Assembly (NCBI RefSeq): GCF_023078455.1
Contig: NZ_CP095740.1
Span: forward strand, 4,328,001 to 4,392,000
Length of the DNA stretch: 64,000 nt
Source of the DNA: Luteibacter aegosomatis
Lineage (GTDB): Bacteria > Pseudomonadota > Gammaproteobacteria > Xanthomonadales > Rhodanobacteraceae
Direction: 5' to 3'
Below, one piece after another: positions 1-64,000 of this stretch (positions within the stretch are counted from its first letter, which is position 1; every line of letters starts with the position of its first letter). The notes under the pieces were generated by a model. The model had not been told where the DNA came from. It saw only the letters and a list, made by a program, of their open reading frames with translations, and did not search any database. The translations under genes were made by a program, and so were the position numbers.

Positions 1-2188
1 GCACCGGCACGCCCAGGCGGCTGGCGCTGTCGCGATCGATGGTGAGCTTGAGCGCGGTGCCCTGGTCGGCGAGGTTGTTGTCGACGTCGGCCAGCTCCTT
101 GCGCTTGCGCAGCGCCGAGGTCATCTGTTGCGCGTAGCCCGCCAGCTCGGTGCTGTTCACGTCGGACAGCGAGTACTGGTATTCGGTGGCGGACACCTGG
201 CTGTCGAGCGTGACGTCCTGCACCGGCTTCAGGTACAGCGCCACGCCGGCGATCTGCGAGGCCGCGCGTTGCAGGCGCGGCAGCACCTCGTCGAGGCTGT
301 CGCGGTCGCTGCGATTCTTCAGCACCAGCGAAATCTGGCCCTGGTTGAGCGTGGGATTGACCGAGCCCGCGCCGATGAAGGCGGCCACGCCGGACACGGC
401 AGGGTCCTTCGCCAGCGCATCGGCCACGGCCTTGGTGCGCACTTCCATCTGCGGGAAGGCCACGTTCTGGTCGGCCTGCACCACGGCGGTGATGAGGCCG
501 GTGTCCTGCTCGGGCAGCAGGCCCTTGGGGATCACGATATAGAGCACGACGGTGAGCGCCACCGTGAGCGCGGCGATCAGCATCGTGAACGGACGGTGGT
601 CGAGCACCCAGTCGAGGCTGCGGCCATAACCTTCGACGATGCGCGACCACGTGGTGGGCTTGCCCGCGGCGATGGCGTGCTCGTGGGCGTCCTCGGCCTC
701 GGGCAGTTCGTCGGCCTTGAGCAGGTAGGCGCACATCATCGGGGTGAGGGTCAGCGAGACCAGCATCGAGATCGCGACGGCGATCGTCAGCACCCAGGCG
801 AATTCGTGGAACAGGCGGCCGGTGACGCCGGGCATCAGCAGCAGCGGCAGGAACACGGCGATGAGCGACACGGTGAGGGAGAGCACCGTGAAGCCGATTT
901 CCTTCGCGCCGATCTCGGCGGCCGTCTTGCCGTCGTGGCCCTGCTCGATGTAGCGGACGATGTTCTCGATCATCACGATCGCGTCGTCGACCACGAAACC
1001 CGTGGCCACCGCCAGCGCCATCAGCGAGAGGTTGTCGAGCGACATGTTGGCGAAGGCCATCACGCCGAAGGTGCCCATCAGCGACAGCGGCACGGCCACC
1101 GACGGAATCACGGTGGCCCACAGGCGGCGCAGGAAGACGAAGATCACCGCCACCACGAGGCAGATGGTGAGGATCAGGGTGAACTGGACGTCTTCCACCG
1201 AGGCGCGGATGGTGATCGTGCGGTCGGCGAACACGTCCAGGTGCACGTCGGCCGGCAGCACCTTCTGCAGGTCGGGTAGGGTCTGGCGGATCTGCTGCAC
1301 GGTCTGCACGATGTTCGCGCCGGGCTGTCGGCGGATGTCGAGCAGCACGGCGGACTTGCCGTTGGCCCAGGCGGCGAGCTGGTCGTTCTCGACGCCGTCG
1401 ACCACGTTGGCCACGTCGGACAGGCGCACCGGGGCGCCGTTCTTGTAGCTGATGATCGTGCCCTTGTACGCGGCCGCGTCTTCGAGCTGGTCGTTGGTGC
1501 CGATGCTGTAGGACTGCGTCTTGCCGTTCAACGTACCCTTGGGCGCGTTGACGTTGGCCTGGGTGAGCGAGCTGCGCACGTCTTCGAGCGTGAGGCCGAG
1601 GTTGGCCAGCTGCGCCGGATTGACCTGGATGCGCACGGCCGGGCGCACGTTGCCGGCGATGGAGACCAGGCCCACGCCTTCCACCTGGGCGAGCTTCTGC
1701 GCGAGGATCGAGTCCGCGTAGTTGTTCACGTCGCGCAGCGGCAGGCTCTCGGACGTGAGCATCAGCGTCATGATCGGCGCGTCGGCCGGGTTCACGCGGT
1801 TGTAGACCGGCGGATACGGCAGGTTGTTGGGCAGCGTGCCGCGCGCCTGGTTGATCGCCGCCTGCACGTCCTGCGCGGCGATGTCGATGTCGCGATCCAT
1901 GTTGAACTGCAGCACGATCGTCGACAGGCCGGCCGACGAATCGGAACTCATCATCGACAGGCCGGAGATCTGGCCGAAATTGCGCTCCAGCGGCGTGGTG
2001 ATCAGCGCGGCCATCGTGGTGGCGCTGGCACCGGGATACTGGGTGGTGACGACGAGGCTCGGCGCGTCGATCTCCGGCAGCGCCGACACCGGCAGCTGGC
2101 GGTAGCCGAGGATGCCCAGCAGCAGCACCGCCACCATGAGCAGCGAGGTCGCGATCGGCCGGCGAATGAAGAGTGTCGAGAAACCCAC
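1..2188 (-). CDS. RND multidrug efflux permease, AcrB/MdtB-MdtC family (3' end beyond window)
   Basis: Inner-membrane proton-driven pump of the hydrophobe/amphiphile RND family. About 729 residues are visible; the family is usually 1020-1050, so roughly the last 300 are cut off by the left edge. The N-terminus reads GFSTLFIRRPIATSLLMVAV, the TM1 signature of the family, and the TM4 block VVDDAIVMIENIVRY carries the paired aspartates of proton relay. I chose GTG at 2188 because AGGA lies seven bases upstream and the protein then begins right before TM1. The adaptor gene ends 69 bp upstream on the same strand, so the two form an operon (adaptor first). An outer-membrane factor is not seen and may lie further left. 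Substrate cannot be told from sequence. Confidence 0.93.
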   Translation of the reverse strand, partial: MGFSTLFIRRPIATSLLMVAVLLLGILGYRQLPVSALPEIDAPSLVVTTQYPGASATTMAALITTPLERNFGQISGLSMMSSDSSAGLSTIVLQFNMDRDIDIAAQDVQAAINQARGTLPNNLPYPPVYNRVNPADAPIMTLMLTSESLPLRDVNNYADSILAQKLAQVEGVGLVSIAGNVRPAVRIQVNPAQLANLGLTLEDVRSSLTQANVNAPKGTLNGKTQSYSIGTNDQLEDAAAYKGTIISYKNGAPVRLSDVANVVDGVENDQLAAWANGKSAVLLDIRRQPGANIVQTVQQIRQTLPDLQKVLPADVHLDVFADRTITIRASVEDVQFTLILTICLVVAVIFVFLRRLWATVIPSVAVPLSLMGTFGVMAFANMSLDNLSLMALAVATGFVVDDAIVMIENIVRYIEQGHDGKTAAEIGAKEIGFTVLSLTVSLIAVFLPLLLMPGVTGRLFHEFAWVLTIAVAISMLVSLTLTPMMCAYLLKADELPEAEDAHEHAIAAGKPTTWSRIVEGYGRSLDWVLDHRPFTMLIAALTVALTVVLYIVIPKGLLPEQDTGLITAVVQADQNVAFPQMEVRTKAVADALAKDPAVSGVAAFIGAGSVNPTLNQGQISLVLKNRSDRDSLDEVLPRLQRAASQIAGVALYLKPVQDVTLDSQVSATEYQYSLSDVNSTELAGYAQQMTSALRKRKELADVDNNLADQGTALKLTIDRDSASRLGVPV

Positions 2189-2257
2189 GTTCTGATCCTG
2201 GTGTCGTGGCCCCTGGAGGCCCGGTGCGGCGCGCCCTCCGGGGCGCGCCGCGCGCTA

Positions 2258-3523
2258 TCAGCCGCCGCGACGTCCGCCGCGACCCTGCTGGCCCTGCTTG
2301 GCCTTCTGCAATTCTTCGGCGGTCGGCGCGGCCGGCACCTGGCCCGGGGCCAGCGGCTGCACCTTCGAGCCGGGCTTGAGGCGGAACTGGCCTTCGGTGA
2401 CTACCTTGTCGTTGAGCTTCAGGCCCTTGCCGATGAGCACGTGGCTGTCGCCGACTTCGCTGGCGGTTTCCACCGGCTGCATCTTGACCGTGTTGTCGCC
2501 CTGCACGAGGTAGACGTAGTCGCCGTCGGGGCCGCGCTGCACGGCCTGGGCCGGCACCACGAGGCCGTTCTTCACCGTGCGCACCTTCAGCTGCACGTTG
2601 ACGAACTGGCCCGGCCACAGCTGGGTCTTCTCGTTGTCGAACAGCGAGCGCAGGCGGAAGGTGCCGGTACTGGTGTCGATGGTGTTGTCGAGCACGTCGA
2701 GGTGGCCGGTCGCGATGACATGCGAGTCGACGCGATCGAGCGCCTGCACTTCCAGTGCCGAGAGATCGCCACCCTCGGCGGTCGACGAACGCACCATGTC
2801 GAGATTCTTCTCGGGCAGGAAGAACATCACGTAGATCGGATGCACTTCGGTGAGGGTGACGATGGCGTCGCTGGTGGTGAGGATGTTGCCGACATCGACC
2901 GAGCGGATGCCGGCCAGGCCGGTGATGGGCGCGATGACCTTGGTGAAGCCCAACTGCACCTGCGAGGCACGGATGGCCGCCTGGTCGGCCAGGACGGTGG
3001 CGTTGGCCTGGTCGAGGGTGTTCTTGAAGTTGTCCAGGTCCTGCTTGGACACATACTGCTGCCCGCCCTTGTTGACCAGGTTCTGCGAACGCTCCAGGTT
3101 GTTTTTCGCGGTGGCGGCGGCGGCCTGGTCCTGCTTGAGCTTGGCCACCGACTGGTCGTACTGCGACTGGATCGTGCGCGGGTCGATCTCGGCGAGAACG
3201 TCGCCCTTCTTCACCTCCTGGCCTTCCTTGAAGTTCAGCTTCATCAGCTGGCCGCCCACCTGCGGCCCCACGGTGACGACATTGCGCGCCTGGACGGTGC
3301 CCAGCGCGGTGAGGTAGACCGGTACATCCTGGCTGACGACGGGCACGACGGTGACCGGCACCGGCGGCTGGTCCTTGCCCTGCCCTTCGCCGTTGGCCTG
3401 CGCACCTGCGGCGGCGGCCTCGCCCTTTCCACCCTTGCCATGGTGCAGGCGCGGAACGACGAAGAAGCCCGCGATCACCACGACAACGATGACGGCCAGC
3501 GCGATTTTCCAGAAACGCGACAT
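2258..3523 (-). CDS. RND efflux periplasmic adaptor (HlyD/MdtA type membrane fusion protein)
   Basis: A 421-residue periplasmic adaptor that would link the downstream permease to an outer-membrane channel. It begins with one N-terminal membrane anchor (about residues 5-24, IALAVIVVVVIAGFFVVPRL), then a Gly/Ala/Lys-rich linker. The biotinyl-lipoyl half-motifs follow (VGPQVGGQLMKL with LAEIDPRTIQSQYDQSV; later ITGLAGIRSVDVGNIL) around a coiled coil. The C-terminus is a basic, Gly/Gln-rich tail. The open frame extends upstream to 4297, but ATG 3523 is right: GGGAG stands six bases before it and the TM anchor follows at once. It is the first gene of a two-gene minus-strand unit with the permease at 1-2188. 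Confidence 0.93.
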   Translation of the reverse strand: MSRFWKIALAVIVVVVIAGFFVVPRLHHGKGGKGEAAAAGAQANGEGQGKDQPPVPVTVVPVVSQDVPVYLTALGTVQARNVVTVGPQVGGQLMKLNFKEGQEVKKGDVLAEIDPRTIQSQYDQSVAKLKQDQAAAATAKNNLERSQNLVNKGGQQYVSKQDLDNFKNTLDQANATVLADQAAIRASQVQLGFTKVIAPITGLAGIRSVDVGNILTTSDAIVTLTEVHPIYVMFFLPEKNLDMVRSSTAEGGDLSALEVQALDRVDSHVIATGHLDVLDNTIDTSTGTFRLRSLFDNEKTQLWPGQFVNVQLKVRTVKNGLVVPAQAVQRGPDGDYVYLVQGDNTVKMQPVETASEVGDSHVLIGKGLKLNDKVVTEGQFRLKPGSKVQPLAPGQVPAAPTAEELQKAKQGQQGRGGRRGG

Positions 3524-3728
3524 GAAACACTCCCAGGGGTCAAAAGCCGGCCTTCGCTCGAGGCCGGGCGCGCCGTGCGCCAACGGTTTATACCCGCAAA
3601 ACGTTAACGAACCACGGCGCCAATATAGGTGTTGGGGAACGGCATTGAACAATGCCGGTTGACAGGGGTGCACCATGACTGACGGCACGTCCCCCGTCAT
3701 CTCCTTGCCATGAGCGATCCCGAGACCG

Positions 3729-3757
3729 CTGACGAACGCCGAGGTTCCCCCTATACT
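3729..3757 (+). promoter_or_regulatory. Sigma70-type promoter of the cytochrome c gene
   Basis: CTGACG (3729-3734), a 17-base spacer, then TATACT (3752-3757), about 90 bases before the GTG start at 3848. The 324-bp divergent region 3524-3847 holds no gene I can support. On the minus strand, TATATT and TATAAA hexamers around 3575-3625 could serve the efflux operon, but no clear -35 accompanies them. Confidence 0.6.
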
Positions 3758-3847
3758 CGCCGAGGTTCGTCGCCGCATCGCGGCTTGCAGGCACGCCGAA
3801 TCCCCGGGGAGGGGGGTCGGCACACCCAAAACCAGTGGAGTCAATGC

Positions 3848-4381
3848 GTGAGCGGTTCTCCAAGCAAGTCCGACCAGAACTTCATGCGCCAGTTTTCCTG
3901 GCTGACCGCGGGCCTCAGCGTCCTGGCCCTGGTCCTGATGGTGATCGCATACACCATCTACAGTCACATCCCCAAGGAGCAGGATCCGGCGGTGGCCAAG
4001 CGCACCGAAGCCCGGATCGCGCCCACGGGTGCCGTCTACGCCGGCGATACCGGCCGCGCAGCGATGCAGGCCGCCCAGGAAGCCGCCGCCAAGGCCGCGG
4101 CCGCGCAGGTCGCCTATGGCGGCAGCACCGACGGCAAGACCATCTACGACAATCTCTGCCACAGCTGCCACACCGCCGGCGTGGCCGGTGCGCCGAAGCT
4201 GGGCGACAAGGGCGCCTGGAGCGCCCGCATCGCCCAGGGCACGGCCACGCTGATCAAGCATGCGATCGAGGGCTACACCGGTCCGGACGGCAACCACATG
4301 CCGGCCCGCGGCGGCAATCCCGCGCTCAACGACGAGCAGATGACCAATACGGTCAAGTGGATGATCGATCAGGCGAAGTGA
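3848..4381 (+). CDS. Membrane-anchored c-type cytochrome (cytochrome c5-like)
   Basis: A 177-residue monohaem cytochrome. A short polar N-terminus is followed by a single TM anchor (SWLTAGLSVLALVLMVIAYT, about residues 16-36), an Ala-rich linker, then the haem domain with CHSCH (CxxCH) for covalent haem. The methionine in HMPARGGNP is the likely sixth ligand. The domain would face the periplasm and carry electrons near the respiratory chain. An in-frame ATG exists at 3710, but it lies upstream of the promoter at 3729-3757. GTG 3848 has GGAG seven bases before it and gives a proper anchor, so I prefer it. Monocistronic, with a hairpin terminator at 4411-4431. Confidence 0.88.
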   Translation: MSGSPSKSDQNFMRQFSWLTAGLSVLALVLMVIAYTIYSHIPKEQDPAVAKRTEARIAPTGAVYAGDTGRAAMQAAQEAAAKAAAAQVAYGGSTDGKTIYDNLCHSCHTAGVAGAPKLGDKGAWSARIAQGTATLIKHAIEGYTGPDGNHMPARGGNPALNDEQMTNTVKWMIDQAK

Positions 4382-4410
4382 TAGTTACCAGTGGCGGGTA
4401 ACGCATGGAG

Positions 4411-4431
4411 GCCGCGAGCGATCGCGGCTTT
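4411..4431 (+). terminator. Rho-independent-like terminator after the cytochrome c gene
   Basis: Seven-base perfect stem GCCGCGA/TCGCGGC with a GCGA loop, followed by only three T residues, 30 bases after the stop codon. A weak T-run, hence moderate confidence. Confidence 0.55.
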
Positions 4432-4461
4432 CGTGTGTTAGCACTTCGAGCTTCGCAGGAG

Positions 4462-4537
4462 TTCGCCGATGCGATCGGCTCCCACCCTTCGGCAGGAAGC
4501 TTGCTACCGAAGGGGTGGGAGCCGATCGTATCGGCGA
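4462..4537. repeat. Palindromic REP-like element, GATCGGCTCCCA subfamily
   Basis: Inverted repeat with outer arms TCGCCGATGCGATCGGCTCC and its near-complement, and inner arms CCCTTCGG / CCGAAGGGG. Near-identical elements stand at 20345-20406 and 20874-20953, and a sister subfamily (GGTCCGCTCCCA) at 12110-12183, 41836-42020 and 45705-45877. It separates two convergent genes and could act as a bidirectional transcription stop. Confidence 0.8.
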
Positions 4538-4540
4538 TTC

Positions 4541-5125
4541 CTAGTGCTGGAGCACCCAATCCGCGGCGAAAGCCCGTAACTGGGGAAAGAACGTCTCGAA
4601 CGTAGCCCTGAGCGCCCCGTCGTCCGCCAGCAGCAACGGCATCGCCTCGGCCACCGGATTGGTCCGCGACAGCCGCCGCGACAGCCCGCCGAAGGCCGCG
4701 GCCACCCGATCGGGATCGATGTAGCCGGCGGGCAGGTCGTTGGCGTCCATATAGGAAAGGAACCGCTTCAGCCCCTCCGGCAGGATCGCTTCGGCCTCAT
4801 GAAGCTCGGCGCGCACGCGATCGGAGAACGGCCCCAGCGGCTCGTCGCTCCAGCGGGCGAAATCCCGCGCCAGGCAGTGATCGAACCACACGTCGAGCAG
4901 GATGCCCGCGTAACGGCGAAACGGCGCGGGCATGCGCTCGCGCGCGGCGCGCACCTCCGGATGGCTATCCGTGTACCCGTCGATGGCCCGGTGCAGGTAG
5001 ATGCCCTGGCGCACGCGTGGCGGCAACGCCTCGTCGGGAGTGCCCCTCACGAAATCGCCGAGGGTACCGCCCAGGCGCAGCTCGCCATCGCCACCGGCCA
5101 GCAGGGCATGGGCAAGCACGTTCAC
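4541..5125 (-). CDS. acpH: Acyl carrier protein phosphodiesterase
   Basis: AcpH removes the 4'-phosphopantetheine arm from holo-ACP, regenerating apo-ACP in the cytoplasm. The 194-residue length is typical (E. coli about 193). The start MNVLAHALLA, the block GTLGDFVRG and the histidine/aspartate-rich IYLHRAIDGYTDSH are hallmarks of this HD-like metal-dependent family (DUF479), as is LDVWFDHCLARD in the middle. Its start faces the alpha/beta hydrolase gene at 5173, leaving 47 bp for a divergent promoter. A palindromic repeat lies 3 bp past its stop. The window also carries a dedicated ACP at 36883, a possible additional substrate, but that is inference. Confidence 0.93.
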   Translation of the reverse strand: MNVLAHALLAGGDGELRLGGTLGDFVRGTPDEALPPRVRQGIYLHRAIDGYTDSHPEVRAARERMPAPFRRYAGILLDVWFDHCLARDFARWSDEPLGPFSDRVRAELHEAEAILPEGLKRFLSYMDANDLPAGYIDPDRVAAAFGGLSRRLSRTNPVAEAMPLLLADDGALRATFETFFPQLRAFAADWVLQH

Positions 5126-5172
5126 GACGGGGCTCCGGCGCGGTTGTCACGGGCAGCGGGTATCATGACGGG

Positions 5173-5871
5173 ATGAACGATCTACTTTCCGTGGCGCCGG
5201 AACGCTTTCCGGACGAAACCGCAAGATTCGCGCTCGACGGTCCCGCTGGCAAGCTCGAATGCGAGGCCCGGGCCGCCGGGTCCGAGGGCAAGCGCGACGC
5301 CGTCGCGGTCATCTGCCATCCGCTGTCCACCGACGGCGGCAGCATGCACAACAAGGTGGTCACGATGGTCGAGCGCGCGCTGCGCGAGTCCGGCGTCGAC
5401 ACCGTCATCTTCAATTTCCGCAGCGTGGGCCACTCCGAAGGCGAATTCGACCAGGGCAACGGCGAGAGCGACGACCTCGCCACGGTGGTCGCCTGGGCCC
5501 GCAAGGTGCGTCCGAGTGCCACGCTCTGGCTCGCCGGGTTCTCCTTCGGCAGCTACGTCACCCTGCGCAACGCCGTGCGCCTGGGTGCCGAGGGCCTCGT
5601 CAGCATCGCCCCGCCCGCCGCGGGCCGCGGCTGGGACTTCGGCCCCATCGAGCTGCCGTCGTGCCGCTGGCTCGTGGTGATGGGCGATGCCGACGAGATC
5701 GTCGAACCGCAGGCGGTCTACGACTGGATCGACGGCCTTCCTGAAGGCAGTCGCCCGGTGCTGGTGAAGATGGAAGACACCAGCCACTTCTTCCACCGTC
5801 GCCTCATGGACCTGCGTGGCGTCATCAAGCACGCGGTGAAAGACTGGCCGCCGCTGCCCGCCTCCGCATGA
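5173..5871 (+). CDS. Alpha/beta hydrolase (YfhR/dienelactone hydrolase-like)
   Basis: A 232-residue cytoplasmic serine hydrolase. GFSFGSY gives the nucleophile elbow GxSxG near residue 121. Asp in MGDADEIVEP and His in DTSHFFHRR complete a plausible triad, and CHPLSTDGGSMHNKV early on is typical of the prokaryotic alpha/beta hydrolase subfamily annotated only as 'hydrolase'. No signal peptide. The frame is open upstream to 5017, but that stretch lies inside acpH on the other strand; ATG 5173 is preceded by GACGGG. Its stop overlaps the zapE start by four bases (ATGA), so the two are translationally coupled. Substrate unknown. Confidence 0.85.
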   Translation: MNDLLSVAPERFPDETARFALDGPAGKLECEARAAGSEGKRDAVAVICHPLSTDGGSMHNKVVTMVERALRESGVDTVIFNFRSVGHSEGEFDQGNGESDDLATVVAWARKVRPSATLWLAGFSFGSYVTLRNAVRLGAEGLVSIAPPAAGRGWDFGPIELPSCRWLVVMGDADEIVEPQAVYDWIDGLPEGSRPVLVKMEDTSHFFHRRLMDLRGVIKHAVKDWPPLPASA

Positions 5872-6980
5872 GCTGCAGCGCATCCACGCCGGGCGAGCGT
5901 TATCGCGACGGCATCGCCGGACACCGCTGGGAGTCCGATCCCGCCCAGCTCCCCGTCATCGCCCAGTTCGATCGCCTGCACGCCGCGCTGTGCACGTCCG
6001 ACGCCGCGCCGGCCGGCCTCCTCGGCCGCCTGCGCACGATGCTCGGCGGCGAGCAACGCAAGGCCGTGCCCGGCCTTTACCTATGGGGCAGCGTCGGCCG
6101 CGGCAAGACGTTCCTCATGGATCTCTTCGTCTCCAGCCTGTCGCCCGGGCTCGCCCTGCGCCGGCATTTCCACCGTTTCATGCAGGAGACCCACGCCACC
6201 CTGCGCGAGCTGGGCGAACGGCAGAACCCGCTCGACGAAGTGGCCGCCCGCCTCGCCGCGAAGTGCCGCGTGCTCTGCCTCGACGAGTTCCTGGTCACCG
6301 ACATCGGCGACGCGATGATCCTCTCCGCCCTGCTCGAAGGCCTCTTCGAACGCGGCGTCACGCTGGTCACCACGTCGAACACGCCACCCTCCGGCCTCTA
6401 CAAGGACGGCCTGCAACGCGCGCGGTTCCTGCCGGCCATCGCCGCCATCGAAGCGCATTGCGTGGTGCACGAGATGGTCTCGCCGCGCGACTGGCGGCTG
6501 CGCGCGCTCAGCCAGGCGCCCGTCTACCTTGTGCCTCCCGGACCCGAGGCGGAACGCTCGCTGGCGAAGATCTTCAACGGGCAGGCGCAGGGCGACATCG
6601 TCGACGACGATACGATTCATCTCAACGCGCGTCACGTCCCGGTGCGAAAACGGGCGGACAACATCGTCTGGTTCGACTTCGCCGCCTTGTGCGAAGGACC
6701 GCGCGCGGTGTCCGATTACATCGAACTGGCCAAGGCCTATCCCGCCGTCATCGTTTCCAACGTGCCGCAGTTCACCGCCTACTCCGAGAACGAAGCCAAG
6801 CGCTTCGTGCTGCTGGTCGACGAGTTCTACGACCGCCACGTGAAGCTCATCCTGTCGGCCGCCGCGCCGATCACCGAGTTGTACGACGGAACGAAGGTAC
6901 GCGCGGAATTCGGTCGCACGGAGTCACGCCTCATCGAGATGCAGAGCGAAGACTACCTCGGCCGTGAGCACAAGCCCTGA
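5868..6980 (+). CDS. zapE: Cell division protein ZapE (AFG1-like ATPase)
   Basis: P-loop ATPase of the AFG1/LACE1 family; in E. coli ZapE binds FtsZ and acts at the constricting Z-ring, mainly under stress. At 370 residues it has the usual bacterial length (E. coli 375). Walker A GSVGRGKT lies at residues 74-81 within YLWGSVGRGKTFLMDLF, Walker B in VLCLDEFLVTD, and sensor-1-like TTSNTPPSGLY follows. The family's conserved VPQF and LVDEFYDRHVKL segments are both present near the C-terminus. It overlaps the hydrolase upstream by ATGA and is followed 89 bp later by the 7070 gene, so 5173-8316 looks like one transcription unit. Confidence 0.93.
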   Translation: MSCSASTPGERYRDGIAGHRWESDPAQLPVIAQFDRLHAALCTSDAAPAGLLGRLRTMLGGEQRKAVPGLYLWGSVGRGKTFLMDLFVSSLSPGLALRRHFHRFMQETHATLRELGERQNPLDEVAARLAAKCRVLCLDEFLVTDIGDAMILSALLEGLFERGVTLVTTSNTPPSGLYKDGLQRARFLPAIAAIEAHCVVHEMVSPRDWRLRALSQAPVYLVPPGPEAERSLAKIFNGQAQGDIVDDDTIHLNARHVPVRKRADNIVWFDFAALCEGPRAVSDYIELAKAYPAVIVSNVPQFTAYSENEAKRFVLLVDEFYDRHVKLILSAAAPITELYDGTKVRAEFGRTESRLIEMQSEDYLGREHKP

Positions 6981-7069
6981 TGCGAAAGGCCCGCGGACGG
7001 CTAGCGGCAAGCACCGGAAACAGGCCATGCTTTGCGGGCGGGTCCCCCGCACTCCCCAAGAGGTACGCC

Positions 7070-7534
7070 ATGGAACATTGCGAACTGATCCCCGGCCGCG
7101 GCATCCGCCGGGGCGACACCGACATCTTCTTCGGCATGCGCCGCAAGGCCCTGCGTGACGCGCTCGGCTACAAGCAGGCCGGCGACGGCATGTGGGACGA
7201 CGAAGACGAATACGCCGACGGCGAAGGCCACGATTGGCTGCTGCTGCGCTTCCTCGACGACAAGCTCTGCGACATCGAAGTGCGAGGCGGCGAGCTCTCC
7301 CACGACGGCATCGAACTGAAGCACACCGACATGCCGCGGTTGCACGACGACCTCGAGCGCAAGGGCATGGCCCTGGAAGCGACCGAATGGCTCTCCGAAG
7401 GCCACGACTGCGTCGACCTCCAGATCGTCGTCGCATCGAACAGGGACATCGAGGAGTTCGACGACAGCGACCGGAGCAACGACGACAAGATCGCCTGGGT
7501 CATCACCAGCAGCGACTTCAAGGTCGAAGACTGA
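7070..7534 (+). CDS. Conserved hypothetical acidic protein
   Basis: A 154-residue soluble protein that I do not recognise. It is strongly acidic (runs such as DDEDEYADGEG and EEFDDSDRSNDD) and has no signal peptide or membrane segment. I chose ATG 7070 over the upstream in-frame start at 6980 because AAGAGGT lies five to six bases before it and the upstream extension looks non-coding. It sits between zapE and an AmiD-type amidase; its stop codon shares one base with the amidase start (TGATG), so the two are probably co-translated. A link to the envelope is suggested only by context. Confidence 0.75.
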   Translation: MEHCELIPGRGIRRGDTDIFFGMRRKALRDALGYKQAGDGMWDDEDEYADGEGHDWLLLRFLDDKLCDIEVRGGELSHDGIELKHTDMPRLHDDLERKGMALEATEWLSEGHDCVDLQIVVASNRDIEEFDDSDRSNDDKIAWVITSSDFKVED

Positions 7535-8316
7535 TGGACGGCCGGCCCGCACGCACCGTCCACGTCGTTCGCATCGCGGCGGCGGCGGCCGTGCTGGCCC
7601 TGCTGGCGGCCTGCGCATCGGCACCCGCCGTCGCCCCGCAACGCAGTGCCCTCGCGCACTGGTCGCCCTCGCCCAACTTCAACGCGCGCAAGGCACAACT
7701 CATCGTGCTGCACCACACCTCCACGGCGAATGCCGCGGAGGCCCTGCGCATCCTGAAGAGCCGCAATAGCGAAGGACAGGTCAGCGCCCATTACCTCGTG
7801 GAAGCCGATGGCCGCATCGACCAGCTCGTCGACGACGGTGCGCGTGCATGGCATGCCGGCGCATCGCGCTGGGCGGGCATGACCGACATCAATTCCTCGT
7901 CGATCGGCATCGAGATCGACAACGACGGCGTATCCCCGTTCACCCAGCCGCAGATCCAGGCCCTGGTGAACCTGCTGGCCGATCTCACCTCGCGACTCGG
8001 CATCCCGCGCGAGGCGGTGGTGGGACATGGCGATATCGCCCCGGGCCGCAAGAACGATCCCAGCGCATTGTTTCCCTGGAGTACGCTGGCGCGTTACGGT
8101 TTCGGGCTATGGCCCGACCAGCCGCTCATTCCGGCCCCACCGGGGTTCGACAGCCTCGCGGCGATACGGATGGTGGGATACGACGTGTCCAATCCGCGCA
8201 CGGCCATCGTGGCCTTCCATCGGCACTACCGGGGAATGGAAAGCGAAACGCTCGACGGGACGGATGCGTCGATCCTCTATTCGCTGCAGCGGAAGCTGAT
8301 GGCGCCTCGGTCCTGA
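7534..8316 (+). CDS. N-acetylmuramoyl-L-alanine amidase, AmiD-like lipoprotein
   Basis: A zinc amidase of the amidase_2/PGRP fold that cleaves the MurNAc-L-Ala bond in peptidoglycan or in released muropeptides. The 260-residue protein starts with a signal sequence ending in a lipobox (LLAACAS), so it should be a lipoprotein. Zinc and catalytic residues are visible: His in IVLHHTST, Glu in GIEIDNDG, and VVGHGDIAPGRKNDP, which carries the second zinc His, Lys and Asp as in E. coli AmiD. A C-terminal extension after FPW resembles the AmiD peptidoglycan-binding tail. Last gene of the 5173-8316 unit; convergent with ltaE, only 13 bp apart. Confidence 0.9.
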   Translation: MDGRPARTVHVVRIAAAAAVLALLAACASAPAVAPQRSALAHWSPSPNFNARKAQLIVLHHTSTANAAEALRILKSRNSEGQVSAHYLVEADGRIDQLVDDGARAWHAGASRWAGMTDINSSSIGIEIDNDGVSPFTQPQIQALVNLLADLTSRLGIPREAVVGHGDIAPGRKNDPSALFPWSTLARYGFGLWPDQPLIPAPPGFDSLAAIRMVGYDVSNPRTAIVAFHRHYRGMESETLDGTDASILYSLQRKLMAPRS

Positions 8317-8329
8317 CGACCGAAAAGCC

Positions 8330-9343
8330 TCAGTACGAAAACGAAGCGAACGCCTCGATCGTCCGCTCGACCGCCTCGTCGTCGATATCCAGGTGCGTCA
8401 CCAGCCGCACCGACGGCAGGTAACCGATGCTCAACCGCACGCCCGCCGCCGTCATGTGCGCGGCGAGATCCTTCAGGCGGGACGCGGGCACGTCGACGAA
8501 CACCATGTTCGTGTGCTGTGCCTTGACGGCCAATCCGTCGATGCCACGCAGGCCCTCCGCAAGCCGCTGGGCACGCACGTGATCGTCGGCCAGCCGCTCC
8601 ACGTGATGGTCGAGCGCATGCATCGCCGCCGCGGCCAGCATGCCGGCCTGGCGCCAGCCGCCCCCCGCCACCTTGCGCCAGCGCCGTGCGCGATCGATGA
8701 AGGCCACGTCACCGAGCAGTACCGACCCCACCGGCGCGCCCAGGCCCTTCGACAGGCATACCGACACGCTGTCGAAACCCTCGACCACCTCGCGCGGCGA
8801 CTTGCCGTAGGCCACGGCCGCGTTGTACATGCGCGCGCCATCGAGGTGCAGCTTCAGGCCCCGACGCGTGGCCAGTTCGCGTGCCCGGCCGAGGTAATCG
8901 AATGCGAGCGTACGGCCGTGCCAGGTGTTTTCCAGCGCCAGCACTTTCGAGCGCGCGAAATGCGGATCGACCGGCTTGATGGCCGCCTCCACCTTGTCCA
9001 GCGGCAGACTGCCATCGGCGTCCTGCGGGATGGGCTGGGGCTGGATGGAACCCAGCACCGCGGCGCCGCCGCCTTCGAAGCGATAGGTGTGCGCATCGGC
9101 ACCCACGATGTATTCGTCGCCCCGCTCGCAATGCGCCATGAGGCCGAGCAGGTTGCTCTGCGTACCGGTGGGCACGAACAGCGCGGCGGCGAAGCCGAGG
9201 TCCGCCGCGAGGCGGTCCTGCAAGGCGTTGACCGAGGGGTCTTCGCCGTAGACGTCGTCGCCGACGGGGGCACGCAGCATCGCTTCGCGCATGGCGTCGG
9301 TGGGCAGGGTGACGGTATCGCTGCGCAGGTCGATCGTCTTCAT
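8330..9343 (-). CDS. ltaE: Low-specificity L-threonine aldolase
   Basis: PLP enzyme splitting L-threonine and L-allo-threonine into glycine and acetaldehyde. The N-terminus IDLRSDTVTLPTDAMREAM and the GDDVYGEDPSVN block are diagnostic. The PLP lysine is in VCLSKGLGAPVGS, and the LDGARMYNAA segment holds the cofactor aspartate. From ATG 9343 it is 337 residues, matching the family (about 333). An in-frame ATG five codons upstream (9358) is possible, but family members start directly at M-x-x-IDLRSDTV. Divergent from gluconokinase; the 86-bp gap must hold both promoters. Confidence 0.93.
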   Translation of the reverse strand: MKTIDLRSDTVTLPTDAMREAMLRAPVGDDVYGEDPSVNALQDRLAADLGFAAALFVPTGTQSNLLGLMAHCERGDEYIVGADAHTYRFEGGGAAVLGSIQPQPIPQDADGSLPLDKVEAAIKPVDPHFARSKVLALENTWHGRTLAFDYLGRARELATRRGLKLHLDGARMYNAAVAYGKSPREVVEGFDSVSVCLSKGLGAPVGSVLLGDVAFIDRARRWRKVAGGGWRQAGMLAAAAMHALDHHVERLADDHVRAQRLAEGLRGIDGLAVKAQHTNMVFVDVPASRLKDLAAHMTAAGVRLSIGYLPSVRLVTHLDIDDEAVERTIEAFASFSY

Positions 9344-9429
9344 CGCGAAACGGATCATCGGGAAGGAATCGCCGATGGTACGCGAAGGCGTTCACGATGC
9401 CATGTACGCGCGTGCGGCATGATCGGCCC

Positions 9430-9915
9430 ATGATCACCATCGTCATGGGCGTATCCGGCAGCGGCAAGAGCACGATCGGCGAGGGGCTGGCCCAGCGCCT
9501 GGGCGTGCCGTTCGTCGACGGCGACCACCTTCATCCCCAGGCCAATCGCGACAAGATGGCCCGCGGCCTGCCGCTGGACGACGCCGACCGGCAGCCGTGG
9601 CTCGAAGCCATCGTGGCGGAGATGCGGCGGCATGACGGCCTGGTGCTCGCCTGCTCCGCGCTCAAGCGGCGCTATCGCGATTTCCTGCGGCAAGGGCGTA
9701 ACGACGTTCGCTTCGTGTACCTGCACGGCTCGCGCGAACTGCTGGCCGATCGCCTGGCCCATCGCAGCGGGCATTTCTTCGATCCGGCGTTGCTCGACAG
9801 CCAGCTGGCGACGCTGGAAGAGCCGTCGCGCGACGAGGCCTTGTGGGTGGATATCGGGGAGTCGCCTTCGGAGGTGATCGAAGACGTCATAAGGGCGGAC
9901 TGCCCGCACGAATGA
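9430..9915 (+). CDS. gntK: Gluconokinase
   Basis: Phosphorylates D-gluconate to 6-phosphogluconate with ATP. The protein is 161 residues, a little shorter than E. coli GntK (175). P-loop GVSGSGKST lies at residues 7-15; FVDGDHLHPQANRDKM is the gluconate-binding signature and ACSALKRRYRD the family's second conserved block. The start ATG 9430 places the P-loop directly at the N-terminus, as in all homologues. The membrane glucose dehydrogenase at 12188 makes gluconolactone/gluconate in the periplasm, so both genes may serve the same direct-oxidation route of glucose, though they are not in one operon. Confidence 0.92.
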   Translation: MITIVMGVSGSGKSTIGEGLAQRLGVPFVDGDHLHPQANRDKMARGLPLDDADRQPWLEAIVAEMRRHDGLVLACSALKRRYRDFLRQGRNDVRFVYLHGSRELLADRLAHRSGHFFDPALLDSQLATLEEPSRDEALWVDIGESPSEVIEDVIRADCPHE

Positions 9916-9926
9916 CGACCGGGTCC

Positions 9927-10011
9927 GTGGGCACCGGCCTGCGCCGGTGCGACGGATTTCGTGCCGCGTCGTACTACCTACCGCGTCGCACCGGCGCAGG
10001 CCGGTGCCTAC
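9927..10011. repeat. Inverted repeat, CACCGGC-CTGC-GCCGGTGCGACG element
   Basis: Two nearly perfect complementary arms (9927-9954 and 9984-10011). Each contains its own small hairpin (ACCGGCctgcGCCGGT), separated by about 29 bases. It lies between convergent gluconokinase and AraC genes and reaches the last bases of the latter. A similar core (GCAGGCCGGTGCCCACGGCGA) appears near 14745. Looks like a REP doublet; may end transcription from both sides. Confidence 0.7.
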
Positions 10012-10793
10012 GGCGAAGCGCTCGGGTAAGGCGATCGATGCATGCTGGGCGGCACACCCAACGCCCTACGGAACATCGTCGAAAAACTCGTCGCGCTCTC
10101 GTAGCCCAGGTCGAGCGCGATCGCCGTCACCGACTCGCCCGCCGCCAGCCTCGGCAAAGCGGACAGCAGGCATGCCTGCTGTCGCCATTGCGCGAAGCTC
10201 ATGCCCGTTTCGCGCCGGAACAGTCGCGTGAAGCTGCGACGGTGCATCGAAAGATCCTCGGCCCAGCCGTCGATGGCTTCGGTCACCGTCGGCCGTTCGA
10301 AGAATCGCGCGCAACGTGCCGACAGTGTGGCATGCGTCGGCAAGGGCAGCGCGAGGGGCACCGTGGGTGCGCGCGCGATCTCCGCCACCACCAGCGACAT
10401 CAGCAAACCGTCGCGACCGGCCGGGTCGTATTCACGCGGCACGGCAGCGGCCTCGACCAGCAACGCGCGAAGCAGGGGCGATACCGAGAGCACGCGACAT
10501 GCCTCGCCCAAGGTGCCGATCACCATCGTTTCCAGATAGACGCTGTTGGTGTTCACCGCGCCGATCATCCGCACCGAATGCGGTGTTCCCCCGGGAATCC
10601 ACACGGCGCGCTCGGGCGGTGCGATCCATGCGCCGAAGGGCGTCGTCACGGCCACCGTCCCCCGCGACGCGTAGAGCAGTTGCCCGCGGCGGTGCCGATG
10701 GGTCGCCAGTTCGAAGGAGGCGGGGTAGACATTGGCCCGCGACACGACAGGCCGGGGCACGGCCTCGAAGGCGTCGGCATCGTGCTGGGTCAT
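10008..10793 (-). CDS. AraC-family transcriptional regulator with cupin sensor domain
   Basis: A 261-residue regulator. The N-terminal half is a cupin-type sensor (HRHRRGQLLYASRGTVAV; WIPGGTPHSVRM). The C-terminal half has the two helix-turn-helix motifs of AraC/XylS proteins (SMHRRSFTRLFRRETGMSF, then SVTAIALDLGYESATSFSTM). The second is the classical AraC signature followed by FRRALGVPPS. The frame runs open to 11051, but ATG 10793 has GGGA upstream and lies outside the divergent gene. Divergent from the Fsr-type exporter, the usual place for its activator or repressor; that pairing is inference. Confidence 0.9.
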   Translation of the reverse strand: MTQHDADAFEAVPRPVVSRANVYPASFELATHRHRRGQLLYASRGTVAVTTPFGAWIAPPERAVWIPGGTPHSVRMIGAVNTNSVYLETMVIGTLGEACRVLSVSPLLRALLVEAAAVPREYDPAGRDGLLMSLVVAEIARAPTVPLALPLPTHATLSARCARFFERPTVTEAIDGWAEDLSMHRRSFTRLFRRETGMSFAQWRQQACLLSALPRLAAGESVTAIALDLGYESATSFSTMFRRALGVPPSMHRSPYPSASP

Positions 10794-10895
10794 GGTTGTC
10801 CCGTTCGCGAAGGCTTCTGACCCATATCCTAGCGCGGGACAGTCCTTGAGCGTGGTCTCATACGTGTACCCGCTCCTTTTCCCCAGGACATCCCG

Positions 10896-12107
10896 ATGCA
10901 AGCCCCCGCCAGCGCCGAGGCGGACGCCCCGCGCGCCACCAGCCCCACCGTCTACGGCGTGATCTTCGCCATCAGCTTCTGCCACCTGCTCAACGACATG
11001 ATGCAGTCGTTGCTGCCGGCCATCTATCCGGGCCTGAAGGAGGGATTCCACCTCGACTTCGGCCAGATCGGCCTGATCACGCTGACCTACCAGATCACCG
11101 CCTCGATCCTGCAGCCGCTGGTGGGCCTGTACGCCGACCGCCGGCCGACGCCGCTCGCCCTCCCGGGCGGCACGCTGTTCTCGCTGGCCGGGCTGCTGGT
11201 GCTATCGGTGGCGCACACCTACCCGATGCTGCTGGTCGGCGCCTCGCTGCTGGGCATGGGTTCGTCGGTATTCCATCCCGAATCCTCGCGCGTGGCGCGC
11301 ATGGCCTCCGGCGGCCGCCACGGTCTCGCCCAGTCACTGTTTCAGGTGGGCGGCAACGCCGGCCAGGCGCTGGGCCCGCTGGCCGCGGCCATCGTGGTGG
11401 TGCGCTGGGGCCAGTCGAGCCTCGCCTTCTTCGCGATGCTCGCCCTGCTCTCCGGCGCCATCCTGTGGAACGTGGGCCAGTGGTATCGCCACCACGGCCT
11501 CACCCGCCTGAAGGCCGGCGGCACGCACCACGTCACGGCGCCGACGAGCGCCGAGGCTCGTCGCGGCATCGCCGTGCTGCTGGCGCTGATCTTCTCCAAG
11601 TACGTCTACCTCGCCAGCCTCACGAGCTACTTCACTTTCTACCTGATCCACCGCTTCGGCGTGTCGGTGGAAAGCGCGCAGCTGCACCTGTTCGTGTTCC
11701 TCGGCGCGGTGGCCGTGGGCACGGTGTTGGGCGGCCCGCTCGGCGATCGCTTCGGACGCAAGCACGTCATCTGGTTCTCGATCCTCGGCGCGTTGCCGTT
11801 CACGCTGCTGCTGCCGCACGCGAGCCTGTTCTGGACGGCGCCGCTCACGGTGGCGATCGGCTTGATCCTCGCCTCGGCGTTTCCCGCGATCGTGGTGTTC
11901 GCCCAGGAACTGGTGCCGGGCAAGGTGGGCATGATCTCCGGACTGTTCTTCGGCTTCTCGTTCGGCATGGGCGGGCTGGGTGCCGCGGGACTGGGCGAAC
12001 TGGCCGACCACATCGGCATCGAGGCGGTGTACCAGGCGTGCGCGTTCTTGCCGTTGATCGGGTTGCTGGCGGCGTTCTTGCCTGATGCCAGGTCTTCGCG
12101 AGCCTGA
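10896..12107 (+). CDS. fsr: MFS exporter, fosmidomycin-resistance (Fsr) type
   Basis: A 403-residue 12-TM major facilitator. The segment GSSVFHPESSRVARMASGGR, continuing GLAQSLFQVGGN, is nearly identical to the Fsr family signature, and YADRRPTPLALPGG is the loop-2/3 motif. E. coli Fsr exports fosmidomycin; the natural substrate here is unknown. Its start faces the AraC-family regulator across 102 bp, so regulation by it is likely. ATG 10896 lies nine bases after a CCAGGA ribosome-binding site. A palindromic element at 12110 separates it from the convergent gcd. Confidence 0.9.
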   Translation: MQAPASAEADAPRATSPTVYGVIFAISFCHLLNDMMQSLLPAIYPGLKEGFHLDFGQIGLITLTYQITASILQPLVGLYADRRPTPLALPGGTLFSLAGLLVLSVAHTYPMLLVGASLLGMGSSVFHPESSRVARMASGGRHGLAQSLFQVGGNAGQALGPLAAAIVVVRWGQSSLAFFAMLALLSGAILWNVGQWYRHHGLTRLKAGGTHHVTAPTSAEARRGIAVLLALIFSKYVYLASLTSYFTFYLIHRFGVSVESAQLHLFVFLGAVAVGTVLGGPLGDRFGRKHVIWFSILGALPFTLLLPHASLFWTAPLTVAIGLILASAFPAIVVFAQELVPGKVGMISGLFFGFSFGMGGLGAAGLGELADHIGIEAVYQACAFLPLIGLLAAFLPDARSSRA

Positions 12108-12109
12108 AT

Positions 12110-12183
12110 CGCGGACAAGGTCCGCTCCCGCCCTCCGGTAATGGGCTTTCTACCGAAGGGTGGGAGCGGACCCCGTCCGCGAT
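12110..12183. repeat. Palindromic REP-like element, GGTCCGCTCCC subfamily
   Basis: Outer arms TCGCGGAC..GGTCCGCTCCC and GGGAGCGGACC..GTCCGCGA; inner arms CCCTCCGGTA / TACCGAAGGG. It fills the whole gap between the convergent fsr and gcd genes. Same family as 41836-42020 and 45705-45877. Confidence 0.8.
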
Positions 12184-12187
12184 GTCC

Positions 12188-14638
12188 TTAACGGGGCAGC
12201 GCGTACGCGATGACCCAATCGCCCTGCTTCGTCCCGAGCGAACCATGGCCGCCCGCGACGACGAGCACGTACTGCCGCCCGCTCGCGTCCGCGTAGCTCA
12301 TGGGCGTGGCCTGGCCGCCCGCGGGCAAGCGCGCCTCCCAAAGCTTGTGCCCGGTGCGCACGTCGTACCCACGGATGTAGTTGTCGAGCGTGCCGCTCAG
12401 GAACGTGACGCCACCCGCGGTGGTGAGCATGCCACCCATGCTGGGCACGCCCAGCGGCATCGGGATCGGCAACGGTGCGCTGTCGACGATGGTGCCGTTC
12501 TTGTGGCGCCACATCATGCGTCCGGTGCCCAGGTCGACGCCCGCGACATAGCCCCACGGCGGCGCCTGGCAAGGAATGCCCAGCGGCGAGAGGAACGGCT
12601 GCAGTTCGATGGCGTAGGGAATGCCCTTGACCTGCTTGATGCCCTGGGTCTCGCTTTTCGACTCCGCGACTTCCGTCTGCGCCAGCTTGTCCTGGGGTAT
12701 CAGCCGCGACTGAAAGGCCATGTAGCTCGGGTTGATGAGCATGAGCTGCCGCGTGGGATCCACCGACACGCCGCCCCAGTCGAACACGCCGAAGTTGCCG
12801 GGGAACGCGAGCGAACCCTGCTCCGACGGCGGGGTGAACATGCCGTCGTAACGCAGCGAGCGGAAACGCACGCGGCACCACAGCTGGTCGAGCGGCGTGG
12901 TACCCCACATGTCGCTTTCGCGCACGTCCGGCGGCGCGAAATTGAGTTCCGACAAGGGCTGCGTCGGTGACGTATGGTCGCCGGCCACCGCGCCCTGCGG
13001 TCGAGGCACTTCGTGGATGGGCACGATGGGCGTGCCGTCGCGGCGGTCGAGCACGTAGACGCTGCCCTGCTTGGTGGACGCCACGAGCGCGGGCTTCATG
13101 CCGTCGGCGGTCTTCAGGTCGATGAGGGTCGGCTGGCCGCCAACGTCCATGTCCCACAGGTCGTGGTGGGTGAACTGGTAATTCCAGCGCAGCTTGCCGG
13201 TGGCGATATCGAGGGCGACGACGCCCGCGCCGAACTTCTCGGAGGTGGGCGTGCGCGTGCCGGCGAACTGGTCGGGCGTCTGGTTGCCCATCGGCAGGTA
13301 GACCATGCCCAGCGACTCGTCCACGCTGAAGAGCGACCACACGTTGGGCGAGTTGCGCGTGTAGATGCCGCCCGCCGCGATGGGCGCGGTGTCGTCGGGC
13401 TTGCCCGGGTCCCAGTTCCACACCAGGTGGCCGTCGTGCACGTCGTAGGCGCGTATCACGCCGGACGGCTCGTTCGTGGATTCGTTGTCGGTGACGTGGC
13501 CGCCGATGATGACCAGGTCGCGCGTCACCGCCGGGGGCGACGTGGAGTAATAGCCGCCGGGGGTGAACGGTCCGATATTCGCGCGCAGGTCGACGGTGCC
13601 CTGGTTGCCGAAGTCGGGGCACGGCTTGCCCGTGTCGGCGTCGAGCGCGATCAGGCGCGCGTCCGCCGTGGGGAGAAACAGGCGGCGCGGGCAGATGGCC
13701 GAGGCGGTGGCCGTCGGTACCCACGTGCTGGATGCGGACGCGGGCGCCGTCGTCGCCGGCGCGGGGACCTGGGCCGATGCGTATTTCGCGTCGTCGTGAT
13801 ACGACACGCCGCGGCAGGTCATGTGCTCCCAATGCTTGAAGCCGACGGGGCTCTGCAGTTGTGGATCGAATTCCCAGCGCCTCGCGCCCGTGGCCGCGTC
13901 CACGGCGATCACGCGGCTGTGCGGGGTGCACAGGTAGACGGTGTCGCCGATCTTGAGCGGCGTGTTTTCCGCGGTGGTTTCGGTGGGATCGTCCGGTCCC
14001 GGCGTATCGCCGGTCTGGATCTTCCACGCCACGTCGAGGTGCTGCACGTTGTCCGCATTGATCTGCGTGAGCGGCGAATAGCGCTGTCCGAACGGCGAAC
14101 CGCCGTAGTCGGTCCAGTCGGCGTCCGGACGCATCGCGCGATCGCCCTGCGGGCCCGCGACGGTGGCCATCGGCAGGGAGCCATCCAGGTCGGGCTCCGG
14201 ATACAGCGCACCGGCCGCGCCGACCGCCGCGACCACGAGCAGCGCGAGGAAGAGGAACCCGCCGCCCGTGCCCCGGGCCGTATTGGTGAAGCGGCCCGGG
14301 GTGAGGCCGCGCCGCGACCACGGCAACAACAGCCAAAGGCCGAGCGCGAACCAGAGGTCAAGGCGGGTCAGCAGTTGCCACCAGTCCAGGTGCACTTCCC
14401 ATACGGCCCATGCGGCGGTGCCGATGAGCAGGAACGAGAACAGGTAGACGCCCATGCGCGATCGCAGCAGGAGCAGCAACGCCGACAGCAGCGTCACCAG
14501 ACCGGCCACCAGGTAATAGGGAGATCCGCCGACGTGCAGCAGCTGGATGCCGCCCCAGAGCAAGACCGCGCCGTAGGCCGCGAAGACGAAGGCGGTGAAC
14601 ACCGTCATCGGGTGAAAGGCGCGAGTTCTTACGTACAT
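12188..14638 (-). CDS. gcd: Membrane-bound PQQ-dependent glucose dehydrogenase
   Basis: Quinoprotein oxidising glucose to gluconolactone in the periplasm and passing electrons to ubiquinone. The 816 residues (E. coli Gcd 796) comprise five N-terminal TM helices (about residues 10-145) and an eight-bladed PQQ propeller. The start of the propeller domain, WTDYGGSPFGQRYSPLTQIN, is typical. CTPHSRVIAVDAATG, NVWSLFSVDE, GDHTSPTQPLS and GVPSMGGMLTTAGGVTF are conserved blade motifs around PQQ. ATG 14638 is chosen because GAGGGTG precedes it; the frame also permits a TTG nine codons earlier. PQQ synthesis genes are not in this window. Gluconokinase at 9430 could use its product. Confidence 0.95.
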   Translation of the reverse strand: MYVRTRAFHPMTVFTAFVFAAYGAVLLWGGIQLLHVGGSPYYLVAGLVTLLSALLLLLRSRMGVYLFSFLLIGTAAWAVWEVHLDWWQLLTRLDLWFALGLWLLLPWSRRGLTPGRFTNTARGTGGGFLFLALLVVAAVGAAGALYPEPDLDGSLPMATVAGPQGDRAMRPDADWTDYGGSPFGQRYSPLTQINADNVQHLDVAWKIQTGDTPGPDDPTETTAENTPLKIGDTVYLCTPHSRVIAVDAATGARRWEFDPQLQSPVGFKHWEHMTCRGVSYHDDAKYASAQVPAPATTAPASASSTWVPTATASAICPRRLFLPTADARLIALDADTGKPCPDFGNQGTVDLRANIGPFTPGGYYSTSPPAVTRDLVIIGGHVTDNESTNEPSGVIRAYDVHDGHLVWNWDPGKPDDTAPIAAGGIYTRNSPNVWSLFSVDESLGMVYLPMGNQTPDQFAGTRTPTSEKFGAGVVALDIATGKLRWNYQFTHHDLWDMDVGGQPTLIDLKTADGMKPALVASTKQGSVYVLDRRDGTPIVPIHEVPRPQGAVAGDHTSPTQPLSELNFAPPDVRESDMWGTTPLDQLWCRVRFRSLRYDGMFTPPSEQGSLAFPGNFGVFDWGGVSVDPTRQLMLINPSYMAFQSRLIPQDKLAQTEVAESKSETQGIKQVKGIPYAIELQPFLSPLGIPCQAPPWGYVAGVDLGTGRMMWRHKNGTIVDSAPLPIPMPLGVPSMGGMLTTAGGVTFLSGTLDNYIRGYDVRTGHKLWEARLPAGGQATPMSYADASGRQYVLVVAGGHGSLGTKQGDWVIAYALPR

Positions 14639-14775
14639 GGCTTCACCCTCGGTATCCTCCCGCAAAGCGTGGGGGCGGGAGCGTGAATCCGAGGTGGAGG
14701 AGCGACGGCGTCACTTTTCGCAAAATGCGCGGCTCATCGCCGTGGGCAGGCCGGTGCCCACGGCGAGGCGACCGG

Positions 14776-15615
14776 TTACCGCGACACCAGTTCGGCGATG
14801 ACTTCGTCCAGCGCCGTCGAACCCTTGATCGACGATGCGCCGAAATCGATCCAGCCCTCGTTGAACCCATCGATCATGCGCATGCGCGGATGCGGATGGT
14901 TCATGCCTTGCGCCCGAAAACGGGCTTCCCACGCGTCGCGCGGCACGACACGCGCCGTCACCTCGCGACCCAGTGCGCGCGAGAGCGATGCGGCGATATC
15001 GTTCGGACTCACGCGTTCCGGTCCTTCCAGTTCCACCACGCGAACCCCCTGGCCCGGCTCGTCGAACAGCGTCGCGGCGAGGCGGCCGATGTCCTTCGTC
15101 GCCACCATCGCGATGCGCCGGTCGAGCGGTTGCAGGTAGCTGTCGATGACGCCTTCGTCGCGCGCCATGGGGATGTCCCACTGCGCGTTTTCGACGAACC
15201 AGGCGGCGCGCAGGAAGGTCACCGGCATGGGCAGCGTGGCGAGTTCGCGTTCCATGTGCGCGAGTTGCGAGAGCAGGTTGTCCTCGACGGCGTCGGCGCC
15301 GATGGTGGACAGCGCCACCACCCGGGCGGGTTTCGCCGCGAGCAGGGCCTCGCGTATCGAGGCGACGGTGCGGCGCGATTCGGCGTAGCCGGGCGACGGA
15401 TCGAACGTGGGCGGCAGCAGCACGAACACCGCTTCGGCCCCGTCGAAGGCCTGGGTGAGCGCGGCGGTGTCGTCGAGGTCGGCCACGGCGAACTCGGCGA
15501 AGGCGCGGCCCTTGGCGGGCTGGCGAACGACGGCGCGGAAGGGCCGGCCGGCCTGGGTGAGGGCCTCGGCGAGCGAGGCGCCGACCTGGCCGGTGATGCC
15601 GGTGATGGCGTACAT
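14776..15615 (-). CDS. NmrA-family NAD(P)-dependent oxidoreductase
   Basis: A 279-residue atypical short-chain dehydrogenase. The Rossmann glycine motif TGITGQVG is at residues 5-12. VVALSTIGAD and MPVTFLRAAWFVEN are the usual NmrA-type blocks, and YxxxK is absent, as expected for the group that acts as redox sensors or quinone/azo reductases. The C-terminal half holds a substrate cap with MNHPHPRMRMIDGFNEGW. It stands alone, 137 bp upstream of gcd on the same strand; that gap contains a weak GCCGGTGCC palindrome near 14750. Precise function unknown. Confidence 0.85.
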   Translation of the reverse strand: MYAITGITGQVGASLAEALTQAGRPFRAVVRQPAKGRAFAEFAVADLDDTAALTQAFDGAEAVFVLLPPTFDPSPGYAESRRTVASIREALLAAKPARVVALSTIGADAVEDNLLSQLAHMERELATLPMPVTFLRAAWFVENAQWDIPMARDEGVIDSYLQPLDRRIAMVATKDIGRLAATLFDEPGQGVRVVELEGPERVSPNDIAASLSRALGREVTARVVPRDAWEARFRAQGMNHPHPRMRMIDGFNEGWIDFGASSIKGSTALDEVIAELVSR

Positions 15616-15841
15616 GAGCGTTTCTCCGTAAGGGACGGAGAACAGGTTAGGTGGCGCCGATCCGTGATTGAAGCGACGTGCGGTGGTTACTCCGGTGACG
15701 TTTTGTCATCGATGTCGCGGGAGCCGCATGACGGTTGTCGGCAAAGCCGGCACGGGCTTGGTCGACGCTCGTGAAGACGCCGGGCTAACGGCAGGGGAGG
15801 TATCAATGACGCACTCTTGAATGCCCATAGGGAGCCACGTC

Positions 15842-16333
15842 ATGAAGACCGTCCTCGCCCTCGCGCTCACGTTCACCCTCGCCAGCGGCAGCGCCGCGGC
15901 CGGCCAGCTCGACAAGCTCGGCGGCCTCATGGGCGGGTCCGGGGGCTCGCTCACCTCCGGCAGCATGGGCAACGCCGCCGGCGTCATCCAGTACTGCATC
16001 AGCAACAACTACCTGGGCGGCGACAGCGGCGCCGCGGGCGTGAAGGACCAACTGCTCGGCAAGCTGGGCGCGGGTGACCAGACAGCGGCGAGCAACGACG
16101 CCTCCAGCGGCCTGATGGGCAAGCTGGGCAAGAAGTCCACCACCGCCGCCGTGCAACCCTCCCAGGACAAGGGCTACCTCGACGGGGCCAAGGGCCTGCT
16201 CCGCAGCGGCGACGGCAAGACCCTCGACCTGGCCGGCGCGCAGGGCGGTGCCGGTGGCGACCTCAAGGCCCAGGTGACCCGCAAGGTGTGCGATGCCGTG
16301 CTCAAGCAGGGCAAGAAGTGGGTGGGCATGTAA
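15842..16333 (+). CDS. Exported DUF2501 (YjjA-like) protein
   Basis: A 163-residue secreted protein with a clean Sec signal (MKTVLALALTFTLASGSAAA, cleavage after residue 20) and a Gly/Ser-rich N-terminal part. Two cysteines (IQYCISNNYLGG and TRKVCDAVLKQ) could form the disulfide typical of DUF2501. The C-terminus KQGKKWVGM is usual for the family, whose role is unknown. ATG 15842 has AGGGAG seven bases upstream; an in-frame ATG at 15821 has no such site and would spoil the signal peptide. The 226-bp gap to the divergent NmrA gene shows no further gene. Confidence 0.85.
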   Translation: MKTVLALALTFTLASGSAAAGQLDKLGGLMGGSGGSLTSGSMGNAAGVIQYCISNNYLGGDSGAAGVKDQLLGKLGAGDQTAASNDASSGLMGKLGKKSTTAAVQPSQDKGYLDGAKGLLRSGDGKTLDLAGAQGGAGGDLKAQVTRKVCDAVLKQGKKWVGM

Positions 16334-16340
16334 CGAAGCC

Positions 16341-16368
16341 TCGTGGGAGCGGGCGAGCCGGCTCCCAC
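16341..16368 (+). terminator. Strong hairpin after the DUF2501 gene
   Basis: Nine-base perfect stem CGTGGGAGC / GCTCCCACG around a ten-base loop, eight bases past the stop codon; no T-run follows. It shares the GTGGGAGC core with the palindromic element family, so it may be a minimal member reused as a transcription stop. Confidence 0.55.
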
Positions 16369-16407
16369 GACCGCCTTTGCCCGGCAAAGCAAGCACATAG
16401 GTCATTT

Positions 16408-16453
16408 ACCCTACATCTTGTGTTGACCTACCCCTTCCCCGCCTATATCGTGT
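16408..16453 (+). promoter_or_regulatory. nrdAB promoter with two putative NrdR boxes
   Basis: ACCCTACATCTTGTGT (16408-16423) agrees with the NrdR box consensus (acaCwAtATaTwGtgt) at 13 of 16 positions. A weaker match, with the core TATATCGTGT, ends at 16453 in the same phase about 30 bp on, i.e. near three helical turns, as NrdR pairs require. A -35-like TTGACC (16423-16428) lies between them and a -10-like TATATC (16444-16449) lies inside box 2. The spacer of 15 is short, so the exact hexamers are uncertain. NrdR is a known ATP-cone repressor of RNR genes; binding here is inferred. Confidence 0.55.
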
Positions 16454-16454
16454 G

Positions 16455-16648
16455 TCCCGCTGGTGTCCGAGGAGGCGCGACTGCCCGTCGGAACTAATAG
16501 GGAATCCGGTGCGAATCCGGAACTGCCCCGCAGCGGTAAGTGGAAACGACCCCGGAACGAGGCACTGGTCTTGAACGAAGGCCGGGAAGCCCCGGGTAGG
16601 CCCGGCGAAAGCCCCCGTCCACGAGTCCGAAGACCTGCCAGCAGTCGA
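16455..16648 (+). promoter_or_regulatory. Cobalamin (B12) riboswitch upstream of nrdAB
   Basis: The conserved core is plain to read: AATAGGGAATCCGGTGCGAA (from 16496), then ACTGCCCCGCAGCGGTAAG, the GGCCGGGAAGCC block, and GAGTCCGAAGACCTGCC at the 3' end. An eight-base hairpin (TCGACGCC/GGCGTCGA, 16645-16666) overlaps the very end and may be part of the expression platform. About 135 nt of leader follow before the nrdA start. Known logic in other bacteria: B12 switches off class Ia RNR when a B12-dependent class II enzyme is available. Confidence 0.93.
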
Positions 16649-16784
16649 CGCCACGACCGGCGTCGATGAGGGTGGTGGCGGCTTCCGCGGGGAGGCACGT
16701 CGTGACCGGAGCCTTCGCGGGCTCCGTCCCGGCCGTTTCCGCGTGTCTCCACTGCGTCGAACCAGTTTCATGGGGTACGCCAGA

Positions 16785-19298
16785 ATGACCACGATGGATT
16801 CCGCCGCGCGCGAGCGCACCGAGACGGCCGACACGGCCTCCCACCCCACCACCGCTCCCGGCAGCGAGAAGGCCCCGGCCGCCGGCTACCGCAACGACAC
16901 CCCGCCCGCGTTCGCCCTCACCCCGCCGCACAACCCCGGCCAGATGCGCGTCACCAAGCGCAACGGTGGCCAGGAAACCGTCGACGTGAACAAGATCGTG
17001 CGCGCGGTCACCCGCAGCGCCGACGGCCTGTACTCGGTCGATCCGATGCGCGTGGCGCTGAAGACGATCGGCGGCCTCTACGACGGCGCCACCACGCAGG
17101 AGCTCGACCAGCTCTCGATCCGCACGTCCGCCGCGCTCACCGCCGAGGAGCCGGAATACGGCCAGCTCGCCGCGCGCCTGCTGTCGGCCTTCATCGACAA
17201 GGAAGTGGCCGGGCAGGAGATCCAGTCGTTCTCGCAGTCGATCGCCACCGGCGCCGAGTTGGGCATCCTCAACGCCCGCCTGCGCGACTTCGTGCAGGTC
17301 AATGCGCGCAAGCTCAACGACGCCATCGACACCGCCGCCTCGCGCCGCTTCGAATACTTCGGCCTGCGCACGGTGTACGACCGCTACCTGCTGCGCCATC
17401 CGACCAAGCGCTTCGTCATCGAGACGCCTCAGTACTTCTTCATGCGCATCGCCTGCGCGCTCGGCGGCAACGACGTGGCCGAGACGCTCGAGCTGTACCG
17501 CATGCTTTCCTCGCTGGAATACCTCGCCAGCTCGCCGACGCTGTTCAACGCCGGTACCGCGCACGAACAGCTCTCCTCGTGCTTCCTGCTCGATTCGCCG
17601 CAGGACGACCTGGCCTCGATCTACGCCAAGTACGGCGACGTGGCCCAGCTGTCGAAGTTCGCCGGCGGCATCGGCCTGGCCTATTCGCGCATCCGTTCGC
17701 GCGGCTCGCTGATCCGCGGTACCAACGGCCACTCCAACGGTCTCGTGCCCTGGCTGAAAACGCTGGACGCCTCGGTGGCCGCCGTCAACCAGGGCGGCAA
17801 GCGCAAGGGCGCGGCCTGCGTGTACCTGGAAAGCTGGCACGCCGACATCGAGGAATTCCTCGAGCTGCGCGAGAACACCGGCGACGACGCCCGCCGCACG
17901 CACAACCTCAACCTCGCCAACTGGGTACCCGACATCTTCATGCGCCGCGTGGAGAGCGACGGCGACTGGTCGCTGTTCGACCCGAAGATCGTGCCGCACT
18001 TCGTCGACACCTGGGGCGCCACCTTCGACGCCGCCTACGAGAAGGCCGAGGCCGAGGGCCTCGCGGTGAAGACGATCAAGGCGCGCGAACTCTACGCCCG
18101 CATGCTGCGCTCGCTCGCGCAGACCGGCAACGGCTGGATGACCTTCAAGGATCGCTCCAACGCCACCAGCAACCAGACCGCGCGTCCGGAAAACGTCATC
18201 CACCTGTCCAACCTGTGCACCGAGATCCTCGAAGTCACCAACGAGGGCGAAACGGCCGTCTGCAACCTCGGCTCGGTAAACCTCTCACGCCACGTGGTCG
18301 ACGGCGCGTTCGATTTCGACAAGCTCGCCTCCACCGTGCGTACCGCCGTGCGCCAGTTGAACCGCGTGATCGATCTCAACTTCTACCCGATCGCCACGGC
18401 GAAGACCGCCAACGAGAAGTGGCGTCCCGTCGGCCTGGGCGTGATGGGCCTGCAGGACGTGTTCTTCAAGCTGCGCCTGCCGTTCGACTCCGACGAGGCG
18501 CGCGCGCTGTCCACGCGCATCTCGGAGGAGATCTACTTCCACGCGCTGTCGATGTCCAACGAGATCGCCGAGCGCGACGGTGCCCACCCGGGCTTCGACG
18601 AGAGCCGCGCCGCCAACGGCGAGCTCCAGTTCGATTACTGGCCCGCCGCCACGCCCAACGGCAAGGACGGCCGCTGGGCCGAGCTGCGCGCGAAGATCCA
18701 GCAGCACGGCCTGCGCAATTCGTTGCTCATCGCCATCGCGCCGACCGCGACCATCGCCTCCATCGCCGGCTGCTACGAGTGCATCGAGCCGCAGGTGTCC
18801 AACCTGTTCAAGCGTGAGACGCTCTCGGGCGACTTCCTCGTGGTCAACCGCTACCTCGTCGAAGAACTGAAGACGCTGGGCCTGTGGACCGCCGAGATCC
18901 GCGACCAGATCAAGCTCGCCGAAGGCTCCGTGCAGGGCGTGACCGCCATCCCGGCCGAACTGCGCGCGGTATACCGCACCGTGTGGGAACTGCCGCAGAA
19001 GGCGCTGATCGACCTCGCCGCCGCCCGCGGCGCCTATATCGACCAGAGCCAGTCGCTGAACCTGTTCATGGAAAACCCGAACATCGGCCAGCTTTCGTCG
19101 ATGTACATGTACGCCTGGAAGTCGGGCGTGAAGACCACCTACTACCTGCGCTCGCGCCCCGCCACGCGCATCGCCAAGACCACGGTCAGCGCGGCCGCTT
19201 CCGCGCCGGTCGCGCCGCCCGTCGATGCCCAGGAACAGGCCACCGCCGCGGTGTTCTGCTCGCTCGAAAACCCCGAATACTGCGAGGCCTGCCAGTAA
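16785..19298 (+). CDS. nrdA: Ribonucleoside-diphosphate reductase class Ia, alpha subunit
   Basis: Catalytic subunit reducing NDPs to dNDPs. An N-terminal ATP-cone (MRVTKRNGGQETVDVNKIV) is followed by the barrel with the first redox cysteine in LSSCFLLDSPQDDL, the active-site NLCTEIL (Asn-Cys-Glu), the second redox cysteine in AVCNLGSVNLS, and the radical-transfer tyrosine pair in KTTYYLRSR. The C-terminal CEACQ holds the thioredoxin/glutaredoxin-reducible pair. I chose ATG 16785 (837 aa), with GGGG nine bases upstream; ATG 16770 and GTG 16743 are open in frame but lack a site. The stop overlaps nrdB (TAATG). Controlled by the riboswitch and probably NrdR. Confidence 0.97.
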   Translation: MTTMDSAARERTETADTASHPTTAPGSEKAPAAGYRNDTPPAFALTPPHNPGQMRVTKRNGGQETVDVNKIVRAVTRSADGLYSVDPMRVALKTIGGLYDGATTQELDQLSIRTSAALTAEEPEYGQLAARLLSAFIDKEVAGQEIQSFSQSIATGAELGILNARLRDFVQVNARKLNDAIDTAASRRFEYFGLRTVYDRYLLRHPTKRFVIETPQYFFMRIACALGGNDVAETLELYRMLSSLEYLASSPTLFNAGTAHEQLSSCFLLDSPQDDLASIYAKYGDVAQLSKFAGGIGLAYSRIRSRGSLIRGTNGHSNGLVPWLKTLDASVAAVNQGGKRKGAACVYLESWHADIEEFLELRENTGDDARRTHNLNLANWVPDIFMRRVESDGDWSLFDPKIVPHFVDTWGATFDAAYEKAEAEGLAVKTIKARELYARMLRSLAQTGNGWMTFKDRSNATSNQTARPENVIHLSNLCTEILEVTNEGETAVCNLGSVNLSRHVVDGAFDFDKLASTVRTAVRQLNRVIDLNFYPIATAKTANEKWRPVGLGVMGLQDVFFKLRLPFDSDEARALSTRISEEIYFHALSMSNEIAERDGAHPGFDESRAANGELQFDYWPAATPNGKDGRWAELRAKIQQHGLRNSLLIAIAPTATIASIAGCYECIEPQVSNLFKRETLSGDFLVVNRYLVEELKTLGLWTAEIRDQIKLAEGSVQGVTAIPAELRAVYRTVWELPQKALIDLAAARGAYIDQSQSLNLFMENPNIGQLSSMYMYAWKSGVKTTYYLRSRPATRIAKTTVSAAASAPVAPPVDAQEQATAAVFCSLENPEYCEACQ

Positions 19299-20326
19299 TG
19301 TCCGCCAGCCCCATCACCCGCGATTCGCATCTCCTCGACCCCGGCTTCGAGCTGACGCTGCGCCCCATGCGTTACCCGAAGTTCTACGAGATGTATCGCG
19401 CCGCCATCCGCAACACCTGGACGGTGGAGGAAGTGGACTTCTCGCTCGACGTGACCGACCTCAAGTCGAAGATGTCGGACGCCGACCGCCACCTCATCCA
19501 CCGGCTCGTGGCGTTCTTCGCCACGGGCGACACCATCGTGTCGAACAACCTCGTGCTCAACCTGTACCAGCACGTGAACTCGCCCGAGGCGCGCATGTTC
19601 CTCTCGCGCCAGCTCTACGAGGAAGCGCTGCACGTGCAGTTCTACCTCACGCTGCTGGACACCTACATCCCCGAGCCGTCGGAACGAAACAAGGCCTTCG
19701 CCGCCATCGAGAACATCCCGTCGATCCGCCAGAAGGGCGAGTTCTGCTTCAAGTGGATCGACTCGATCCAGGACATCCACCGCCTGGAAACCCGCGAGCA
19801 TCGCCGCCAGTTCCTGCTGAACCTCATCTGCTTCGCCGCATGCATCGAGGGCCTGTTCTTCTTCGCCGCCTTCGCCTACGTGTATTACCTGCGTTCGCGC
19901 GGCCTGCTGCACGGCCTCGCCTCGGGCACCAACTGGGTGTTCCGCGACGAGTCGGGCCACATGGCCTTCGCCTTCGACGTGGTGCGCACGGTGCGCGAGC
20001 AGGAGCCGGATCTCTTCGACGAGGAGATGCGCCGGCAGGTGGAAGAGATGCTGGAAGACGCCATCGCGTGCGAGACGCAGTTCGCCCAGGACGTTCTCTC
20101 CGGCGGCGTGGCCGGCCTGTCGGTGAACGACATGCGCCAGTACCTCGAATACTGCGCCGACCAGCGCCTCGTGCAGCTGGACATGCCGAAGAAGTACGGG
20201 GCGAAGAACCCGTTCGACTTCATGGACCTGCAGGACGTGCAGGAGCTGACCAACTTCTTCGAACGGCGGGTGTCGTCGTACCAGGTGGGCGTGCAGGGTG
20301 AGGTGTCGTTCGACCAGGCGTTCTGA
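19298..20326 (+). CDS. nrdB: Ribonucleoside-diphosphate reductase class Ia, beta subunit
   Basis: Radical-generating small subunit, 342 residues. The ligand block EEALHVQFYLTLL has the E-x-x-H-x-x-x-Y spacing of classical NrdB, so the radical tyrosine is kept and this is not an Ic/Tyr-less form. The second carboxylate-helix pair includes IEGLFFFAAFA and FRDESGHMAF (E-x-x-H). The C-terminal EVSFDQAF resembles the tail that docks on NrdA. Its ATG shares one base with the nrdA stop, giving tight co-translation. A palindromic element (20345) follows. No ferredoxin (yfaE-like) gene is adjacent. Confidence 0.97.
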   Translation: MSASPITRDSHLLDPGFELTLRPMRYPKFYEMYRAAIRNTWTVEEVDFSLDVTDLKSKMSDADRHLIHRLVAFFATGDTIVSNNLVLNLYQHVNSPEARMFLSRQLYEEALHVQFYLTLLDTYIPEPSERNKAFAAIENIPSIRQKGEFCFKWIDSIQDIHRLETREHRRQFLLNLICFAACIEGLFFFAAFAYVYYLRSRGLLHGLASGTNWVFRDESGHMAFAFDVVRTVREQEPDLFDEEMRRQVEEMLEDAIACETQFAQDVLSGGVAGLSVNDMRQYLEYCADQRLVQLDMPKKYGAKNPFDFMDLQDVQELTNFFERRVSSYQVGVQGEVSFDQAF

Positions 20327-20344
20327 TCCCGTCGCCGCTACGAT

Positions 20345-20406
20345 GGGCTCCACCCCTTCGATAGGACGTCCGCTACCGGAGGGGTGGGAGCCGATCGCAT
20401 CGGCGA
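20345..20406. repeat. Palindromic REP-like element after nrdB
   Basis: GGGCTCCACCCCTTCG paired with its near-complement CGGAGGGGTGGGAGCC, flanked by the subfamily tail GATCGCATCGGCGAA. Left outer arm is eroded relative to the 4462 and 20874 copies. Confidence 0.75.
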
Positions 20407-20463
20407 AAGCCAACGGAGTGGCGATGCGGCGGCGCAACATTCCGCGATAGAATGGGAGCCATC

Positions 20464-20874
20464 ATGCCAGACACCCCCACCATGCTCCCCATCGCCCGCC
20501 CCACCGAAGCCCGTCTCCTGGAGATCGTCTTCCCCGATCACACCAACCACCTGGGCACGCTGTTCGGTGGCCAGGCGCTGGCGTGGATGGACAAGGCCGC
20601 CTTCCTCGCCTCGTCGCGCTATTCCCGCAAGGTGGTGGTCACGGCCCGCTCCGAGCAGGTGGATTTCCACGTGCCGGTGCGCAAGGGCCAGATGGTGGAG
20701 CTGATCGCCACCGTGGTGTCCGTGGGCCGCACCTCGATGAACGTCGACGTGGCGATGTACACCGAAGACCTCATCACCGGCGAGCGCGAGCTGTGCACGC
20801 GAGGCACCTTCGTGATGATCGCGCTGGATGCCGACCACAAGCCGACGCCGGTCGATTCGCTGTCGCAAGCCTGA
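20464..20874 (+). CDS. Acyl-CoA thioesterase, hotdog fold (YciA-like)
   Basis: A 136-residue single hotdog domain that hydrolyses acyl-CoA to free acid and CoA in the cytoplasm. FPDHTNHLGTLFGGQALAWM carries the catalytic Asn-His-x-x-Gly-x-x-Phe-Gly-Gly pattern with D in WMDKAA, typical of the BFIT/YciA group. VGRTSMNVDVAMY is the second conserved strand-helix block. ATG 20464 has GGGAG five bases upstream. It is bounded on both sides by palindromic elements of the same family, so it is probably monocistronic. Confidence 0.9.
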   Translation: MPDTPTMLPIARPTEARLLEIVFPDHTNHLGTLFGGQALAWMDKAAFLASSRYSRKVVVTARSEQVDFHVPVRKGQMVELIATVVSVGRTSMNVDVAMYTEDLITGERELCTRGTFVMIALDADHKPTPVDSLSQA

Positions 20875-20953
20875 TTCGCCGATACGATCGGCTCCCACCC
20901 CTTCGGTAGGAAGTCTGCTACCGAAGGGGTGGGAGCCGATCGCATCGGCGAAT
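20874..20953. repeat. Palindromic REP-like element, full-length copy
   Basis: Nearly perfect 80-bp palindrome: ATTCGCCGATACGATCGGCT..., inner arms CCACCCCTTCGGTAG / CTACCGAAGGGGTGG. Best preserved copy of the GATCGGCTCCCA subfamily in the window; compare 4462-4537. Confidence 0.85.
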
Positions 20954-20973
20954 CCCGGTCGCGACACGGCCTG

Positions 20974-21004
20974 TTGACTTAGAGCGCACTCGAAGTCGTA
21001 CGCT
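20974..21004 (+). promoter_or_regulatory. MerR-type promoter with 19-bp spacer and operator dyad
   Basis: TTGACT (20974-20979), a 19-base spacer, then TACGCT (20999-21004). The long spacer holds the dyad CTTAGAG-CGCA-CTCGAAG (20978-20995), with six of seven arm positions matching. Overlong spacer plus central dyad is the hallmark of promoters twisted open by MerR-family activators. A start point seven bases past the -10 falls at 21011-21012, the A of the ATG, so the mRNA may be leaderless. Confidence 0.7.
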
Positions 21005-21011
21005 TCCGGTC

Positions 21012-21464
21012 ATGCCCCACGCCATGACCATCGCCGAGGCCGCCCTCGCCACCGGCCTCACCGCGCATACGCTGCGATACTACGAGCAGATCGGCCTCAT
21101 CGACCCCGTGCCGCGCCGCAGCGGACAGCGCGTCTACGGCGAGACCGAGATCCGCCTGATCGGCTTCGTGCTGAAGCTGCGCGCCACGGGCATGCCCATG
21201 CGCGACATCCAGGAATACGTACGCCTGCGCCGCCTCGGCGACACGCCCGAGAGCATCCGCCTGCGCGGCGACCTGCTGGCTCGCCACGCCGCGCACCTGC
21301 GCGAGGAACTGGCCAGCCTCAACGACACCATCCAACGCCTCGACGACAAGATCGCCCTCTACCGGTCGATGTACGTCGCCGACGGCGCGCCTTCCCCGGC
21401 CGAGGCCGCGGCACCGCCGCCGACCCCGGCCAACGCCCCCTCGAAACGAAGGAAACAGGCATGA
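21012..21464 (+). CDS. MerR-family transcriptional regulator
   Basis: A 150-residue regulator: winged HTH at residues 5-28 ([20 protein letters not shown], then QIGL), wing [19 protein letters not shown], and a dimerisation coiled coil with [16 protein letters not shown]. It lacks the cysteine pattern of metal-sensing members. The C-terminal tail is Ala/Pro-rich and low in complexity. It stands directly upstream of, and overlaps by four bases (ATGA), an aldo/keto reductase, a common pairing in which the regulator controls both genes from the 19-spacer promoter. Confidence 0.92.
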
Positions 21465-22453
21465 AGACACGCACTCTTGGCAAGAACGGTCCCCAGGTAT
21501 CGGCCCAGGGCCTCGGCTGCATGGGCATGAGCGAGTTCTATGGGCAAGGCGACGAGAAGGAAAACGTCGCCACGCTGGAGCGGGCACTCGAACTGGGCAT
21601 CACGTTTTGGGACACCTCCGACGCCTATGGCCCGCATACCAACGAGGAGTTGCTTGGCCGCGTGCTGCAGGGCCGTCGCGACAAGGTGTTCCTGGCCACC
21701 AAGTTCGGCATCGTGCGCGACCCGAACGACCCGTCCAAACGCGGCATCAGCGGCCGCCCGGAATACGTGCGCGAGTCGGTGGAAGGCAGCCTGCGCCGCC
21801 TGAAGACCGACCACATCGACCTCTACTACCAGCACCGCGTCGATCGCGAGGTGCCGATCGAGGACACCGTCGGCGCCATGGCCCGCCTGGTGGACGAGGG
21901 CAAGGTGCGCTACCTGGGTCTCTCCGAGGCCTCGGCCGCCTCCATCGCCCGCGCGGTGAAGGTGCATCCCATCCACGCGCTGCAGAGCGAATACTCGCTG
22001 TGGACCCGCGACCCGGAAACCACCGGTACCCTCGCCGCCTGCCGCGAACACGGCATCGCGCTGGTGGCCTACAGCCCGCTGGGCCGCGGCTTCCTCACCG
22101 GTGCCATCACGAAGCCGGACGACTTCGCCGAGGACGACTACCGCCGCGGCAACCCGCGCTTCATGGGCGAGAACTTCACGAAAAACCTCGCCATCGTCGA
22201 CAAGGTGAAGCGATTCGCCGCCGACAAGGGCTGCACGCCCAGCCAGCTGGCCCTGGCCTGGGTGCTGGCCAAGGGCCAGGACATCGTGCCGATCCCCGGT
22301 ACCAAGCGGGTGAAATACCTGGAGGAGAACGCCGGCGCCGACGATGTCGCGCTCAGCGCGGCCGAGGTCGCCGAGATCGATGCGGTGTTCCCGGCCGATG
22401 CGGCCTCGGGCGACCGCTACCAGGCCGTGATGATGGGCACGATCAACGCGTGA
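21461..22453 (+). CDS. Aldo/keto reductase (AKR13-like)
   Basis: A 330-residue NADPH-dependent (beta/alpha)8 reductase. The catalytic tetrad is visible: Asp and Tyr in [13 protein letters not shown], Lys in LATKFGIV, His in [21 protein letters not shown] at the N-terminus and [14 protein letters not shown] near the C-terminus (cofactor phosphate contact) place it with the YajO/plant auxin-induced-like group. Translationally coupled to the MerR regulator. Likely role is aldehyde or carbonyl detoxification, with the inducer sensed by that MerR protein (inference). Confidence 0.93.
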
Positions 22454-22469
22454 TCCGAGGCGCCTGACC

Positions 22470-22505
22470 TATAATGGCGGTTTGTTGCACGCGGCAAACC
22501 GCCAT
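22470..22505 (+). promoter_or_regulatory. queF -10 box fused to a perfect 11-bp palindrome
   Basis: TATAAT (22470-22475), whose last two bases begin the left arm ATGGCGGTTTG (22474-22484). The exact complement CAAACCGCCAT (22495-22505) ends one base before the ATG. The ten-base loop is TTGCACGCGG. No good -35 is seen. Read as DNA it is a repressor operator over the start point; read as RNA, an initiation-blocking hairpin. Confidence 0.6.
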
Positions 22506-22506
22506 C

Positions 22507-23334
22507 ATGTCGTCCCCCGACCACTCGCCATTGGGCAAGGCCACCGTCTACGCCGACCGCTACGACGCGAACCTGCTCTTTCCCATACCCCGCCAGGGCA
22601 AGCGCGACGAGATCGGCGTGCGTGAGGGCGCGTTGCCGTTCCACGGCGAAGACCTCTGGAACGGCTACGAGCTTTCCTGGCTAGACGCGCGCGGCAAACC
22701 CCGCGTGGCGGTGGCGGAATTCCGCTTCCCGGCGACCACGCCGAACATCGTCGAGTCCAAGTCCTTCAAGCTCTACCTCAACGGCTTCGCGCAAGAGCGC
22801 ATCGCCGGCGCCACGTCACTTCGAGACACGCTGGTGCGCGACCTCTCCGCGGCGGCGGGCGGCCCGGTCGAGGTGACGCTGCATGCCCCCGACGAGCTGC
22901 GCGGCACGCCCATCGGCGAGCCCGACGGCCTGCTGCTCGATGCGATGGACATCGACTTCGACAGCTACGGGCCGCCCCGCCCGGACTTCCTGCAGGCGGG
23001 CGACGGCGAGGTTCGCGAGGTGCTGGTCTCCCACCTGCTGCGTTCGAACTGCCCGGTCACCGGCCAGCCCGACTGGGGCAGCGTGCAGGTGTCGTATGTC
23101 GGCGCTCCCATCGACCACGCGGGCCTGCTGCGCTACCTGGTCTCGTTCCGCAGCCACACCGAATTCCACGAGCAGTGCGTGGAGCGCATCTTCATGGACC
23201 TGCGCGAGCGCTGCGCGCCGCGCGAACTCTCCGTCTATGCGCGCTACACGCGCCGCGGCGGCCTGGACATCAATCCGTTCCGAAGCACCGACCCTTCGGC
23301 GAGGGCCACGAATCCCCGTGGCGCCCGCCAATGA
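22507..23334 (+). CDS. queF: NADPH-dependent 7-cyano-7-deazaguanine reductase (preQ0 reductase), long form
   Basis: QueF reduces the nitrile of preQ0 to the amine preQ1, a step towards queuosine in tRNA. The 275 residues represent the long, two-domain YqcD type (E. coli 282). [14 protein letters not shown] is the substrate/NADPH-binding ESKS motif, and [12 protein letters not shown] holds the nucleophilic cysteine and catalytic aspartate. Glu in [12 protein letters not shown] contacts the base. ATG 22507 is placed right after an 11-bp palindrome. No other queuosine gene is adjacent. Confidence 0.95.
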
Positions 23335-23443
23335 TGAACGCGGCATTCATGCCTTCTTCATTGGTCTTGCCTTTAGTTGTGTAGTCTGTAACCTGCGGCG
23401 GCGCCCGCTCCTTTCGACCCAAGCCATTCCGGAAAACCCACAC

Positions 23444-24037
23444 ATGAAGCTTTCCTTGCGTTCGTCCGCCCTCGCCACGGCCACCGTCGCCGGCCTGCTG
23501 GTCCTCACCGCCTGCGGCAAGAAGGACGAACAGCAGAACGCCCCCGCCGCGGCCTCCACCGCGCCGGCGGCCGCTCCGGCTCCGGCCGCTACCGCCCCGG
23601 CGGCAACCGCACCGGCCGCCGCCAGCACGGCCGCTGCCGCACCGGCCGCCCAGCCCGCCGCCGCGCCGGCCGCGCCCGCCGCCGCCAGCGAATCGCTGAA
23701 GGTCGACTCGGTCACCCTCGGCAGCGCCGTCGGCGCCGACAAGAAGGTGTCCAAGGCCAAGACCACTTTCACCCCGAACGAGAAGACCATCTACGCGTCG
23801 GTCGCCACCGACGGCACCACCGCCGGCGCCACGCTGAACGCGAAGTGGACCTTCCAGGACGGCGATTCCGTCACCACCGTCAGCGACATCAGCCAGTCGG
23901 TCAGCACCGACGGCCCGGCCGTTACCACGTTCAAGATCCAGAACCCGAACGAGTGGCCGGAAGGCAAGTACAAGGTCGTCGTCTCGCTCAACGGCCAGGC
24001 CGTGGGCAACGAGGCGTTCGAGGTGAAGAAGAAGTAA
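23444..24037 (+). CDS. Ala/Pro-rich lipoprotein of unknown function
   Basis: A 197-residue predicted lipoprotein: basic start MKLSLRSS, hydrophobic core and lipobox LTAC at about residues 21-24. A low-complexity Ala/Pro linker (about residues 32-85) then leads to a compact C-terminal domain of about 110 residues (from SLKVDSVTLGSAVGADKKV) rich in Thr, Val and Lys, ending in FEVKKK. The layout suggests an envelope anchor with a beta-sandwich head. I do not recognise the head domain. ATG 23444 is preceded by GGAA. It ends in a strong intrinsic terminator. Confidence 0.82.
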   Translation: MKLSLRSSALATATVAGLLVLTACGKKDEQQNAPAAASTAPAAAPAPAATAPAATAPAAASTAAAAPAAQPAAAPAAPAAASESLKVDSVTLGSAVGADKKVSKAKTTFTPNEKTIYASVATDGTTAGATLNAKWTFQDGDSVTTVSDISQSVSTDGPAVTTFKIQNPNEWPEGKYKVVVSLNGQAVGNEAFEVKKK

Positions 24038-24065
24038 GCGATCCTTCTCTCGCTTGCCCTTGAAG

Positions 24066-24090
24066 AGCGCGGCTTCGGCCGCGCTTTTTT
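24066..24090 (+). terminator. Intrinsic terminator
   Basis: AGCGCGGC-TTCG-GCCGCGCT stem with a UUCG tetraloop followed by five further T residues, 28 bases after the lipoprotein stop. Confidence 0.93.
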
Positions 24091-24140
24091 GTGGGAATGC
24101 CGCCGCGAAAACCGGGTGCGAGCGACCAGCCGCCATCGAC

Positions 24141-24920
24141 TTATCGCGCAAGCAGCCCATTGAGCGTCGCGTAATCGAGCGTCGCGGGCGCCTCCACTCC
24201 CAGGAACGCCGCCGCCCCGCGCGCCGCCCCCGCATACGCCTCGAGCGACAACGCGATCCCCGCGCTCAACCGCCGCGCGCCCGCTTCGAACAACGCCTCG
24301 CGCGAGGGCAGCTCCGGCACCAGCATCACGTTGAGCGGCATGTCGCCGAGGGCCGTCGCCACGCGGCGAATGGCCTCGATGGCACGGATGCCCGGCGCGA
24401 ACAGCCCGTCGGCGCCTGCCTCGCGATAGAGGCCGGCACGGCGTATCACCTCATCCACCGCCGCATCCCCCGACGCCAGCCCCCGCAGGTACACGTCGGT
24501 GCGCGCGTTGATGAACAGGTCGCGTCCGTCGAGCGCGCGCCGGATGGCACGGATCTTCGCCACCAGCGCCTCGGGCGCGCCGGCGCCGTCCTCGATATTG
24601 ATGCCCGCGACGCCCGACCGGGCCAGTTCGGCGACGAAGGTGCCGACCGCCGCCGGATCGTCGGAACCGCCTTCCTCGATGTCCACGCTGAGGGGCACGT
24701 CCACCACGCGAAGGATGCGTCGCACGGCGGCGGCCTGATCGTCCCGCGAAAGCCGGTTGCCGTCCGGCCAGCCGCAGGCCCAGGCGACACCCGCGCTGGT
24801 GGTGGCGATGGCCGGCGCGCCGGCATGGCGGATCGCCGCCGCGCTGCCGGCATCCCAGGCATTGGGCAGCACGAGCAGGGCCTGGCCCTGGTGGAGGTCA
24901 CGGAACTGTTGCACGGACAT
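24141..24920 (-). CDS. Isocitrate lyase / PEP mutase superfamily enzyme
   Basis: A 259-residue (beta/alpha)8 enzyme. LLVLPNAWDAGSAAAIRHAG is the N-terminal signature of the ICL/PEPM group. VPLSVDIEEGG and AGINIEDGAG carry the Mg2+-binding acidic residues, and FINARTDVYL is the usual arginine-containing block. The isocitrate-lyase cysteine motif KxCGH is missing, so it is neither a true ICL nor clearly methylisocitrate lyase; oxaloacetate-decarboxylase-like or carboxyphosphonoenolpyruvate-type activity is possible. ATG 24920 has GGAGAA upstream and avoids overlap with the divergent XRE regulator, which may control it. Confidence 0.85.
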   Translation of the reverse strand: MSVQQFRDLHQGQALLVLPNAWDAGSAAAIRHAGAPAIATTSAGVAWACGWPDGNRLSRDDQAAAVRRILRVVDVPLSVDIEEGGSDDPAAVGTFVAELARSGVAGINIEDGAGAPEALVAKIRAIRRALDGRDLFINARTDVYLRGLASGDAAVDEVIRRAGLYREAGADGLFAPGIRAIEAIRRVATALGDMPLNVMLVPELPSREALFEAGARRLSAGIALSLEAYAGAARGAAAFLGVEAPATLDYATLNGLLAR

Positions 24921-25050
24921 GGGCGGTTCTCCGGTGGGATGGGCGACACCATCGCCGTTCGAGCGCGCGCCCGCAACGCCCTCCCGGGTAAGCGTCCCAT
25001 GACCCCACAGGTCATGGCCGCGCTGCCGTCGACACGTTAACGTGGGCGCC

Positions 25051-25851
25051 ATGGACACGGCCGCGTTCGGACCCTTGCTGAAGACCTGGCGTCTCGCGCG
25101 CCGGTTGAGCCAGCTCGACCTCGCCCTCGATGCGGGGGTGTCGACACGCCACCTGAGCTACGTGGAGACCGGTAAATCGTCCCCGAGCCGCGAGATGGTC
25201 GCACGGCTGGCCGACTGCCTCGACCTGCCCCTTCGCGAGCGCAACTCGCTGCTGGTGGCCGCGGGCTACGCGCCGCGTTACCGCGAAACGCCGCTGGCGA
25301 TGCCCGGGCTGTCATCGGTGAACCGTGCCATCGAAAGCCTGTTGCGCCAGCAGGAACCCTACCCCGCGTTCGTGCTCAACCGGCACTGGGACATCCTCAA
25401 AGCCAACGAGGCAGCGGTCCGCGTGAACGGTCATGTCCTCGACGGCAGGCCGCCGAAGCACAGGAACATGGTCCGGCAGATCTTCGACCCCGACGACCTG
25501 CGCCCTGCCGTGGCGAACTGGGACGAAGTGGCCGGCGACCTGGTGCGCCACCTGCACGAAGCCATCGCCGCCGCACCCGGCGACGATGCGCTCCGCGCCC
25601 TGCTCGACGAAGCGCTTTCCTATCCCGGCGTGCCGGCGCGCTGGCGCCAGCGCCATCTCGACCAGCCCCTCCCGCCGCTGCTCGCCACCGTCCTGCGCCG
25701 GCGTGGCGACGAGTTCCGGTTCTTTTCCACGATCACCACCTTCGCCGCACCGCACGACGTGACGCTCGAGGAATTGCGCATCGAATGCTGTTTTCCCGAC
25801 AACGACGACACCGCCACCCTGTGCCGCGGGCTGGCTTCCCCGGCGGCCTGA
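25051..25851 (+). CDS. XRE-family regulator with MmyB-like ligand domain
   Basis: A 266-residue regulator. The Cro/C1-type HTH covers residues 8-62 ([20 protein letters not shown], then [12 protein letters not shown]). The rest is a PAS-like MmyB domain ([39 protein letters not shown]), which binds fatty-acid-like ligands in characterised members. The frame also allows GTG 25042; ATG 25051 is preferred although no clear ribosome site precedes either, so leaderless translation is possible. Divergent from the ICL/PEPM enzyme across 130 bp, its probable target. Confidence 0.88.
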
Positions 25852-26006
25852 CCGGATTTTTTCAGCTTCGGTGCGGTTTCGTGAGCGCCATGCCAAGGCG
25901 CGGTGAGGTGGCATCTCACCGCGTGAAGACGGGTCTTTCAGGTCACCGGTGGTCGAATGCCTTCCAACCCGCAGGCGCGGGCACTTGCAAAGAGGAAGGA
26001 AAAGTC

Positions 26007-26216
26007 ATGAACGAAGACGTCATCAAGGGTCAGTGGAAGCAACTCAAGGGACGGATCAAGGCCAAGTGGGGCGACCTGACGGACGACGATCTGGATGTCG
26101 CCGAGGGTAACAGCGAATACCTCGCCGGAAAGATCCAGGAGCGCTACGGAAGGGCCAAGGACGACGTCGAGCGGGAAATCCACGACTTCCGCAAAGACAT
26201 CGATCGTCAGTACTGA
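26007..26216 (+). CDS. CsbD-family general stress protein
   Basis: A 69-residue hydrophilic protein of the CsbD/YjbJ family: [20 protein letters not shown] leads into [14 protein letters not shown] and ends [10 protein letters not shown]. In other bacteria these are strongly induced on entry into stationary phase or by osmotic stress, with unknown biochemistry. AGGAAGGA lies six bases before the ATG, an unusually strong ribosome site. The frame is open to 25785 but that part overlaps the previous gene. Followed 44 bp later by a DUF1328 membrane peptide, with which it probably forms a stress operon. Confidence 0.92.
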
Positions 26217-26260
26217 TCCTCCTCACACACACCCACCCGCTTCCTATAGGAGCCAACGTC

Positions 26261-26434
26261 ATGCTGCATTGGGCCGTCATCTTCTTCGTGATCGCGATCA
26301 TCGCCGCGATCTTCGGCTTCACCGGCATCGCCGCCGGCGCGGCCAGCATCGCCAAGATCCTCTTCGTGGTGTTCCTGATCCTGTTCATTCTTTCGCTGCT
26401 GTTCGGCGGCCTGCGTCGCGGGCCGAGGATATAA
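26261..26434 (+). CDS. DUF1328 (YtjA-like) small membrane protein
   Basis: A 57-residue protein with two TM segments: [20 protein letters not shown] (1-20) and [19 protein letters not shown] (33-51), joined by the Gly/Ala turn [12 protein letters not shown]. This is the exact DUF1328 layout, ending in a short basic tail. ATAGGAG precedes the ATG by eight bases. Members are usually found beside CsbD-like or other envelope-stress genes, as here. Ends 25 bp before an intrinsic terminator. Confidence 0.9.
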
Positions 26435-26458
26435 GACCGCGATACGTGATCGACGATG

Positions 26459-26487
26459 AAGCCCCGGCGTCGAGCCGGGGCTTTTTT
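26459..26487 (+). terminator. Intrinsic terminator of the csbD-DUF1328 unit
   Basis: Stem GCCCCGGC / GCCGGGGC with loop GTCGA and a run of six T residues. Confidence 0.93.
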
Positions 26488-26554
26488 GTTGCGTCATCGC
26501 GACCCTCGTACACATTCGACCGGACCGTCCGCCGGTATGACGGCGCATCGACGC

Positions 26555-27859
26555 TCACGGCAGCGTGAGCGTCGCGACGAGCCCGCCACCTTCGCGGTTA
26601 CCCAGCCGCAGGTCGCCGCCGATCGAACGCATCAATTGCGTGGCGATGGCCAGGCCGAGTCCGGCACCGCCCGAATCGCGGCTGCGCGAGCCTTCCACGC
26701 GATAGAAAGGCTGGAGCACGTCGTCGAGTTCCGCCTCGGGAATGCCCGGGCCGCGATCGGCTACCGTGATGCGCAGCGTGCCGTTCGCATCACGCGTGCT
26801 GCCCACCTCGGCCGAACCGCCGTACTTGATGGCGTTGTCGACGAGATTGCCCAGCACGCGGCGCAGCGCGCGCGGCCTCACGGTGACCGCGCCTTTCACG
26901 CTCTCCACGAGCGCGACGGGCTTGCCCATGTCCTGGTAGTCGAACACGAGGCTTTCGAGGAACGCGGACGGATCGACGCGCACGGGTGCCTCGTCGCCGC
27001 CGTGCGCGCTGCGTGCATAGGCCACGCCTTCGCGCACGAGGTGTTCCATCTCGGCGAGATCGGCGAGCAACCGTTCGCGTTCGATGCCGTCGTCGAGCGA
27101 TTCCGCGCGCAGGCGCATGCGCGTGATGGGCGTCTGCAGGTCGTGCGAGATGGAGGCGAGGATGTGCAGGCGCTCTTTCAGGTACTTGCCGATGCGATCC
27201 TGCATGGCATTGAACGCGATGGCGGCCTGCGCGACTTCGGTCGGGCCGTCTTCGGGCAGTCGCCGCGCATCGGCGGTCGGCGTCATCCGCTCCGCGGCAC
27301 CGGCGAGATCGGCCAGCGGACGCGTCGCGAAGCGCACGGCCAGCCAGGCGCAACCCAGCAACAAGGCCATCTGAAGGACGAAGACCACCGGCAGCCAATC
27401 GGCGACGGTGGGCGGGTGCGGTATCACCTCGAGCGTGAGCGGCGAACCGTCGTGCAGCGTGAGGTGCACCTGGTAACGCTCCGGCGACGTGGACACGGTT
27501 TCCGCATGCACGCCATACGACGGGCCCACCTCGCGCGCGATACGTCGCGTGACCTCCTTCGACCTCGGCGTGGCGAGCGGCCGGCCCTTCTCGCCGGGAC
27601 CGAGGATGAAACGGTAATTGTCGCGTTCGACGCGCCCCAACCATCGCGCTCGCTCGGCCGCCGGCAGCCGGTCGAGGAAGGCCACCGACGTGCCCACGTC
27701 GTGCTCAAGCGTGTCGAGCATCACCGTGATGGCCCGCTGGTAGCTTTCGTAGGCCATGAGCGCGCCCGCCATGCCGTACGCGAGCAGAAGCCCCGAAACG
27801 ATGATGAGGTAGAGCCGCGAGGTCATGCTGCGGGGCAGCCACCTCCGAAGCGCGTTCAC
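26555..27859 (-). CDS. Sensor histidine kinase, EnvZ-like
   Basis: A 434-residue inner-membrane kinase. TM1 lies at about residues 16-36 and TM2 at about 155-176, enclosing a periplasmic sensor of about 115 residues. A HAMP domain follows, then the phosphoacceptor helix with H239 in ASISHDLQTPITRMRL. The ATPase domain shows the N box NLVDNAIKYGG, G1 DRGPGIPEAE and G2 GAGLGLAIA. GTG 27859 overlaps the regulator stop by four bases (GTGA); ATG 27826 has a ribosome site too far away. Third gene of a unit headed by a periplasmic thioredoxin. Confidence 0.93.
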   Translation of the reverse strand: MNALRRWLPRSMTSRLYLIIVSGLLLAYGMAGALMAYESYQRAITVMLDTLEHDVGTSVAFLDRLPAAERARWLGRVERDNYRFILGPGEKGRPLATPRSKEVTRRIAREVGPSYGVHAETVSTSPERYQVHLTLHDGSPLTLEVIPHPPTVADWLPVVFVLQMALLLGCAWLAVRFATRPLADLAGAAERMTPTADARRLPEDGPTEVAQAAIAFNAMQDRIGKYLKERLHILASISHDLQTPITRMRLRAESLDDGIERERLLADLAEMEHLVREGVAYARSAHGGDEAPVRVDPSAFLESLVFDYQDMGKPVALVESVKGAVTVRPRALRRVLGNLVDNAIKYGGSAEVGSTRDANGTLRITVADRGPGIPEAELDDVLQPFYRVEGSRSRDSGGAGLGLAIATQLMRSIGGDLRLGNREGGGLVATLTLP

Positions 27860-28596
27860 GGGGCGTCGCCGTTGACGCTGACCGGCATGCTGAAGACGTA
27901 CCCTTCGCTGCGCACGGTCTTGATGTACGCCTGCTCTTTCGCGTCGTCCTGGAGACGCTGGCGCAGGCGGCTCACCATGAGGTCGATGGAGCGGTCGAAC
28001 AGCTCGGCGTCGCGCCCCTGGGTGAGGTTGAGCAACTGGTCGCGGGAGAGGATGCGTTGCGGATGGTCGAGGAACACCCGCAGCAGGCGGAACTCCGCGC
28101 CGCTGAGCGCCACCACGGTGCCGTCTTCGTCGAGCAGGTGGCGTGCCGTGGTATCCAGGCGCCAACGGCCGAAGGAGAGGATGTCGCTGGTTTCCGTGAT
28201 GCGCAGGTTCGGTGGCAGCATGCGCGTGCGGCGGATCACCGCCTTGATGCGCGCCAGCAATTCGCGCGGGGAGAACGGCTTGGTGAGGTAATCGTCCGCG
28301 CCCATTTCCAATCCGATGATGCGGTCGGTCTCGTCGTCGCGCGCGGTGAGGAGCAGGACGGGGATGGCGCGATGCTTGCCGCTGCGCAGGTTGCGGCACA
28401 GCACCAGGCCGTCGTCGCCGGGCATCATCACGTCGAGCACGATCAGGTCGAAGGCCGAGGTGTCGAGCTGGGCCATCATCTCGCGCCCCTCCGCCGCGGC
28501 GGTGGCGCGCAGGCCGTTCTTGCGCAGGTAGTCGACGACGCCGGTGCGGATGCCGTGGTCGTCGTCGACGACGAGGATGTGGTCGATGTGTTCCAA
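27856..28596 (-). CDS. OmpR-family response regulator
   Basis: A 246-residue two-domain regulator. The receiver has acidic pocket VVDDD (11-13), phospho-acceptor D55 in LIVLDVMMPGDDG, the Thr of LLLTARDD and Lys of LTKPFSP. The C-terminal winged helix has LSGAEFRLLRVFLDHPQRIL, then SRLRQRLQDD and IKTVRSEGYVF. TTG 28596 is taken as start because AAGGGG precedes it by about eight bases and the protein then begins with the usual LEHIDHILVVDDD. The longer reading to 28677 would run into the thioredoxin gene. Coupled to the kinase (GTGA overlap). Confidence 0.93.
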   Translation of the reverse strand: MEHIDHILVVDDDHGIRTGVVDYLRKNGLRATAAAEGREMMAQLDTSAFDLIVLDVMMPGDDGLVLCRNLRSGKHRAIPVLLLTARDDETDRIIGLEMGADDYLTKPFSPRELLARIKAVIRRTRMLPPNLRITETSDILSFGRWRLDTTARHLLDEDGTVVALSGAEFRLLRVFLDHPQRILSRDQLLNLTQGRDAELFDRSIDLMVSRLRQRLQDDAKEQAYIKTVRSEGYVFSMPVSVNGDAP

Positions 28597-28600
28597 ACGC

Positions 28601-29143
28601 TTAGCCCCTTTCCAGCAGTGCGCGCACGTGCGCCTCGGTCTCGTCGTAGTTTCCCTCGCCCACGTGCCGATAGACAATGCGGCCGTCGCGATCGATGAGG
28701 TAAAGCGCCGGCCAGAAGCGGTTCCCGAACGCGTCCCAGGTGTGCTGGCCGTTATCCACGGCCACCGGCCAGTCGATGCCGAGCTTGCGGATGGCGGCGG
28801 CGACGCGCACGGGATCGCGCTCTTCCTCGTATTCGGGAGTATGCACGCCGACCACGACCAGGCCGTCCTTTCCGTAGCGTTCGTAGAGCGCCTTCGTGTG
28901 GGGCAGCACGTGGAGGCAGTTGATGCAGCCGTGCGTCCAGAACTCCACCAGCACCACCTTGCCGCGCAAGCCTTTCATGGTGAGGGGCGGCGAGTTGAAC
29001 CAGCGGTCGATGCCGGCGAATTCGGGGGCGGGGACGGCGTTCTCGGACGAGGCGACGGCTTCGGCGCCACGCGGTGACGGCCAGGACGCGATCAGCGCGA
29101 TGAACAGCGCCAGTAGGGTGATGCAGATACGTAGGGAGGGCAT
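28601..29143 (-). CDS. Exported thioredoxin-like (TlpA/DipZ-C type) protein
   Basis: A 180-residue protein with an N-terminal signal or anchor (LRICITLLALFIALIASWPS) and one thioredoxin fold. The active site is HGCINC (C73, C76) within FWTHGCINCLHVLPHTKALY, the variant typical of redoxin domains fused to or accompanying DipZ. Cis-proline is in RFWPALYLIDRDG. It should act in the periplasm. It ends 4 bp before the response-regulator start, so it heads the operon: an envelope thiol oxidoreductase co-expressed with a two-component system, perhaps to relay or repair redox damage (inference). Confidence 0.88.
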   Translation of the reverse strand: MPSLRICITLLALFIALIASWPSPRGAEAVASSENAVPAPEFAGIDRWFNSPPLTMKGLRGKVVLVEFWTHGCINCLHVLPHTKALYERYGKDGLVVVGVHTPEYEEERDPVRVAAAIRKLGIDWPVAVDNGQHTWDAFGNRFWPALYLIDRDGRIVYRHVGEGNYDETEAHVRALLERG

Positions 29144-29249
29144 GGGAAAGTCGAGTCCATGGGGAATGTCGCTTATGGGACGACTCTCACGTATCTGCCG
29201 CGTGTCCGGGGCAGGGCTTTTTGTATCGGTTTGTACGGGTCCGGGCGAA

Positions 29250-29351
29250 AGACGCTGGGTTCCTGCCTTCGCAGGAACGACGAGCTACGAGATTCAACGT
29301 AGCGTCTAGATAACCTCACGTCGTTCCTGCGAAGGCGGGAACCCAGCGTCT
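29250..29351. repeat. Inverted REP doublet, GTTCCTGC-GCAGGAAC family
   Basis: Left arm AGACGCTGGGTTCCTGCC..GCAGGAACGACG (29250-29282) and inverted right arm (29319-29351) around 36 bases. Same family as the 40545 array and 62917-63020. The remaining bases of the 359-bp gap 29144-29502 contain TTGACC at 29421, a possible -35 for ohr, without a convincing -10. Confidence 0.8.
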
Positions 29352-29502
29352 CGCGTGGCGGCGAAGCGCGAACGTGTAATCGAATGTGTACGTCCCTTCC
29401 TCCGACACATTTCGATGCCCTTGACCTATCCCCGCGACACAGCCCGGATACGCCGCCGCGGTCTGATGTGTCCACCGACACCCCACACAGGACACCGCCA
29501 CC

Positions 29503-29919
29503 ATGGCCCAGATCGAAAAGGTTCTCTACACCGGCAAGACCCGCACGACGGGAGGCCGCGACGGCAAGGCAAGCAGTTCGGACGGCCGTCTGGACATCGC
29601 CCTCTCCTCGCCGGGCTCCAGCGGCGCGGGCACCAATCCCGAACAGCTCTTCGCCGCCGGCTGGTCCGCCTGCTTCATCGGCGCGATGGGCCTGGCGGCC
29701 CGCGAACGCCAGTTGGCCCTGCCGGCCGGCACGGCGGTGGACGCCGAAGTGGACCTCGGCACCGGCGACAACGGCTACGCCCTGCAGGCCCGGCTCACCG
29801 TCAGCCTCCCCGAGCTCGACCGCGACGTGGCCCGGGCCATCGTCGAGCAGGCCCACCGCACCTGCCCGTACTCGAAGGCCACCCGCGGAAACATCGACGC
29901 GCAGATCGCCCTCGCCTGA
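29503..29919 (+). CDS. ohr: Organic hydroperoxide resistance protein
   Basis: Cytoplasmic thiol peroxidase of the Ohr/OsmC family, reducing organic (fatty acid) hydroperoxides. Both redox cysteines are in place: C57 in AAGWSACFIGAM and C121 in HRTCPYSKATRG, the Ohr-type spacing. The conserved Arg of the active site lies in KTRTTGGRDG. The 138 residues match the family (about 140). No OhrR-type MarR gene is next to it. ATG 29503 follows ACACAGGACACCGCC. Seventy-nine bases downstream begins an exported alpha/beta hydrolase, perhaps co-transcribed. Confidence 0.95.
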   Translation: MAQIEKVLYTGKTRTTGGRDGKASSSDGRLDIALSSPGSSGAGTNPEQLFAAGWSACFIGAMGLAARERQLALPAGTAVDAEVDLGTGDNGYALQARLTVSLPELDRDVARAIVEQAHRTCPYSKATRGNIDAQIALA

Positions 29920-29998
29920 CGGACGTTTCCGCCTTGCCCGCCGCCGGCCCGAGCCGGCGGCACCTCCCGCCTCTTTCCGCACACGCAAAGGACATCCC

Positions 29999-30760
29999 AT
30001 GCGCAAGCTTCTCTTTCTCGCCCTCACGCTCGGCATCGCCACGGCCGCGGCCGCCGCCGACGCCGCCACCCCTCCGGGCATCCGCAACGTGGTCATCGTG
30101 CCGGGCGCCTTCGTCGACGGTTCGGGCTGGCGCGGCGTGTACGACGCCCTCACCCGCAAGGGCTATCACGTGAGCGTGGTGCAGACCCGTGCGGAGAACC
30201 TCGCCGACGACGTGTCGCAGACCGACGAGGTCATCCGTCGTCAGGATGGCCCGGTCGTGCTGGTCGGTCACAGTTACGGCGGCGCGGTGATCACCCAGGC
30301 CGGCGAACGCGACACCGTGAAGGCGCTGGTCTACGTCTCCGCCGTCGTGCCCGACGTGGGCGAAAGCCTCGCGAAGCTGGTGGGTTCGATGCCCGCGGCC
30401 GGCGATGCGGACGACATCCAGCCCACCGGCGACGGCCACCTGTATTTCAATCCGGCCAAGTTCGCCAAGGACTTCGCCGCCGACGTACCCAGGAGCCTCA
30501 CCGACTTCATGGCGATCTCGCAGGCACCCGCCGCCAAGGCGGCGTTCGACGCCACCGCGCCGGTGGCCGCGTGGCACGACAAGCCCTCGTGGGCCGTCGT
30601 GTCCAGGAAGGACCGCGCACTCAACCCGGATCTCGAGCGCTGGATGTACAAGCGCGCCGGTTCGAAGGTGACCGAGATCGAGGCCAGCCACGTCGTCTAT
30701 GTCTCGCAACCCGCGAAGGTCGCCGCGGTGATCGAGGACGCTGCGACGAAGGCAAGGTAA
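29999..30760 (+). CDS. Exported alpha/beta hydrolase (EstX/salicylate-esterase-like)
   Basis: A 253-residue protein with a Sec signal (MRKLLFLALTLGIATAAAAA, cleaved near AAADA). NVVIVPGAFVDGSGWRGVYD is the oxyanion-hole region and GHSYGGAVIT the nucleophile elbow. KDRALNPDLERW carries the acidic residue and EASHVVYVSQP the catalytic His. This arrangement is the PGAF-DGSGW group (pyrethroid/methyl-ester hydrolases). ATG 29999 follows AAAGGACATCCC. The frame is open to 29384 but overlaps ohr. Probably periplasmic; substrate unknown. Confidence 0.9.
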   Translation: MRKLLFLALTLGIATAAAAADAATPPGIRNVVIVPGAFVDGSGWRGVYDALTRKGYHVSVVQTRAENLADDVSQTDEVIRRQDGPVVLVGHSYGGAVITQAGERDTVKALVYVSAVVPDVGESLAKLVGSMPAAGDADDIQPTGDGHLYFNPAKFAKDFAADVPRSLTDFMAISQAPAAKAAFDATAPVAAWHDKPSWAVVSRKDRALNPDLERWMYKRAGSKVTEIEASHVVYVSQPAKVAAVIEDAATKAR

Positions 30761-30814
30761 GTCCGCCGACGCGGCTCGGGTCGGAGCGGGCGAAACGCGC
30801 CGACCCGGGGTCTC

Positions 30815-31546
30815 TCAGCGTGCGACGTAGCCGCGCTCTTCCATGACCGCGGCGATCGCCGCTTCGGCCTGGGCGAGTACCTGCGCCAGCGGCTGGGCGG
30901 CGTCGATATCGACGATGCGCGCGCCGCTGAACGTCAGCAAGGGCGTGACCGCGATCTTTCGCGCAAGCGCCTCGCGGCGATGATCGGGCTTGCGCCGGCA
31001 CGCGGTGTCGAGATCGACGTTGAGGCGCAAGACCAGGTCGGGACGATGGCTGGCCATCCAGGCGAACGCGGCGTGCTCGTGCCTGGCGAGACGGACCACG
31101 AGCGGCGACCCCGTCGAGGTCTCGGGAAAACCGGGACCGTCATAGGCCCCCGGGACCTCCACCTGGGGAAAGCGGTCGGTGACGACGATGAGGCCTTGCC
31201 GACGCAGCGCCAGCATGCGTTTGAAGCGGCGCTTGCGGCGCAGGGTGAACAGGCTGATGACCAGCGCGGGCAGCAGCTTGGGTTGCCGGTCGGCCTTGAT
31301 CTGCTTGTTGACGTCCTTGACCTTGCGTTCGATGAGGCGCTCGGTGACACCGCCGATCAACGGCAGCCGCCCCAGCGCGCGGAGGACGTTGCCCGATTGC
31401 TTGCCCAGATGGACTCGACCCGCGGGCCCGTAACGGGTGATCCAGCGGGCGATGTGGTCGCCGACGGTCGATTTTCCGGACCCGTCGGTACCGATGATGG
31501 CGATCAGTGGAGCCAAGGCGTCAGGCTGTGCCCGCATTGCTGTCAT
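30815..31546 (-). CDS. Thymidylate-kinase-fold P-loop protein (paralogue 1)
   Basis: A 243-residue P-loop NTPase: Walker [12 protein letters not shown] at about residues 17-27, and a DRFP block ([20 protein letters not shown]) where thymidylate kinases have DRY/H. A basic middle region ([16 protein letters not shown]) precedes it, and [15 protein letters not shown] is the lid-like segment. It is not the housekeeping Tmk, which is shorter and has other lid sequences. Two more paralogues follow at 31709 and 32431, on the other strand. E. coli YghR/YghS/YghT are similar-sized P-loop proteins beside YghO and YghQ; ortholog classes of all of these occur in this window. A lipid or headgroup kinase role is my inference. 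ATG 31546 preferred over GTG 31552 or ATG 31537. Confidence 0.75.
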
Positions 31547-31708
31547 CCGCACGAAATGTGAAAGGCGCTTGAAAGACCGGTGACACGCACCAACTAACGT
31601 GCCCGGTGCATGGCCGCATGAAAGTGAAGATCCTGTGAGATCTTACGTAGACGGAAACGTCCACGCGGGCTTAACATTGCAATTATATTACGCAACAGGT
31701 TATTTTCG

Positions 31709-32434
31709 TTGGTTTCCTTCCCGCCCCTTTCCGACGGCCCGCGCGTGCTGCCCGTCATCGCCCTTACCGGGTGCGATGGCTCGGGCAAGTCGACGCTCGC
31801 CTCCGCGCTGGTCTCACGCCTGGGTGAGAAGGCGTCGGCCGAGCAGCTCTACCTCGGCCAGTCGTCGGGAAAGATCGGCGATTGGATCCGCGAACTGCCG
31901 CTGATCGGCCCGCCGGTGGGGCGTTACCTCGGGCGCAAGTCCGACCGCGTACACGACCGCCCCAGCGAGCCGCCGGGCGCGGTGACCGCCCTGGCGATCT
32001 ACCTCCTGTCGCGTTGGCGTGCGCATAAGTACCGCCACATGCTGGCGATGTGCCGGCGCGGTGCGCTGGTGATCACCGACCGCTACCCGCAGGCCGAAAT
32101 CCCCGGCTTCCTGTTCGACGGCCCTGAGCTTGCGAAGACGCAGGGCGGTTCCTGGTGGGTACGCTGGCTGCGCGAGCGCGAGCTGAAGCTTTACCGCTGG
32201 ATGGCCACCGGCGTGCCGATGCTGGTGATCCGGCTCAATGTCGATGAGGCGACCGCCCACGCGCGCAAGCCCGACCATAAGCTCGCCTCGCTGCGAAAGA
32301 AGATCGCCGCACTGCCCCACCTCACCTTCAACGGCGCCCGCATCCTCGACCTCGACGGTCGCGACGATGCGGCCCACGTGCTCGATGCGTCGCTGCGCGC
32401 GGTGCACGGCGCCCTCGAGGCCACACCCGCATGA
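31709..32434 (+). CDS. Thymidylate-kinase-fold P-loop protein (paralogue 2)
   Basis: A 241-residue protein with Walker A LTGCDGSGKST, then LYLGQSSGKIGDWIRELPLI. VITDRYPQAEIPGFLFDGPE is the DRYP motif, and HARKPDHKLASLRKKIAALP the basic lid. It is strongly similar to paralogue 3 throughout. TTG 31709 has AGGT eight bases upstream; GTG 31745 is an alternative that still keeps the P-loop. It opens the plus-strand run 31709-40487 and overlaps the next gene by ATGA. Its upstream region (31640-31708) is A/T-rich for this genome (CTTAACATTGCAATTATATT) and probably holds the promoter. Confidence 0.8.
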   Translation: MVSFPPLSDGPRVLPVIALTGCDGSGKSTLASALVSRLGEKASAEQLYLGQSSGKIGDWIRELPLIGPPVGRYLGRKSDRVHDRPSEPPGAVTALAIYLLSRWRAHKYRHMLAMCRRGALVITDRYPQAEIPGFLFDGPELAKTQGGSWWVRWLRERELKLYRWMATGVPMLVIRLNVDEATAHARKPDHKLASLRKKIAALPHLTFNGARILDLDGRDDAAHVLDASLRAVHGALEATPA

Positions 32435-33165
32435 ATACCCACACCGCTGCGCTGCCGCCCATCGCGGGGCTGGTCGCCGTCGTCGGTTGCGACGGCACCG
32501 GCAAGTCCACGCTCACCCACGACCTGGCCCGCAACCTGGGGCGGCACGCGCGCGTGGAGCGGCGTTACCTGGGCCTGATCTCCGGCGAGAGCGGCGACAA
32601 GATCAAGCGCCTGCCGCTGATCGGCCCTCGCCTGGAACGCCGCCTCGCCGCCAAGGCCGCGCATGCGCAGGACATGCGCAACAAGGCACCGGGCCCCTGG
32701 GGCGCGCTGGTGATGTACGGCCTGTCGCTCTGGCGCGCGGCGCACCTGCGCAAGGTCCGCCGCATGGCCGAGCGCGGCGTGCTGGTGATCACCGACCGCT
32801 ACCCGCAGGCGGAGATCAACGGGTTCCGCTACGACGGCCCGGGGCTGGGCGAGCGCAGTGACCACTGGCTGGTGCGCAAGCTCGCCGCGCGCGAAAAGCG
32901 CCTGTACGAGCGCATGGCGCGGCATCGACCGGCCCTGGTCATCAAGCTCGACATCGACCTGTCTACCGCGCATGCGCGCAAGCCCGACCACAACCCGGCC
33001 GAGCTGAGCGACAAGATCGCCGTGATGTCGCGCCTGAAGTACAACGGCGCCCCGCTGTTCGAATTGGACACCCGCGCGCCGTACGCCGACGTGCTGGAAA
33101 AGGCGTCGCTCGCCGTGATCGCGGCGATGCCCACGCTTTCATCCCTCGCCAACGCGGCCGCATGA
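32431..33165 (+). CDS. Thymidylate-kinase-fold P-loop protein (paralogue 3)
   Basis: A 244-residue protein with Walker A VVGCDGTGKST, RRYLGLISGESGDKIKRLPL, DRYP block VITDRYPQAEINGFRYDGPG, and lid STAHARKPDHNPAELSDKIA. The shared GLGERSDHWLVRKLAAREKR-type stretch in paralogues 2 and 3 points to a recent duplication. ATG overlaps the preceding stop by four bases. Three such proteins beside a lipid-assembly operon suggest successive phosphorylation or sensing steps rather than nucleotide metabolism; this is inference. E. coli YghR, YghS and YghT offer the closest known arrangement. Confidence 0.8.
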   Translation: MNTHTAALPPIAGLVAVVGCDGTGKSTLTHDLARNLGRHARVERRYLGLISGESGDKIKRLPLIGPRLERRLAAKAAHAQDMRNKAPGPWGALVMYGLSLWRAAHLRKVRRMAERGVLVITDRYPQAEINGFRYDGPGLGERSDHWLVRKLAAREKRLYERMARHRPALVIKLDIDLSTAHARKPDHNPAELSDKIAVMSRLKYNGAPLFELDTRAPYADVLEKASLAVIAAMPTLSSLANAAA

Positions 33166-33211
33166 GCGCGCCTGTCGCGCCGTCACCGCCACCTTCATCG
33201 TCAGGGCTACC

Positions 33212-33967
33212 GTGAACACCTCCGTTTCCACCACACCGCAAGCACCGCTATGGCGCCGCCTGCTGATCCGGGGCGGCAAGCACTTCCTTCGCTGGAGCGG
33301 CCGTTTCCAGGACAGGCACTCGCTGGCGCCCACCACGCCGGTGATCGGCAACGAGCAGTTCGCCTGGGTGCCGCAGCTGGAAAGCGCCTGGCCGCGGATC
33401 CGGGCCGAACTCGACCACCTGCTCGAACACCCCGAGGACATCCCCGCCTTCCACCAGATCTCGCCCGACCAGAAACGCATCTCCAAGGGCGACAACTGGA
33501 AGACGTTCGGCTTCTACGTCTACGGCAAGCGAGTGGACGAGAACTGCGCACTCTGCCCGGAGACGGCCGCGGTGCTCGACGCGCTGCCGGGCATGCGCAG
33601 CGCGATGTTCTCGATCCTCCAGCCTCGCTATCGCATCGCCCCGCACAAGGGCCCGACCAAGGCCGTGATCCGCGCGCACCTGGGCCTGAAGGTACCGGCC
33701 GACCGGGACAACGTCTGGATCCGCGTGGACGACCAGATCCTGCACTGGGACGAGGGCAAGGTCGTGCTTTTCGACGACAGCTACGAGCACGAGGTCCACA
33801 ACGACACCGACGAGCTCCGGGCCGTGCTGTTCATCGACATCGATCGGCCGATGGACCGGATCGGAACGGCCTTCAATCGATTGATTTTCTGGTTGATCCA
33901 GGCGAGTCCCTACGTGAGGCAACCCATCCGGAACCTCGCCAAGTGGAACCGGGACCGAGGTCGCTGA
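33212..33967 (+). CDS. LpxO-like aspartyl/asparaginyl beta-hydroxylase family dioxygenase
   Basis: A 251-residue Fe(II)/2-oxoglutarate dioxygenase. The iron ligands are H145 in IAPHKGPTKAVIRAHL and the distal His in VVLFDDSYEHEVHN (about 185-197); the Arg of RAVLFIDIDRP binds 2-oxoglutarate. The hydrophobic C-terminus (FNRLIFWLIQASPYVRQPI) could touch the membrane, as in LpxO, which 2-hydroxylates a lipid A acyl chain. GTG 33212 has CAGGG six bases before it. Between the P-loop proteins and the ceramide-type genes, it is a natural candidate for hydroxylating the fatty acyl of the same lipid; that substrate is inferred. Confidence 0.85.
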   Translation: MNTSVSTTPQAPLWRRLLIRGGKHFLRWSGRFQDRHSLAPTTPVIGNEQFAWVPQLESAWPRIRAELDHLLEHPEDIPAFHQISPDQKRISKGDNWKTFGFYVYGKRVDENCALCPETAAVLDALPGMRSAMFSILQPRYRIAPHKGPTKAVIRAHLGLKVPADRDNVWIRVDDQILHWDEGKVVLFDDSYEHEVHNDTDELRAVLFIDIDRPMDRIGTAFNRLIFWLIQASPYVRQPIRNLAKWNRDRGR

Positions 33968-34040
33968 GGCCGTCTTCGCGGCTTCTTCACCTTTGTGCAG
34001 GCGAAAAGGCGCGAAGACTCACGATTTCTTGAGTAAATTC

Positions 34041-34068
34041 TTAACATTCGTCCCAATTAAGGTACCAT
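34041..34068 (+). promoter_or_regulatory. Possible promoter before the acyl-AMP ligase
   Basis: TTAACA (34041-34046), 16-base spacer, TACCAT (34063-34068), in a locally A/T-rich stretch. CTTAACATT also occurs upstream of paralogue 2 (31670-31678), hinting at a shared signal. No terminator is seen between 33968 and 34142, so read-through from upstream also fits. Confidence 0.4.
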
Positions 34069-34142
34069 TGGGTTCAGTAATCGCGTTGCCACGCCGCGGT
34101 GACTTTCCCGCAATGTGAAATCCGCATCGAACTGAAAAGACC

Positions 34143-35906
34143 ATGAGCGCAGACGGAAGCATTCCGACCCGTAGCGGGTCCCCGACTCCCACGATCAACA
34201 CGGTGCCCCTGCGCCGTGGGGATTTTTCCACTTTGTCCGAGGCCCTGGATTACGCGGCCACGGGTATCACCGGCGCGAACTTCCACGCCGGCGGAAAACT
34301 CGTCGCGGCCGTGCCCTACCGCCTTCTGCGAACGCAGGCGATGGCGCTGGCGCGTCGTCTGCTGTCCCTGGACCTTCCGCGCGGCGCGTGCGTGGCCATC
34401 GTGGCGGAGACCACGCCGGACTTCCTGCGCTTCTTCTTCGCGTGCCAGTACGCCGGGCTGGTTCCCGTCGCGCTGCCGTCGGCCATCAATCTGGGCGGCC
34501 ACGACGCCTACGTGCACAAGCTCCACGGCATGCTCGAGGCATGCCGCGCCGCGGTCGCCGTGGCCTCCGAGAGCTTCCAGGGGTTTCTCGAGGAAGCCGT
34601 GCGCGGCCTCGACGTGGTGATGTGGGGCGAGCCCGCCGCGTTCGAAGCGCTGCCTTCGCAGGCCAAGCCGCTCACGCCCATCGGGCCGGACGAGATCGCC
34701 TACCTGCAGTTCACCTCGGGCAGCACCGGTACGCCGAAGGCCGCCGTGATCACCGAGCGCGCCCTGATGGCGAACCTGCGCGGATCGATCGACCACGGCC
34801 TCGCGCTGCGTGAGGACGACCGCTTCGTGTCGTGGCTGCCGTTCTATCACGACATGGGCCTGGTCGGCTGCCTGCTCACCGTGCTCGGCGCCCAGCGTTC
34901 CATCGATTACCTCGACACGCGCGAATTCGCGATGCGTCCCCGCCGCTGGCTGGAACTGATGAGCGAATCGAAGGCGACCGTCGCCTACAGCCCGCCTTTC
35001 GGCTACGACATGTGCGCGCGTCGCGTCCGTCCCGGCGACATCGCCTCGTACGACCTCTCGCGCTGGCGCGTCGCCGGCGTCGGTGCCGAGCCCATCCTTC
35101 CGTCCGTGCTGAACCATTTCGCCGAGATGCTCGCTCCGGCGGGTTTCGACGCGCGCGCCTTCGTGCCGTCCTATGGCATGGCCGAGGCCTCGCTGGCGGT
35201 CAGCTTCGCGCCGCTGGACCACGGCATGGTGGTCGACTGGATCGACCCGACCGACCTCGCCGATCGCCTGCTCGCCACCCCGGTGGCCGAGGGCCAAGGC
35301 ACCGGATTCGTGCGTTGTGGCGGCGTCATCGCGGGGCATGATCTGGAAATCCGCGACGACGCGGGCCGCGTGCTGCCCGAGCGCCACGTGGGCCGCATCC
35401 TGGTTCGCGGGCCGAGCCTGATGTCGGCGTATTTCGAGCAGCCGCAGCTGACCGCCGACGTCCTGGCGAGCGACGGCTGGCTCGACACCGGCGACATCGG
35501 CTACCTCGTCGATGGCGAAGTCGTCATCACGGGCCGCCACAAGGACATGATCATCGTCAACGGACGCAACATCTGGCCGCAGGACATCGAGCGCATCGCC
35601 GAACGCCAGCCGGAGCTCCGCTCGCAGGACGCCTCCGCGTTCAGCGTGCCCGGCCCGACCGGCAGCGAAATGGCCGTGGTGGTCGTGCAGTGCGCCTCCA
35701 ACGATCCGACGGTACGCGCCACGCTCGTCCAGCGCATCCGCCGCGAGGTGCTCGAAGAACTCGCCGTCGATTGCGTCATCGAGCTGGTGCCGCGGCATAC
35801 GCTGCCGCGCACCTCGTCCGGCAAGCTGTCCCGCTCGGCGACGCGCACCGGCTATCTCGCACGGCAGGCGCAGGAGCCGCCCCTCCGGGTCGCAGCTTCA
35901 CGATGA
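34143..35906 (+). CDS. Fatty acyl-AMP ligase / acyl-ACP synthetase (ceramide cluster type)
   Basis: A 587-residue ANL-family enzyme that would activate a fatty acid as acyl-AMP and load it onto the ACP encoded two genes later. The A3 motif is TSGSTGTPKAA (191-200), WLPFYHDMGLVG is the family's A4/A5-like block, SYGMAEASLAVSF follows, and WLDTGDIGYL and ITGRHKDMIIVNGRNIWPQD are A7/A8. These FAAL-type sequences are those seen with carrier-protein partners. It overlaps the reductase by ATGA. In Caulobacter the same neighbours (acyl ligase, epimerase-like reductase, ACP, SPT) make the ceramide backbone. Confidence 0.9.
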   Translation: MSADGSIPTRSGSPTPTINTVPLRRGDFSTLSEALDYAATGITGANFHAGGKLVAAVPYRLLRTQAMALARRLLSLDLPRGACVAIVAETTPDFLRFFFACQYAGLVPVALPSAINLGGHDAYVHKLHGMLEACRAAVAVASESFQGFLEEAVRGLDVVMWGEPAAFEALPSQAKPLTPIGPDEIAYLQFTSGSTGTPKAAVITERALMANLRGSIDHGLALREDDRFVSWLPFYHDMGLVGCLLTVLGAQRSIDYLDTREFAMRPRRWLELMSESKATVAYSPPFGYDMCARRVRPGDIASYDLSRWRVAGVGAEPILPSVLNHFAEMLAPAGFDARAFVPSYGMAEASLAVSFAPLDHGMVVDWIDPTDLADRLLATPVAEGQGTGFVRCGGVIAGHDLEIRDDAGRVLPERHVGRILVRGPSLMSAYFEQPQLTADVLASDGWLDTGDIGYLVDGEVVITGRHKDMIIVNGRNIWPQDIERIAERQPELRSQDASAFSVPGPTGSEMAVVVVQCASNDPTVRATLVQRIRREVLEELAVDCVIELVPRHTLPRTSSGKLSRSATRTGYLARQAQEPPLRVAASR

Positions 35907-36886
35907 ACGACGCGCCGGGCAGGGCCTCCACCGTTGTCGCGCTGACCGGCGCCACGGGCTTCATCGGTAACGCCCTGCGCGAGCGGTTGCTGCGCGGCGG
36001 CCACGCCGTGCGCGCGCTCTATCGCCCCCGCCGAGGTCGCGTGATGCCGCAGGCGCCGGGCCTCACGTGGGTGGCGGGCGACCTGGGCGACCGCGACGCC
36101 CTCGCCGCGCTGGTCGAGGGCGCGAAGGTGGTGGTGCATTGCGCCGGCAACGTGCGCGGCGCGCGGCGCGAGGATTTCGACCTCGTCAACGAAAAGGGCG
36201 TGGCCGACATCGCGCAGGCCGCGCGCGGCACCGCCGGATGCGAGCGCTTCCTGCTGATTTCGTCGCTGGCCGCGCGCGAGCCCCAGTTGTCCGATTACGC
36301 GCGCAGCAAACGGCTCGGCGAGGAGGCGCTCGCGGCGCACGCGGGCCATCTCGCATGGGCCGCGATCCGTCCGCCGGCCGTTTACGGTCCCGGCGATCGC
36401 GAGATGCTGCCGCTTTTCGAGGGCATGGCCCGCGGACTGGCGCCGATCCCCGGCGACGGCCGCGGCCGGTTCTCGATGATCCACGTCGCCGACCTGGCCT
36501 CGGCCGTGCTGGCATGGGTGGACAACGACGGCGTGTCGGGCGCCATCCACGAACTGGACGACGGGCACGCCCGCGGCTACGACTGGGATACCGTGCTCGC
36601 CACGGCCGCGCGCGTGCTGCGCGACGGTGCGCCCATCCGCCGGCTGCGCATCCCCGTGGCCTGCCTGCGCGTCGTCGCCGGCGTCAACCTGCTGGCGGCG
36701 CGCCTCTTCGGCTACGCGCCCATGCTGACGCCGGGCAAGGTGCGCGAAATCACGCACGCCGACTGGACGTGCGACAACCGGACATTTACAGAAGCGACTG
36801 GCTGGCATCCCGCGATCGGCTTCGCCGAAGGCCTGGCGCAAACGCTCGGCAAGACACCTGCCGCACTGAACGGAGTGCCCCAATGA
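35903..36886 (+). CDS. NAD-dependent epimerase/dehydratase-family reductase (CerR-like)
   Basis: A 327-residue extended SDR. VVALTGATGFIGNALRERLL gives the TGxxGxxG Rossmann motif at residues 15-21, and SDYARSKRLGEEAL holds the catalytic YxxxK; LLISSLAA supplies the serine. The C-terminal half has VYGPGDREMLPLFEGMARG. Gene order acyl ligase - this - ACP - SPT is that of the Caulobacter ceramide genes, where the equivalent protein reduces the 3-oxo group. By analogy it is the 3-ketosphinganine/3-ketoceramide reductase. Coupled on both sides by ATGA overlaps (35903 and 36883). Confidence 0.88.
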   Translation: MNDAPGRASTVVALTGATGFIGNALRERLLRGGHAVRALYRPRRGRVMPQAPGLTWVAGDLGDRDALAALVEGAKVVVHCAGNVRGARREDFDLVNEKGVADIAQAARGTAGCERFLLISSLAAREPQLSDYARSKRLGEEALAAHAGHLAWAAIRPPAVYGPGDREMLPLFEGMARGLAPIPGDGRGRFSMIHVADLASAVLAWVDNDGVSGAIHELDDGHARGYDWDTVLATAARVLRDGAPIRRLRIPVACLRVVAGVNLLAARLFGYAPMLTPGKVREITHADWTCDNRTFTEATGWHPAIGFAEGLAQTLGKTPAALNGVPQ

Positions 36887-37125
36887 ACTATCAAGACCTG
36901 GTCAATCAGGTGGTCGATCTCGTCACCCCGTTGGCCGAGGGCCGTGTCGCGCACATCGGCCCCAACACCGACCTGACCGGCGAGCTGGCGCTGGATTCGC
37001 TCAAGGTCATGGACCTCATGCTCGCGGTCGAGGATCATTTCGACATCTCGGTGCCAGTCAACGCGCTGGCCAACGTCAAGGTCGTGGGCGACCTCGCGTC
37101 GCTGATCCAGAAATTCGTAGGTTGA
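36883..37125 (+). CDS. Acyl carrier protein dedicated to the ceramide-type cluster
   Basis: An 80-residue carrier protein: phosphopantetheine serine S39 in LTGELALDSLKVMDLMLAVE, followed by acidic helix II and the hydrophobic VPVNALANVKVVGDLASLI. It differs from housekeeping AcpP (DSLD.VEL) and lies between reductase and SPT genes, so it should present the acyl chain (from the ligase) as acyl-ACP for condensation with serine. Start overlaps the reductase stop by ATGA; the SPT gene begins five bases after its stop. Confidence 0.92.
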   Translation: MNYQDLVNQVVDLVTPLAEGRVAHIGPNTDLTGELALDSLKVMDLMLAVEDHFDISVPVNALANVKVVGDLASLIQKFVG

Positions 37126-37129
37126 GTGC

Positions 37130-38314
37130 ATGAAAGACAATTCCAGGCTCCAGGCGGTACAGAACGTCCGCCAGGAGTTGGCCGCCATCGGGATCGACCC
37201 GTTCGGCGTGCAGATCGACCAGATCCTCTCGCCGACCCGTGGATTGATCCATGGCCGCGAGGTCATTCTCGCGGGTACCAACAACTACCTCGGCCTGACC
37301 TTCGACCCGGATTGCATCGCCGCTGCCCGCGAGGCCCTGGAGCACGCCGGTACCGGCACCACCGGCTCGCGCATGGCCAACGGCAGCTACGCGTCGCATC
37401 GCGAGCTCGAACTGGAGCTGGCGCGCTTCTACGACAAGCGCGACGCCATCGTGTTCTCGACCGGCTACCAGGCCAACCTGGGCATGATCTCGGCCCTGGC
37501 CGGCCCCGGCGACACCGTGATGATCGACGCCGACAGCCATGCCAGCATCTACGACGGCTGCCGCCTGGCCGGCGCGGAGACCATCCGCTTCCGCCACAAC
37601 GATCCGGACGACCTCGCCAAGCGCATGCGCCGGCTCAAGGACAAGGCCCCCGACGCGCTGATCGTGGTGGAAGGCGTCTACAGCATGCTCGGCGACCGCG
37701 CGCCTCTACGCGAGTTCGTGGACGTCAAGAAACAGTTCGGCGCCACCCTGCTGGTCGACGAGGCCCATTCGATGGGCGTGCTCGGCGCGAAGGGACGCGG
37801 CCTCGCCGAAGAGGTGGGCGTGCTGGACGACGTCGACTACGTGGTGGGCACCTTCAGCAAGAGCCTGGGCAACACGGGCGGCTTCTGCGTGGGCGACACC
37901 GACGAGATGGAGCTGCTGCGCTACGCCAGCCGTCCCTACGTGTTCACCGCCTCGCTGCCGCCGGCGACCATCGCGGCCACGCGCGCGGCGTTGCGCAAGC
38001 TCGAAAAGGCCGACGACCTGCGCGAGCGCCTCCAGGCGAACGCGCAGCGCCTGCACGACGGCCTGAGCAAGCTCGGCTTCCGCCTCGGCGCACCGGCCAA
38101 CGCGGTGGTGGCGGTACTGGCCGGCGAGAAGGTCGCGGCACTGCGCTTCTGGGCCCACCTGCTGGAGAACGGCGTCTACGTGAACCTCATGGTGCCGCCG
38201 GCCACGCCCAGCGACGAATCGCTGCTCCGCTGCAGCGTCAGCGCGGCGCATACGCCCGAACAGATCGACGCCATCTGCGCCGCCTTCGCCAGCTGGCCCG
38301 GCGCGGGAAGATGA
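37130..38314 (+). CDS. spt: Serine palmitoyltransferase-like alpha-oxoamine synthase
   Basis: A 394-residue fold-type-I PLP enzyme. Cofactor residues: DADSHASIYDG (H137 stacking), TLLVDEAHSMG (D210, H213), and PLP lysine K244 in VGTFSKSLGNTGGF. The GTFSKS motif is that of SPT, whereas KBL/BioF/ALAS carry other residues around the lysine. NNYLGLTFDP and GTGTTGSRMANGSYASHREL are general family blocks. Reaction expected: acyl thioester plus L-serine to 3-ketosphinganine. Context (acyl ligase, ACP, reductase) strongly supports this; other amino acids as substrate remain possible. Overlaps the flippase by ATGA. Confidence 0.87.
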   Translation: MKDNSRLQAVQNVRQELAAIGIDPFGVQIDQILSPTRGLIHGREVILAGTNNYLGLTFDPDCIAAAREALEHAGTGTTGSRMANGSYASHRELELELARFYDKRDAIVFSTGYQANLGMISALAGPGDTVMIDADSHASIYDGCRLAGAETIRFRHNDPDDLAKRMRRLKDKAPDALIVVEGVYSMLGDRAPLREFVDVKKQFGATLLVDEAHSMGVLGAKGRGLAEEVGVLDDVDYVVGTFSKSLGNTGGFCVGDTDEMELLRYASRPYVFTASLPPATIAATRAALRKLEKADDLRERLQANAQRLHDGLSKLGFRLGAPANAVVAVLAGEKVAALRFWAHLLENGVYVNLMVPPATPSDESLLRCSVSAAHTPEQIDAICAAFASWPGAGR

Positions 38315-39648
38315 GGCACTGGTTCTCCGATGGTGCGTTCCGCGCCATCGTGCGCAATGCCTCCTACCTCGGCTCCAGCAACCTCGTCAGCGCCCTGCTG
38401 GGGCTGCTGGCGCTGGCCTGCGCCGGTCGCGCGATGGACCCGGCGCTGTTCGGCACGCTGGTGGTGATGCAGGCCTACGCCAAGAGCGTGAGCGACTTCG
38501 CCAAGTTCCAGACCTGGCAGTTCGTGGTGCAGTTCGGCACGCCGGCGCTGACGCGCCGCGACCTCGACCGCTTCCGCGACGTGGCCGGTTTCTCCTTCGG
38601 CCTGGACCTGGCCAGCGGCGCCATCGCCCTCGTCGGCGGCATGATCCTGTTGCCGCTGCTCGGCCATGCCGTCGGCATCGATCCCACCGACTTCTGGTGG
38701 GCGCTGGGCTACTGCACCCTGATCCCCACCATGACCGCGGCCACGCCCACGGGCATCCTGCGCGCGATCGACCGCTTCGACCTGATCGCCGTGCAGCAGG
38801 CGGTGACGCCGTTCCTGCGAGCCGTGGGTAGCGTGATCGCCTACTTCGGCGACCTCGGCTTTCCCGGATTCATCGCCACCTGGTACGTCTCCAGCCTCGT
38901 CGGCGACGGCGCGCTGTGGTGGTTCGCCGTGCGCGAACTGCGCCGGCAGAACATCGACCATGCGCTTCGCCCCGGGCTCTTCGGCGTGGCCCGCCGCATC
39001 CAGGGCGCATGGGACTTCGTCTGGACCACCAACTTCGCGCACTCGATCTGGTCGGCGCGCAACGCCGGCAGCAACGTACTCGTCGGCATCATGCTCGGCC
39101 CCACCGCGGCCGGCCTGTTCAAGGTGGCCCTCACCTTCTTCGACGCCGCGGGCACGCCCGCATCGCTCATGCAGAAGAGCTTCTATCCGGAGATCCGCCG
39201 CCTCGACCCGGCGAGCGACCGCCCCTGGAAGCTCGGCCTGCGCTCGGCGGCACTGGCCGGTGGCCTGGGCGTACTGGTGGCGCTGCTGGTGATCGTCGTG
39301 GGCAAGCCGCTCATCGCCTCGGTGTTCGGCCACGAGTACCTGGAGTCGTACGCCCTGCTCCAGGTGATGTCCGCCGCGCTGGTCGTTTCCATGGCCGGGT
39401 TCCCGCTGGAATCGCTGCTCTACATCGCGGGCCGCCAGCGCGCCGCGCTGGTGGCGCAGGCGCTCGCCGCCGTGCTCTACGCGCTGTTGCTCATCGCGCT
39501 CACCCATTACGTCGGCATCATGGGTGCCGCCATCGCCTACTTCGGCGGCCAGTGCCTGGAAGCGTTCTTCTCGCTGGTTCCCACCGTCACGGCCTACCGC
39601 AGGCGGCATACGCTTTCGTATTACGCCCCGGGGGAGGCGGGCCCATGA
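38311..39648 (+). CDS. Polysaccharide/lipid flippase of the MOP superfamily (YghQ/Wzx-like)
   Basis: A 445-residue integral membrane protein with about 12 TM helices and the Wzx/PST look: an amphipathic start (MRHWFSDGAFRAIVRNASYL), GRAMDPALFGTLVVMQAYAK after TM1/2, and NAGSNVLVGIMLGPTAAGLF, the common LG..AAG.. motif of this family. Family members flip lipid-linked sugars or lipids from the inner to the outer leaflet. Translationally coupled to SPT before and the unknown gene after, so the likely cargo is the ceramide-derived lipid or a glycan on it (inference). E. coli YghQ, a protein of the same class, sits near YghO. Confidence 0.87.
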   Translation: MRHWFSDGAFRAIVRNASYLGSSNLVSALLGLLALACAGRAMDPALFGTLVVMQAYAKSVSDFAKFQTWQFVVQFGTPALTRRDLDRFRDVAGFSFGLDLASGAIALVGGMILLPLLGHAVGIDPTDFWWALGYCTLIPTMTAATPTGILRAIDRFDLIAVQQAVTPFLRAVGSVIAYFGDLGFPGFIATWYVSSLVGDGALWWFAVRELRRQNIDHALRPGLFGVARRIQGAWDFVWTTNFAHSIWSARNAGSNVLVGIMLGPTAAGLFKVALTFFDAAGTPASLMQKSFYPEIRRLDPASDRPWKLGLRSAALAGGLGVLVALLVIVVGKPLIASVFGHEYLESYALLQVMSAALVVSMAGFPLESLLYIAGRQRAALVAQALAAVLYALLLIALTHYVGIMGAAIAYFGGQCLEAFFSLVPTVTAYRRRHTLSYYAPGEAGP

Positions 39649-40487
39649 ACGGCGTCTACGGCGGTCTTCGCTGGCAGCGGTTCCCGAGGGAAACCCTCCG
39701 GCGCCTGTTCGATGCGGTGGATACCGACGACGTGGTCGATGCCCACGTGGCCCTGCCCGATCCCATCGTGCTGTCGTGCCCGCGCGACCAGATCGAGCGC
39801 TGCTACGCGCTGTGCCTGCAGTTCTGGCACGACGGCGTGCACCGCAAGGAGCTGCTGCAACTGGTCGACAAGCTGTTGCGCAACGAAGGACTCAGCGCCG
39901 ACGAGCGGATGCTGTACAAGTACATCCGCGCGCGTTACAAGCACCTGCGCTTCGCCCAGCGGCTCTACGGCAAGCGCCATCGTTCCGGGCTGCTGTTCGA
40001 CTTCACCACGCGCGTGATGGGCCACCTGCAGGATGCGTTCCGCAGCGGCCGTCGCGCCGGCGTGCTGCGTCACGGCCGACGCCTGAAGCTGCTGCTCTCG
40101 CGCCCGGTGTGGATCATGGTCAAGCGCGGGCTCGAACAGATCGAACTCGACGACGAGGCCGGCTTCATCGCGCACCAGCGGGCGGAAATGCGCCGGCTGA
40201 AGAAGGCCATGGAACGCACGCACTTCGCCGGCCACCAGTTCCACACGGTGCGCAAGATCGTCAGCATGCAGGTGTCCTATTACGACACGGTTCGCTCGAT
40301 CGCGCCCGAGGAGCATGCGTTGCGCATGTCGCGATTCCTCGCCGCGATCAACGGCCTGATGGGCGCGCGCCACGACGAAATGGTGGCCGAGTCGCTGTCG
40401 GGTCGTCGCAGTTACGACACGCCCGCGCCGCTGACCACGCAGATGCGCTCGCGACTCGAGGCGTTGGTGGCGCGTTATCCGTTTTAG
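39645..40487 (+). CDS. Unknown helical protein, last gene of the ceramide-type operon
   Basis: A 280-residue soluble, basic, mostly helical protein that I do not recognise. Features: two CxxxC-like positions near residues 44-54 (LSCPRDQIERCYALC), very basic middle (LRFAQRLYGKRHRSG; VLRHGRRLKLLLSRPVW), and HFAGHQFHTVRKIVSMQVSY, whose histidine/arginine pattern loosely recalls CHAD domains. No signal peptide or TM. Start overlaps the flippase stop by ATGA, so it belongs functionally to the operon. Possible roles include headgroup transfer or scaffold, but nothing in the sequence decides. Confidence 0.8.
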   Translation: MNGVYGGLRWQRFPRETLRRLFDAVDTDDVVDAHVALPDPIVLSCPRDQIERCYALCLQFWHDGVHRKELLQLVDKLLRNEGLSADERMLYKYIRARYKHLRFAQRLYGKRHRSGLLFDFTTRVMGHLQDAFRSGRRAGVLRHGRRLKLLLSRPVWIMVKRGLEQIELDDEAGFIAHQRAEMRRLKKAMERTHFAGHQFHTVRKIVSMQVSYYDTVRSIAPEEHALRMSRFLAAINGLMGARHDEMVAESLSGRRSYDTPAPLTTQMRSRLEALVARYPF

Positions 40488-40544
40488 CGAACGCGCGTCG
40501 TCGCTCGCACGAACGCAAGGCGCTGGGTTCCTGCCTGCGCAGGA

Positions 40545-41128
40545 ACGACGAGCTACACGTTTTACCGTCGCTTGCAAACCAACTCACGTCGTTCTCGCCC
40601 GCGCGGACGCGACGAGCCAAAGTCCTACCGTCGCGTATACAACCACCTCACGTCGTTCCTGCGCAGGCAGGAACCCAGCGCCTTGCGCAAACGACGAGCT
40701 ACACGTTTTACCGTCGCTTGCAAACCAACTCACGTCGTTCTCCCCCGCGCGGACGCGACGAGCCAAAGTCCTACCGTCGCGTATACAACCACCTCACGTC
40801 GTTCCTGCGCAGGCAGGAACCCAGCGCCTTGCGCAAACGACGAGCTACACGTTTTACCGTCGCTTGCAAACCAACTCACGTCGTTCTCGCCCGCGCGGAC
40901 GCGACGAGCCAAAGTCCTACCGTCGCGTATACAACCACCTCACGTCGTTCCTGCGCAGGCAGGAACCCAGCGTCTTGCGCAAACGACGAGCTACACGTTT
41001 TACCGTCGCTTGCAAACCAACTCGCGTCGTTCTCGCCCGCGCGGACGCGACGAGCCAAAGTCCTACCGTCGCGTACACAACCACCTCACGTCGTTCCTGC
41101 GCAGGCAGGAACCCAGCGTCTTGCGCAC
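40545..41128. repeat. Tandem array, four 146-bp units
   Basis: Units begin with ACGACGAGCTACACG at 40545, 40691, 40837 and 40983, exactly 146 bp apart, with only a few base differences. Each unit contains CGTTCCTGC-GCAGGCAGGAACCCAGCG (a REP of the family at 29250 and 62917) plus about 115 bp of non-palindromic sequence with TCTACCGTCGC-like repeats. A truncated, inverted REP half (40520-40548) caps the left end. No protein is supported; identical 60-codon open frames on the minus strand are a by-product of the repeat. The flanks 40488-40544 and 41129-41316 hold nothing else I can name. Confidence 0.95.
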
Positions 41129-41316
41129 GTGCAGGCGACAACGCCCCATGCGGCTTCATGGGATGACAGACAACGCGACGGCATTCTGCTACGTTCACAC
41201 CGTTGCCTGCGCTGCGCCGCAGGCAACCATCGCACGAAGCGGTGAAGCGTGACCCCGGCGTGGTGACACACGCCGAGGCCACTGACCCAAACAACTTACT
41301 GAGAGTTGATTGAGCT

Positions 41317-41412
41317 ATGGCAAATTCTACGCCATCCCCCCGCCCGCCGCTTCCCCACGGCGACACCCTCGACGGTTACCGGGTCGTCTGGACCTTCCCC
41401 AGACGCGGTTGA
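41317..41412 (+). pseudogene. Remnant resembling a Ser/Thr kinase N-terminus
   Basis: A 31-codon frame: MANSTPSPRPPLPHGDTLDG, then YRVVWTFPRRG and a stop. L-P-x-G-x-x-L-x-x-Y-x-V is how many bacterial Hanks-type kinases begin, just before the glycine-rich loop, but here the frame breaks off where the loop should start. Nothing downstream continues it in any frame I can read. It may equally be a chance short frame. Confidence 0.35.
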
Positions 41413-41609
41413 CGAACCGCGGCGTCTCGCCGTGTTCCTGAGACTTTACTCAGCCGTGTACCCGGCGCGTCACGCCGTACCCACTTCTCAACCCGACAAC
41501 CCGGCGCCCGGTCACGGGCAGGCCGACGAGCGCTCATCGTTCGCGCGATGCGTTCCTCGTGGCACGTCGTGTTCGCACGGCGTGCCACACCTCCTACGGA
41601 GATCACGTC

Positions 41610-41831
41610 ATGAACGACGACACCGATACCACGATCGACACCTTGCTCAACGAAGCGGGCGAATACCTACAATACGCCCAGGGCGTGGTCGATCTGCTGA
41701 TCGAACGCACCACCGAAATCGAGTTGTGCGATCGACGGCAAACGCTGCTGGCGCTGGGCGCCGTGGGCGTTCTCATGAAACTCAGCACACACCGCGCCAT
41801 GCAGGCGCATCACCGTTGGCAGCTACCCTGA
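41610..41831 (+). CDS. Small hypothetical protein
   Basis: A 73-residue protein, acidic at the start (MNDDTDTTIDTLLNEAGEYL), helical and amphipathic in the middle (YAQGVVDLLIERTTEIELCD), ending in a His-rich tail (MQAHHRWQLP). GGAG lies eight bases before ATG 41610, better than for the longer frame from 41559. No known family recognised; it resembles the many small DUF proteins found next to accessory modules. Five bases after its stop begins the left palindromic element that flanks the secretion cassette. Confidence 0.6.
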   Translation: MNDDTDTTIDTLLNEAGEYLQYAQGVVDLLIERTTEIELCDRRQTLLALGAVGVLMKLSTHRAMQAHHRWQLP

Positions 41832-41835
41832 ACTC

Positions 41836-42020
41836 CTACCGAAGGGGTGGGAGCGGACCCTGTCCGCGAACCCTCAGGCTCTCCGACGAGCGAAGGAGGC
41901 CATGCGGCGATCGTGCGAGCGGTTACCGCCTACACGATCACCACGTCGCCTCCTTCGCTTTAGCCACGCTGAGGGTTCGCGGACAGGGTCCGCTCCCACT
42001 CCCATTCAGTCCTTCGGTAG
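41836..42020. repeat. Long composite palindrome, left flank of the secretion cassette
   Basis: Outer arms CTACCGAAGGGGTGGGAGCG..ACCCTCAG (41836-41877) and inverse (41969-42020). Middle arms GCGAAGGAGGC (41890-41900) / GCCTCCTTCGC (41948-41958), and an innermost pair GATCGTG/CACGATC. A related element with diverged inner arms lies at 45705-45877. Confidence 0.85.
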
Positions 42021-42093
42021 TCGACGTTCTCATGACCGCCACGTCGTCCGCGTGCTATGAATTTTCCTCGGAGCCGTAATCGCAGGGAGTGGC

Positions 42094-44391
42094 ATGAAGC
42101 CATGGTGTTGGCGCCTCGGGATGGCCCTGAGTGGCCTGGGCGCGGGGTTGGTATCCCCTTATCTCGCGGGCGCGTCGATGCTGTACGCCGTCGACCTTCC
42201 CCTGTCGGACCTGCGCCTGGGTCGGGTGTTCGACTACTGGGCAGTACTGGAACAGCCCGAGTTCGCGCCGTTCGCGTGGCGCATGCGTGTTTCCAGCATC
42301 GCGGGCGCTTTGCCTGCCCCCATCCTGTGGCTGGTGACCGTGATTCGCACATGGCGGCAGGCGTTTCCCGCACCGCCGATATCGCGATTCGAGCCGCTGG
42401 CGGATGTGCCGCGCCCCGCGCGGCGAGGCGTCGTGCTGTCGCGTCGGAAGATCACCGCCGCGTCGGTCCTGGTGACGTCTGCGAGTGGATTCGATACGAC
42501 CCTGCGCCCCACGCTGCGCCGGATGCGCGGCCCTACGCTTTACGTGGGCGCAAACCCTGCCCAACGCGGCATGGTGGCTCGATTCGCACCGTTCGACCGA
42601 GGCTTGCGCTGGAACCCATTCACCGAAGCGTGGACACCGGATCGGCTGCGCCGCGACGTGTTGCACAGCCTCGCGCAGCGCTGGTACCCGCCGGGAGACC
42701 AGGATTCGCGATTGCTCGCCAGCCATCTGGGCCAGGCGTTCGTGGCCCTGGTGGGCGTCGTGGACGACGTGCTCCGCGAGGCGAAGGCCGATATTCCTCC
42801 CGCACCGGGTGACGTGTACCGATTCGCCGAGGCGCTGGATCGCGCCGAGCCTCGACCCGTACTCGACGCCATGGCGTCGTTGCCGATGCTGTCGCCCGCG
42901 ACGCGCGAAGGAATGCGATCGTGGCTCTCCCTCGACGAGGTCGCTCTCGGGCAGGTGTGCTCCGGACTGATCCGAATATTGAGAGTTTTCGGAGATCCGA
43001 CGGTGGATGCGGCCACGCGCGGCAACGACTTCGCCCGCATCGATCTCACGACCACGGTATGGTTCGCGGTACCCGAGGGTCGCGAGCAAGCCATCACGCC
43101 ACTGCTCGACGCGTTCATGGCCCGGTGGCGCCATCGAACCCGCCACGTCGACGATGCGTGGTTAGCGATCCACACGGTCGACGCCTACGACCGCTTACCG
43201 ACACTCTTGGACAGCGGCATGCGGTGCCTCGCCACCGTACGCCGCCTGTCCCGCCTCCGCCGACGCTACGGCCGCGACATGCCGCGCGTGTGGAAACGCT
43301 TCCCCTGCGTGGTGCTGCCGCGCGACAGCCACTTCGACGAGGACGACGAAAACGCACTGTCCGACTATCACCGGGTGTACTGGCCGCGCGACTACCGTTA
43401 CACGCCGGTTCGCGCCAACGACTTCGCCCACGTGCACGAGGGCGACCAACTCGTCCTCACCCCATCGAGCACGATCCCGGTGCGCTGCCGCGTGCCGAAA
43501 ATGCCGCCGCCGCTTATTGCTACTTCACCCGGCTCACATCAAGGAGATGCCATGCCTTTTCCCCAACCCCTCGCCGCCGTGCTGGCGTCGCTCGTGGCGA
43601 CGGCCGACATGCCTCCGCCAAGGACGGCCGTCATCGAGCCGCTTGTAGTCCGAGAGGATCGCTACGGCAACCCGTTGCCGGTACCGCTGGTGATGTCGAC
43701 GTTCGGTCCGCACCGGTTCCGGTTTCCGCGCAATCTGTACGGCAACGGCCAGTCGGGCCAGGATCGACCGGGCGAGGCCACTACGCTATCCGTGCAGTGG
43801 CCATCTCTGCAACCGTTGCCCATGGGTGTCGATTACCACGACACGACGGAGACGTTCATCTCTGAGATAACGATCAGAATTGAGCACCTCGGGAACATGG
43901 AAGACGAGGCGTATTTCCGCAAGCTAAACCGCTCCATTGAGCCGCTCAACCCGAAAGACCCCCTTCAGGCCGTCGATCCGGCGCAGAACCTCGGGCTGCG
44001 CATCAAGGCAGAGCCGATATATGGCTTGGTACCGTATCTTGCGGACTTCGACAAACTGAAGACGTATTACGAGAAAACGCACGGCTCGGCATATCCCGCA
44101 GCTGACCCGCGCAACCACGAAGACTGGTACTTGCGTCTGGATGAGCGGAGCAACCCCACCACGGTCATCAAGTGTGGCTCCAGCTTTCTTCCGGATGGAA
44201 GCCGTGTCGTGGATGGAAAGCTGGTCGATAGGGTGAAGGAAGAAGGCAGAAGGTCCATATGCGACCACGAATTCCTCGTTCCCGAATACAAGGTGGTTGT
44301 TTGGATGACCTACTCGCGGTCAGTGCTATTTGACTGGGAGCGAATCGAGCGGCACGTGCGAACCGTGCTCAAGAACTCAGAAATTCGATAA
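42094..44391 (+). CDS. VirD4/TraG-like coupling-protein relative with degenerate P-loop, in frame with the next gene
   Basis: One open frame of 765 codons that seems to be composite. Residues 1-485 resemble type IV coupling proteins: two N-terminal TM helices (about 8-32, 66-85), RWNPFTEAW where T4CPs have RWNPL, TTVWFAVPEGREQAITPLLD as in the VYxxIP..LxPLL block, and LPTLLDSGMRCLATVRRLSR, then LRRRYG, as in the GYGI..Q.L.QL...YG block. The Walker A site is lost (VTSASGFDTTLR), and so is the DEF/Walker B acid (WLAIHTVD). From residue 487 (43552) the frame enters an exported protein with its own start. Either a readthrough fusion or two genes by chance in one frame. GGGAG precedes ATG 42094. 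Confidence 0.5.
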   Translation: MKPWCWRLGMALSGLGAGLVSPYLAGASMLYAVDLPLSDLRLGRVFDYWAVLEQPEFAPFAWRMRVSSIAGALPAPILWLVTVIRTWRQAFPAPPISRFEPLADVPRPARRGVVLSRRKITAASVLVTSASGFDTTLRPTLRRMRGPTLYVGANPAQRGMVARFAPFDRGLRWNPFTEAWTPDRLRRDVLHSLAQRWYPPGDQDSRLLASHLGQAFVALVGVVDDVLREAKADIPPAPGDVYRFAEALDRAEPRPVLDAMASLPMLSPATREGMRSWLSLDEVALGQVCSGLIRILRVFGDPTVDAATRGNDFARIDLTTTVWFAVPEGREQAITPLLDAFMARWRHRTRHVDDAWLAIHTVDAYDRLPTLLDSGMRCLATVRRLSRLRRRYGRDMPRVWKRFPCVVLPRDSHFDEDDENALSDYHRVYWPRDYRYTPVRANDFAHVHEGDQLVLTPSSTIPVRCRVPKMPPPLIATSPGSHQGDAMPFPQPLAAVLASLVATADMPPPRTAVIEPLVVREDRYGNPLPVPLVMSTFGPHRFRFPRNLYGNGQSGQDRPGEATTLSVQWPSLQPLPMGVDYHDTTETFISEITIRIEHLGNMEDEAYFRKLNRSIEPLNPKDPLQAVDPAQNLGLRIKAEPIYGLVPYLADFDKLKTYYEKTHGSAYPAADPRNHEDWYLRLDERSNPTTVIKCGSSFLPDGSRVVDGKLVDRVKEEGRRSICDHEFLVPEYKVVVWMTYSRSVLFDWERIERHVRTVLKNSEIR
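43552..44391 (+). CDS. Putative exported immunity protein (X-Tfi type) for the adjacent effector
   Basis: Internal start ATG 43552 has a perfect AAGGAG five bases upstream and opens a signal peptide (MPFPQPLAAVLASLVATADM), so translation of a separate 279-residue periplasmic protein is likely. FGPHRFRFPRNLYGNG and LSVQWPSLQPLP resemble the N-terminal strand pattern of Tli-like immunity proteins that neighbour T4SS/T6SS toxins. Many such genes stand immediately upstream of an effector, as here (21 bp). G+C falls to 50% at 43861-43920, unlike the neighbourhood. Specific binding to the effector is inference. Confidence 0.55.
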   Translation: MPFPQPLAAVLASLVATADMPPPRTAVIEPLVVREDRYGNPLPVPLVMSTFGPHRFRFPRNLYGNGQSGQDRPGEATTLSVQWPSLQPLPMGVDYHDTTETFISEITIRIEHLGNMEDEAYFRKLNRSIEPLNPKDPLQAVDPAQNLGLRIKAEPIYGLVPYLADFDKLKTYYEKTHGSAYPAADPRNHEDWYLRLDERSNPTTVIKCGSSFLPDGSRVVDGKLVDRVKEEGRRSICDHEFLVPEYKVVVWMTYSRSVLFDWERIERHVRTVLKNSEIR

Positions 44392-44412
44392 GTACATGCA
44401 TGGAGCCAGGCC

Positions 44413-45681
44413 ATGGAACAGAAAGACATAGACATACTTCGGCACTATGCCAGCCATCGAAACAGAGAGCTTTACTGGAACTACCTCGCCAGGATTCCCG
44501 GTAACGATGGCTACGGCGCCTTGGCGCTCGGTGTTGTAAGGAACGACAACATGCCGGGTTCGACAGCAAACGCCTATGCACGGCAATACGCCAGGAATCA
44601 CAGCGGCAAGGTTCTGAGTGAACGAGAATGGGATAACTTTGGCGTAGATTTGATGAAGCGTGACTTCGCCGTCCGTGAAACGCATTGGAAAAAGAATAAA
44701 TCCCACCTCGCATTGAATTTGCCTGTGCTCGAGGTCCGGGATGTCCACGACGAAGCTTTCAAGCAAGTCGAAATCGACCCCAACGCCTGGACACCCCGCA
44801 AACTCCTCGAAGCCGCCCATCGCCGCGACGTCGCCGAAACGGAACGCCGCGCTAGCCTAGGCATACCTCCGGCCGACACCCGTAAGACCGAGATGGAAGA
44901 ACTCTGGTCCGCCATGCTCGACAACGGCTATCTCGGCATCGGTCGCGCGGGAAAGACACTAGGCCAGGCCAGTATCGACCGGGTCATGTCACCCGACGAG
45001 CAAAAGGGCTACATCGCCGACATGGCCAGCGCGTATCTCCACGCCGCGCAGGAGCGTTCATACGCCCGGCCGTACATCATAGGCGGCAACGAAAACTTCT
45101 TCATGCGCGAGCGCAACGGCCAATGGGTGGAAGTGGAACACCTTCACACGGCCATCGGCTCGGACACCACCTACAACGATGTCACCGAGCCCGAGATCGT
45201 CAGGCGGCTCGAAGACACCTATCAGCTCAGGCTGGAGCGTGAAGCGGCACGCAACGCATGGCACCCGGACGATCCGGCGGTGCTTCAGACATCGCCCCGG
45301 CCGCTGGCCGATCAGAGACCGAGCGCCACCTTCCCGAAGCCCGGCGACGATCCGGTCTACGCCAGCATCCGCCTCCAGCTTCCCCTGGAGGTCTCCGACG
45401 ACAAGGCCGCCGAGGTGGCGGCGAAGGTGCGTGGGATCGGGGTGCATGACGAGGACGCGCTGAGATCCGTGGACATCGATGACGGCAACATCGTCTGCCA
45501 CGGTGTTCGACCGGGGACGGCGATCGCGGTGCCGATGGACACGCCGTCGCCGCCGAAGGAGGAAAGCATGGCGCTGGCCGCGCAGAGCGATGCATCGATG
45601 CTGCAACAGATGCAAGCGATGGAGATGCAGCAGGCGCAGCAGGTTGCGATGCAGCGCAGTGGCCCGGTCATGAGCATGTAG
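44413..45681 (+). CDS. Putative T4SS antibacterial effector with XVIPCD-like C-terminus (X-Tfe)
   Basis: A 422-residue protein without signal peptide. The N-terminal part (1-280) is a helical domain with YGALALGVVRNDNMPGSTAN (about 34-53) and YIIGGNENFFMRERNGQW. I recognise this as a layout seen in Xanthomonadales T4SS effectors but cannot assign the toxic activity. Residues about 311-422 look like an XVIPCD, the VirD4-interacting tail: PVYASIRLQLPLEVSDDKAA, then VRGIGVHDEDALRSVDI, a divergent GNIVCHG where FAVQG is usual, and a Gln/Met-rich end (LQQMQAMEMQQAQQ). GGAG precedes the ATG. 44641-44700 is only 45% G+C. Confidence 0.6.
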   Translation: MEQKDIDILRHYASHRNRELYWNYLARIPGNDGYGALALGVVRNDNMPGSTANAYARQYARNHSGKVLSEREWDNFGVDLMKRDFAVRETHWKKNKSHLALNLPVLEVRDVHDEAFKQVEIDPNAWTPRKLLEAAHRRDVAETERRASLGIPPADTRKTEMEELWSAMLDNGYLGIGRAGKTLGQASIDRVMSPDEQKGYIADMASAYLHAAQERSYARPYIIGGNENFFMRERNGQWVEVEHLHTAIGSDTTYNDVTEPEIVRRLEDTYQLRLEREAARNAWHPDDPAVLQTSPRPLADQRPSATFPKPGDDPVYASIRLQLPLEVSDDKAAEVAAKVRGIGVHDEDALRSVDIDDGNIVCHGVRPGTAIAVPMDTPSPPKEESMALAAQSDASMLQQMQAMEMQQAQQVAMQRSGPVMSM

Positions 45682-45704
45682 ACGGCAGCGTACGCCGGTC
45701 CACC

Positions 45705-45877
45705 GACCGAAGGGGTGGGAGCGGACCCTGTCCGCGAACCCTCAAGATGGCTAGGGCGAACGAGGCCTTGCGATGCTCGTGCGAGCTTTTACCGCCCGCA
45801 TGATCATCGCAAAGCCTCATTCGCCCTTCGGTGAGCCCGAGGGTTCGCGGACACGGTCCGCTCCCACCCTTCGGTAG
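45705..45877. repeat. Long composite palindrome, right flank of the secretion cassette
   Basis: Outer arms GACCGAAGGGGTGGGAGCGG..ACCCTC and its inverse ending CCCACCCTTCGGTAG; inner arms GGGCGAACGAGGC / GCCTCATTCGCCC and GCGATG..CATCGC. Outer arms nearly match the 41836-42020 copy; inner arms differ in sequence but keep the fold. Confidence 0.85.
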
Positions 45878-45902
45878 GCACCCTTCGGGAGCAGCACGCA
45901 GG

Positions 45903-47234
45903 TCAGGGGCGCGTTGGAGACTGCCACCCGCCACCCAACGCCACGATGAGATCCACGCTCGCGTCCAGGCGACGGCGACGCAGTTCCAGGTCGCCGCGGC
46001 CGGCGTTGAGCGCCGTGTTCGCCGCGTCCACCACGGCCGGGTAATCGGCTACGCCTTCGCGATACTGGTTCTGCATCACGCGGTCGGATTCGCGCGCGGC
46101 CGCCGCGGCTTTCGCCTGGAGATCGGCCGCGCCGGCCAGTTGGCTCGTCGTCACCAATCCGTCTTCCACTTCACGGTACGCGTCGAGCACGGTCTGTCGG
46201 TAGTTGGCGACCGCTTCGGCATAGGCCGCGTCGGCGTTGTCGACCTGCGCCTCCAACCGGCCGCCCGCGAACAGCGGCGCACGCGCATCTACCGTGCCGG
46301 TGAGGCCACGCAGCACGCCGATGCCGGCGGCGAGGTTGATCGACGGCAGCGTCTGCGCCTTGGCGACGCCGATGCGCGCGCTGGCGGCCGCCATGCGGCG
46401 CTCGCTGGCGACGACGTCGGGACGACGCTCCAGCAAGCTCGCCGGTACGCCGGCGGGAATCGTGGGTACCGCCACGTCGAATGGCGCGGGGGCGATCGAG
46501 AAATCGGCCGGCGTCTTGCCCAGCATCACGGCGATCGCATGTTCGAGTTGCGCGCGCGCCGTGCGCGCGTCGGCCAGTTGCAGCTGCGCGGTGCTGGCAC
46601 GCACGAGGGCTTCGGCCACGTTGGCGCTGGAGGCCTGCCCCTGCGCGTACTGGTTCTGCACCATCGTGTGCCAGCGCGTGCCGACGTCGGCCGCGTGTTC
46701 GAGCAGGGCGATGGTCGCGTCTTGCTCGCGCAGGGCGAAGTAGCTCTGCACCACGCGCGACTGCATCGAGAGCGTCGCCGCGTCGAGGTCCGCCTCGCTC
46801 GCCTGCGTGGCCGCGCGGTGCGCTTCGACGTCGCGACGGATGCGGCCCCACAGGTCGAGCTCCCAGCTCACGCCCACGCCGAAGTCGTTCTCGTTGCGAC
46901 GGCCCGACTTGAGCGTGCCCGCGCTGACCGCGGGTACGGACGCGCCACCGGCCGCCTTCACCAGGGCCTGCGCCTCGCGCACGCGGGCCGCGGCGGCGGC
47001 GAGCGTCTGGTTGTTCACGAGCACCTGCGACACCAAGGCGTCGAGCGTGGGATCGGCGTAGATGGACCACCACTTGCCCGCCGGCGACGGCGTGGCCTGC
47101 CGGTTACCCTGCGCCGACGCCTCCTTGTAGGCCACGGGCGTGGCGACCGACGGCCGCACGTAGTTGGGTCCGACCGGTGCGCAGGCGGACACGGCCACGA
47201 CCGCACCGGCGATCAGCAGGGTGCGACGCATCAT
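45903..47234 (-). CDS. NodT-family outer-membrane efflux lipoprotein
   Basis: A 443-residue TolC-like channel. Signal peptide with lipobox SAC at MMRRTLLIAGAVVAVSACAP, so lipid-anchored in the outer membrane. SVPAVSAGTLKSGRRNENDF and VSWELDLWGRIRRDVEAHRA are diagnostic for the NodT/OprM group; two repeats of coiled helices follow (first around SYFALREQDATIALL, second around REVEDGLV). The start ATG 47234 overlaps the MdtC stop (ATGA), completing a tripartite pump with the three genes before it. It is the last gene of the operon 55792-45903. Confidence 0.93.
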   Translation of the reverse strand: MMRRTLLIAGAVVAVSACAPVGPNYVRPSVATPVAYKEASAQGNRQATPSPAGKWWSIYADPTLDALVSQVLVNNQTLAAAAARVREAQALVKAAGGASVPAVSAGTLKSGRRNENDFGVGVSWELDLWGRIRRDVEAHRAATQASEADLDAATLSMQSRVVQSYFALREQDATIALLEHAADVGTRWHTMVQNQYAQGQASSANVAEALVRASTAQLQLADARTARAQLEHAIAVMLGKTPADFSIAPAPFDVAVPTIPAGVPASLLERRPDVVASERRMAAASARIGVAKAQTLPSINLAAGIGVLRGLTGTVDARAPLFAGGRLEAQVDNADAAYAEAVANYRQTVLDAYREVEDGLVTTSQLAGAADLQAKAAAAARESDRVMQNQYREGVADYPAVVDAANTALNAGRGDLELRRRRLDASVDLIVALGGGWQSPTRP

Positions 47235-50200
47235 GCCGGCGGCCCCTTGCGGCCTGCCTGCCATGCCGCCGCGCGACGGGTTCCGAAGCTCTGAAACCAT
47301 GAACGTGCCCACCTGCTGAATCGATCGAGATAAAGGTATACGACGGGCGTCGTGTACAGGGTCAACACCTGGCTCACCACCAGGCCGCCGCCCATGGCGA
47401 TGCCCAGCGGCTGGTGCATTTCCGAACCGTTGCCGCGCGACACCGCCAGGGGAACCGCCGCCACCATGACCGCGAGCGAGGTCATCAGGATCGGACGGAA
47501 ACGCAGGCGGCAGGCTTCCTGGATCGCCTCGGCCGGGGTCAGGCGGCCTTCGCGGCTCGCCACCAGCGCGAAGTCCACCATCATGATCGCGTTCTTCATC
47601 ACGATGCCGACCAGCGCGAAGATGCCGACGAGGGCGATCACGTCGAGGTCGGTGCGGAACAGCAGCAGCGCGAACACCGCGCCCACCGCTGCGGACGGCA
47701 GCGTCGAGAGAATGGTGATCGGGTGCACGCAGCTCTCGTAGAGCACGCCGAGCACGATGAACAGGGTGAGGAACGCACCGAGGACCAGTGCCGGTTCGCT
47801 GTCGGCCACCTGGCGCGCGGCGCCGGCCGAGCCCTGGAGGCTGCCGCGTACCGAGGTCGGCACGGCGAGGGCATCCACCGCGCGCTGGATGGCCTGCGCG
47901 GCCTGCGACAACGACACGCCGGGCGCGCGATCGAACGACACGGTGGCGGCTACCGCCTGACCGAAGTGCGAGATGCTGAGCGGCGCGTCGGTCTGGCGCA
48001 CCTGCCCGAGCGCCGACAGCGGCACGCTCGCGCCGCCGGCCGTCGGCACGCGAAGCTGGGCGAAGGCATCCGCCGAACGCGCGTGCTCGGGCGCCACGCC
48101 CATGAGTACCGGGATCTGGTCCGACAGCGTGAACACCGTCGCCACGCGACGGTCGGCGAACGCGTCGCGTAGCACGCCGTCGATCCGCGCGTAGGGCACG
48201 CCGAACTGCGCGGCGGTGTCGCGATCGACGTCCAGCGACGTAGCGACGCCGTTGCCGCCCACGCTGCCGTGCACGTTGCGCAGCTCCGGCAACGTCGTCA
48301 TCGCCTGGGCGATGCGCGGCGCCCACTGGCGCAGCAACGCGGAGGAGTCGGCCTGGACGGTGTATTCGTTCGACGAGCGGCTGCGCCGTCCGCCGACGCG
48401 GATGTTCTGCACCGAGGTGACCGTGAAGACGCCGCCGGGGCGGTTCGCCAGCTTTACGTTCAGCCGCGCCGCCACCTCGTCGGCGCTCGCGTCGCGCTCG
48501 CCGAACGGCTTGAGCGTCACGAACAGCGACCCCGAATCCTGCTCGGCGAAGCCGGCCGCGCTGGCCACGGCGGGGTCGGCGCGCACCACGTCGAGGAAAC
48601 CGGCCAGTTGCTCGCGCACGCGGGGAAACGACGTGCCGGCATCGGTATCGAAGTCACCGGTCAGCTCGCCGTTGTCCTGGCGGGGGAAGAATCCCTTGGG
48701 CACCACGACGTACAGGTACACGCTGAGGGCGAGTACGCCCAGCAGCGACAGCATGGTCAACGGCGCACGACGCAGCGCATGGACGAGGCTGCGATCGTAG
48801 GCGTCCTGCAACTTCGCCAGGCCACGTTCGCTCCAGCGATACAGGCGGCCATGCGATCGCTCCGCCCGCGCGGGCCGCAACCACTGCGCGCACAGCATCG
48901 GCACGACGGTGAGCGACACCAGCAGCGAAATGGCGATGACCGTCGCCAGCGTCACGGAGAACTCGCGCACGAACAGACCGACGTAGCCGCCCATCAGCAG
49001 CAACGGGATGAACACGGCGATGAGCACCGCGCTCATGGACAGCACGGTGATGCCCACCTCGCCCGCGCCGACGCGCGCCGCCTCGCGTGGCGGCAAACCG
49101 GCTTCCAGATGGCGAGCGATGTTCTCGACCACCACCACCGCGTCGTCCACGGCGAAACCCACGGCGATGGTCAGCGCCATCAGCGAAAGGATGTCGAGGC
49201 TGTAACCCAGCGCATACATGACGATCATCGCGCCGAGCATGGCGATGGGCGCGACGGCGCTGGCGATCAGCGCCGCGCGCCAGTCGCGCAGGAACACCAG
49301 CATCACCACCACGACCAGCACCACCGCGAGGGCGAGCGTATGCTCGGCCGCGCCCAGCGACGCGCGCACGGTGGTGGCGCGATCGACGATGACACCCACC
49401 CGCATGTCGCCCGGCACGGAGGCGCGCAGCACCGGCAGGCGGCGCGTTACGCCGTCGATCACCTCGATGGTGTTGGAGCCCGGCTTGTGCCGCACGAGCG
49501 CCAGCACCGCCGGTTCCCCGTTGGCGAACGCGGCGGCACGCGTGTCGCGCACACCCTCGACGACGCGACCGACGTCGCCCAGGCGCACCGCTGCGCCGTC
49601 GCGCTGGGCGATCACGAGGGAGCGCAGGGCGTCCGCGGAATCCAGCTGGCCGTTGGTGGCGACCTGCAAGGCACGGTCGCCGAGTTCCACCACGCCGGTC
49701 GGCTGATTGGCCACCGCCGATGCGATGGCATGCCGCACGTCTTCCATGCCGACGTTGCGCTGGGCCAGCGCCTGCGGGTCGAGCTCGACACGGAAGGCGG
49801 GCTCGGAGCTGCCGACGATCTCCACGTCGCCCACGCCGTCCACCTGCGCCAGCACCTGGGCGAACGTGGACGAGGCCACGGCGTACATCTGGCCGGGCGT
49901 CGCGCGCCGCGAGGTGAGCGCCAGGACCATGACCGGCGCATCCGCGGAGCTGACCTCGCGATAGCTCGGGCTGCCCGCCATGTCCGGCGGCATGTCGCCG
50001 CGCGCCGCGTTGATCGCGGCCTGCACGTCGCGTGCCGCGCCCACGGTGTTGCGCGACAGGTCGAAGGTGAGGCGGATGTCGGTCTGGCCGTTGGCGTTGA
50101 CCGAGGTCATCTCGGTCAGGCCCGCGATGCGTCCGAGCGCGCGCTCCAGCGGCGTGGCCACGGCGGCGACCATCGTCGCCGGGCTGGCGCCGGGCAGCGA

Positions 50201-50347
50201 CGCCGACACCTTGATGGTCGGCACGTTCACCTCGGGCATCGACGCGATCGGCAACAGGCGCCACGCCAGCACGCCCGCTACCACGAGCCCGAGGCACAAC
50301 AGCGTCGTCGCCACCGGCCGGTCGATGAACGCCCGGGACACGTTCAT
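47231..50347 (-). CDS. mdtC: RND efflux permease, MdtC-like
   Basis: A 1038-residue inner-membrane RND pump subunit with 12 TM and two large periplasmic loops. VSRAFIDRPVATTLLCLGLV is TM1, and AVGFAVDDAVVVVENIARHL is the TM4 proton-relay block with paired Asp. PLLLMGGYVGLFVREFSVTL and the late VALVGIFALVGIVMKNAIMM and VDFALVASREGR regions are standard. In E. coli MdtB and MdtC form a B2C heterotrimer with MdtA; here the same adaptor - permease - permease order is followed by a NodT channel. Overlaps both neighbours by four bases. Co-operonic with a BcerS-like acyltransferase. Confidence 0.94.
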   Translation of the reverse strand: MNVSRAFIDRPVATTLLCLGLVVAGVLAWRLLPIASMPEVNVPTIKVSASLPGASPATMVAAVATPLERALGRIAGLTEMTSVNANGQTDIRLTFDLSRNTVGAARDVQAAINAARGDMPPDMAGSPSYREVSSADAPVMVLALTSRRATPGQMYAVASSTFAQVLAQVDGVGDVEIVGSSEPAFRVELDPQALAQRNVGMEDVRHAIASAVANQPTGVVELGDRALQVATNGQLDSADALRSLVIAQRDGAAVRLGDVGRVVEGVRDTRAAAFANGEPAVLALVRHKPGSNTIEVIDGVTRRLPVLRASVPGDMRVGVIVDRATTVRASLGAAEHTLALAVVLVVVVMLVFLRDWRAALIASAVAPIAMLGAMIVMYALGYSLDILSLMALTIAVGFAVDDAVVVVENIARHLEAGLPPREAARVGAGEVGITVLSMSAVLIAVFIPLLLMGGYVGLFVREFSVTLATVIAISLLVSLTVVPMLCAQWLRPARAERSHGRLYRWSERGLAKLQDAYDRSLVHALRRAPLTMLSLLGVLALSVYLYVVVPKGFFPRQDNGELTGDFDTDAGTSFPRVREQLAGFLDVVRADPAVASAAGFAEQDSGSLFVTLKPFGERDASADEVAARLNVKLANRPGGVFTVTSVQNIRVGGRRSRSSNEYTVQADSSALLRQWAPRIAQAMTTLPELRNVHGSVGGNGVATSLDVDRDTAAQFGVPYARIDGVLRDAFADRRVATVFTLSDQIPVLMGVAPEHARSADAFAQLRVPTAGGASVPLSALGQVRQTDAPLSISHFGQAVAATVSFDRAPGVSLSQAAQAIQRAVDALAVPTSVRGSLQGSAGAARQVADSEPALVLGAFLTLFIVLGVLYESCVHPITILSTLPSAAVGAVFALLLFRTDLDVIALVGIFALVGIVMKNAIMMVDFALVASREGRLTPAEAIQEACRLRFRPILMTSLAVMVAAVPLAVSRGNGSEMHQPLGIAMGGGLVVSQVLTLYTTPVVYLYLDRFSRWARSWFQSFGTRRAAAWQAGRKGPPA

Positions 50348-53300
50348 GCCCGGCGCGCCCCTTTCGCGCCGGCATGGAACACGCGCTCGAACGCGAGGTA
50401 GATCACCGGCGTGGTGAACAGCGTGAGCAGCTGGCTCACCAGCAGGCCCCAGAAGATGCCTACGCCCAGCGGGTGGCGCAGCTCGGCGCCCATGCCACCG
50501 CTCAACATCAGCGGCAGCGCGCCCAGCATCGCGGCAAGGGTGGTCATGAGGATGGGGCGGAAGCGCAGCAGGCTTGCCTGCACGATCGCGTCACGAGGCG
50601 CGAGGCCCTGCTCGCGCTGCGCGTCGATCGCGAAGTCGATGAGCATGATCGCGTTCTTCTGCACGATGCCGATCAACAGGATCACGCCGATGAACGATAT
50701 CACGTCGAGCTCGAAGCCGCCGATCATCAATGCCAGCAGCGCGCCGATACCGGCCGACGGCAGCGTGGAAAGGATGGTCAGCGGATGCACGTAGCTCTCG
50801 TAGAGCACGCCCAGCACGATGTACACCGTGAGCAGCGTGGCGAGGATCAGCCACGGCTGTCCTTCGCGCGACGCCTGGAACGCTTCGGCGGCGCCTTCCC
50901 AACGCGCCTGCACGCTCGCGGGCATGTCGAGCTTGCGCCGCGCGTCGTCCACCGCCTTCATCGCGCCGTCGAGGGCATCCCCGCGCGCGAGGTTGAACGA
51001 CACCGTCGCCGCCGGTTGCTGGTCGATGCGCGTGACCACCAGCGGTGCGGTGCGCTCGCTCACCGTGGCGATGGACGAGAGCGGCACGAGGGCATCGCCC
51101 GGTTCGCCGCCCTTGGCCGTGCCCTGCGACGCGGCGAGGTAGACGCCGTTCATCGCGCCGCTCGCGCCGTCGGTGGACGGCATGGCTTCGAGGATCACGC
51201 GACGCGGATTGGCCAGCGACAGCAAGGTGCTGACCTGGCGCTGCCCGAAGGCGTCGTAGAGCGCATCGCCCACGGCGGCGGCGGTGATGCCGTAGCGGCT
51301 GGCGAGGTCGTGGTCGACGCCGACGTAGGCTTGCAGGCCGAGGTTCTGCTGGTCGCCGGCGACGCCGTCGATGCGCTTCACGCCGCGCAGCGCATCGACC
51401 ACGCGCGGCGTCCACTGCGCGAGCTGCGTGGCGTCGGCGCTTTCGAGCGAGAGCTGGTACTGCCCGCGACTGATCCGGTCGTCGATGGTGAGATCGGGCA
51501 CCGGTTGCAGGTGCAGCGTGATGCCGTCGACCTTCGCCGCGGCATCGGCGAGCCGTGCCATCACCTCGCCCACGCGGTCGCGCTGCGAGAGCGGCTTCAG
51601 GTGGATCATCAACTGGCCGGTGTTGCCCGGCAGCGAACCGTCTTCGCCGCCGACGAAGGAGGCGACGCTGGCCACGGCGGGGTCTTGCAGGATCGCCTGG
51701 GTCAAGGCGCGCTGGCGCCGTCCCATCGCGTCGAACGATACGGTCGGCGACGCTTCGGAAATGCCCTGGATGTCGCCCGAATCCTGCACGGGGAACAGGC
51801 CGCGAGGGATCGCCACGTAGAGCACCACGGCCAGCACCGCCATGGCGCCGACGGTGGCGAGGGTCGCGCCCTGGCGCGCCAGCACCCAGGCCAGCCCGCG
51901 CTCGTAGCGCGCGAGCAGGCCGTCGAGCCAGGCTTTGCCTTCGCGGGCGACGCGGCCCTGCTCCGCCTCGGGCACGCGGCGCAGCATGCGCGCGCACATC
52001 ATCGGCGTGAGCGTCAGCGACACCACGCAGGAAATCAGGATCGCCACCGCCAACGTCACCGCGAATTCGCGGAACAGGCGACCGACCAGGCCACCCATGA
52101 ACAGCAGCGGGATCAGCACCGCCACCAGCGACACCGTGAGCGAGACCACGGTGAAGGCGATCTGGCGCGCGCCCTTCAACGCGGCGTCGAGCGGCGCCTC
52201 ACCGGCTTCGACGTAACGCGAGATGTTCTCGATCATCACGATGGCGTCGTCCACCATGAAGCCGGTGGCGACGATGAGCGCCATCAGGGTCAGGTTGTTG
52301 ATCGAGAAACCCGCCAGGTACATCACCGCGAAGGTGCCGACCAGCGACAGCACCACCACCACGCCGGGAATCACGGTCACGGTGCCGTTGCCGAGGAACA
52401 GGAAGATCACGAGCACCACGAGCACGACGGCGAACACCAGCTCGACCTGCACGTCGCGCACGGCGGCGCGCACGGTCTCGGTGCGGTCGCTCAGCGTGGC
52501 GATGTCCACCGCCGCGGGCAGCGTGCCCTTGAGCTGCGGCAACAGCTGGCGGATGCGGTCGACCACCTCCACCACGTTGGCGCCCGGCTGGCGGCGGATG
52601 CGCACGACGATGGCCTGCGCCTCGCCGGACCATGCGGCCAGGCGCGCGTTTTCCGCGCCTTCGGCGACGCGCGCGACGTCGCCCAGGCGCACCACCGCAC
52701 CGTCGCGATGGCCGACGATGAGGTCGCGGAACCCGTCCACGGTGTCCACCGGGCGATTGAGCGCGATGTTGGACGAGCGGTCGGGGCCTTCGAGGATGCC
52801 CTTGGCCTGGTTCGAGTTGGCGTCACGGATCGCGGTGCGCAGGTCACCCAGCGTGAGCCCGTGCGAGCGCAGGCGCGACGGATCGGCCTGCACGACGATC
52901 GCCGGCTGCTGGCCACCGTCGATGCTCACCGCGCCCACGCCGCTCACCTGCGACAGCTTGGGCACCAGGCGCGTATCGGCGAGTTCGCGCACGGTGCGCA
53001 ACGACAGCGTGGGCGAGGTCAGCGCCAGCGTCATCACCGGCGCGTCGGCCGGGTTCACCTTGCGATAGACCGGCGGCTGCGACACGTCGGGCGGCAGCAA
53101 GGGCGCGACGGCGTTGAGCGCGGCCTGCACTTCCTGCTCGGCCACGTCCAGCGGCAGGTCGAGGTTGAAGCGCAGGGTGATCGTGGAGTGGCCTGCCGTG
53201 CTGGTCGACGACATCCGGCCCAGGCCCGGCATCTGCCCGAGTTGGCGTTCCAGCGGCGCGGTGATCGACGAGGCGATCACCTGCGGCCCCGCGCCGGGGT

Positions 53301-53451
53301 AGGCGGTGGTCACTTCGATGGTGGGGAAATCCACTTCCGGCAGCGCCGACACCGAGAGGAACCGGTAGCCGAACAGACCCACCAGGAGCACCGCGACGGC
53401 CAGCAGCGACGTCGCCACCGGCCTCAGGATGAAGGGGCGCGACGGATTCAC
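50344..53451 (-). CDS. mdtB: RND efflux permease, MdtB-like
   Basis: A 1035-residue RND permease. FILRPVATSLLAVAVLLVGL (TM1), ATGFMVDDAIVMIENISRYV (TM4, Asp pair), and SGDIQGISEASPTVSFDAM in the second periplasmic loop all fit MdtB. GTG 53451 is chosen because it overlaps the adaptor stop by four bases (GTGA) and gives the usual VNPSRPFILRPVATS start; the frame open to 53502 lies inside the adaptor gene. Forms with MdtC-like 47231 a heteromeric pump; substrate not known from sequence. Confidence 0.94.
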   Translation of the reverse strand: MNPSRPFILRPVATSLLAVAVLLVGLFGYRFLSVSALPEVDFPTIEVTTAYPGAGPQVIASSITAPLERQLGQMPGLGRMSSTSTAGHSTITLRFNLDLPLDVAEQEVQAALNAVAPLLPPDVSQPPVYRKVNPADAPVMTLALTSPTLSLRTVRELADTRLVPKLSQVSGVGAVSIDGGQQPAIVVQADPSRLRSHGLTLGDLRTAIRDANSNQAKGILEGPDRSSNIALNRPVDTVDGFRDLIVGHRDGAVVRLGDVARVAEGAENARLAAWSGEAQAIVVRIRRQPGANVVEVVDRIRQLLPQLKGTLPAAVDIATLSDRTETVRAAVRDVQVELVFAVVLVVLVIFLFLGNGTVTVIPGVVVVLSLVGTFAVMYLAGFSINNLTLMALIVATGFMVDDAIVMIENISRYVEAGEAPLDAALKGARQIAFTVVSLTVSLVAVLIPLLFMGGLVGRLFREFAVTLAVAILISCVVSLTLTPMMCARMLRRVPEAEQGRVAREGKAWLDGLLARYERGLAWVLARQGATLATVGAMAVLAVVLYVAIPRGLFPVQDSGDIQGISEASPTVSFDAMGRRQRALTQAILQDPAVASVASFVGGEDGSLPGNTGQLMIHLKPLSQRDRVGEVMARLADAAAKVDGITLHLQPVPDLTIDDRISRGQYQLSLESADATQLAQWTPRVVDALRGVKRIDGVAGDQQNLGLQAYVGVDHDLASRYGITAAAVGDALYDAFGQRQVSTLLSLANPRRVILEAMPSTDGASGAMNGVYLAASQGTAKGGEPGDALVPLSSIATVSERTAPLVVTRIDQQPAATVSFNLARGDALDGAMKAVDDARRKLDMPASVQARWEGAAEAFQASREGQPWLILATLLTVYIVLGVLYESYVHPLTILSTLPSAGIGALLALMIGGFELDVISFIGVILLIGIVQKNAIMLIDFAIDAQREQGLAPRDAIVQASLLRFRPILMTTLAAMLGALPLMLSGGMGAELRHPLGVGIFWGLLVSQLLTLFTTPVIYLAFERVFHAGAKGARRA

Positions 53452-54653
53452 GGATGGGCAGGCGGGGTCGGCGAGGACGCGGCCGCCGCGGGGCGGCCGC
53501 ACGTGGCGACGGCCGCCATCGGCGGCGCCTCGTTGCCCGGGGTGGGCTTCACGGCCACGCCGTTGCGCAGGCGATCGGCGCCCTGCACCACCACGCTGTC
53601 GCCCGGCGCCACGCCGGAACGGATCACCGTGGTGGCGGCGTCCGACGCGCCGGTCTGCACGGGCGCCACGGCGACGGTGCCGTCTTTCTTCACCACGTAG
53701 ACGAAAGCACCCTGCGCGCCCTGCTGAACGGCAGCGGACGGAACGAGGATGGCGTCGGCGATCACCTGCACGGGCAGGCGCGCCGTCACGAACTGGTTGG
53801 GCAGCAGTTCGCCGCCCTCGTTGGCGAACTGCGCCTCCATCCGCACCGTACCGGTGGACGGGTCCACCTGGTTGTTGGCGGCGAGCAGGCGGCCGCTGCC
53901 GATCGGGTGGTCCGGATCGTCGCCGTAGGCGTCCACGGGAATGCAGGTGTCGTTGCGCAGGCGGTCGAGCACGTGGGGCACGTCCTGCACGGGCACCGAG
54001 AACACGACCTTGCTCGGCTGCGACTGCGTCACCGTCACGATGCCGCCGGCATCCCCGGGACCGACGAGGTTGCCCGGATCGACGCGACGCAAGCCCACCG
54101 TGCCGCTGATCGGCGCCGTGATGCGCGTGCTGGACAGTTGCAGGTTGGCGGTGCCGATGCGGCCCTGTTCGGACTTCACCTCGGCGGCGTACTGGCGCAC
54201 CAGCGCCTGCTGGTCGGCCACGCGCTGGCGCGAGATCGAATCCTGAGCCAGCAGGGCCTGGTAATGCGTGAGCGTTTCCTGCGCATTGGCGAGCTGGGCC
54301 TGGCTGCGGGCCAGGTCGCCCGTGGCGAGCTGGAGCTGCGCCTGGAACGAGCGCGGGTCCACCTCGGCGAGCAGGTCGCCCTGCTTGACCTTCTGTCCGC
54401 CGGTGAATGCCACGCGGGTGAGTTCGCCGTCAACGCGGCTGCGCACCACCACGCTGTTCGCGGGCGTCACGGTGCCGGGCTGCGAGCGGTAGACCACGAA
54501 ACCGCCCTGCCGGACGGCCGCCGTCACCACCGGCACGGCCTGCCCTTCCGCGGGCTTGCCGTCGCCGGAACGGCGACCGATCCACCACAGCAGCGCCACG
54601 ATCGCCACCGCGACCAGCACCACCCACCCCATGCGGGACGATCGTTTCGTCAT
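53448..54653 (-). CDS. mdtA: RND efflux periplasmic adaptor, MdtA-like
   Basis: A 401-residue membrane fusion protein: TM anchor VVLVAVAIVALLWWIG (about 10-26), lipoyl half GTVTPANSVVVRSRVDGELT with LAEVDPRSFQAQLQLATGDL, a coiled coil, second lipoyl half ITAPISGTVGLRRVDPGNLV, then the beta barrel. The Pro/Ala-rich tail ends in PTPPAHP. The ATG overlaps the stop of the BcerS-like gene by four bases and its own stop overlaps mdtB by four. So the pump is translated together with an acyltransferase that has no usual place in an efflux operon. Confidence 0.94.
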   Translation of the reverse strand: MTKRSSRMGWVVLVAVAIVALLWWIGRRSGDGKPAEGQAVPVVTAAVRQGGFVVYRSQPGTVTPANSVVVRSRVDGELTRVAFTGGQKVKQGDLLAEVDPRSFQAQLQLATGDLARSQAQLANAQETLTHYQALLAQDSISRQRVADQQALVRQYAAEVKSEQGRIGTANLQLSSTRITAPISGTVGLRRVDPGNLVGPGDAGGIVTVTQSQPSKVVFSVPVQDVPHVLDRLRNDTCIPVDAYGDDPDHPIGSGRLLAANNQVDPSTGTVRMEAQFANEGGELLPNQFVTARLPVQVIADAILVPSAAVQQGAQGAFVYVVKKDGTVAVAPVQTGASDAATTVIRSGVAPGDSVVVQGADRLRNGVAVKPTPGNEAPPMAAVATCGRPAAAASSPTPPAHP

Positions 54654-55792
54654 GACAGATGCTTCTCGTAGACGCGGTAACGTTTGTAGTCGCGGCCACC
54701 GATCGTCTCGATGATGTTCCGCATGCCGTCGTTATCCTCGAGGATCCACGACAGTTCCACCTGCTGCACGCCGCGCGCCACGAGATGATGGCGCACGGCG
54801 TCGATCACCAGGAAGGCGAGTCCCGGGCCCAGGGGCGTATTGTGGAAGCTGCGGCGCACGCCCATCAGCGGCACGCGCGAGGACTTCGGGAAGCGCACCT
54901 TGAGGTTCCACAGCAGCTTCACCCAGTTGAACGGCGCCAGCTTGCCCTTGAAGCCGCGGATCACCTCGTTGACGTTGGGCAGCGCGGCGATGAAGGCCGC
55001 GGGCTTGCCGTCCACCTCGGCGATCTGGATCAGCTCCGGCGAGATGAGCACGCGCAGGCTGTGGCCCAGGTCCTTGAACTCGGCCTCGGTGAAGGGCACG
55101 AAGCCCCAGTTGTCGGCCCAGGCGTCGTTGAAGATGTCGCGCAGCGTGGCCATTTCCTCGTCGAACCGCTTGGTATCGAGCGGGCGAACGCGCACGGGCT
55201 GCTTGGAGCTGCGCAGCAGGCGCCCCATCACCTTCGGTTCGGGAAAGTCCGGCGAGATCATGTACGCCAGCATGTCCTTGGACTTGGTGTAGCCGCAGCG
55301 CTCGATGTGCGCGCCGTAATACGGTTTGGCGTGCCCCATCATGAAGACCGGCGGCGTGTCGAAACCGTCCACCAGAAGGCCCACTTCGTCGTTGATCGAC
55401 AGGCTGAGCGGCCCGCGCACGCGGGTGACCCCTTCGCTGCGCAGCCACGCTTCGGCCGCGCCGATCAGGGCCGCGAAGGTCTCGGGGTTGTCCTCGGCGT
55501 CGAGCATGCCGAAGAAGCCGGTGGCGTCTTCGTAACGCTCCAGGTGCAGGTAGTCGATCTGCGCACTGATGCGCCCCACCGGCGTGTCGCCCCGGTACGC
55601 GACCCAGCCTTTCCAGCGCGCATGCTGGAACCAGGGATTGGTCTTGGCACCGAGGTGCAGCTTGCGCTCGAGCAACAGGGGCGAGATCCACTGGGGATCC
55701 GAGCCCAGGATGGCAGCCGGCACCTTGACGAAACGATCCAGGTCCGACTTGTTCTCAAGCGGGGCGATACGCAACGGGGCGGAAGTGTTCAA
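54650..55792 (-). CDS. BcerS/YghO-type acyl-CoA N-acyltransferase, putative bacterial ceramide synthase
   Basis: A 380-residue protein of the YghO family, whose Caulobacter member (CC_1154/CCNA_01212) N-acylates the long-chain base in ceramide synthesis. The fold is a double GNAT: PLLLERKLHLGAKTNPWFQH and GRISAQIDYLHLERY near the start, PLSLSINDEVGLLVDGFDTP, then a second domain with AWADNWGFVPFTEAEFKDLG and LGPGLAFLVIDAVRHHLVAR. TTG 55792 is chosen as start (no in-frame ATG/GTG nearby fits); GGA lies eight bases upstream. It heads the minus-strand operon with MdtABC-NodT. Its partner genes FAAL-reductase-ACP-SPT lie at 34143-38314 in the same window. Confidence 0.82.
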   Translation of the reverse strand: MNTSAPLRIAPLENKSDLDRFVKVPAAILGSDPQWISPLLLERKLHLGAKTNPWFQHARWKGWVAYRGDTPVGRISAQIDYLHLERYEDATGFFGMLDAEDNPETFAALIGAAEAWLRSEGVTRVRGPLSLSINDEVGLLVDGFDTPPVFMMGHAKPYYGAHIERCGYTKSKDMLAYMISPDFPEPKVMGRLLRSSKQPVRVRPLDTKRFDEEMATLRDIFNDAWADNWGFVPFTEAEFKDLGHSLRVLISPELIQIAEVDGKPAAFIAALPNVNEVIRGFKGKLAPFNWVKLLWNLKVRFPKSSRVPLMGVRRSFHNTPLGPGLAFLVIDAVRHHLVARGVQQVELSWILEDNDGMRNIIETIGGRDYKRYRVYEKHLS

Positions 55793-55927
55793 GATCGTGT
55801 CCGTAATCGATGAAAGCCGCCCCCACAGGGCCGACGGGACGCCCCCGACGGAGGGGCATTCACGCCCGTCGTCGGGACAGCCAGCGGCTTGGATGAAAGA
55901 TAAGTGTAATTTGCCCGCCACCGATTT

Positions 55928-55956
55928 GGTATACGGGTGGGTATAGGAAATGGCAG
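55928..55956 (-). promoter_or_regulatory. Possible promoter of the BcerS-mdtABC-nodT operon
   Basis: On the minus strand CTGCCA (55956-55951), 17-base spacer, TATACC (55933-55928), about 135 bases before the TTG start. The surrounding 55890-55950 is A/T-rich for this genome. The rest of 55793-56066 shows nothing else clear. Confidence 0.4.
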
Positions 55957-56066
55957 ATGCGGGCGATCGTTCCGCACTCAAGGCCCGGCGATGCGGGGGG
56001 AATGATCCCCCGTGGCGGTGCGACAAGGGGGGAGCGGTCGCCGGCTTATTGAACCGTGCGTGGCCG

Positions 56067-57242
56067 TCAGGCCGAGCGGTACCGCGCCACGATCGGCACC
56101 AGCAGCAGCGCGACCACGCCTGCCGCGGCCGCCACATATCCGATATGCGCCAACCCCAGCGCCGGGATCGTCACGCCCCCCAACACCGCGCCGACAGCGA
56201 TCCCCGCGTTCGCCGCCGAGACGTTGGTCGTTCCCGCCAGCGCCTTCGCGTGCCTCACCGAATGCATCACGCGCACCTGGCACACCGGGAACAGGGCCGT
56301 GTACGCGACGCTCCAGACCGCCAGGGAAACAAGGAACGGCCATCCCGTGCGCGCCAGCGGCAACGACACCGCCATGCCCAGCACGAGCAACGCGACGAAC
56401 ACCCCCGTCGCGCGCAACGGCGAACGATCCACCATGCGCCCGCCAAGCGCGTTGCCCACCAGCCCTACCGCGCCGAATCCCATCAACCACCAGCCGACCC
56501 GGGTCGACGGCACGCCCGCCAGGCGTTCGAGGACGTCGGCCAGATAGGTGTACGCGGTGAACATCGCCGTGAACACGACGACGGAAAGCGCCACGTTGGC
56601 GAGGAAATAGGGTTCGCGAAAGATCCGCGCCTGCTCGCGCAGATGCATCCGCGGCGCCCGCGCCACCGGCGGCATCACGGCGGCGAGGGCCAACGCCATC
56701 GCGCCCGACGCGGCCGCCAATGCCCAGAACGCGATGCGCCAACCCACCGCATTCGCCACCAGCGTTCCCAGCGGGATACCGAACAGCAGCGCCGCCGAAA
56801 TGCCGAGGTACACACGCGACACCGCCTGTCCGGCCTTCGCGGGCCCGGCCAGTTCGGCCGCGGTCTCGCTCGCCGTGCCCCAGAACACCGGCAGCGCCAG
56901 CGCGGGCACGAAACGCGCCACGGCCAGCACCCATACGCTCGAGGCCACGGCGGCCAACGCGTTCGAGGCGGCGAAAACGAAGAGGATGCCCACGAACAGC
57001 CTCTTGCGATCCAGGTGCGAGAGCGCGGCGGTGAGCGGCGGGCCCGACAGGGCGACCGTCACGGCGAACAGCGTCACGAACTGGCCTGCGGCGGAAATGG
57101 AGATGCCCAGGTCGCGGGCGAGCGCGGGCAACAGGCCGACGATCAGGTACTCGGTGGTGACGATCAGGAAAGCGGCGACGGCGAGGATCGCCACCGGCAA
57201 GCCGCTGGCGGCCGCGCGGTCGGTCGTGGAGACGGCGGACAT
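56067..57242 (-). CDS. MFS exporter, AraJ/YdhP (DHA1) type
   Basis: A 391-residue 12-TM drug:H+ antiporter-1 family protein: VAAFLIVTTEYLIVGLLPAL in TM1 is the DHA1 AraJ-like signature (TE..VvGlLP). FVTLFAVTVALSGPPLTAAL follows, and LDRKRLFVGILFVFAASNAL is motif A. GWWLMGFGAVGLVGNALGGR marks the second half. Of several in-frame starts (57296, 57272, 57242) I take ATG 57242, which puts about 14 residues before TM1; none has a strong ribosome site. Divergent from a LysR regulator across 104 bp, its likely controller. Substrate unknown. Confidence 0.9.
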   Translation of the reverse strand: MSAVSTTDRAAASGLPVAILAVAAFLIVTTEYLIVGLLPALARDLGISISAAGQFVTLFAVTVALSGPPLTAALSHLDRKRLFVGILFVFAASNALAAVASSVWVLAVARFVPALALPVFWGTASETAAELAGPAKAGQAVSRVYLGISAALLFGIPLGTLVANAVGWRIAFWALAAASGAMALALAAVMPPVARAPRMHLREQARIFREPYFLANVALSVVVFTAMFTAYTYLADVLERLAGVPSTRVGWWLMGFGAVGLVGNALGGRMVDRSPLRATGVFVALLVLGMAVSLPLARTGWPFLVSLAVWSVAYTALFPVCQVRVMHSVRHAKALAGTTNVSAANAGIAVGAVLGGVTIPALGLAHIGYVAAAAGVVALLLVPIVARYRSA

Positions 57243-57346
57243 GGGAGGAAACCGGAAAGGGGGATGCGCCATGCTAGGCGATCGCGAATATCCCATTTCG
57301 GGAGATTGCTCTAGTCTTTGCGGAATCCAATTCTCGAATCGCGGCC

Positions 57347-58264
57347 ATGCACTCTCCCGAACGCCTCAAGGGCATCGGTGCCTTCGTCGCCGTGGCGGAA
57401 GCCGGCAGCTTCGCCGCCGCCGCCGAGCGCCTGCACCTCACCGGCTCGGCGGTCGGCAAGGCCATCGCCCGGCTGGAATCGCGCCTGGGCACGCGCCTGT
57501 TCGAGCGCACCACCCGGCGCCTCGAACTCACCGATGCGGGAACCGCCTTCCTGCGCGTCTGCACCCGTGTGCTGTCGGAACTGGAAGAAGCCGAGCACGT
57601 GCTGGCCCATGAAGGCGACGAGCCCACCGGCCGCATCCGCATCGACCTGCCCGTCACCTTCGGCCGTCTCCAGGTGATGCCGCGGATGCTTCCCTTCCTG
57701 CACCGCCACCCGGGCCTGCAGGCCGTCATCAGCTTCACCGACCGCTTCGTGGACGTCGTCGACGAAGGCATCGACGTGGGCGTCCGCATCGGCGGTCCCG
57801 ACCAGTGGCCGGCCACGCTCGCCCACGCGTATCTCGGCCACGAGCGGAAAGTGTTCTGCGCATCGCCGTCGTACCTTGCCGCACACGGCACGCCCCACTC
57901 GCTCGATGCGCTCACGCCGCATGCCGCGATCGTGTACGCCAAGCCCGACGGCACCGCGAGCCCCTGGCTCATCCGCCACGGCGACGGCCCGCTCGAACGC
58001 CACGCACCGGAAGCGCGCCTCGTACTGGCCAGCGCGGAGGCGCAGGTCGACGCCGTGGCGAGCGGCTTCGGCATCACGCAATTGCCCACCTGGTTGATCG
58101 GCGACCACCTCACCGACGGACGGCTCGTCGCCATCCTCCCCCAGCACGACACGGAAGGCCTGCCCATGCACGTGGTGTGGCCACGGGCGCGGCAATGGTT
58201 ACCGAAAGTCTCCGCGCTGGTGGATTACCTCGGCAACGCGCTCGAGGGCACGATCGCCCCGTGA
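57347..58264 (+). CDS. LysR-family transcriptional regulator
   Basis: A 305-residue LTTR: N-terminal winged HTH (FVAVAEAGSFAAAAERLHLT, then GSAVGKAIARLESRLGTRLF) and a periplasmic-binding-like effector domain with GRIRIDLPVTFGRLQVMPRM and the VDVGVRIG block. This subgroup (ERTTRRLELTDAG) commonly regulates a divergent exporter or reductase. Divergent from the MFS exporter at 56067. ATG 57347 is the natural family start (MHSPERLKGIGAFVAVAE). Confidence 0.93.
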   Translation: MHSPERLKGIGAFVAVAEAGSFAAAAERLHLTGSAVGKAIARLESRLGTRLFERTTRRLELTDAGTAFLRVCTRVLSELEEAEHVLAHEGDEPTGRIRIDLPVTFGRLQVMPRMLPFLHRHPGLQAVISFTDRFVDVVDEGIDVGVRIGGPDQWPATLAHAYLGHERKVFCASPSYLAAHGTPHSLDALTPHAAIVYAKPDGTASPWLIRHGDGPLERHAPEARLVLASAEAQVDAVASGFGITQLPTWLIGDHLTDGRLVAILPQHDTEGLPMHVVWPRARQWLPKVSALVDYLGNALEGTIAP

Positions 58265-58360
58265 GCCCGGCAAGAAATTGCGAATCGGCCGTGACACGGC
58301 GATCCATGTAGACGGCCATCCCGGAATGGGATGTGATGACGGCCCCATCCCGACCGCTTC

Positions 58361-60286
58361 GTGAGGCTCGCCGTGACGCTTATTCGCCCGTTGGTGCTTT
58401 CGTTGATGATGGCCATGCCTGCGGTATCGCACGCGCTGGCGGACAAGGGCACCTACAAGGCGCTGCCGAGCGAGACCCCGGCCCAGTTCAAGCCCACGCA
58501 CGACGCCTTCGACTACGAAACGCGCGACGTCATGATCCCCATGCGCGACGGCGTGAAGCTGCATACGGTGATCCTGGTGCCGAAGGGCGCCAACAAGGCG
58601 GGCATCCTGTTCACCCGCACGCCGTACGACGCGAGCGAGATGACGAGCGCCATCGCGAGCGGCCACCTCTCCGTAGCCGTGAGCCACGACGACGAACCCA
58701 GCGACGTGCTCGTGCAGGACGGCTACATCCGCGTGGTGCAGGACGTTCGAGGCAAGTACGGTTCCGAAGGCGATTACGTCATGAACCGGCCGTTGCACGG
58801 ACCGTTGAATCCGACGCCCGTGGACGACTCCACGGATGCCTACGACACCATCGACTGGCTGGTGCACCACGTGCCGGAGAGCAACGGCCGCGTCGCCATC
58901 ATCGGCATCTCGTACGACGGCTTCGAACCGCTCATGGCCATCGTGCACCCGCATCCGGCACTCAAGGCCTCCGTGCCGATGAATCCGATGGTGGACGGCT
59001 GGATGGGCGACGACTGGTTCCATCACGGCGCGTTCCGCCAGCAGAACCTGGAATACATCTACGAGCAGACCGCGTCACGGAAGAATCACTACAAGTGGCC
59101 GGCGAACTATGCCGACGACTACCAGTTCTTCCTCGAAGGCACCTCGGCGGGCGCCGTCGCGAAACGCTACGGCATGGAGCAACTGGGTTTCTGGAACAAG
59201 GTCGTCGCGCATCCGGCGTACGACGACTTCTGGTCGCAGCAGGCCGTGGACAAGATCCTCGGCCGGGAACCGGTGAGCGTGCCGACGATGATCGTCGCCA
59301 GCCTGTGGGACCAGGAAGACATCTACGGCGCGTTCGCCGTGTACAAGGCGATGGCGCCGCACGACGATGCGCACCGCCTCTTCCTCGTCGCGGGACCCTG
59401 GTTCCACGGCCAGGAGATCGGCGACGGCAGCAGCCTGGGCGCCGTGCGTTTCGGCGCGGATACGGGGCTCTACTTCCGCCAGAACATCCTGCGTCCGTTC
59501 CTGGCGCATTACCTGAAGGACGCGCCCGACCTGCCCGCGCCGGTCAACGCCTTCGTCACTGGCGAGAACCGCTGGGAAACCGCGCCGTCGTGGCCGATGT
59601 CGGCGGGCGATACGCTGAACCTCGTGCCGGAAGCCGATCGTTCGCTGGTGCTCGCACACGGCGACCACGGCCCCGGCACGTCCGGCAGCGTCGAATACGT
59701 ATCCGACCCCACCCATCCGATCCCCTACCGGCCGCGGCCGGTCGGCCCCATGTCCGGCACGGGTTGGCAGCACTGGCTGACGAACGACCAGCGCGAGGCC
59801 TCGGCGCGGCCGGACGTGGCGACCTTCACGTCGGCCGTGCTGACCGCGCCGGTGCGCATCAGCGGCGCGCCACACGTACACCTGGTCGCCAGCACCACGG
59901 GCACCGACGCCGACTGGGTGGTCAAGGTGATCGACGTCTATCCGGATCAGGTCGCGAAGCAGCCGGAGATGGGCGGTTACCAGCTCGGCGTATCCATGGA
60001 TATTTTCCGCGGCCGGTACCGGGAGGGCTTCGCCACCGCGAAGCCCATCCAGGCGGGCGCATCATTGCCGTACGACTTCAGCCTGCCCAACGCCAACCAC
60101 GTGTTCCTCCCGGGCCACCGCATCATGGTGCAGATCCAGTCGAGCTGGTTTCCGTTGTACGACCGCAATCCGCAGACGTTCGTGCCGAACATCCTGCTCG
60201 CGCAGCCGGGGGATTTCGTGACGGCCACCCAAAAAATCATTACGGGTGGCGACGCTACGTACGTCGAACTTCCGCTGGGCCATTGA
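58361..60286 (+). CDS. CocE/NonD-family hydrolase (alpha-amino acid ester hydrolase-like), exported
   Basis: A 641-residue secreted hydrolase. An N-terminal signal (PLVLSLMMAMPAVSHALA) is followed by an X-Pro-dipeptidyl-peptidase-like alpha/beta domain with S184 in IIGISYDGFEP, Asp in VASLWDQEDIYG and His in AGPWFHGQ, and a C-terminal jelly-roll from about residue 480. YTxTPYD and VVQDVRGKYGSEGDYV are conserved in alpha-amino acid ester hydrolases and glutaryl-7-ACA acylases; the Xanthomonas citri enzyme is of this group. GTG 58361 is taken as start; GTG 58373 is also possible. Its 3' end overlaps the convergent DUF418 gene by 32 bp. Confidence 0.9.
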   Translation: MRLAVTLIRPLVLSLMMAMPAVSHALADKGTYKALPSETPAQFKPTHDAFDYETRDVMIPMRDGVKLHTVILVPKGANKAGILFTRTPYDASEMTSAIASGHLSVAVSHDDEPSDVLVQDGYIRVVQDVRGKYGSEGDYVMNRPLHGPLNPTPVDDSTDAYDTIDWLVHHVPESNGRVAIIGISYDGFEPLMAIVHPHPALKASVPMNPMVDGWMGDDWFHHGAFRQQNLEYIYEQTASRKNHYKWPANYADDYQFFLEGTSAGAVAKRYGMEQLGFWNKVVAHPAYDDFWSQQAVDKILGREPVSVPTMIVASLWDQEDIYGAFAVYKAMAPHDDAHRLFLVAGPWFHGQEIGDGSSLGAVRFGADTGLYFRQNILRPFLAHYLKDAPDLPAPVNAFVTGENRWETAPSWPMSAGDTLNLVPEADRSLVLAHGDHGPGTSGSVEYVSDPTHPIPYRPRPVGPMSGTGWQHWLTNDQREASARPDVATFTSAVLTAPVRISGAPHVHLVASTTGTDADWVVKVIDVYPDQVAKQPEMGGYQLGVSMDIFRGRYREGFATAKPIQAGASLPYDFSLPNANHVFLPGHRIMVQIQSSWFPLYDRNPQTFVPNILLAQPGDFVTATQKIITGGDATYVELPLGH

Positions 60287-61550
60287 ACGCGGGTGATGGT
60301 CGGACGAACGGCGAGCGGCGGCCGTAGGTGATCCACCGCCAGATCCACTCCAGCGGCCCCATCTCGAAACGCGACAACCACCACGTGGACCATGCCAGCT
60401 GGAGCGCCCATACACCCGCGACGATGCCCCACAACGCAGGGCGGTCGACGGTTCCCATCAAGGCACCGCGGCCGCCGTAGAAGATGGATGTCATGATGAG
60501 CGACTGGGTCAGGTAGTTGGTGAACGCCATGCGCCCCGCCGCGGCAAACGGCACGAACCACCGGCCGGCTTTCCGACGCAGGGAAAGGACGATCGCGGCC
60601 GCGTAGCCGACGGCGACCAGCGGGCACAGGAGCTCATTGACGAATTCACCCCAGCGGAACGACAGGTGACTCACGTCGGTCATCCATGTCATCGCCCCCA
60701 GAACCGCGAGCGCCAGGCCACCGGCCATCACCAACGATGCGTAGGATGTTCTCGATATCGCACCGTTGAAGAAGCCGGCCTTGAACAGGCCCAGGCCGAC
60801 CATCATCAGCGCGATGGTGCGCGGGAGCTGCTGCCACAGGTTCGCGAGTTGATGGAGATAGGTGCGCGTATTGAGGGCGTACGCACCGCTCGCCGAACCC
60901 GTCGCCTCCGCGAGTTCCGCCCGGACGCGCGATGACGTAGCTGAATGCGCCGGGGCGGCCGTGCGAGCTTCCTCATGCGAGATCGTGGCGGAAGACGGCG
61001 CGGGTTCGTCACCGCGTGGCAGCGCCATGTACGTCGTCGCCAGCAGGATGGCGATGCCTGTACCGAGAAGCGCCTTCGATGGCAGCGACCGCAAGCCGAA
61101 CATGACGACACCCGCGCAAGCGTAGGTGCTCAGGATATCGCCCCACCAGAGGCCAAAGCCGTGGATCAGTGCGAATACGAACAACGCGCCCAGGCGACGT
61201 GCCAGGTTGATCCCTCGACGCTTGTCGGACAAGGGACCGCCGACGAGGAACAACGACACGCCGAAGAGCATCGAGAAAATGGCGACGAATTTTTCGTGGA
61301 ACAACCAATCCATCCACCAGTAAGCGACCGCCGTACTTCCTTCGTTGCCGAACATCCAGGCGGACGGCTTGAGCGACGCATGGATCGGCGCCGCGAAGCC
61401 ATCGGCGTTGACCGCCAGAACGCCGAGGATGGCGATGCCGCGGATCACATCCAATGACTGAATGCGATGGGGCGTGTGTGTAACGACCGACGTGTTCAGA
61501 AGCTTCTCCGTCCTGTAACCAAACCGATTCCACGGCTTAGCAAAGCGCAT
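60255..61550 (-). CDS. DUF418 membrane protein (YeiB-like)
   Basis: A 431-residue polytopic protein: HRIQSLDVIRGIAILGVLAV is the family's N-terminal signature, followed by about ten TM helices. A soluble periplasmic or cytoplasmic insert (about 205-245, Ala/Ser-rich) is present. The C-terminal DUF418 block has GRMAFTNYLTQSLIMTSIFY and WLSRFEMGPLEWIWRWITYG. Related to acyltransferase-3 membrane enzymes, but the reaction is unknown. ATG 61550 gives the start MRFAKPWNRFGY; the frame continues upstream but codes nothing plausible. Convergent overlap of 32 bp with the CocE gene. Confidence 0.9.
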   Translation of the reverse strand: MRFAKPWNRFGYRTEKLLNTSVVTHTPHRIQSLDVIRGIAILGVLAVNADGFAAPIHASLKPSAWMFGNEGSTAVAYWWMDWLFHEKFVAIFSMLFGVSLFLVGGPLSDKRRGINLARRLGALFVFALIHGFGLWWGDILSTYACAGVVMFGLRSLPSKALLGTGIAILLATTYMALPRGDEPAPSSATISHEEARTAAPAHSATSSRVRAELAEATGSASGAYALNTRTYLHQLANLWQQLPRTIALMMVGLGLFKAGFFNGAISRTSYASLVMAGGLALAVLGAMTWMTDVSHLSFRWGEFVNELLCPLVAVGYAAAIVLSLRRKAGRWFVPFAAAGRMAFTNYLTQSLIMTSIFYGGRGALMGTVDRPALWGIVAGVWALQLAWSTWWLSRFEMGPLEWIWRWITYGRRSPFVRPSPAFNGPAEVRRT

Positions 61551-61826
61551 GCCATTGCTTTTTTGGCCATGGAGATCCTTTCCGCAGCGGGCGCGGAAAA
61601 ACAGGGCGGGCGCTCGGGAAGGTGTCCGTGGACACTGCTGCTCGTCCGCGGACAAGGAGGCACGCAAGGAGTCGACGGCGCATGGCGGAACGCTCCCGCC
61701 GCGACATGGCGTCATCCCAGGTGCCGCCTTGCGACGGACCTTGAACGGGAACACGCGACGGGAAGCTCTCGACGCTGCTCGGGCAATCGAGCAGAAAAGG
61801 AACCGATGGCGGAGAACCGCGAAAAA

Positions 61827-61903
61827 TGGCGCGCCCGGAGGGATTCGAACCCCCGACCAATGGCTTCGGAAGCCACTACTCTATCCGGCTGAGCTACGGG
61901 CGC
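61827..61903 (-). tRNA. tRNA-Arg (anticodon CCG)
   Basis: Full cloverleaf on the minus strand: acceptor GCGCCCG/CGGGCGC, D stem GCTC/GAGT, anticodon stem GTGGC/GCCAT around loop TTCCGAA (anticodon CCG, reads CGG), T arm GGGGG-TTCGAAT-CCCTC, discriminator G, CCA encoded in the DNA (61827-61829). A TTTTT run follows the CCA directly and probably ends transcription. Upstream 61551-61826 holds no gene that I can support. Confidence 0.98.
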
Positions 61904-61947
61904 GTGCTGAAGCGGACCGGCATTGTAGCGGGATTGCCGGGCCCGGC

Positions 61948-62862
61948 CTAGCCCGCCCTGCGGGCGGGCTCGATGCCGCCCGCCGCGGTGCGCACGCCCT
62001 CGCGGTACCGCCGGCTGCACGGCAGCGTGCTGCCGTCGGCCATGTGCAGGCGGGCCTCGCCGGCGTCCAGGGGCTCGATCGAGGCGATCTGGCTCAATCG
62101 CACCAGATAACTGCGGTGCGCACGCACGAAGGCCGCCGGATCGAGCCGCGCCTCCAGCGCCGCCAGCGTGCTTCGCAGCGGGTAGTCCCGCCCGCGCACG
62201 CGCAGGTTCACGTAGTTGCCCGCCGCCTGCGCCCATTCGATCTCGGCGGTGGCCACCAGAAAGTCGCGGCCGAGCTTGCGCACGAGGAAACGCTCGGGGC
62301 GGTCCACCGGCTCGACGGGCGGACCTTCGTCCGGTTCGGCGAGCAGGCTGGCTTCGCCCTGTACCCGGCGACCGAACCACTCCACGAGATGCGCCACGGC
62401 AACGATCAGGAAGAACGTGCGTACGTCCTTCAGGTATTCGTAGACGGCGGCCAGGCCGAGGTCGCCCGGATCGTAGTGTGCGCCGTTGAGGCGATAGGCC
62501 AGTACGCGCGCGAGATTCATGCCCGTGACGTGGAAGGCGCACCAGGCCACGCTGCCCAGCACGTAGAGTGGCAGGCGGCGGCGCCAGGTATCGGCGTGCA
62601 GCGGCCAGCGATCGCAGGCGGCGAGCAGGAACGGCAGGGCGATCAACGAGAACAGCATGCTGCTGAGCTCGTTGGTGGCGATCTGCCAGGTGGGCGCGTC
62701 GATCCCGTAGCGGTCGGCGTCGATGCGCAAGGTGAGGATGTTGGTGACGGCCGAGGTGACGAAGACGGCGAGCCAGAAGACTGCCACGGACACACGACGC
62801 CGATGATGCGCGCGGGCGAGTTCCTGGCCGGGCGATGCGGGAAGCGATGTCATGGAGGGCAT
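61948..62862 (-). CDS. LytTR-type transcriptional regulator with membrane sensor domain
   Basis: A 304-residue protein with four TM helices in the N-terminal half (from VAVFWLAVFVTSAVTNILTL to FLIVAVAHLVEWFG) and a C-terminal LytTR DNA-binding domain: AEIEWAQAAGNYVNLRVRGR, then RSTLAALEARLDPAAFVRAH and RSYLVRLSQIASIEPL. This membrane-bound LytTR form, without receiver domain, is common in Xanthomonadales. ATG 62862 is taken as start (GGGTT upstream); ATG 62853 is an alternative. The adjacent tRNA gene separates it from DUF418. Target genes unknown. Confidence 0.88.
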   Translation of the reverse strand: MPSMTSLPASPGQELARAHHRRRVSVAVFWLAVFVTSAVTNILTLRIDADRYGIDAPTWQIATNELSSMLFSLIALPFLLAACDRWPLHADTWRRRLPLYVLGSVAWCAFHVTGMNLARVLAYRLNGAHYDPGDLGLAAVYEYLKDVRTFFLIVAVAHLVEWFGRRVQGEASLLAEPDEGPPVEPVDRPERFLVRKLGRDFLVATAEIEWAQAAGNYVNLRVRGRDYPLRSTLAALEARLDPAAFVRAHRSYLVRLSQIASIEPLDAGEARLHMADGSTLPCSRRYREGVRTAAGGIEPARRAG

Positions 62863-62916
62863 GCTAACCCGGCATGACGCCGTGTGCGTAGTAACCGCTG
62901 GCGCTCTTCCGGACGC

Positions 62917-63020
62917 AAGGCGCTGGGCTCCTGCCTGCGCAGGAGCGACGTGAGGTTTTTTCATCATGACGGCGCACCTTGCAGCTCGTCGCTCCTGCGC
63001 AGGCGGGAGCCCAGCGCCTT
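62917..63020. repeat. Inverted REP doublet, GCTCCTGC-GCAGGAGC variant
   Basis: Left arm AAGGCGCTGGGCTCCTGCCTGCG..CGACG (62917-62950), inverted right arm ending CCCAGCGCCTT (62987-63020). Each arm forms its own hairpin. Variant of the family at 29250 and in the 146-bp array, with C-to-T/G-to-A covariation in the stem. The rest of 62863-63215 shows no gene. Confidence 0.85.
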
Positions 63021-63215
63021 ACGCCCGGGCAAGCGATGGCGCTCCATCGGCGCCTGGCCGGTTCGGACGAGGCAAACCCGTGCGATGCGTTCTTCCGCCA
63101 AATCCGCACATCCGCCGCCTACACCGAACGTCGGATCGAAATCCCCGTCGACTCGTGATTAGCTCGACGTCCCCACCAGGGGGCCATGGAAGCGACACGC
63201 ACAAGGAGAACGCAG

Positions 63216-63761
63216 ATGCGGTGCAAACCGACGGCCGTGCCCCCACGGGCGCACGTGATCCACGACATGTTCGAATGCGCCACGGCGGTGGGCAAACACC
63301 ATGTCGAGAGTGCCCATACGCGCTGGCGCATGGAAGGAAAAGGCACGCTCACCCTGTCCAACCGGTATCCCCGCTGCCTCGTCGCCCGTTTCGACGACTA
63401 CGGCACGCTGACCATGCAGTCGCGACACGACCTGGGCGAATACAGCCAGTTCACCCTCGACCTGGATACGTCCGGCCTCGGCGAAGATGCCCTGCTGAAC
63501 ACGCAATTCGACGGCGAGGACGTTTGCCATTCGATCGTGATCCGGAAGGGGTTCGAAAAGATCGTCGGCACTTGCCCCATGTCCGACGCATGGCCGCGCA
63601 ATCCCATCAACGAATTCGTGATCGAAGTGGAAGACGCGGGCTGCCTCATCGTCAGGGGCGTGACGATCCTCGATGTCGGCCCTTTGCCGCGCCGCCCGGA
63701 AAAAAAGAGGGCGCCTCCCGGCGCCCTCTTCCTCGTCACTTCGTCTTGTACAGCTCGCTGA
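63216..63761 (+). CDS. Hypothetical protein
   Basis: A 181-residue soluble protein without recognised family. It contains a His-rich region (MFECATAVGKHHVESAHTRW) and a beta-strand-rich core (GKGTLTLSNRYPRCLVARFD, then DYGTLTMQSRHDL). AAGGAG lies seven bases before ATG 63216; the in-frame ATG 63186 has none. The last about 20 codons (from KKRAPPGALF) are written in the intergenic terminator of the convergent peptidase gene and overlap its last codons by 26 bp, so the natural stop may have been lost or lie in another frame. Confidence 0.65.
   Translation: MRCKPTAVPPRAHVIHDMFECATAVGKHHVESAHTRWRMEGKGTLTLSNRYPRCLVARFDDYGTLTMQSRHDLGEYSQFTLDLDTSGLGEDALLNTQFDGEDVCHSIVIRKGFEKIVGTCPMSDAWPRNPINEFVIEVEDAGCLIVRGVTILDVGPLPRRPEKKRAPPGALFLVTSSCTAR
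63699..63728 (-). terminator. Intrinsic terminator of the M61-like peptidase gene
   Basis: On the minus strand AGAGGGCGCC-GGGA-GGCGCCCTCT, ten-base perfect stem, followed by TTTTT. It stands just beyond the peptidase stop (63736) and inside the reading frame of the plus-strand hypothetical gene. Confidence 0.9.
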
Positions 63762-64000
63762 GCCAATCGGGCTTGCTCTTGTCCCGCTCCAGGTGCGGGT
63801 ACTTCAGGCCTTCGTGGTAGTCGATCTTGATCGTCTTGTACTGGTCGAAGTTCTTCACCAGCAGTTCGATCGGCGCGGAGGTGCCCTTGGCGGCGGTGAC
63901 GGCATCCTTCAGGGCGTCGCCGTCGAGCGACTTGCCGTTGACCGCGATCACCGTCATGCCCGGGGCGAGACCGGCATTGAACGCCGCGCTGTCCCAGCGC
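63736..64000 (-). CDS. C-terminal end of an M61-type (glycyl aminopeptidase-like) protein, 5' part outside window
   Basis: Only the last 87 codons are visible: a PDZ half with FNAGLAPGMTVIAVNGKSLD and a C-terminal YHEGLKYPHLERDKSKPDWL..ELYKTK. The end is that of M61 family peptidases, which close with a PDZ domain followed by a short YPHLER-like tail. The catalytic HExxH part lies beyond the right edge, so the call rests on the tail only. Confidence 0.75.
   Translation of the reverse strand, partial: RWDSAAFNAGLAPGMTVIAVNGKSLDGDALKDAVTAAKGTSAPIELLVKNFDQYKTIKIDYHEGLKYPHLERDKSKPDWLSELYKTK

Follow-up and report, generated by a model that had tools for sequence, protein, structure and literature searches.

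In a 64,000-nucleotide stretch of Luteibacter aegosomatis DNA (contig NZ_CP095740.1; hereafter, the window), we identified four joined forward-strand genes at 34143-38314 that probably encode the backbone steps of ceramide synthesis. These are an aasR-like fatty acyl-AMP ligase (FAAL; 34143..35906; NCBIfam NF006624, 765.7 bits against a cut-off of 600), a cerR/epi-like NAD-dependent epimerase-family reductase (35903..36886; PF01370, E = 4.9e-25), an acpR-like acyl carrier protein (ACP; 36883..37125; PF00550, E = 4.8e-10), and a serine palmitoyltransferase (SPT; spt, 37130..38314; NCBIfam NF047599, 630.1 bits against a cut-off of 500). The FAAL, the reductase, and the SPT are 46%, 46%, and 59% identical to the FAAL, epi, and Spt of Escherichia coli BL21, and the ACP is 49% identical over 49 residues to the ACP of the E. 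coli cluster. An earlier analysis of the letters alone (the sequence-only reading) had assigned the same four functions, and the family scores and the conserved gene order in relatives bear this out. The motifs that it named are present: GTFSKSLG, the lysine motif of the SPT, at residue 240; the ACP serine, in a DSL that starts at residue 38; TSGSTGTPK and PRTSSGK in the FAAL; and the SDR YxxxK of the reductase (YARSK at 132). The FAAL/reductase and reductase/ACP junctions are 4-base overlaps (ATGA in the FAAL/reductase case), and the gap between ACP and SPT, previously given as 5 bases, is 4 bases (37126-37129). The operon itself is real, but 34143-38314 is too narrow: a flippase gene and a CHAD-like gene extend the unit by further ATGA overlaps.

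The ACP gene lies directly upstream of spt and the acyl-AMP ligase is near by, as would be expected for a ceramide pathway; the ligase would load a fatty acid onto this dedicated ACP. Gene order was identical in all 11 related loci that we fetched. A scan for promoters found 2 sites where 1.1 were expected, so the promoter-like site at 34041-34068, ahead of the ligase gene, does not count as evidence. The same scan found 2 terminator-like sites where 5.7 were expected.

Curated cut-offs and the nearest structures support the identification of the enzyme as SPT. It scores below the cut-offs for BioF (351.4 vs. 426.45), KBL (296 vs. 493), ALAS (240.2 vs. 338.55), and CqsA (241.6 vs. 428); it also misses the cut-offs of two other SPT models, NF047603 and NF047600. 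The closest solved structures are bacterial SPTs (2x8u and 2jg2), and the blocks around the PLP lysine align. We built a tree of 113 rows, with three unclassified paralogues from the same genome as the only outgroup and no CqsA or ALAS rows; the SPT stood apart from these paralogues, and the grouping with KBL or BioF that would have spoken against the sequence-only reading was not seen. (Loci L008 and L070 were left out because their best sequence was either interrupted by a stop or short.) The outgroup branches are very long, so the root is rough; it lands inside the Rhodanobacteraceae rows. The E. coli SPT is a long branch that joins two other gammaproteobacterial rows, apart from the Rhodanobacteraceae. 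The window's SPT is up to 67% identical to that of another gammaproteobacterial genome and 55-63% identical to alphaproteobacterial SPTs, and in general its backbone genes are no closer to those of E. coli than to those of other proteobacteria.

The sequence-only reading had named an N-acyltransferase as a further need of the pathway. About 17 kb from the four genes, on the reverse strand, we found a homolog of the bacterial ceramide synthase CerS (YghO/aca family; 54650..55774, start codon unsure), which is 50% identical to YghO over 374 aligned positions. In Pfam, this protein has only a sub-threshold match to GNAT. With this gene, the window has a homolog of each of the five known ceramide genes, judging by sequence similarity.

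The cerS gene is followed on the same strand by the genes of a putative RND pump. The gene for the membrane-fusion protein, or adaptor (53448..54653; TIGR01730, 238.8 bits vs. 94.9), overlaps cerS by 4 bases. Next come permease 1, which is MdtB/MuxB-like (50344..53502, start codon unsure; PF00873, 1030.9 bits), permease 2, which is MdtC-like (47231..50347; PF00873, 937.1 bits), and an outer-membrane factor (45903..47300, start codon unsure), which we read as NodT-type. The outer-membrane factor is 77% identical to its counterpart in locus L163, which is itself matched in all 11 relatives, and cerS, the adaptor, both permeases, and the outer-membrane factor are together in all 11 relatives as well as in the window. 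The best family scores of the RND genes are to the MdtABC/MuxABC drug pump models, which share the arrangement of an adaptor and two permeases. However, all three proteins miss the equivalog cut-offs (327 vs. 391 for the adaptor, 1368 vs. 1584 for permease 1, and 1151.9 vs. 1774 for permease 2), and here a ceramide synthase gene precedes the adaptor and an outer-membrane factor gene comes after. For two genes in the 42-46 kb region, Pfam returned nothing.

Other genes surround the backbone operon. Overlapping spt (ATGA) is a MOP/Wzx-type flippase (38311..39648, forward strand; PF01943, E = 1.4e-10), which is 64% identical to the E. coli gene in the yghQ position; it also has matches of 28-34% identity in many alphaproteobacterial loci, often directly upstream of the ligase. 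The next gene (39645..40487, forward strand; ATGA overlap) is the ortholog of the unnamed 274-amino-acid gene beside yghQ in E. coli and has a predicted CHAD-like fold. It has no Pfam match up to E = 10 and no meaningful match in a sequence-profile search of the PDB, unlike the CHAD domain proteins 6qv5 and 6qva (the latter with polyphosphate). Upstream of the ligase are three P-loop proteins, orthologs of YghT (30815..31552, reverse strand; 59% identity), YghS (31709..32434, forward strand, start codon unsure; 63% identity), and YghR (32431..33165, forward strand). A thymidylate-kinase fold was modelled for one of the three, the YghR ortholog. Their PDB sequence-profile matches were P-loop-sized only, and all three miss the dTMP kinase equivalog TIGR00041 (21.9, 27.5, and 25.3 bits vs. 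83.25). Lastly, 33212..33967 (forward strand) encodes a predicted OlsC/LpxO-like acyl-chain hydroxylase (PF05118, E = 4.9e-53), which is kept in 10 of the 11 relatives; its best NCBIfam match, OlsC, falls below the cut-off (220.9 vs. 450 bits).

These accessory genes point to the ygh locus of E. coli. In BL21(DE3), the order is yghO-aasR-epi-acpR-spt-lptG-lptF-ytfJ-like-unnamed gene-yghQ-yghR-yghS-yghT. (In the record, only yghO, spt, lptG, lptF, yghS, and yghT carry names; yghQ and yghR are assigned here by position.) Of the ten window genes in 30815-40487, only the hydroxylase gene lacks a partner in the E. coli BL21 ygh locus; the other nine match one gene each at 46-64% identity, and the counterparts of YghQ, YghR/S/T, and the CHAD-like protein that are linked to spt in the window pair at 52-64%. 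The two loci differ in that the OlsC-like hydroxylase and the cerS-linked RND pump belong to the window, while lptF/lptG and the ytfJ-like gene belong to E. coli BL21; in 20-kb stretches around spt of the 11 relatives, we found none of the latter genes at E = 1e-4. Because the backbone is not specially close to that of E. coli, the backbone genes and the accessory genes may not share one history.

The sphingolipid region of Caulobacter crescentus (CC_1168-CC_1152; PMC11324152) shares the aasR-cerR-acpR-spt order, CerS, and a flippase. The sequence-only reading's statement that the four classes stand in the Caulobacter order agrees with the Caulobacter locus numbers (PMC9386255). However, the CpgB-type kinase and close LptF2 of Caulobacter were not found here; instead there are the three YghR/S/T-type proteins and the CHAD-like protein. 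Because of this difference and the matches to yghQRST, Caulobacter is a poorer guide to the accessory genes than E. coli is.

We examined the distribution of these genes across 233 genomes of the family Rhodanobacteraceae. The spt gene is found in 12 (E = 1e-100), and cerS is found in exactly the same 12 (E = 1e-30). YghR-like kinases also occur in the 12 (E = 1e-20), with one in-frame stop flagged in the match from genome G053; one further, frame-interrupted copy is in a genome without spt. The adaptor ortholog (66-75% identity) is found in only these 12, with one in-frame stop flagged in G115. The best adaptor match outside them has E = 6.3e-89, and identities there reach at most 48% among the matches listed. 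Co-occurrence within one family partly reflects shared descent.

We are fairly confident that the locus is dedicated to sphingolipids and makes ceramide, with accessory genes of the ygh type seen in E. coli. That confidence is for a ceramide-making locus; we are much less sure of each finishing or export step. We infer the amino-acid substrate, the head group, the export route, the target of hydroxylation, and the cargo of the RND pump. SPT would condense the ACP-borne fatty acid with serine, and N-acylation by CerS and reduction by CerR would give dihydroceramide. The OlsC-like enzyme may then 2-hydroxylate an acyl chain. Known members of the thymidylate-kinase fold transfer phosphate to phosphate, and CHAD domains bind polyphosphate. 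Instead of the CpgB route, the CHAD-like protein and at least one of the three proteins resembling thymidylate kinase might together make a head group that carries phosphate. The lipid might be flipped across the inner membrane by the YghQ-type flippase and taken to the outer membrane by the cerS-linked RND pump, which would stand in for the extra LptF/LptG of E. coli and Caulobacter.

A pathway to ceramide phosphoglycerate as in Caulobacter, from the backbone through the head-group enzymes to Lpt2 export, would fit the four-gene order and the MOP-type flippase that many alphaproteobacterial loci share. But with one CpgB query (the Cpg protein that we searched for, chosen by position and its GGDG motif), CpgB-type kinases are found in 0 of the 12 SPT-bearing Rhodanobacteraceae, versus 14 of 20 other SPT-bearing gammaproteobacterial genomes, in 10 of which the kinase is within 20 kb of spt; the weak matches, down to 23% identity, may be other lipid kinases. 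Also, an LptF query found a single LptF-like protein in the L. aegosomatis genome, which is far from the window and 20% identical to the LptF of the E. coli cluster. We consider this pathway unlikely. We think it very unlikely that the operon starts from glycine, alanine, or cysteate and makes some other 2-aminoketone derivative, for example a signal or a secondary metabolite. Alpha-oxoamine synthases are related enzymes, and FAAL and ACP pairs also supply secondary metabolism. In addition, some SPTs weakly accept alanine and glycine, according to PMC10196870. Against this, the enzyme passes the SPT equivalog and misses the models for its relatives, and cerS tracks spt exactly in the family.

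It is harder to dismiss a reading in which ceramide is made but the RND pump behind cerS is a common drug exporter with no part in the pathway; this is a serious possibility, though we lean against it. The permeases score best with the MdtB/MuxB and MdtC models, and similar adaptors are widespread, with matches at E = 1e-60 in 163 of the 233 family genomes. However, this adaptor's orthologs are confined to the SPT-bearing genomes, its gene overlaps cerS, and the lptF/lptG pair that is in the clusters of E. coli, Klebsiella, Rahnella, and Pseudomonas veronii is absent near spt here. The kinases, flippase, and CHAD-like gene might instead serve a polysaccharide or other envelope pathway that is unrelated to sphingolipids. 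PF01943 is a polysaccharide-synthesis family, and yghRS are found in 4,567 of 5,426 complete E. coli genomes, 520 more than spt (4,047). Also, two Novosphingobium plasmids and an Acetobacter pomorum plasmid contain the kinase, flippase, and CHAD genes, but spt is missing from the surrounding sequence that we fetched (18 kb on each side for the two Novosphingobium plasmids and 10 kb for the A. pomorum plasmid). On the other hand, ATGA overlaps join the flippase and CHAD-like genes to spt, and the kinases accompany spt in every one of the 12 family genomes that have it and are its neighbors in E. coli, Klebsiella, Rahnella, and P. veronii (one kinase in the last). Because of the overlaps and the co-occurrence, we rate this as unlikely.

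Returning to the dedicated sphingolipid locus, its backbone pathway is already known, and the joined kinase and transport genes, which are poorly understood, may finish and export the lipid by an undescribed route. The locus ties ceramide synthesis to yghQRST of E. coli and also to an RND pump with an adaptor that, in this family, was found only alongside it. This suggests a function for yghQRST that can be tested and offers two candidates for something new: a head group for sphingolipids and a path by which lipid reaches the outer membrane. As a speculation that we would not bet on, there could be a new class of bacterial sphingolipid whose head group is phosphorylated and may be an oligo- or polyphosphate. 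Thymidylate-kinase-fold enzymes and a CHAD-fold polyphosphate-binding partner would put this group on ceramide instead of CpgB, and in Luteibacter and Dyella, the tripartite RND pump whose genes follow cerS would deliver the lipid to the outer membrane. If so, the YghQRST/CHAD module would provide a function for long-uncharacterized E. coli genes. PMC9278758 still lists yghQRST as uncharacterized in E. coli. Among the matches listed in our searches of the open-access literature, no paper linked YghQ/R/S/T, CHAD, or thymidylate-kinase genes to sphingolipids, and Luteibacter was absent from those on sphingolipids.

The sequence-only reading considered sphingolipid-like lipids unusual for gammaproteobacteria. 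This does not hold as worded: the five ceramide genes were reported in E. coli BL21 (PMC9386255), sphingolipid clusters were reported in Azotobacter vinelandii and Pseudomonas luteola (PMC11324152), and most complete E. coli genomes contain spt. Nevertheless, outside of E. coli, spt is a minority gene with a patchy distribution, in the 12 family genomes above and in 21 of 369 genomes from a species sample across the class. The kinase-flippase-CHAD module adjoins spt on one Klebsiella plasmid and one Rahnella plasmid, and we found spt on a plasmid typed as conjugative. Given this plasmid and how common spt is in E. coli, the capacity to make ceramide may be mobile in gammaproteobacteria.

Four backbone genes for ceramide synthesis lie at 34143-38314, just where the sequence-only reading had placed them: a fatty acyl-AMP ligase (34143-35906), an epimerase-type reductase (35903-36886), an acyl carrier protein (ACP; 36883-37125), and a serine palmitoyltransferase (SPT; 37130-38314). 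The ligase and reductase genes overlap by 4 bases, as do the reductase and ACP genes. The gap between the ACP and SPT genes, which had been read as 5 bases, is 4 bases. The ligase passed NCBIfam model NF006624 (765.7 versus a cut-off of 600), and the SPT passed NF047599 (serine palmitoyltransferase; 630.1 bits versus a cut-off of 500). In the same scan, the SPT scored below the cut-off of two other SPT models. We also considered BioF, KBL, CqsA-type, and ALAS identities for this protein, and it missed the cut-offs of all of these curated models. The closest solved structures, 2x8u and 2jg2, are bacterial SPTs. The region of the PLP lysine aligns with them, as do the blocks DADSHASIYDG, VDEAHSMG, and LLRCS; these blocks contain residues of the active site. 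A fifth ceramide gene, encoding a ceramide synthase of the YghO family (cerS), is also in the window: a YghO query against the genome gave a single match, at 54650-55774 on the minus strand (50% identity). Judging by homology, the locus almost certainly encodes ceramide synthesis.

The operon extends past the SPT gene to a flippase (38311-39648) and a 280-residue CHAD-like protein (39645-40487), each joined via an ATGA overlap. Upstream are an OlsC/LpxO-type hydroxylase (33212-33967) and three related P-loop proteins (30815-31552 on the minus strand, 31709-32434, and 32431-33165). The annotated content of the ygh locus of E. coli BL21 is similar: yghO, ligase, epimerase, ACP, spt, lptG, lptF, a YtfJ-family gene, an unnamed gene, a flippase, an ATP-binding gene, yghS, and yghT. 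From their positions, we presume that the flippase (annotated as "lipopolysaccharide biosynthesis") is yghQ and that the ATP-binding gene is yghR. Best matches between the two loci pair one to one, with 64% identity for the flippase, 52% for the CHAD-like protein and the unnamed gene, 60/63/59% for the P-loop proteins and YghR/S/T, 46% each for the ligase and reductase, and 49% over 49 residues for the ACP. The hydroxylase has no partner in the BL21 locus. The whole locus is a variant with accessory genes of the E. coli ygh type, an extra hydroxylase, and an RND pump in the place that LptF and LptG hold in other clusters.

A single history for the backbone genes and the accessory module need not be assumed, since the SPT is no closer to that of E. 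coli (59% identity) than to those of other proteobacteria (55-67%). In a 113-row tree, the SPT groups with other Rhodanobacteraceae SPTs, and the E. coli SPT falls outside them. All SPTs stood apart from the outgroup, which consisted of three unclassified paralogues from this genome. Because the paralogue branches are very long, the root is rough.

The view that such an operon is unusual for gammaproteobacteria needs qualifying. According to PMC9386255, genes of the ACP and acyl-CoA-synthetase types accompany SPT in alpha-, beta-, and gammaproteobacteria, and the same paper lists the five ceramide genes in E. coli BL21. Further cases, in Azotobacter vinelandii and Pseudomonas luteola, are given in PMC11324152, so gammaproteobacterial ceramide genes were already in print. 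Among 5426 complete E. coli genomes, 4047 have spt (coverage of 80% or above) and 4023 have the four-gene operon. As yghRS is found in 4567, at least 520 of these genomes retain yghRS without a near-complete spt. In an even sample of the class, spt was present in just 21 of 369 genomes (including this one), and a YghR-like kinase was found in this genome alone. A complete ygh-type sphingolipid locus is also carried by two plasmids, one from Klebsiella michiganensis (typed as conjugative) and one from Rahnella; both have a diacylglycerol-kinase gene behind cerS.

Within the family, spt (E of 1e-100 or better) was found in 12 of 233 genomes, including 10 of the 23 from the same genus. The closest named relative is Luteibacter sp. 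OK325 (85% identity in one scan of genome contigs). The same 12 genomes have cerS (E 1e-30) and YghR-like proteins (E 1e-20; three apiece, with a fourth in one genome), although these are related genomes and not independent events. The three P-loop genes, the four backbone genes, the flippase, and the CHAD-like gene have an identical arrangement in all 11 related loci, and the hydroxylase is kept in 10. A thirteenth genome lacks spt, and in it a frame-interrupted kinase gene adjoins a hydroxylase gene of 83% identity (L181, about 7670-9170). This pair looks like a remnant of decay after the ceramide genes were lost. The interruption might instead be a sequencing error.

YghR, YghS, and YghT are described as uncharacterized in PMC9278758, and none of the papers listed in our open-access literature searches ties YghQRST or a CHAD protein to sphingolipids. 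We propose that one or more of the P-loop proteins, with the CHAD-like protein, may carry out head-group chemistry. OlsC-like hydroxylase homologs also occur near spt in six other gammaproteobacterial clusters (L054, L055, L058, L073, L132, and L139), which hints at recurrent acyl hydroxylation.

Behind cerS are the adaptor, two permeases, and outer-membrane factor of a tripartite RND pump (45903-54653). In the window and in all 11 relatives, these genes are grouped with cerS and are convergent with the spt cluster. The permeases score highest against the MdtB/MuxB and MdtC models, yet remain under the equivalog cut-offs. Some match to the adaptor (E 1e-60) was found in 163 of the 233 family genomes. 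Among the matches listed, orthologs with 66-75% identity were limited to the 12 SPT-bearing genomes, and identities outside them were 48% or below (best E 6.3e-89). One adaptor gene (in G115) was flagged for an in-frame stop. The clusters of Klebsiella, Rahnella, and Pseudomonas veronii, like that of E. coli, contain lptF and lptG. Neither gene was found in the 20-kb stretch surrounding spt in any of the 11 relatives. The genome encodes one LptF-like protein, with 20% identity to the copy from the E. coli cluster. We propose that the RND pump exports the sphingolipid.

In the interval that separates the CHAD-like gene from the RND operon, two genes of somewhat lower GC (42094-45681) encode proteins of 765 and 422 amino acids. 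Neither has a Pfam match or a counterpart in the sequence retrieved for the 11 related loci, and this two-gene stretch is likely an insertion. Directly 3' of the CHAD-like gene, at 40544-41127, a 146-base unit is repeated four times in tandem with 98% matching.
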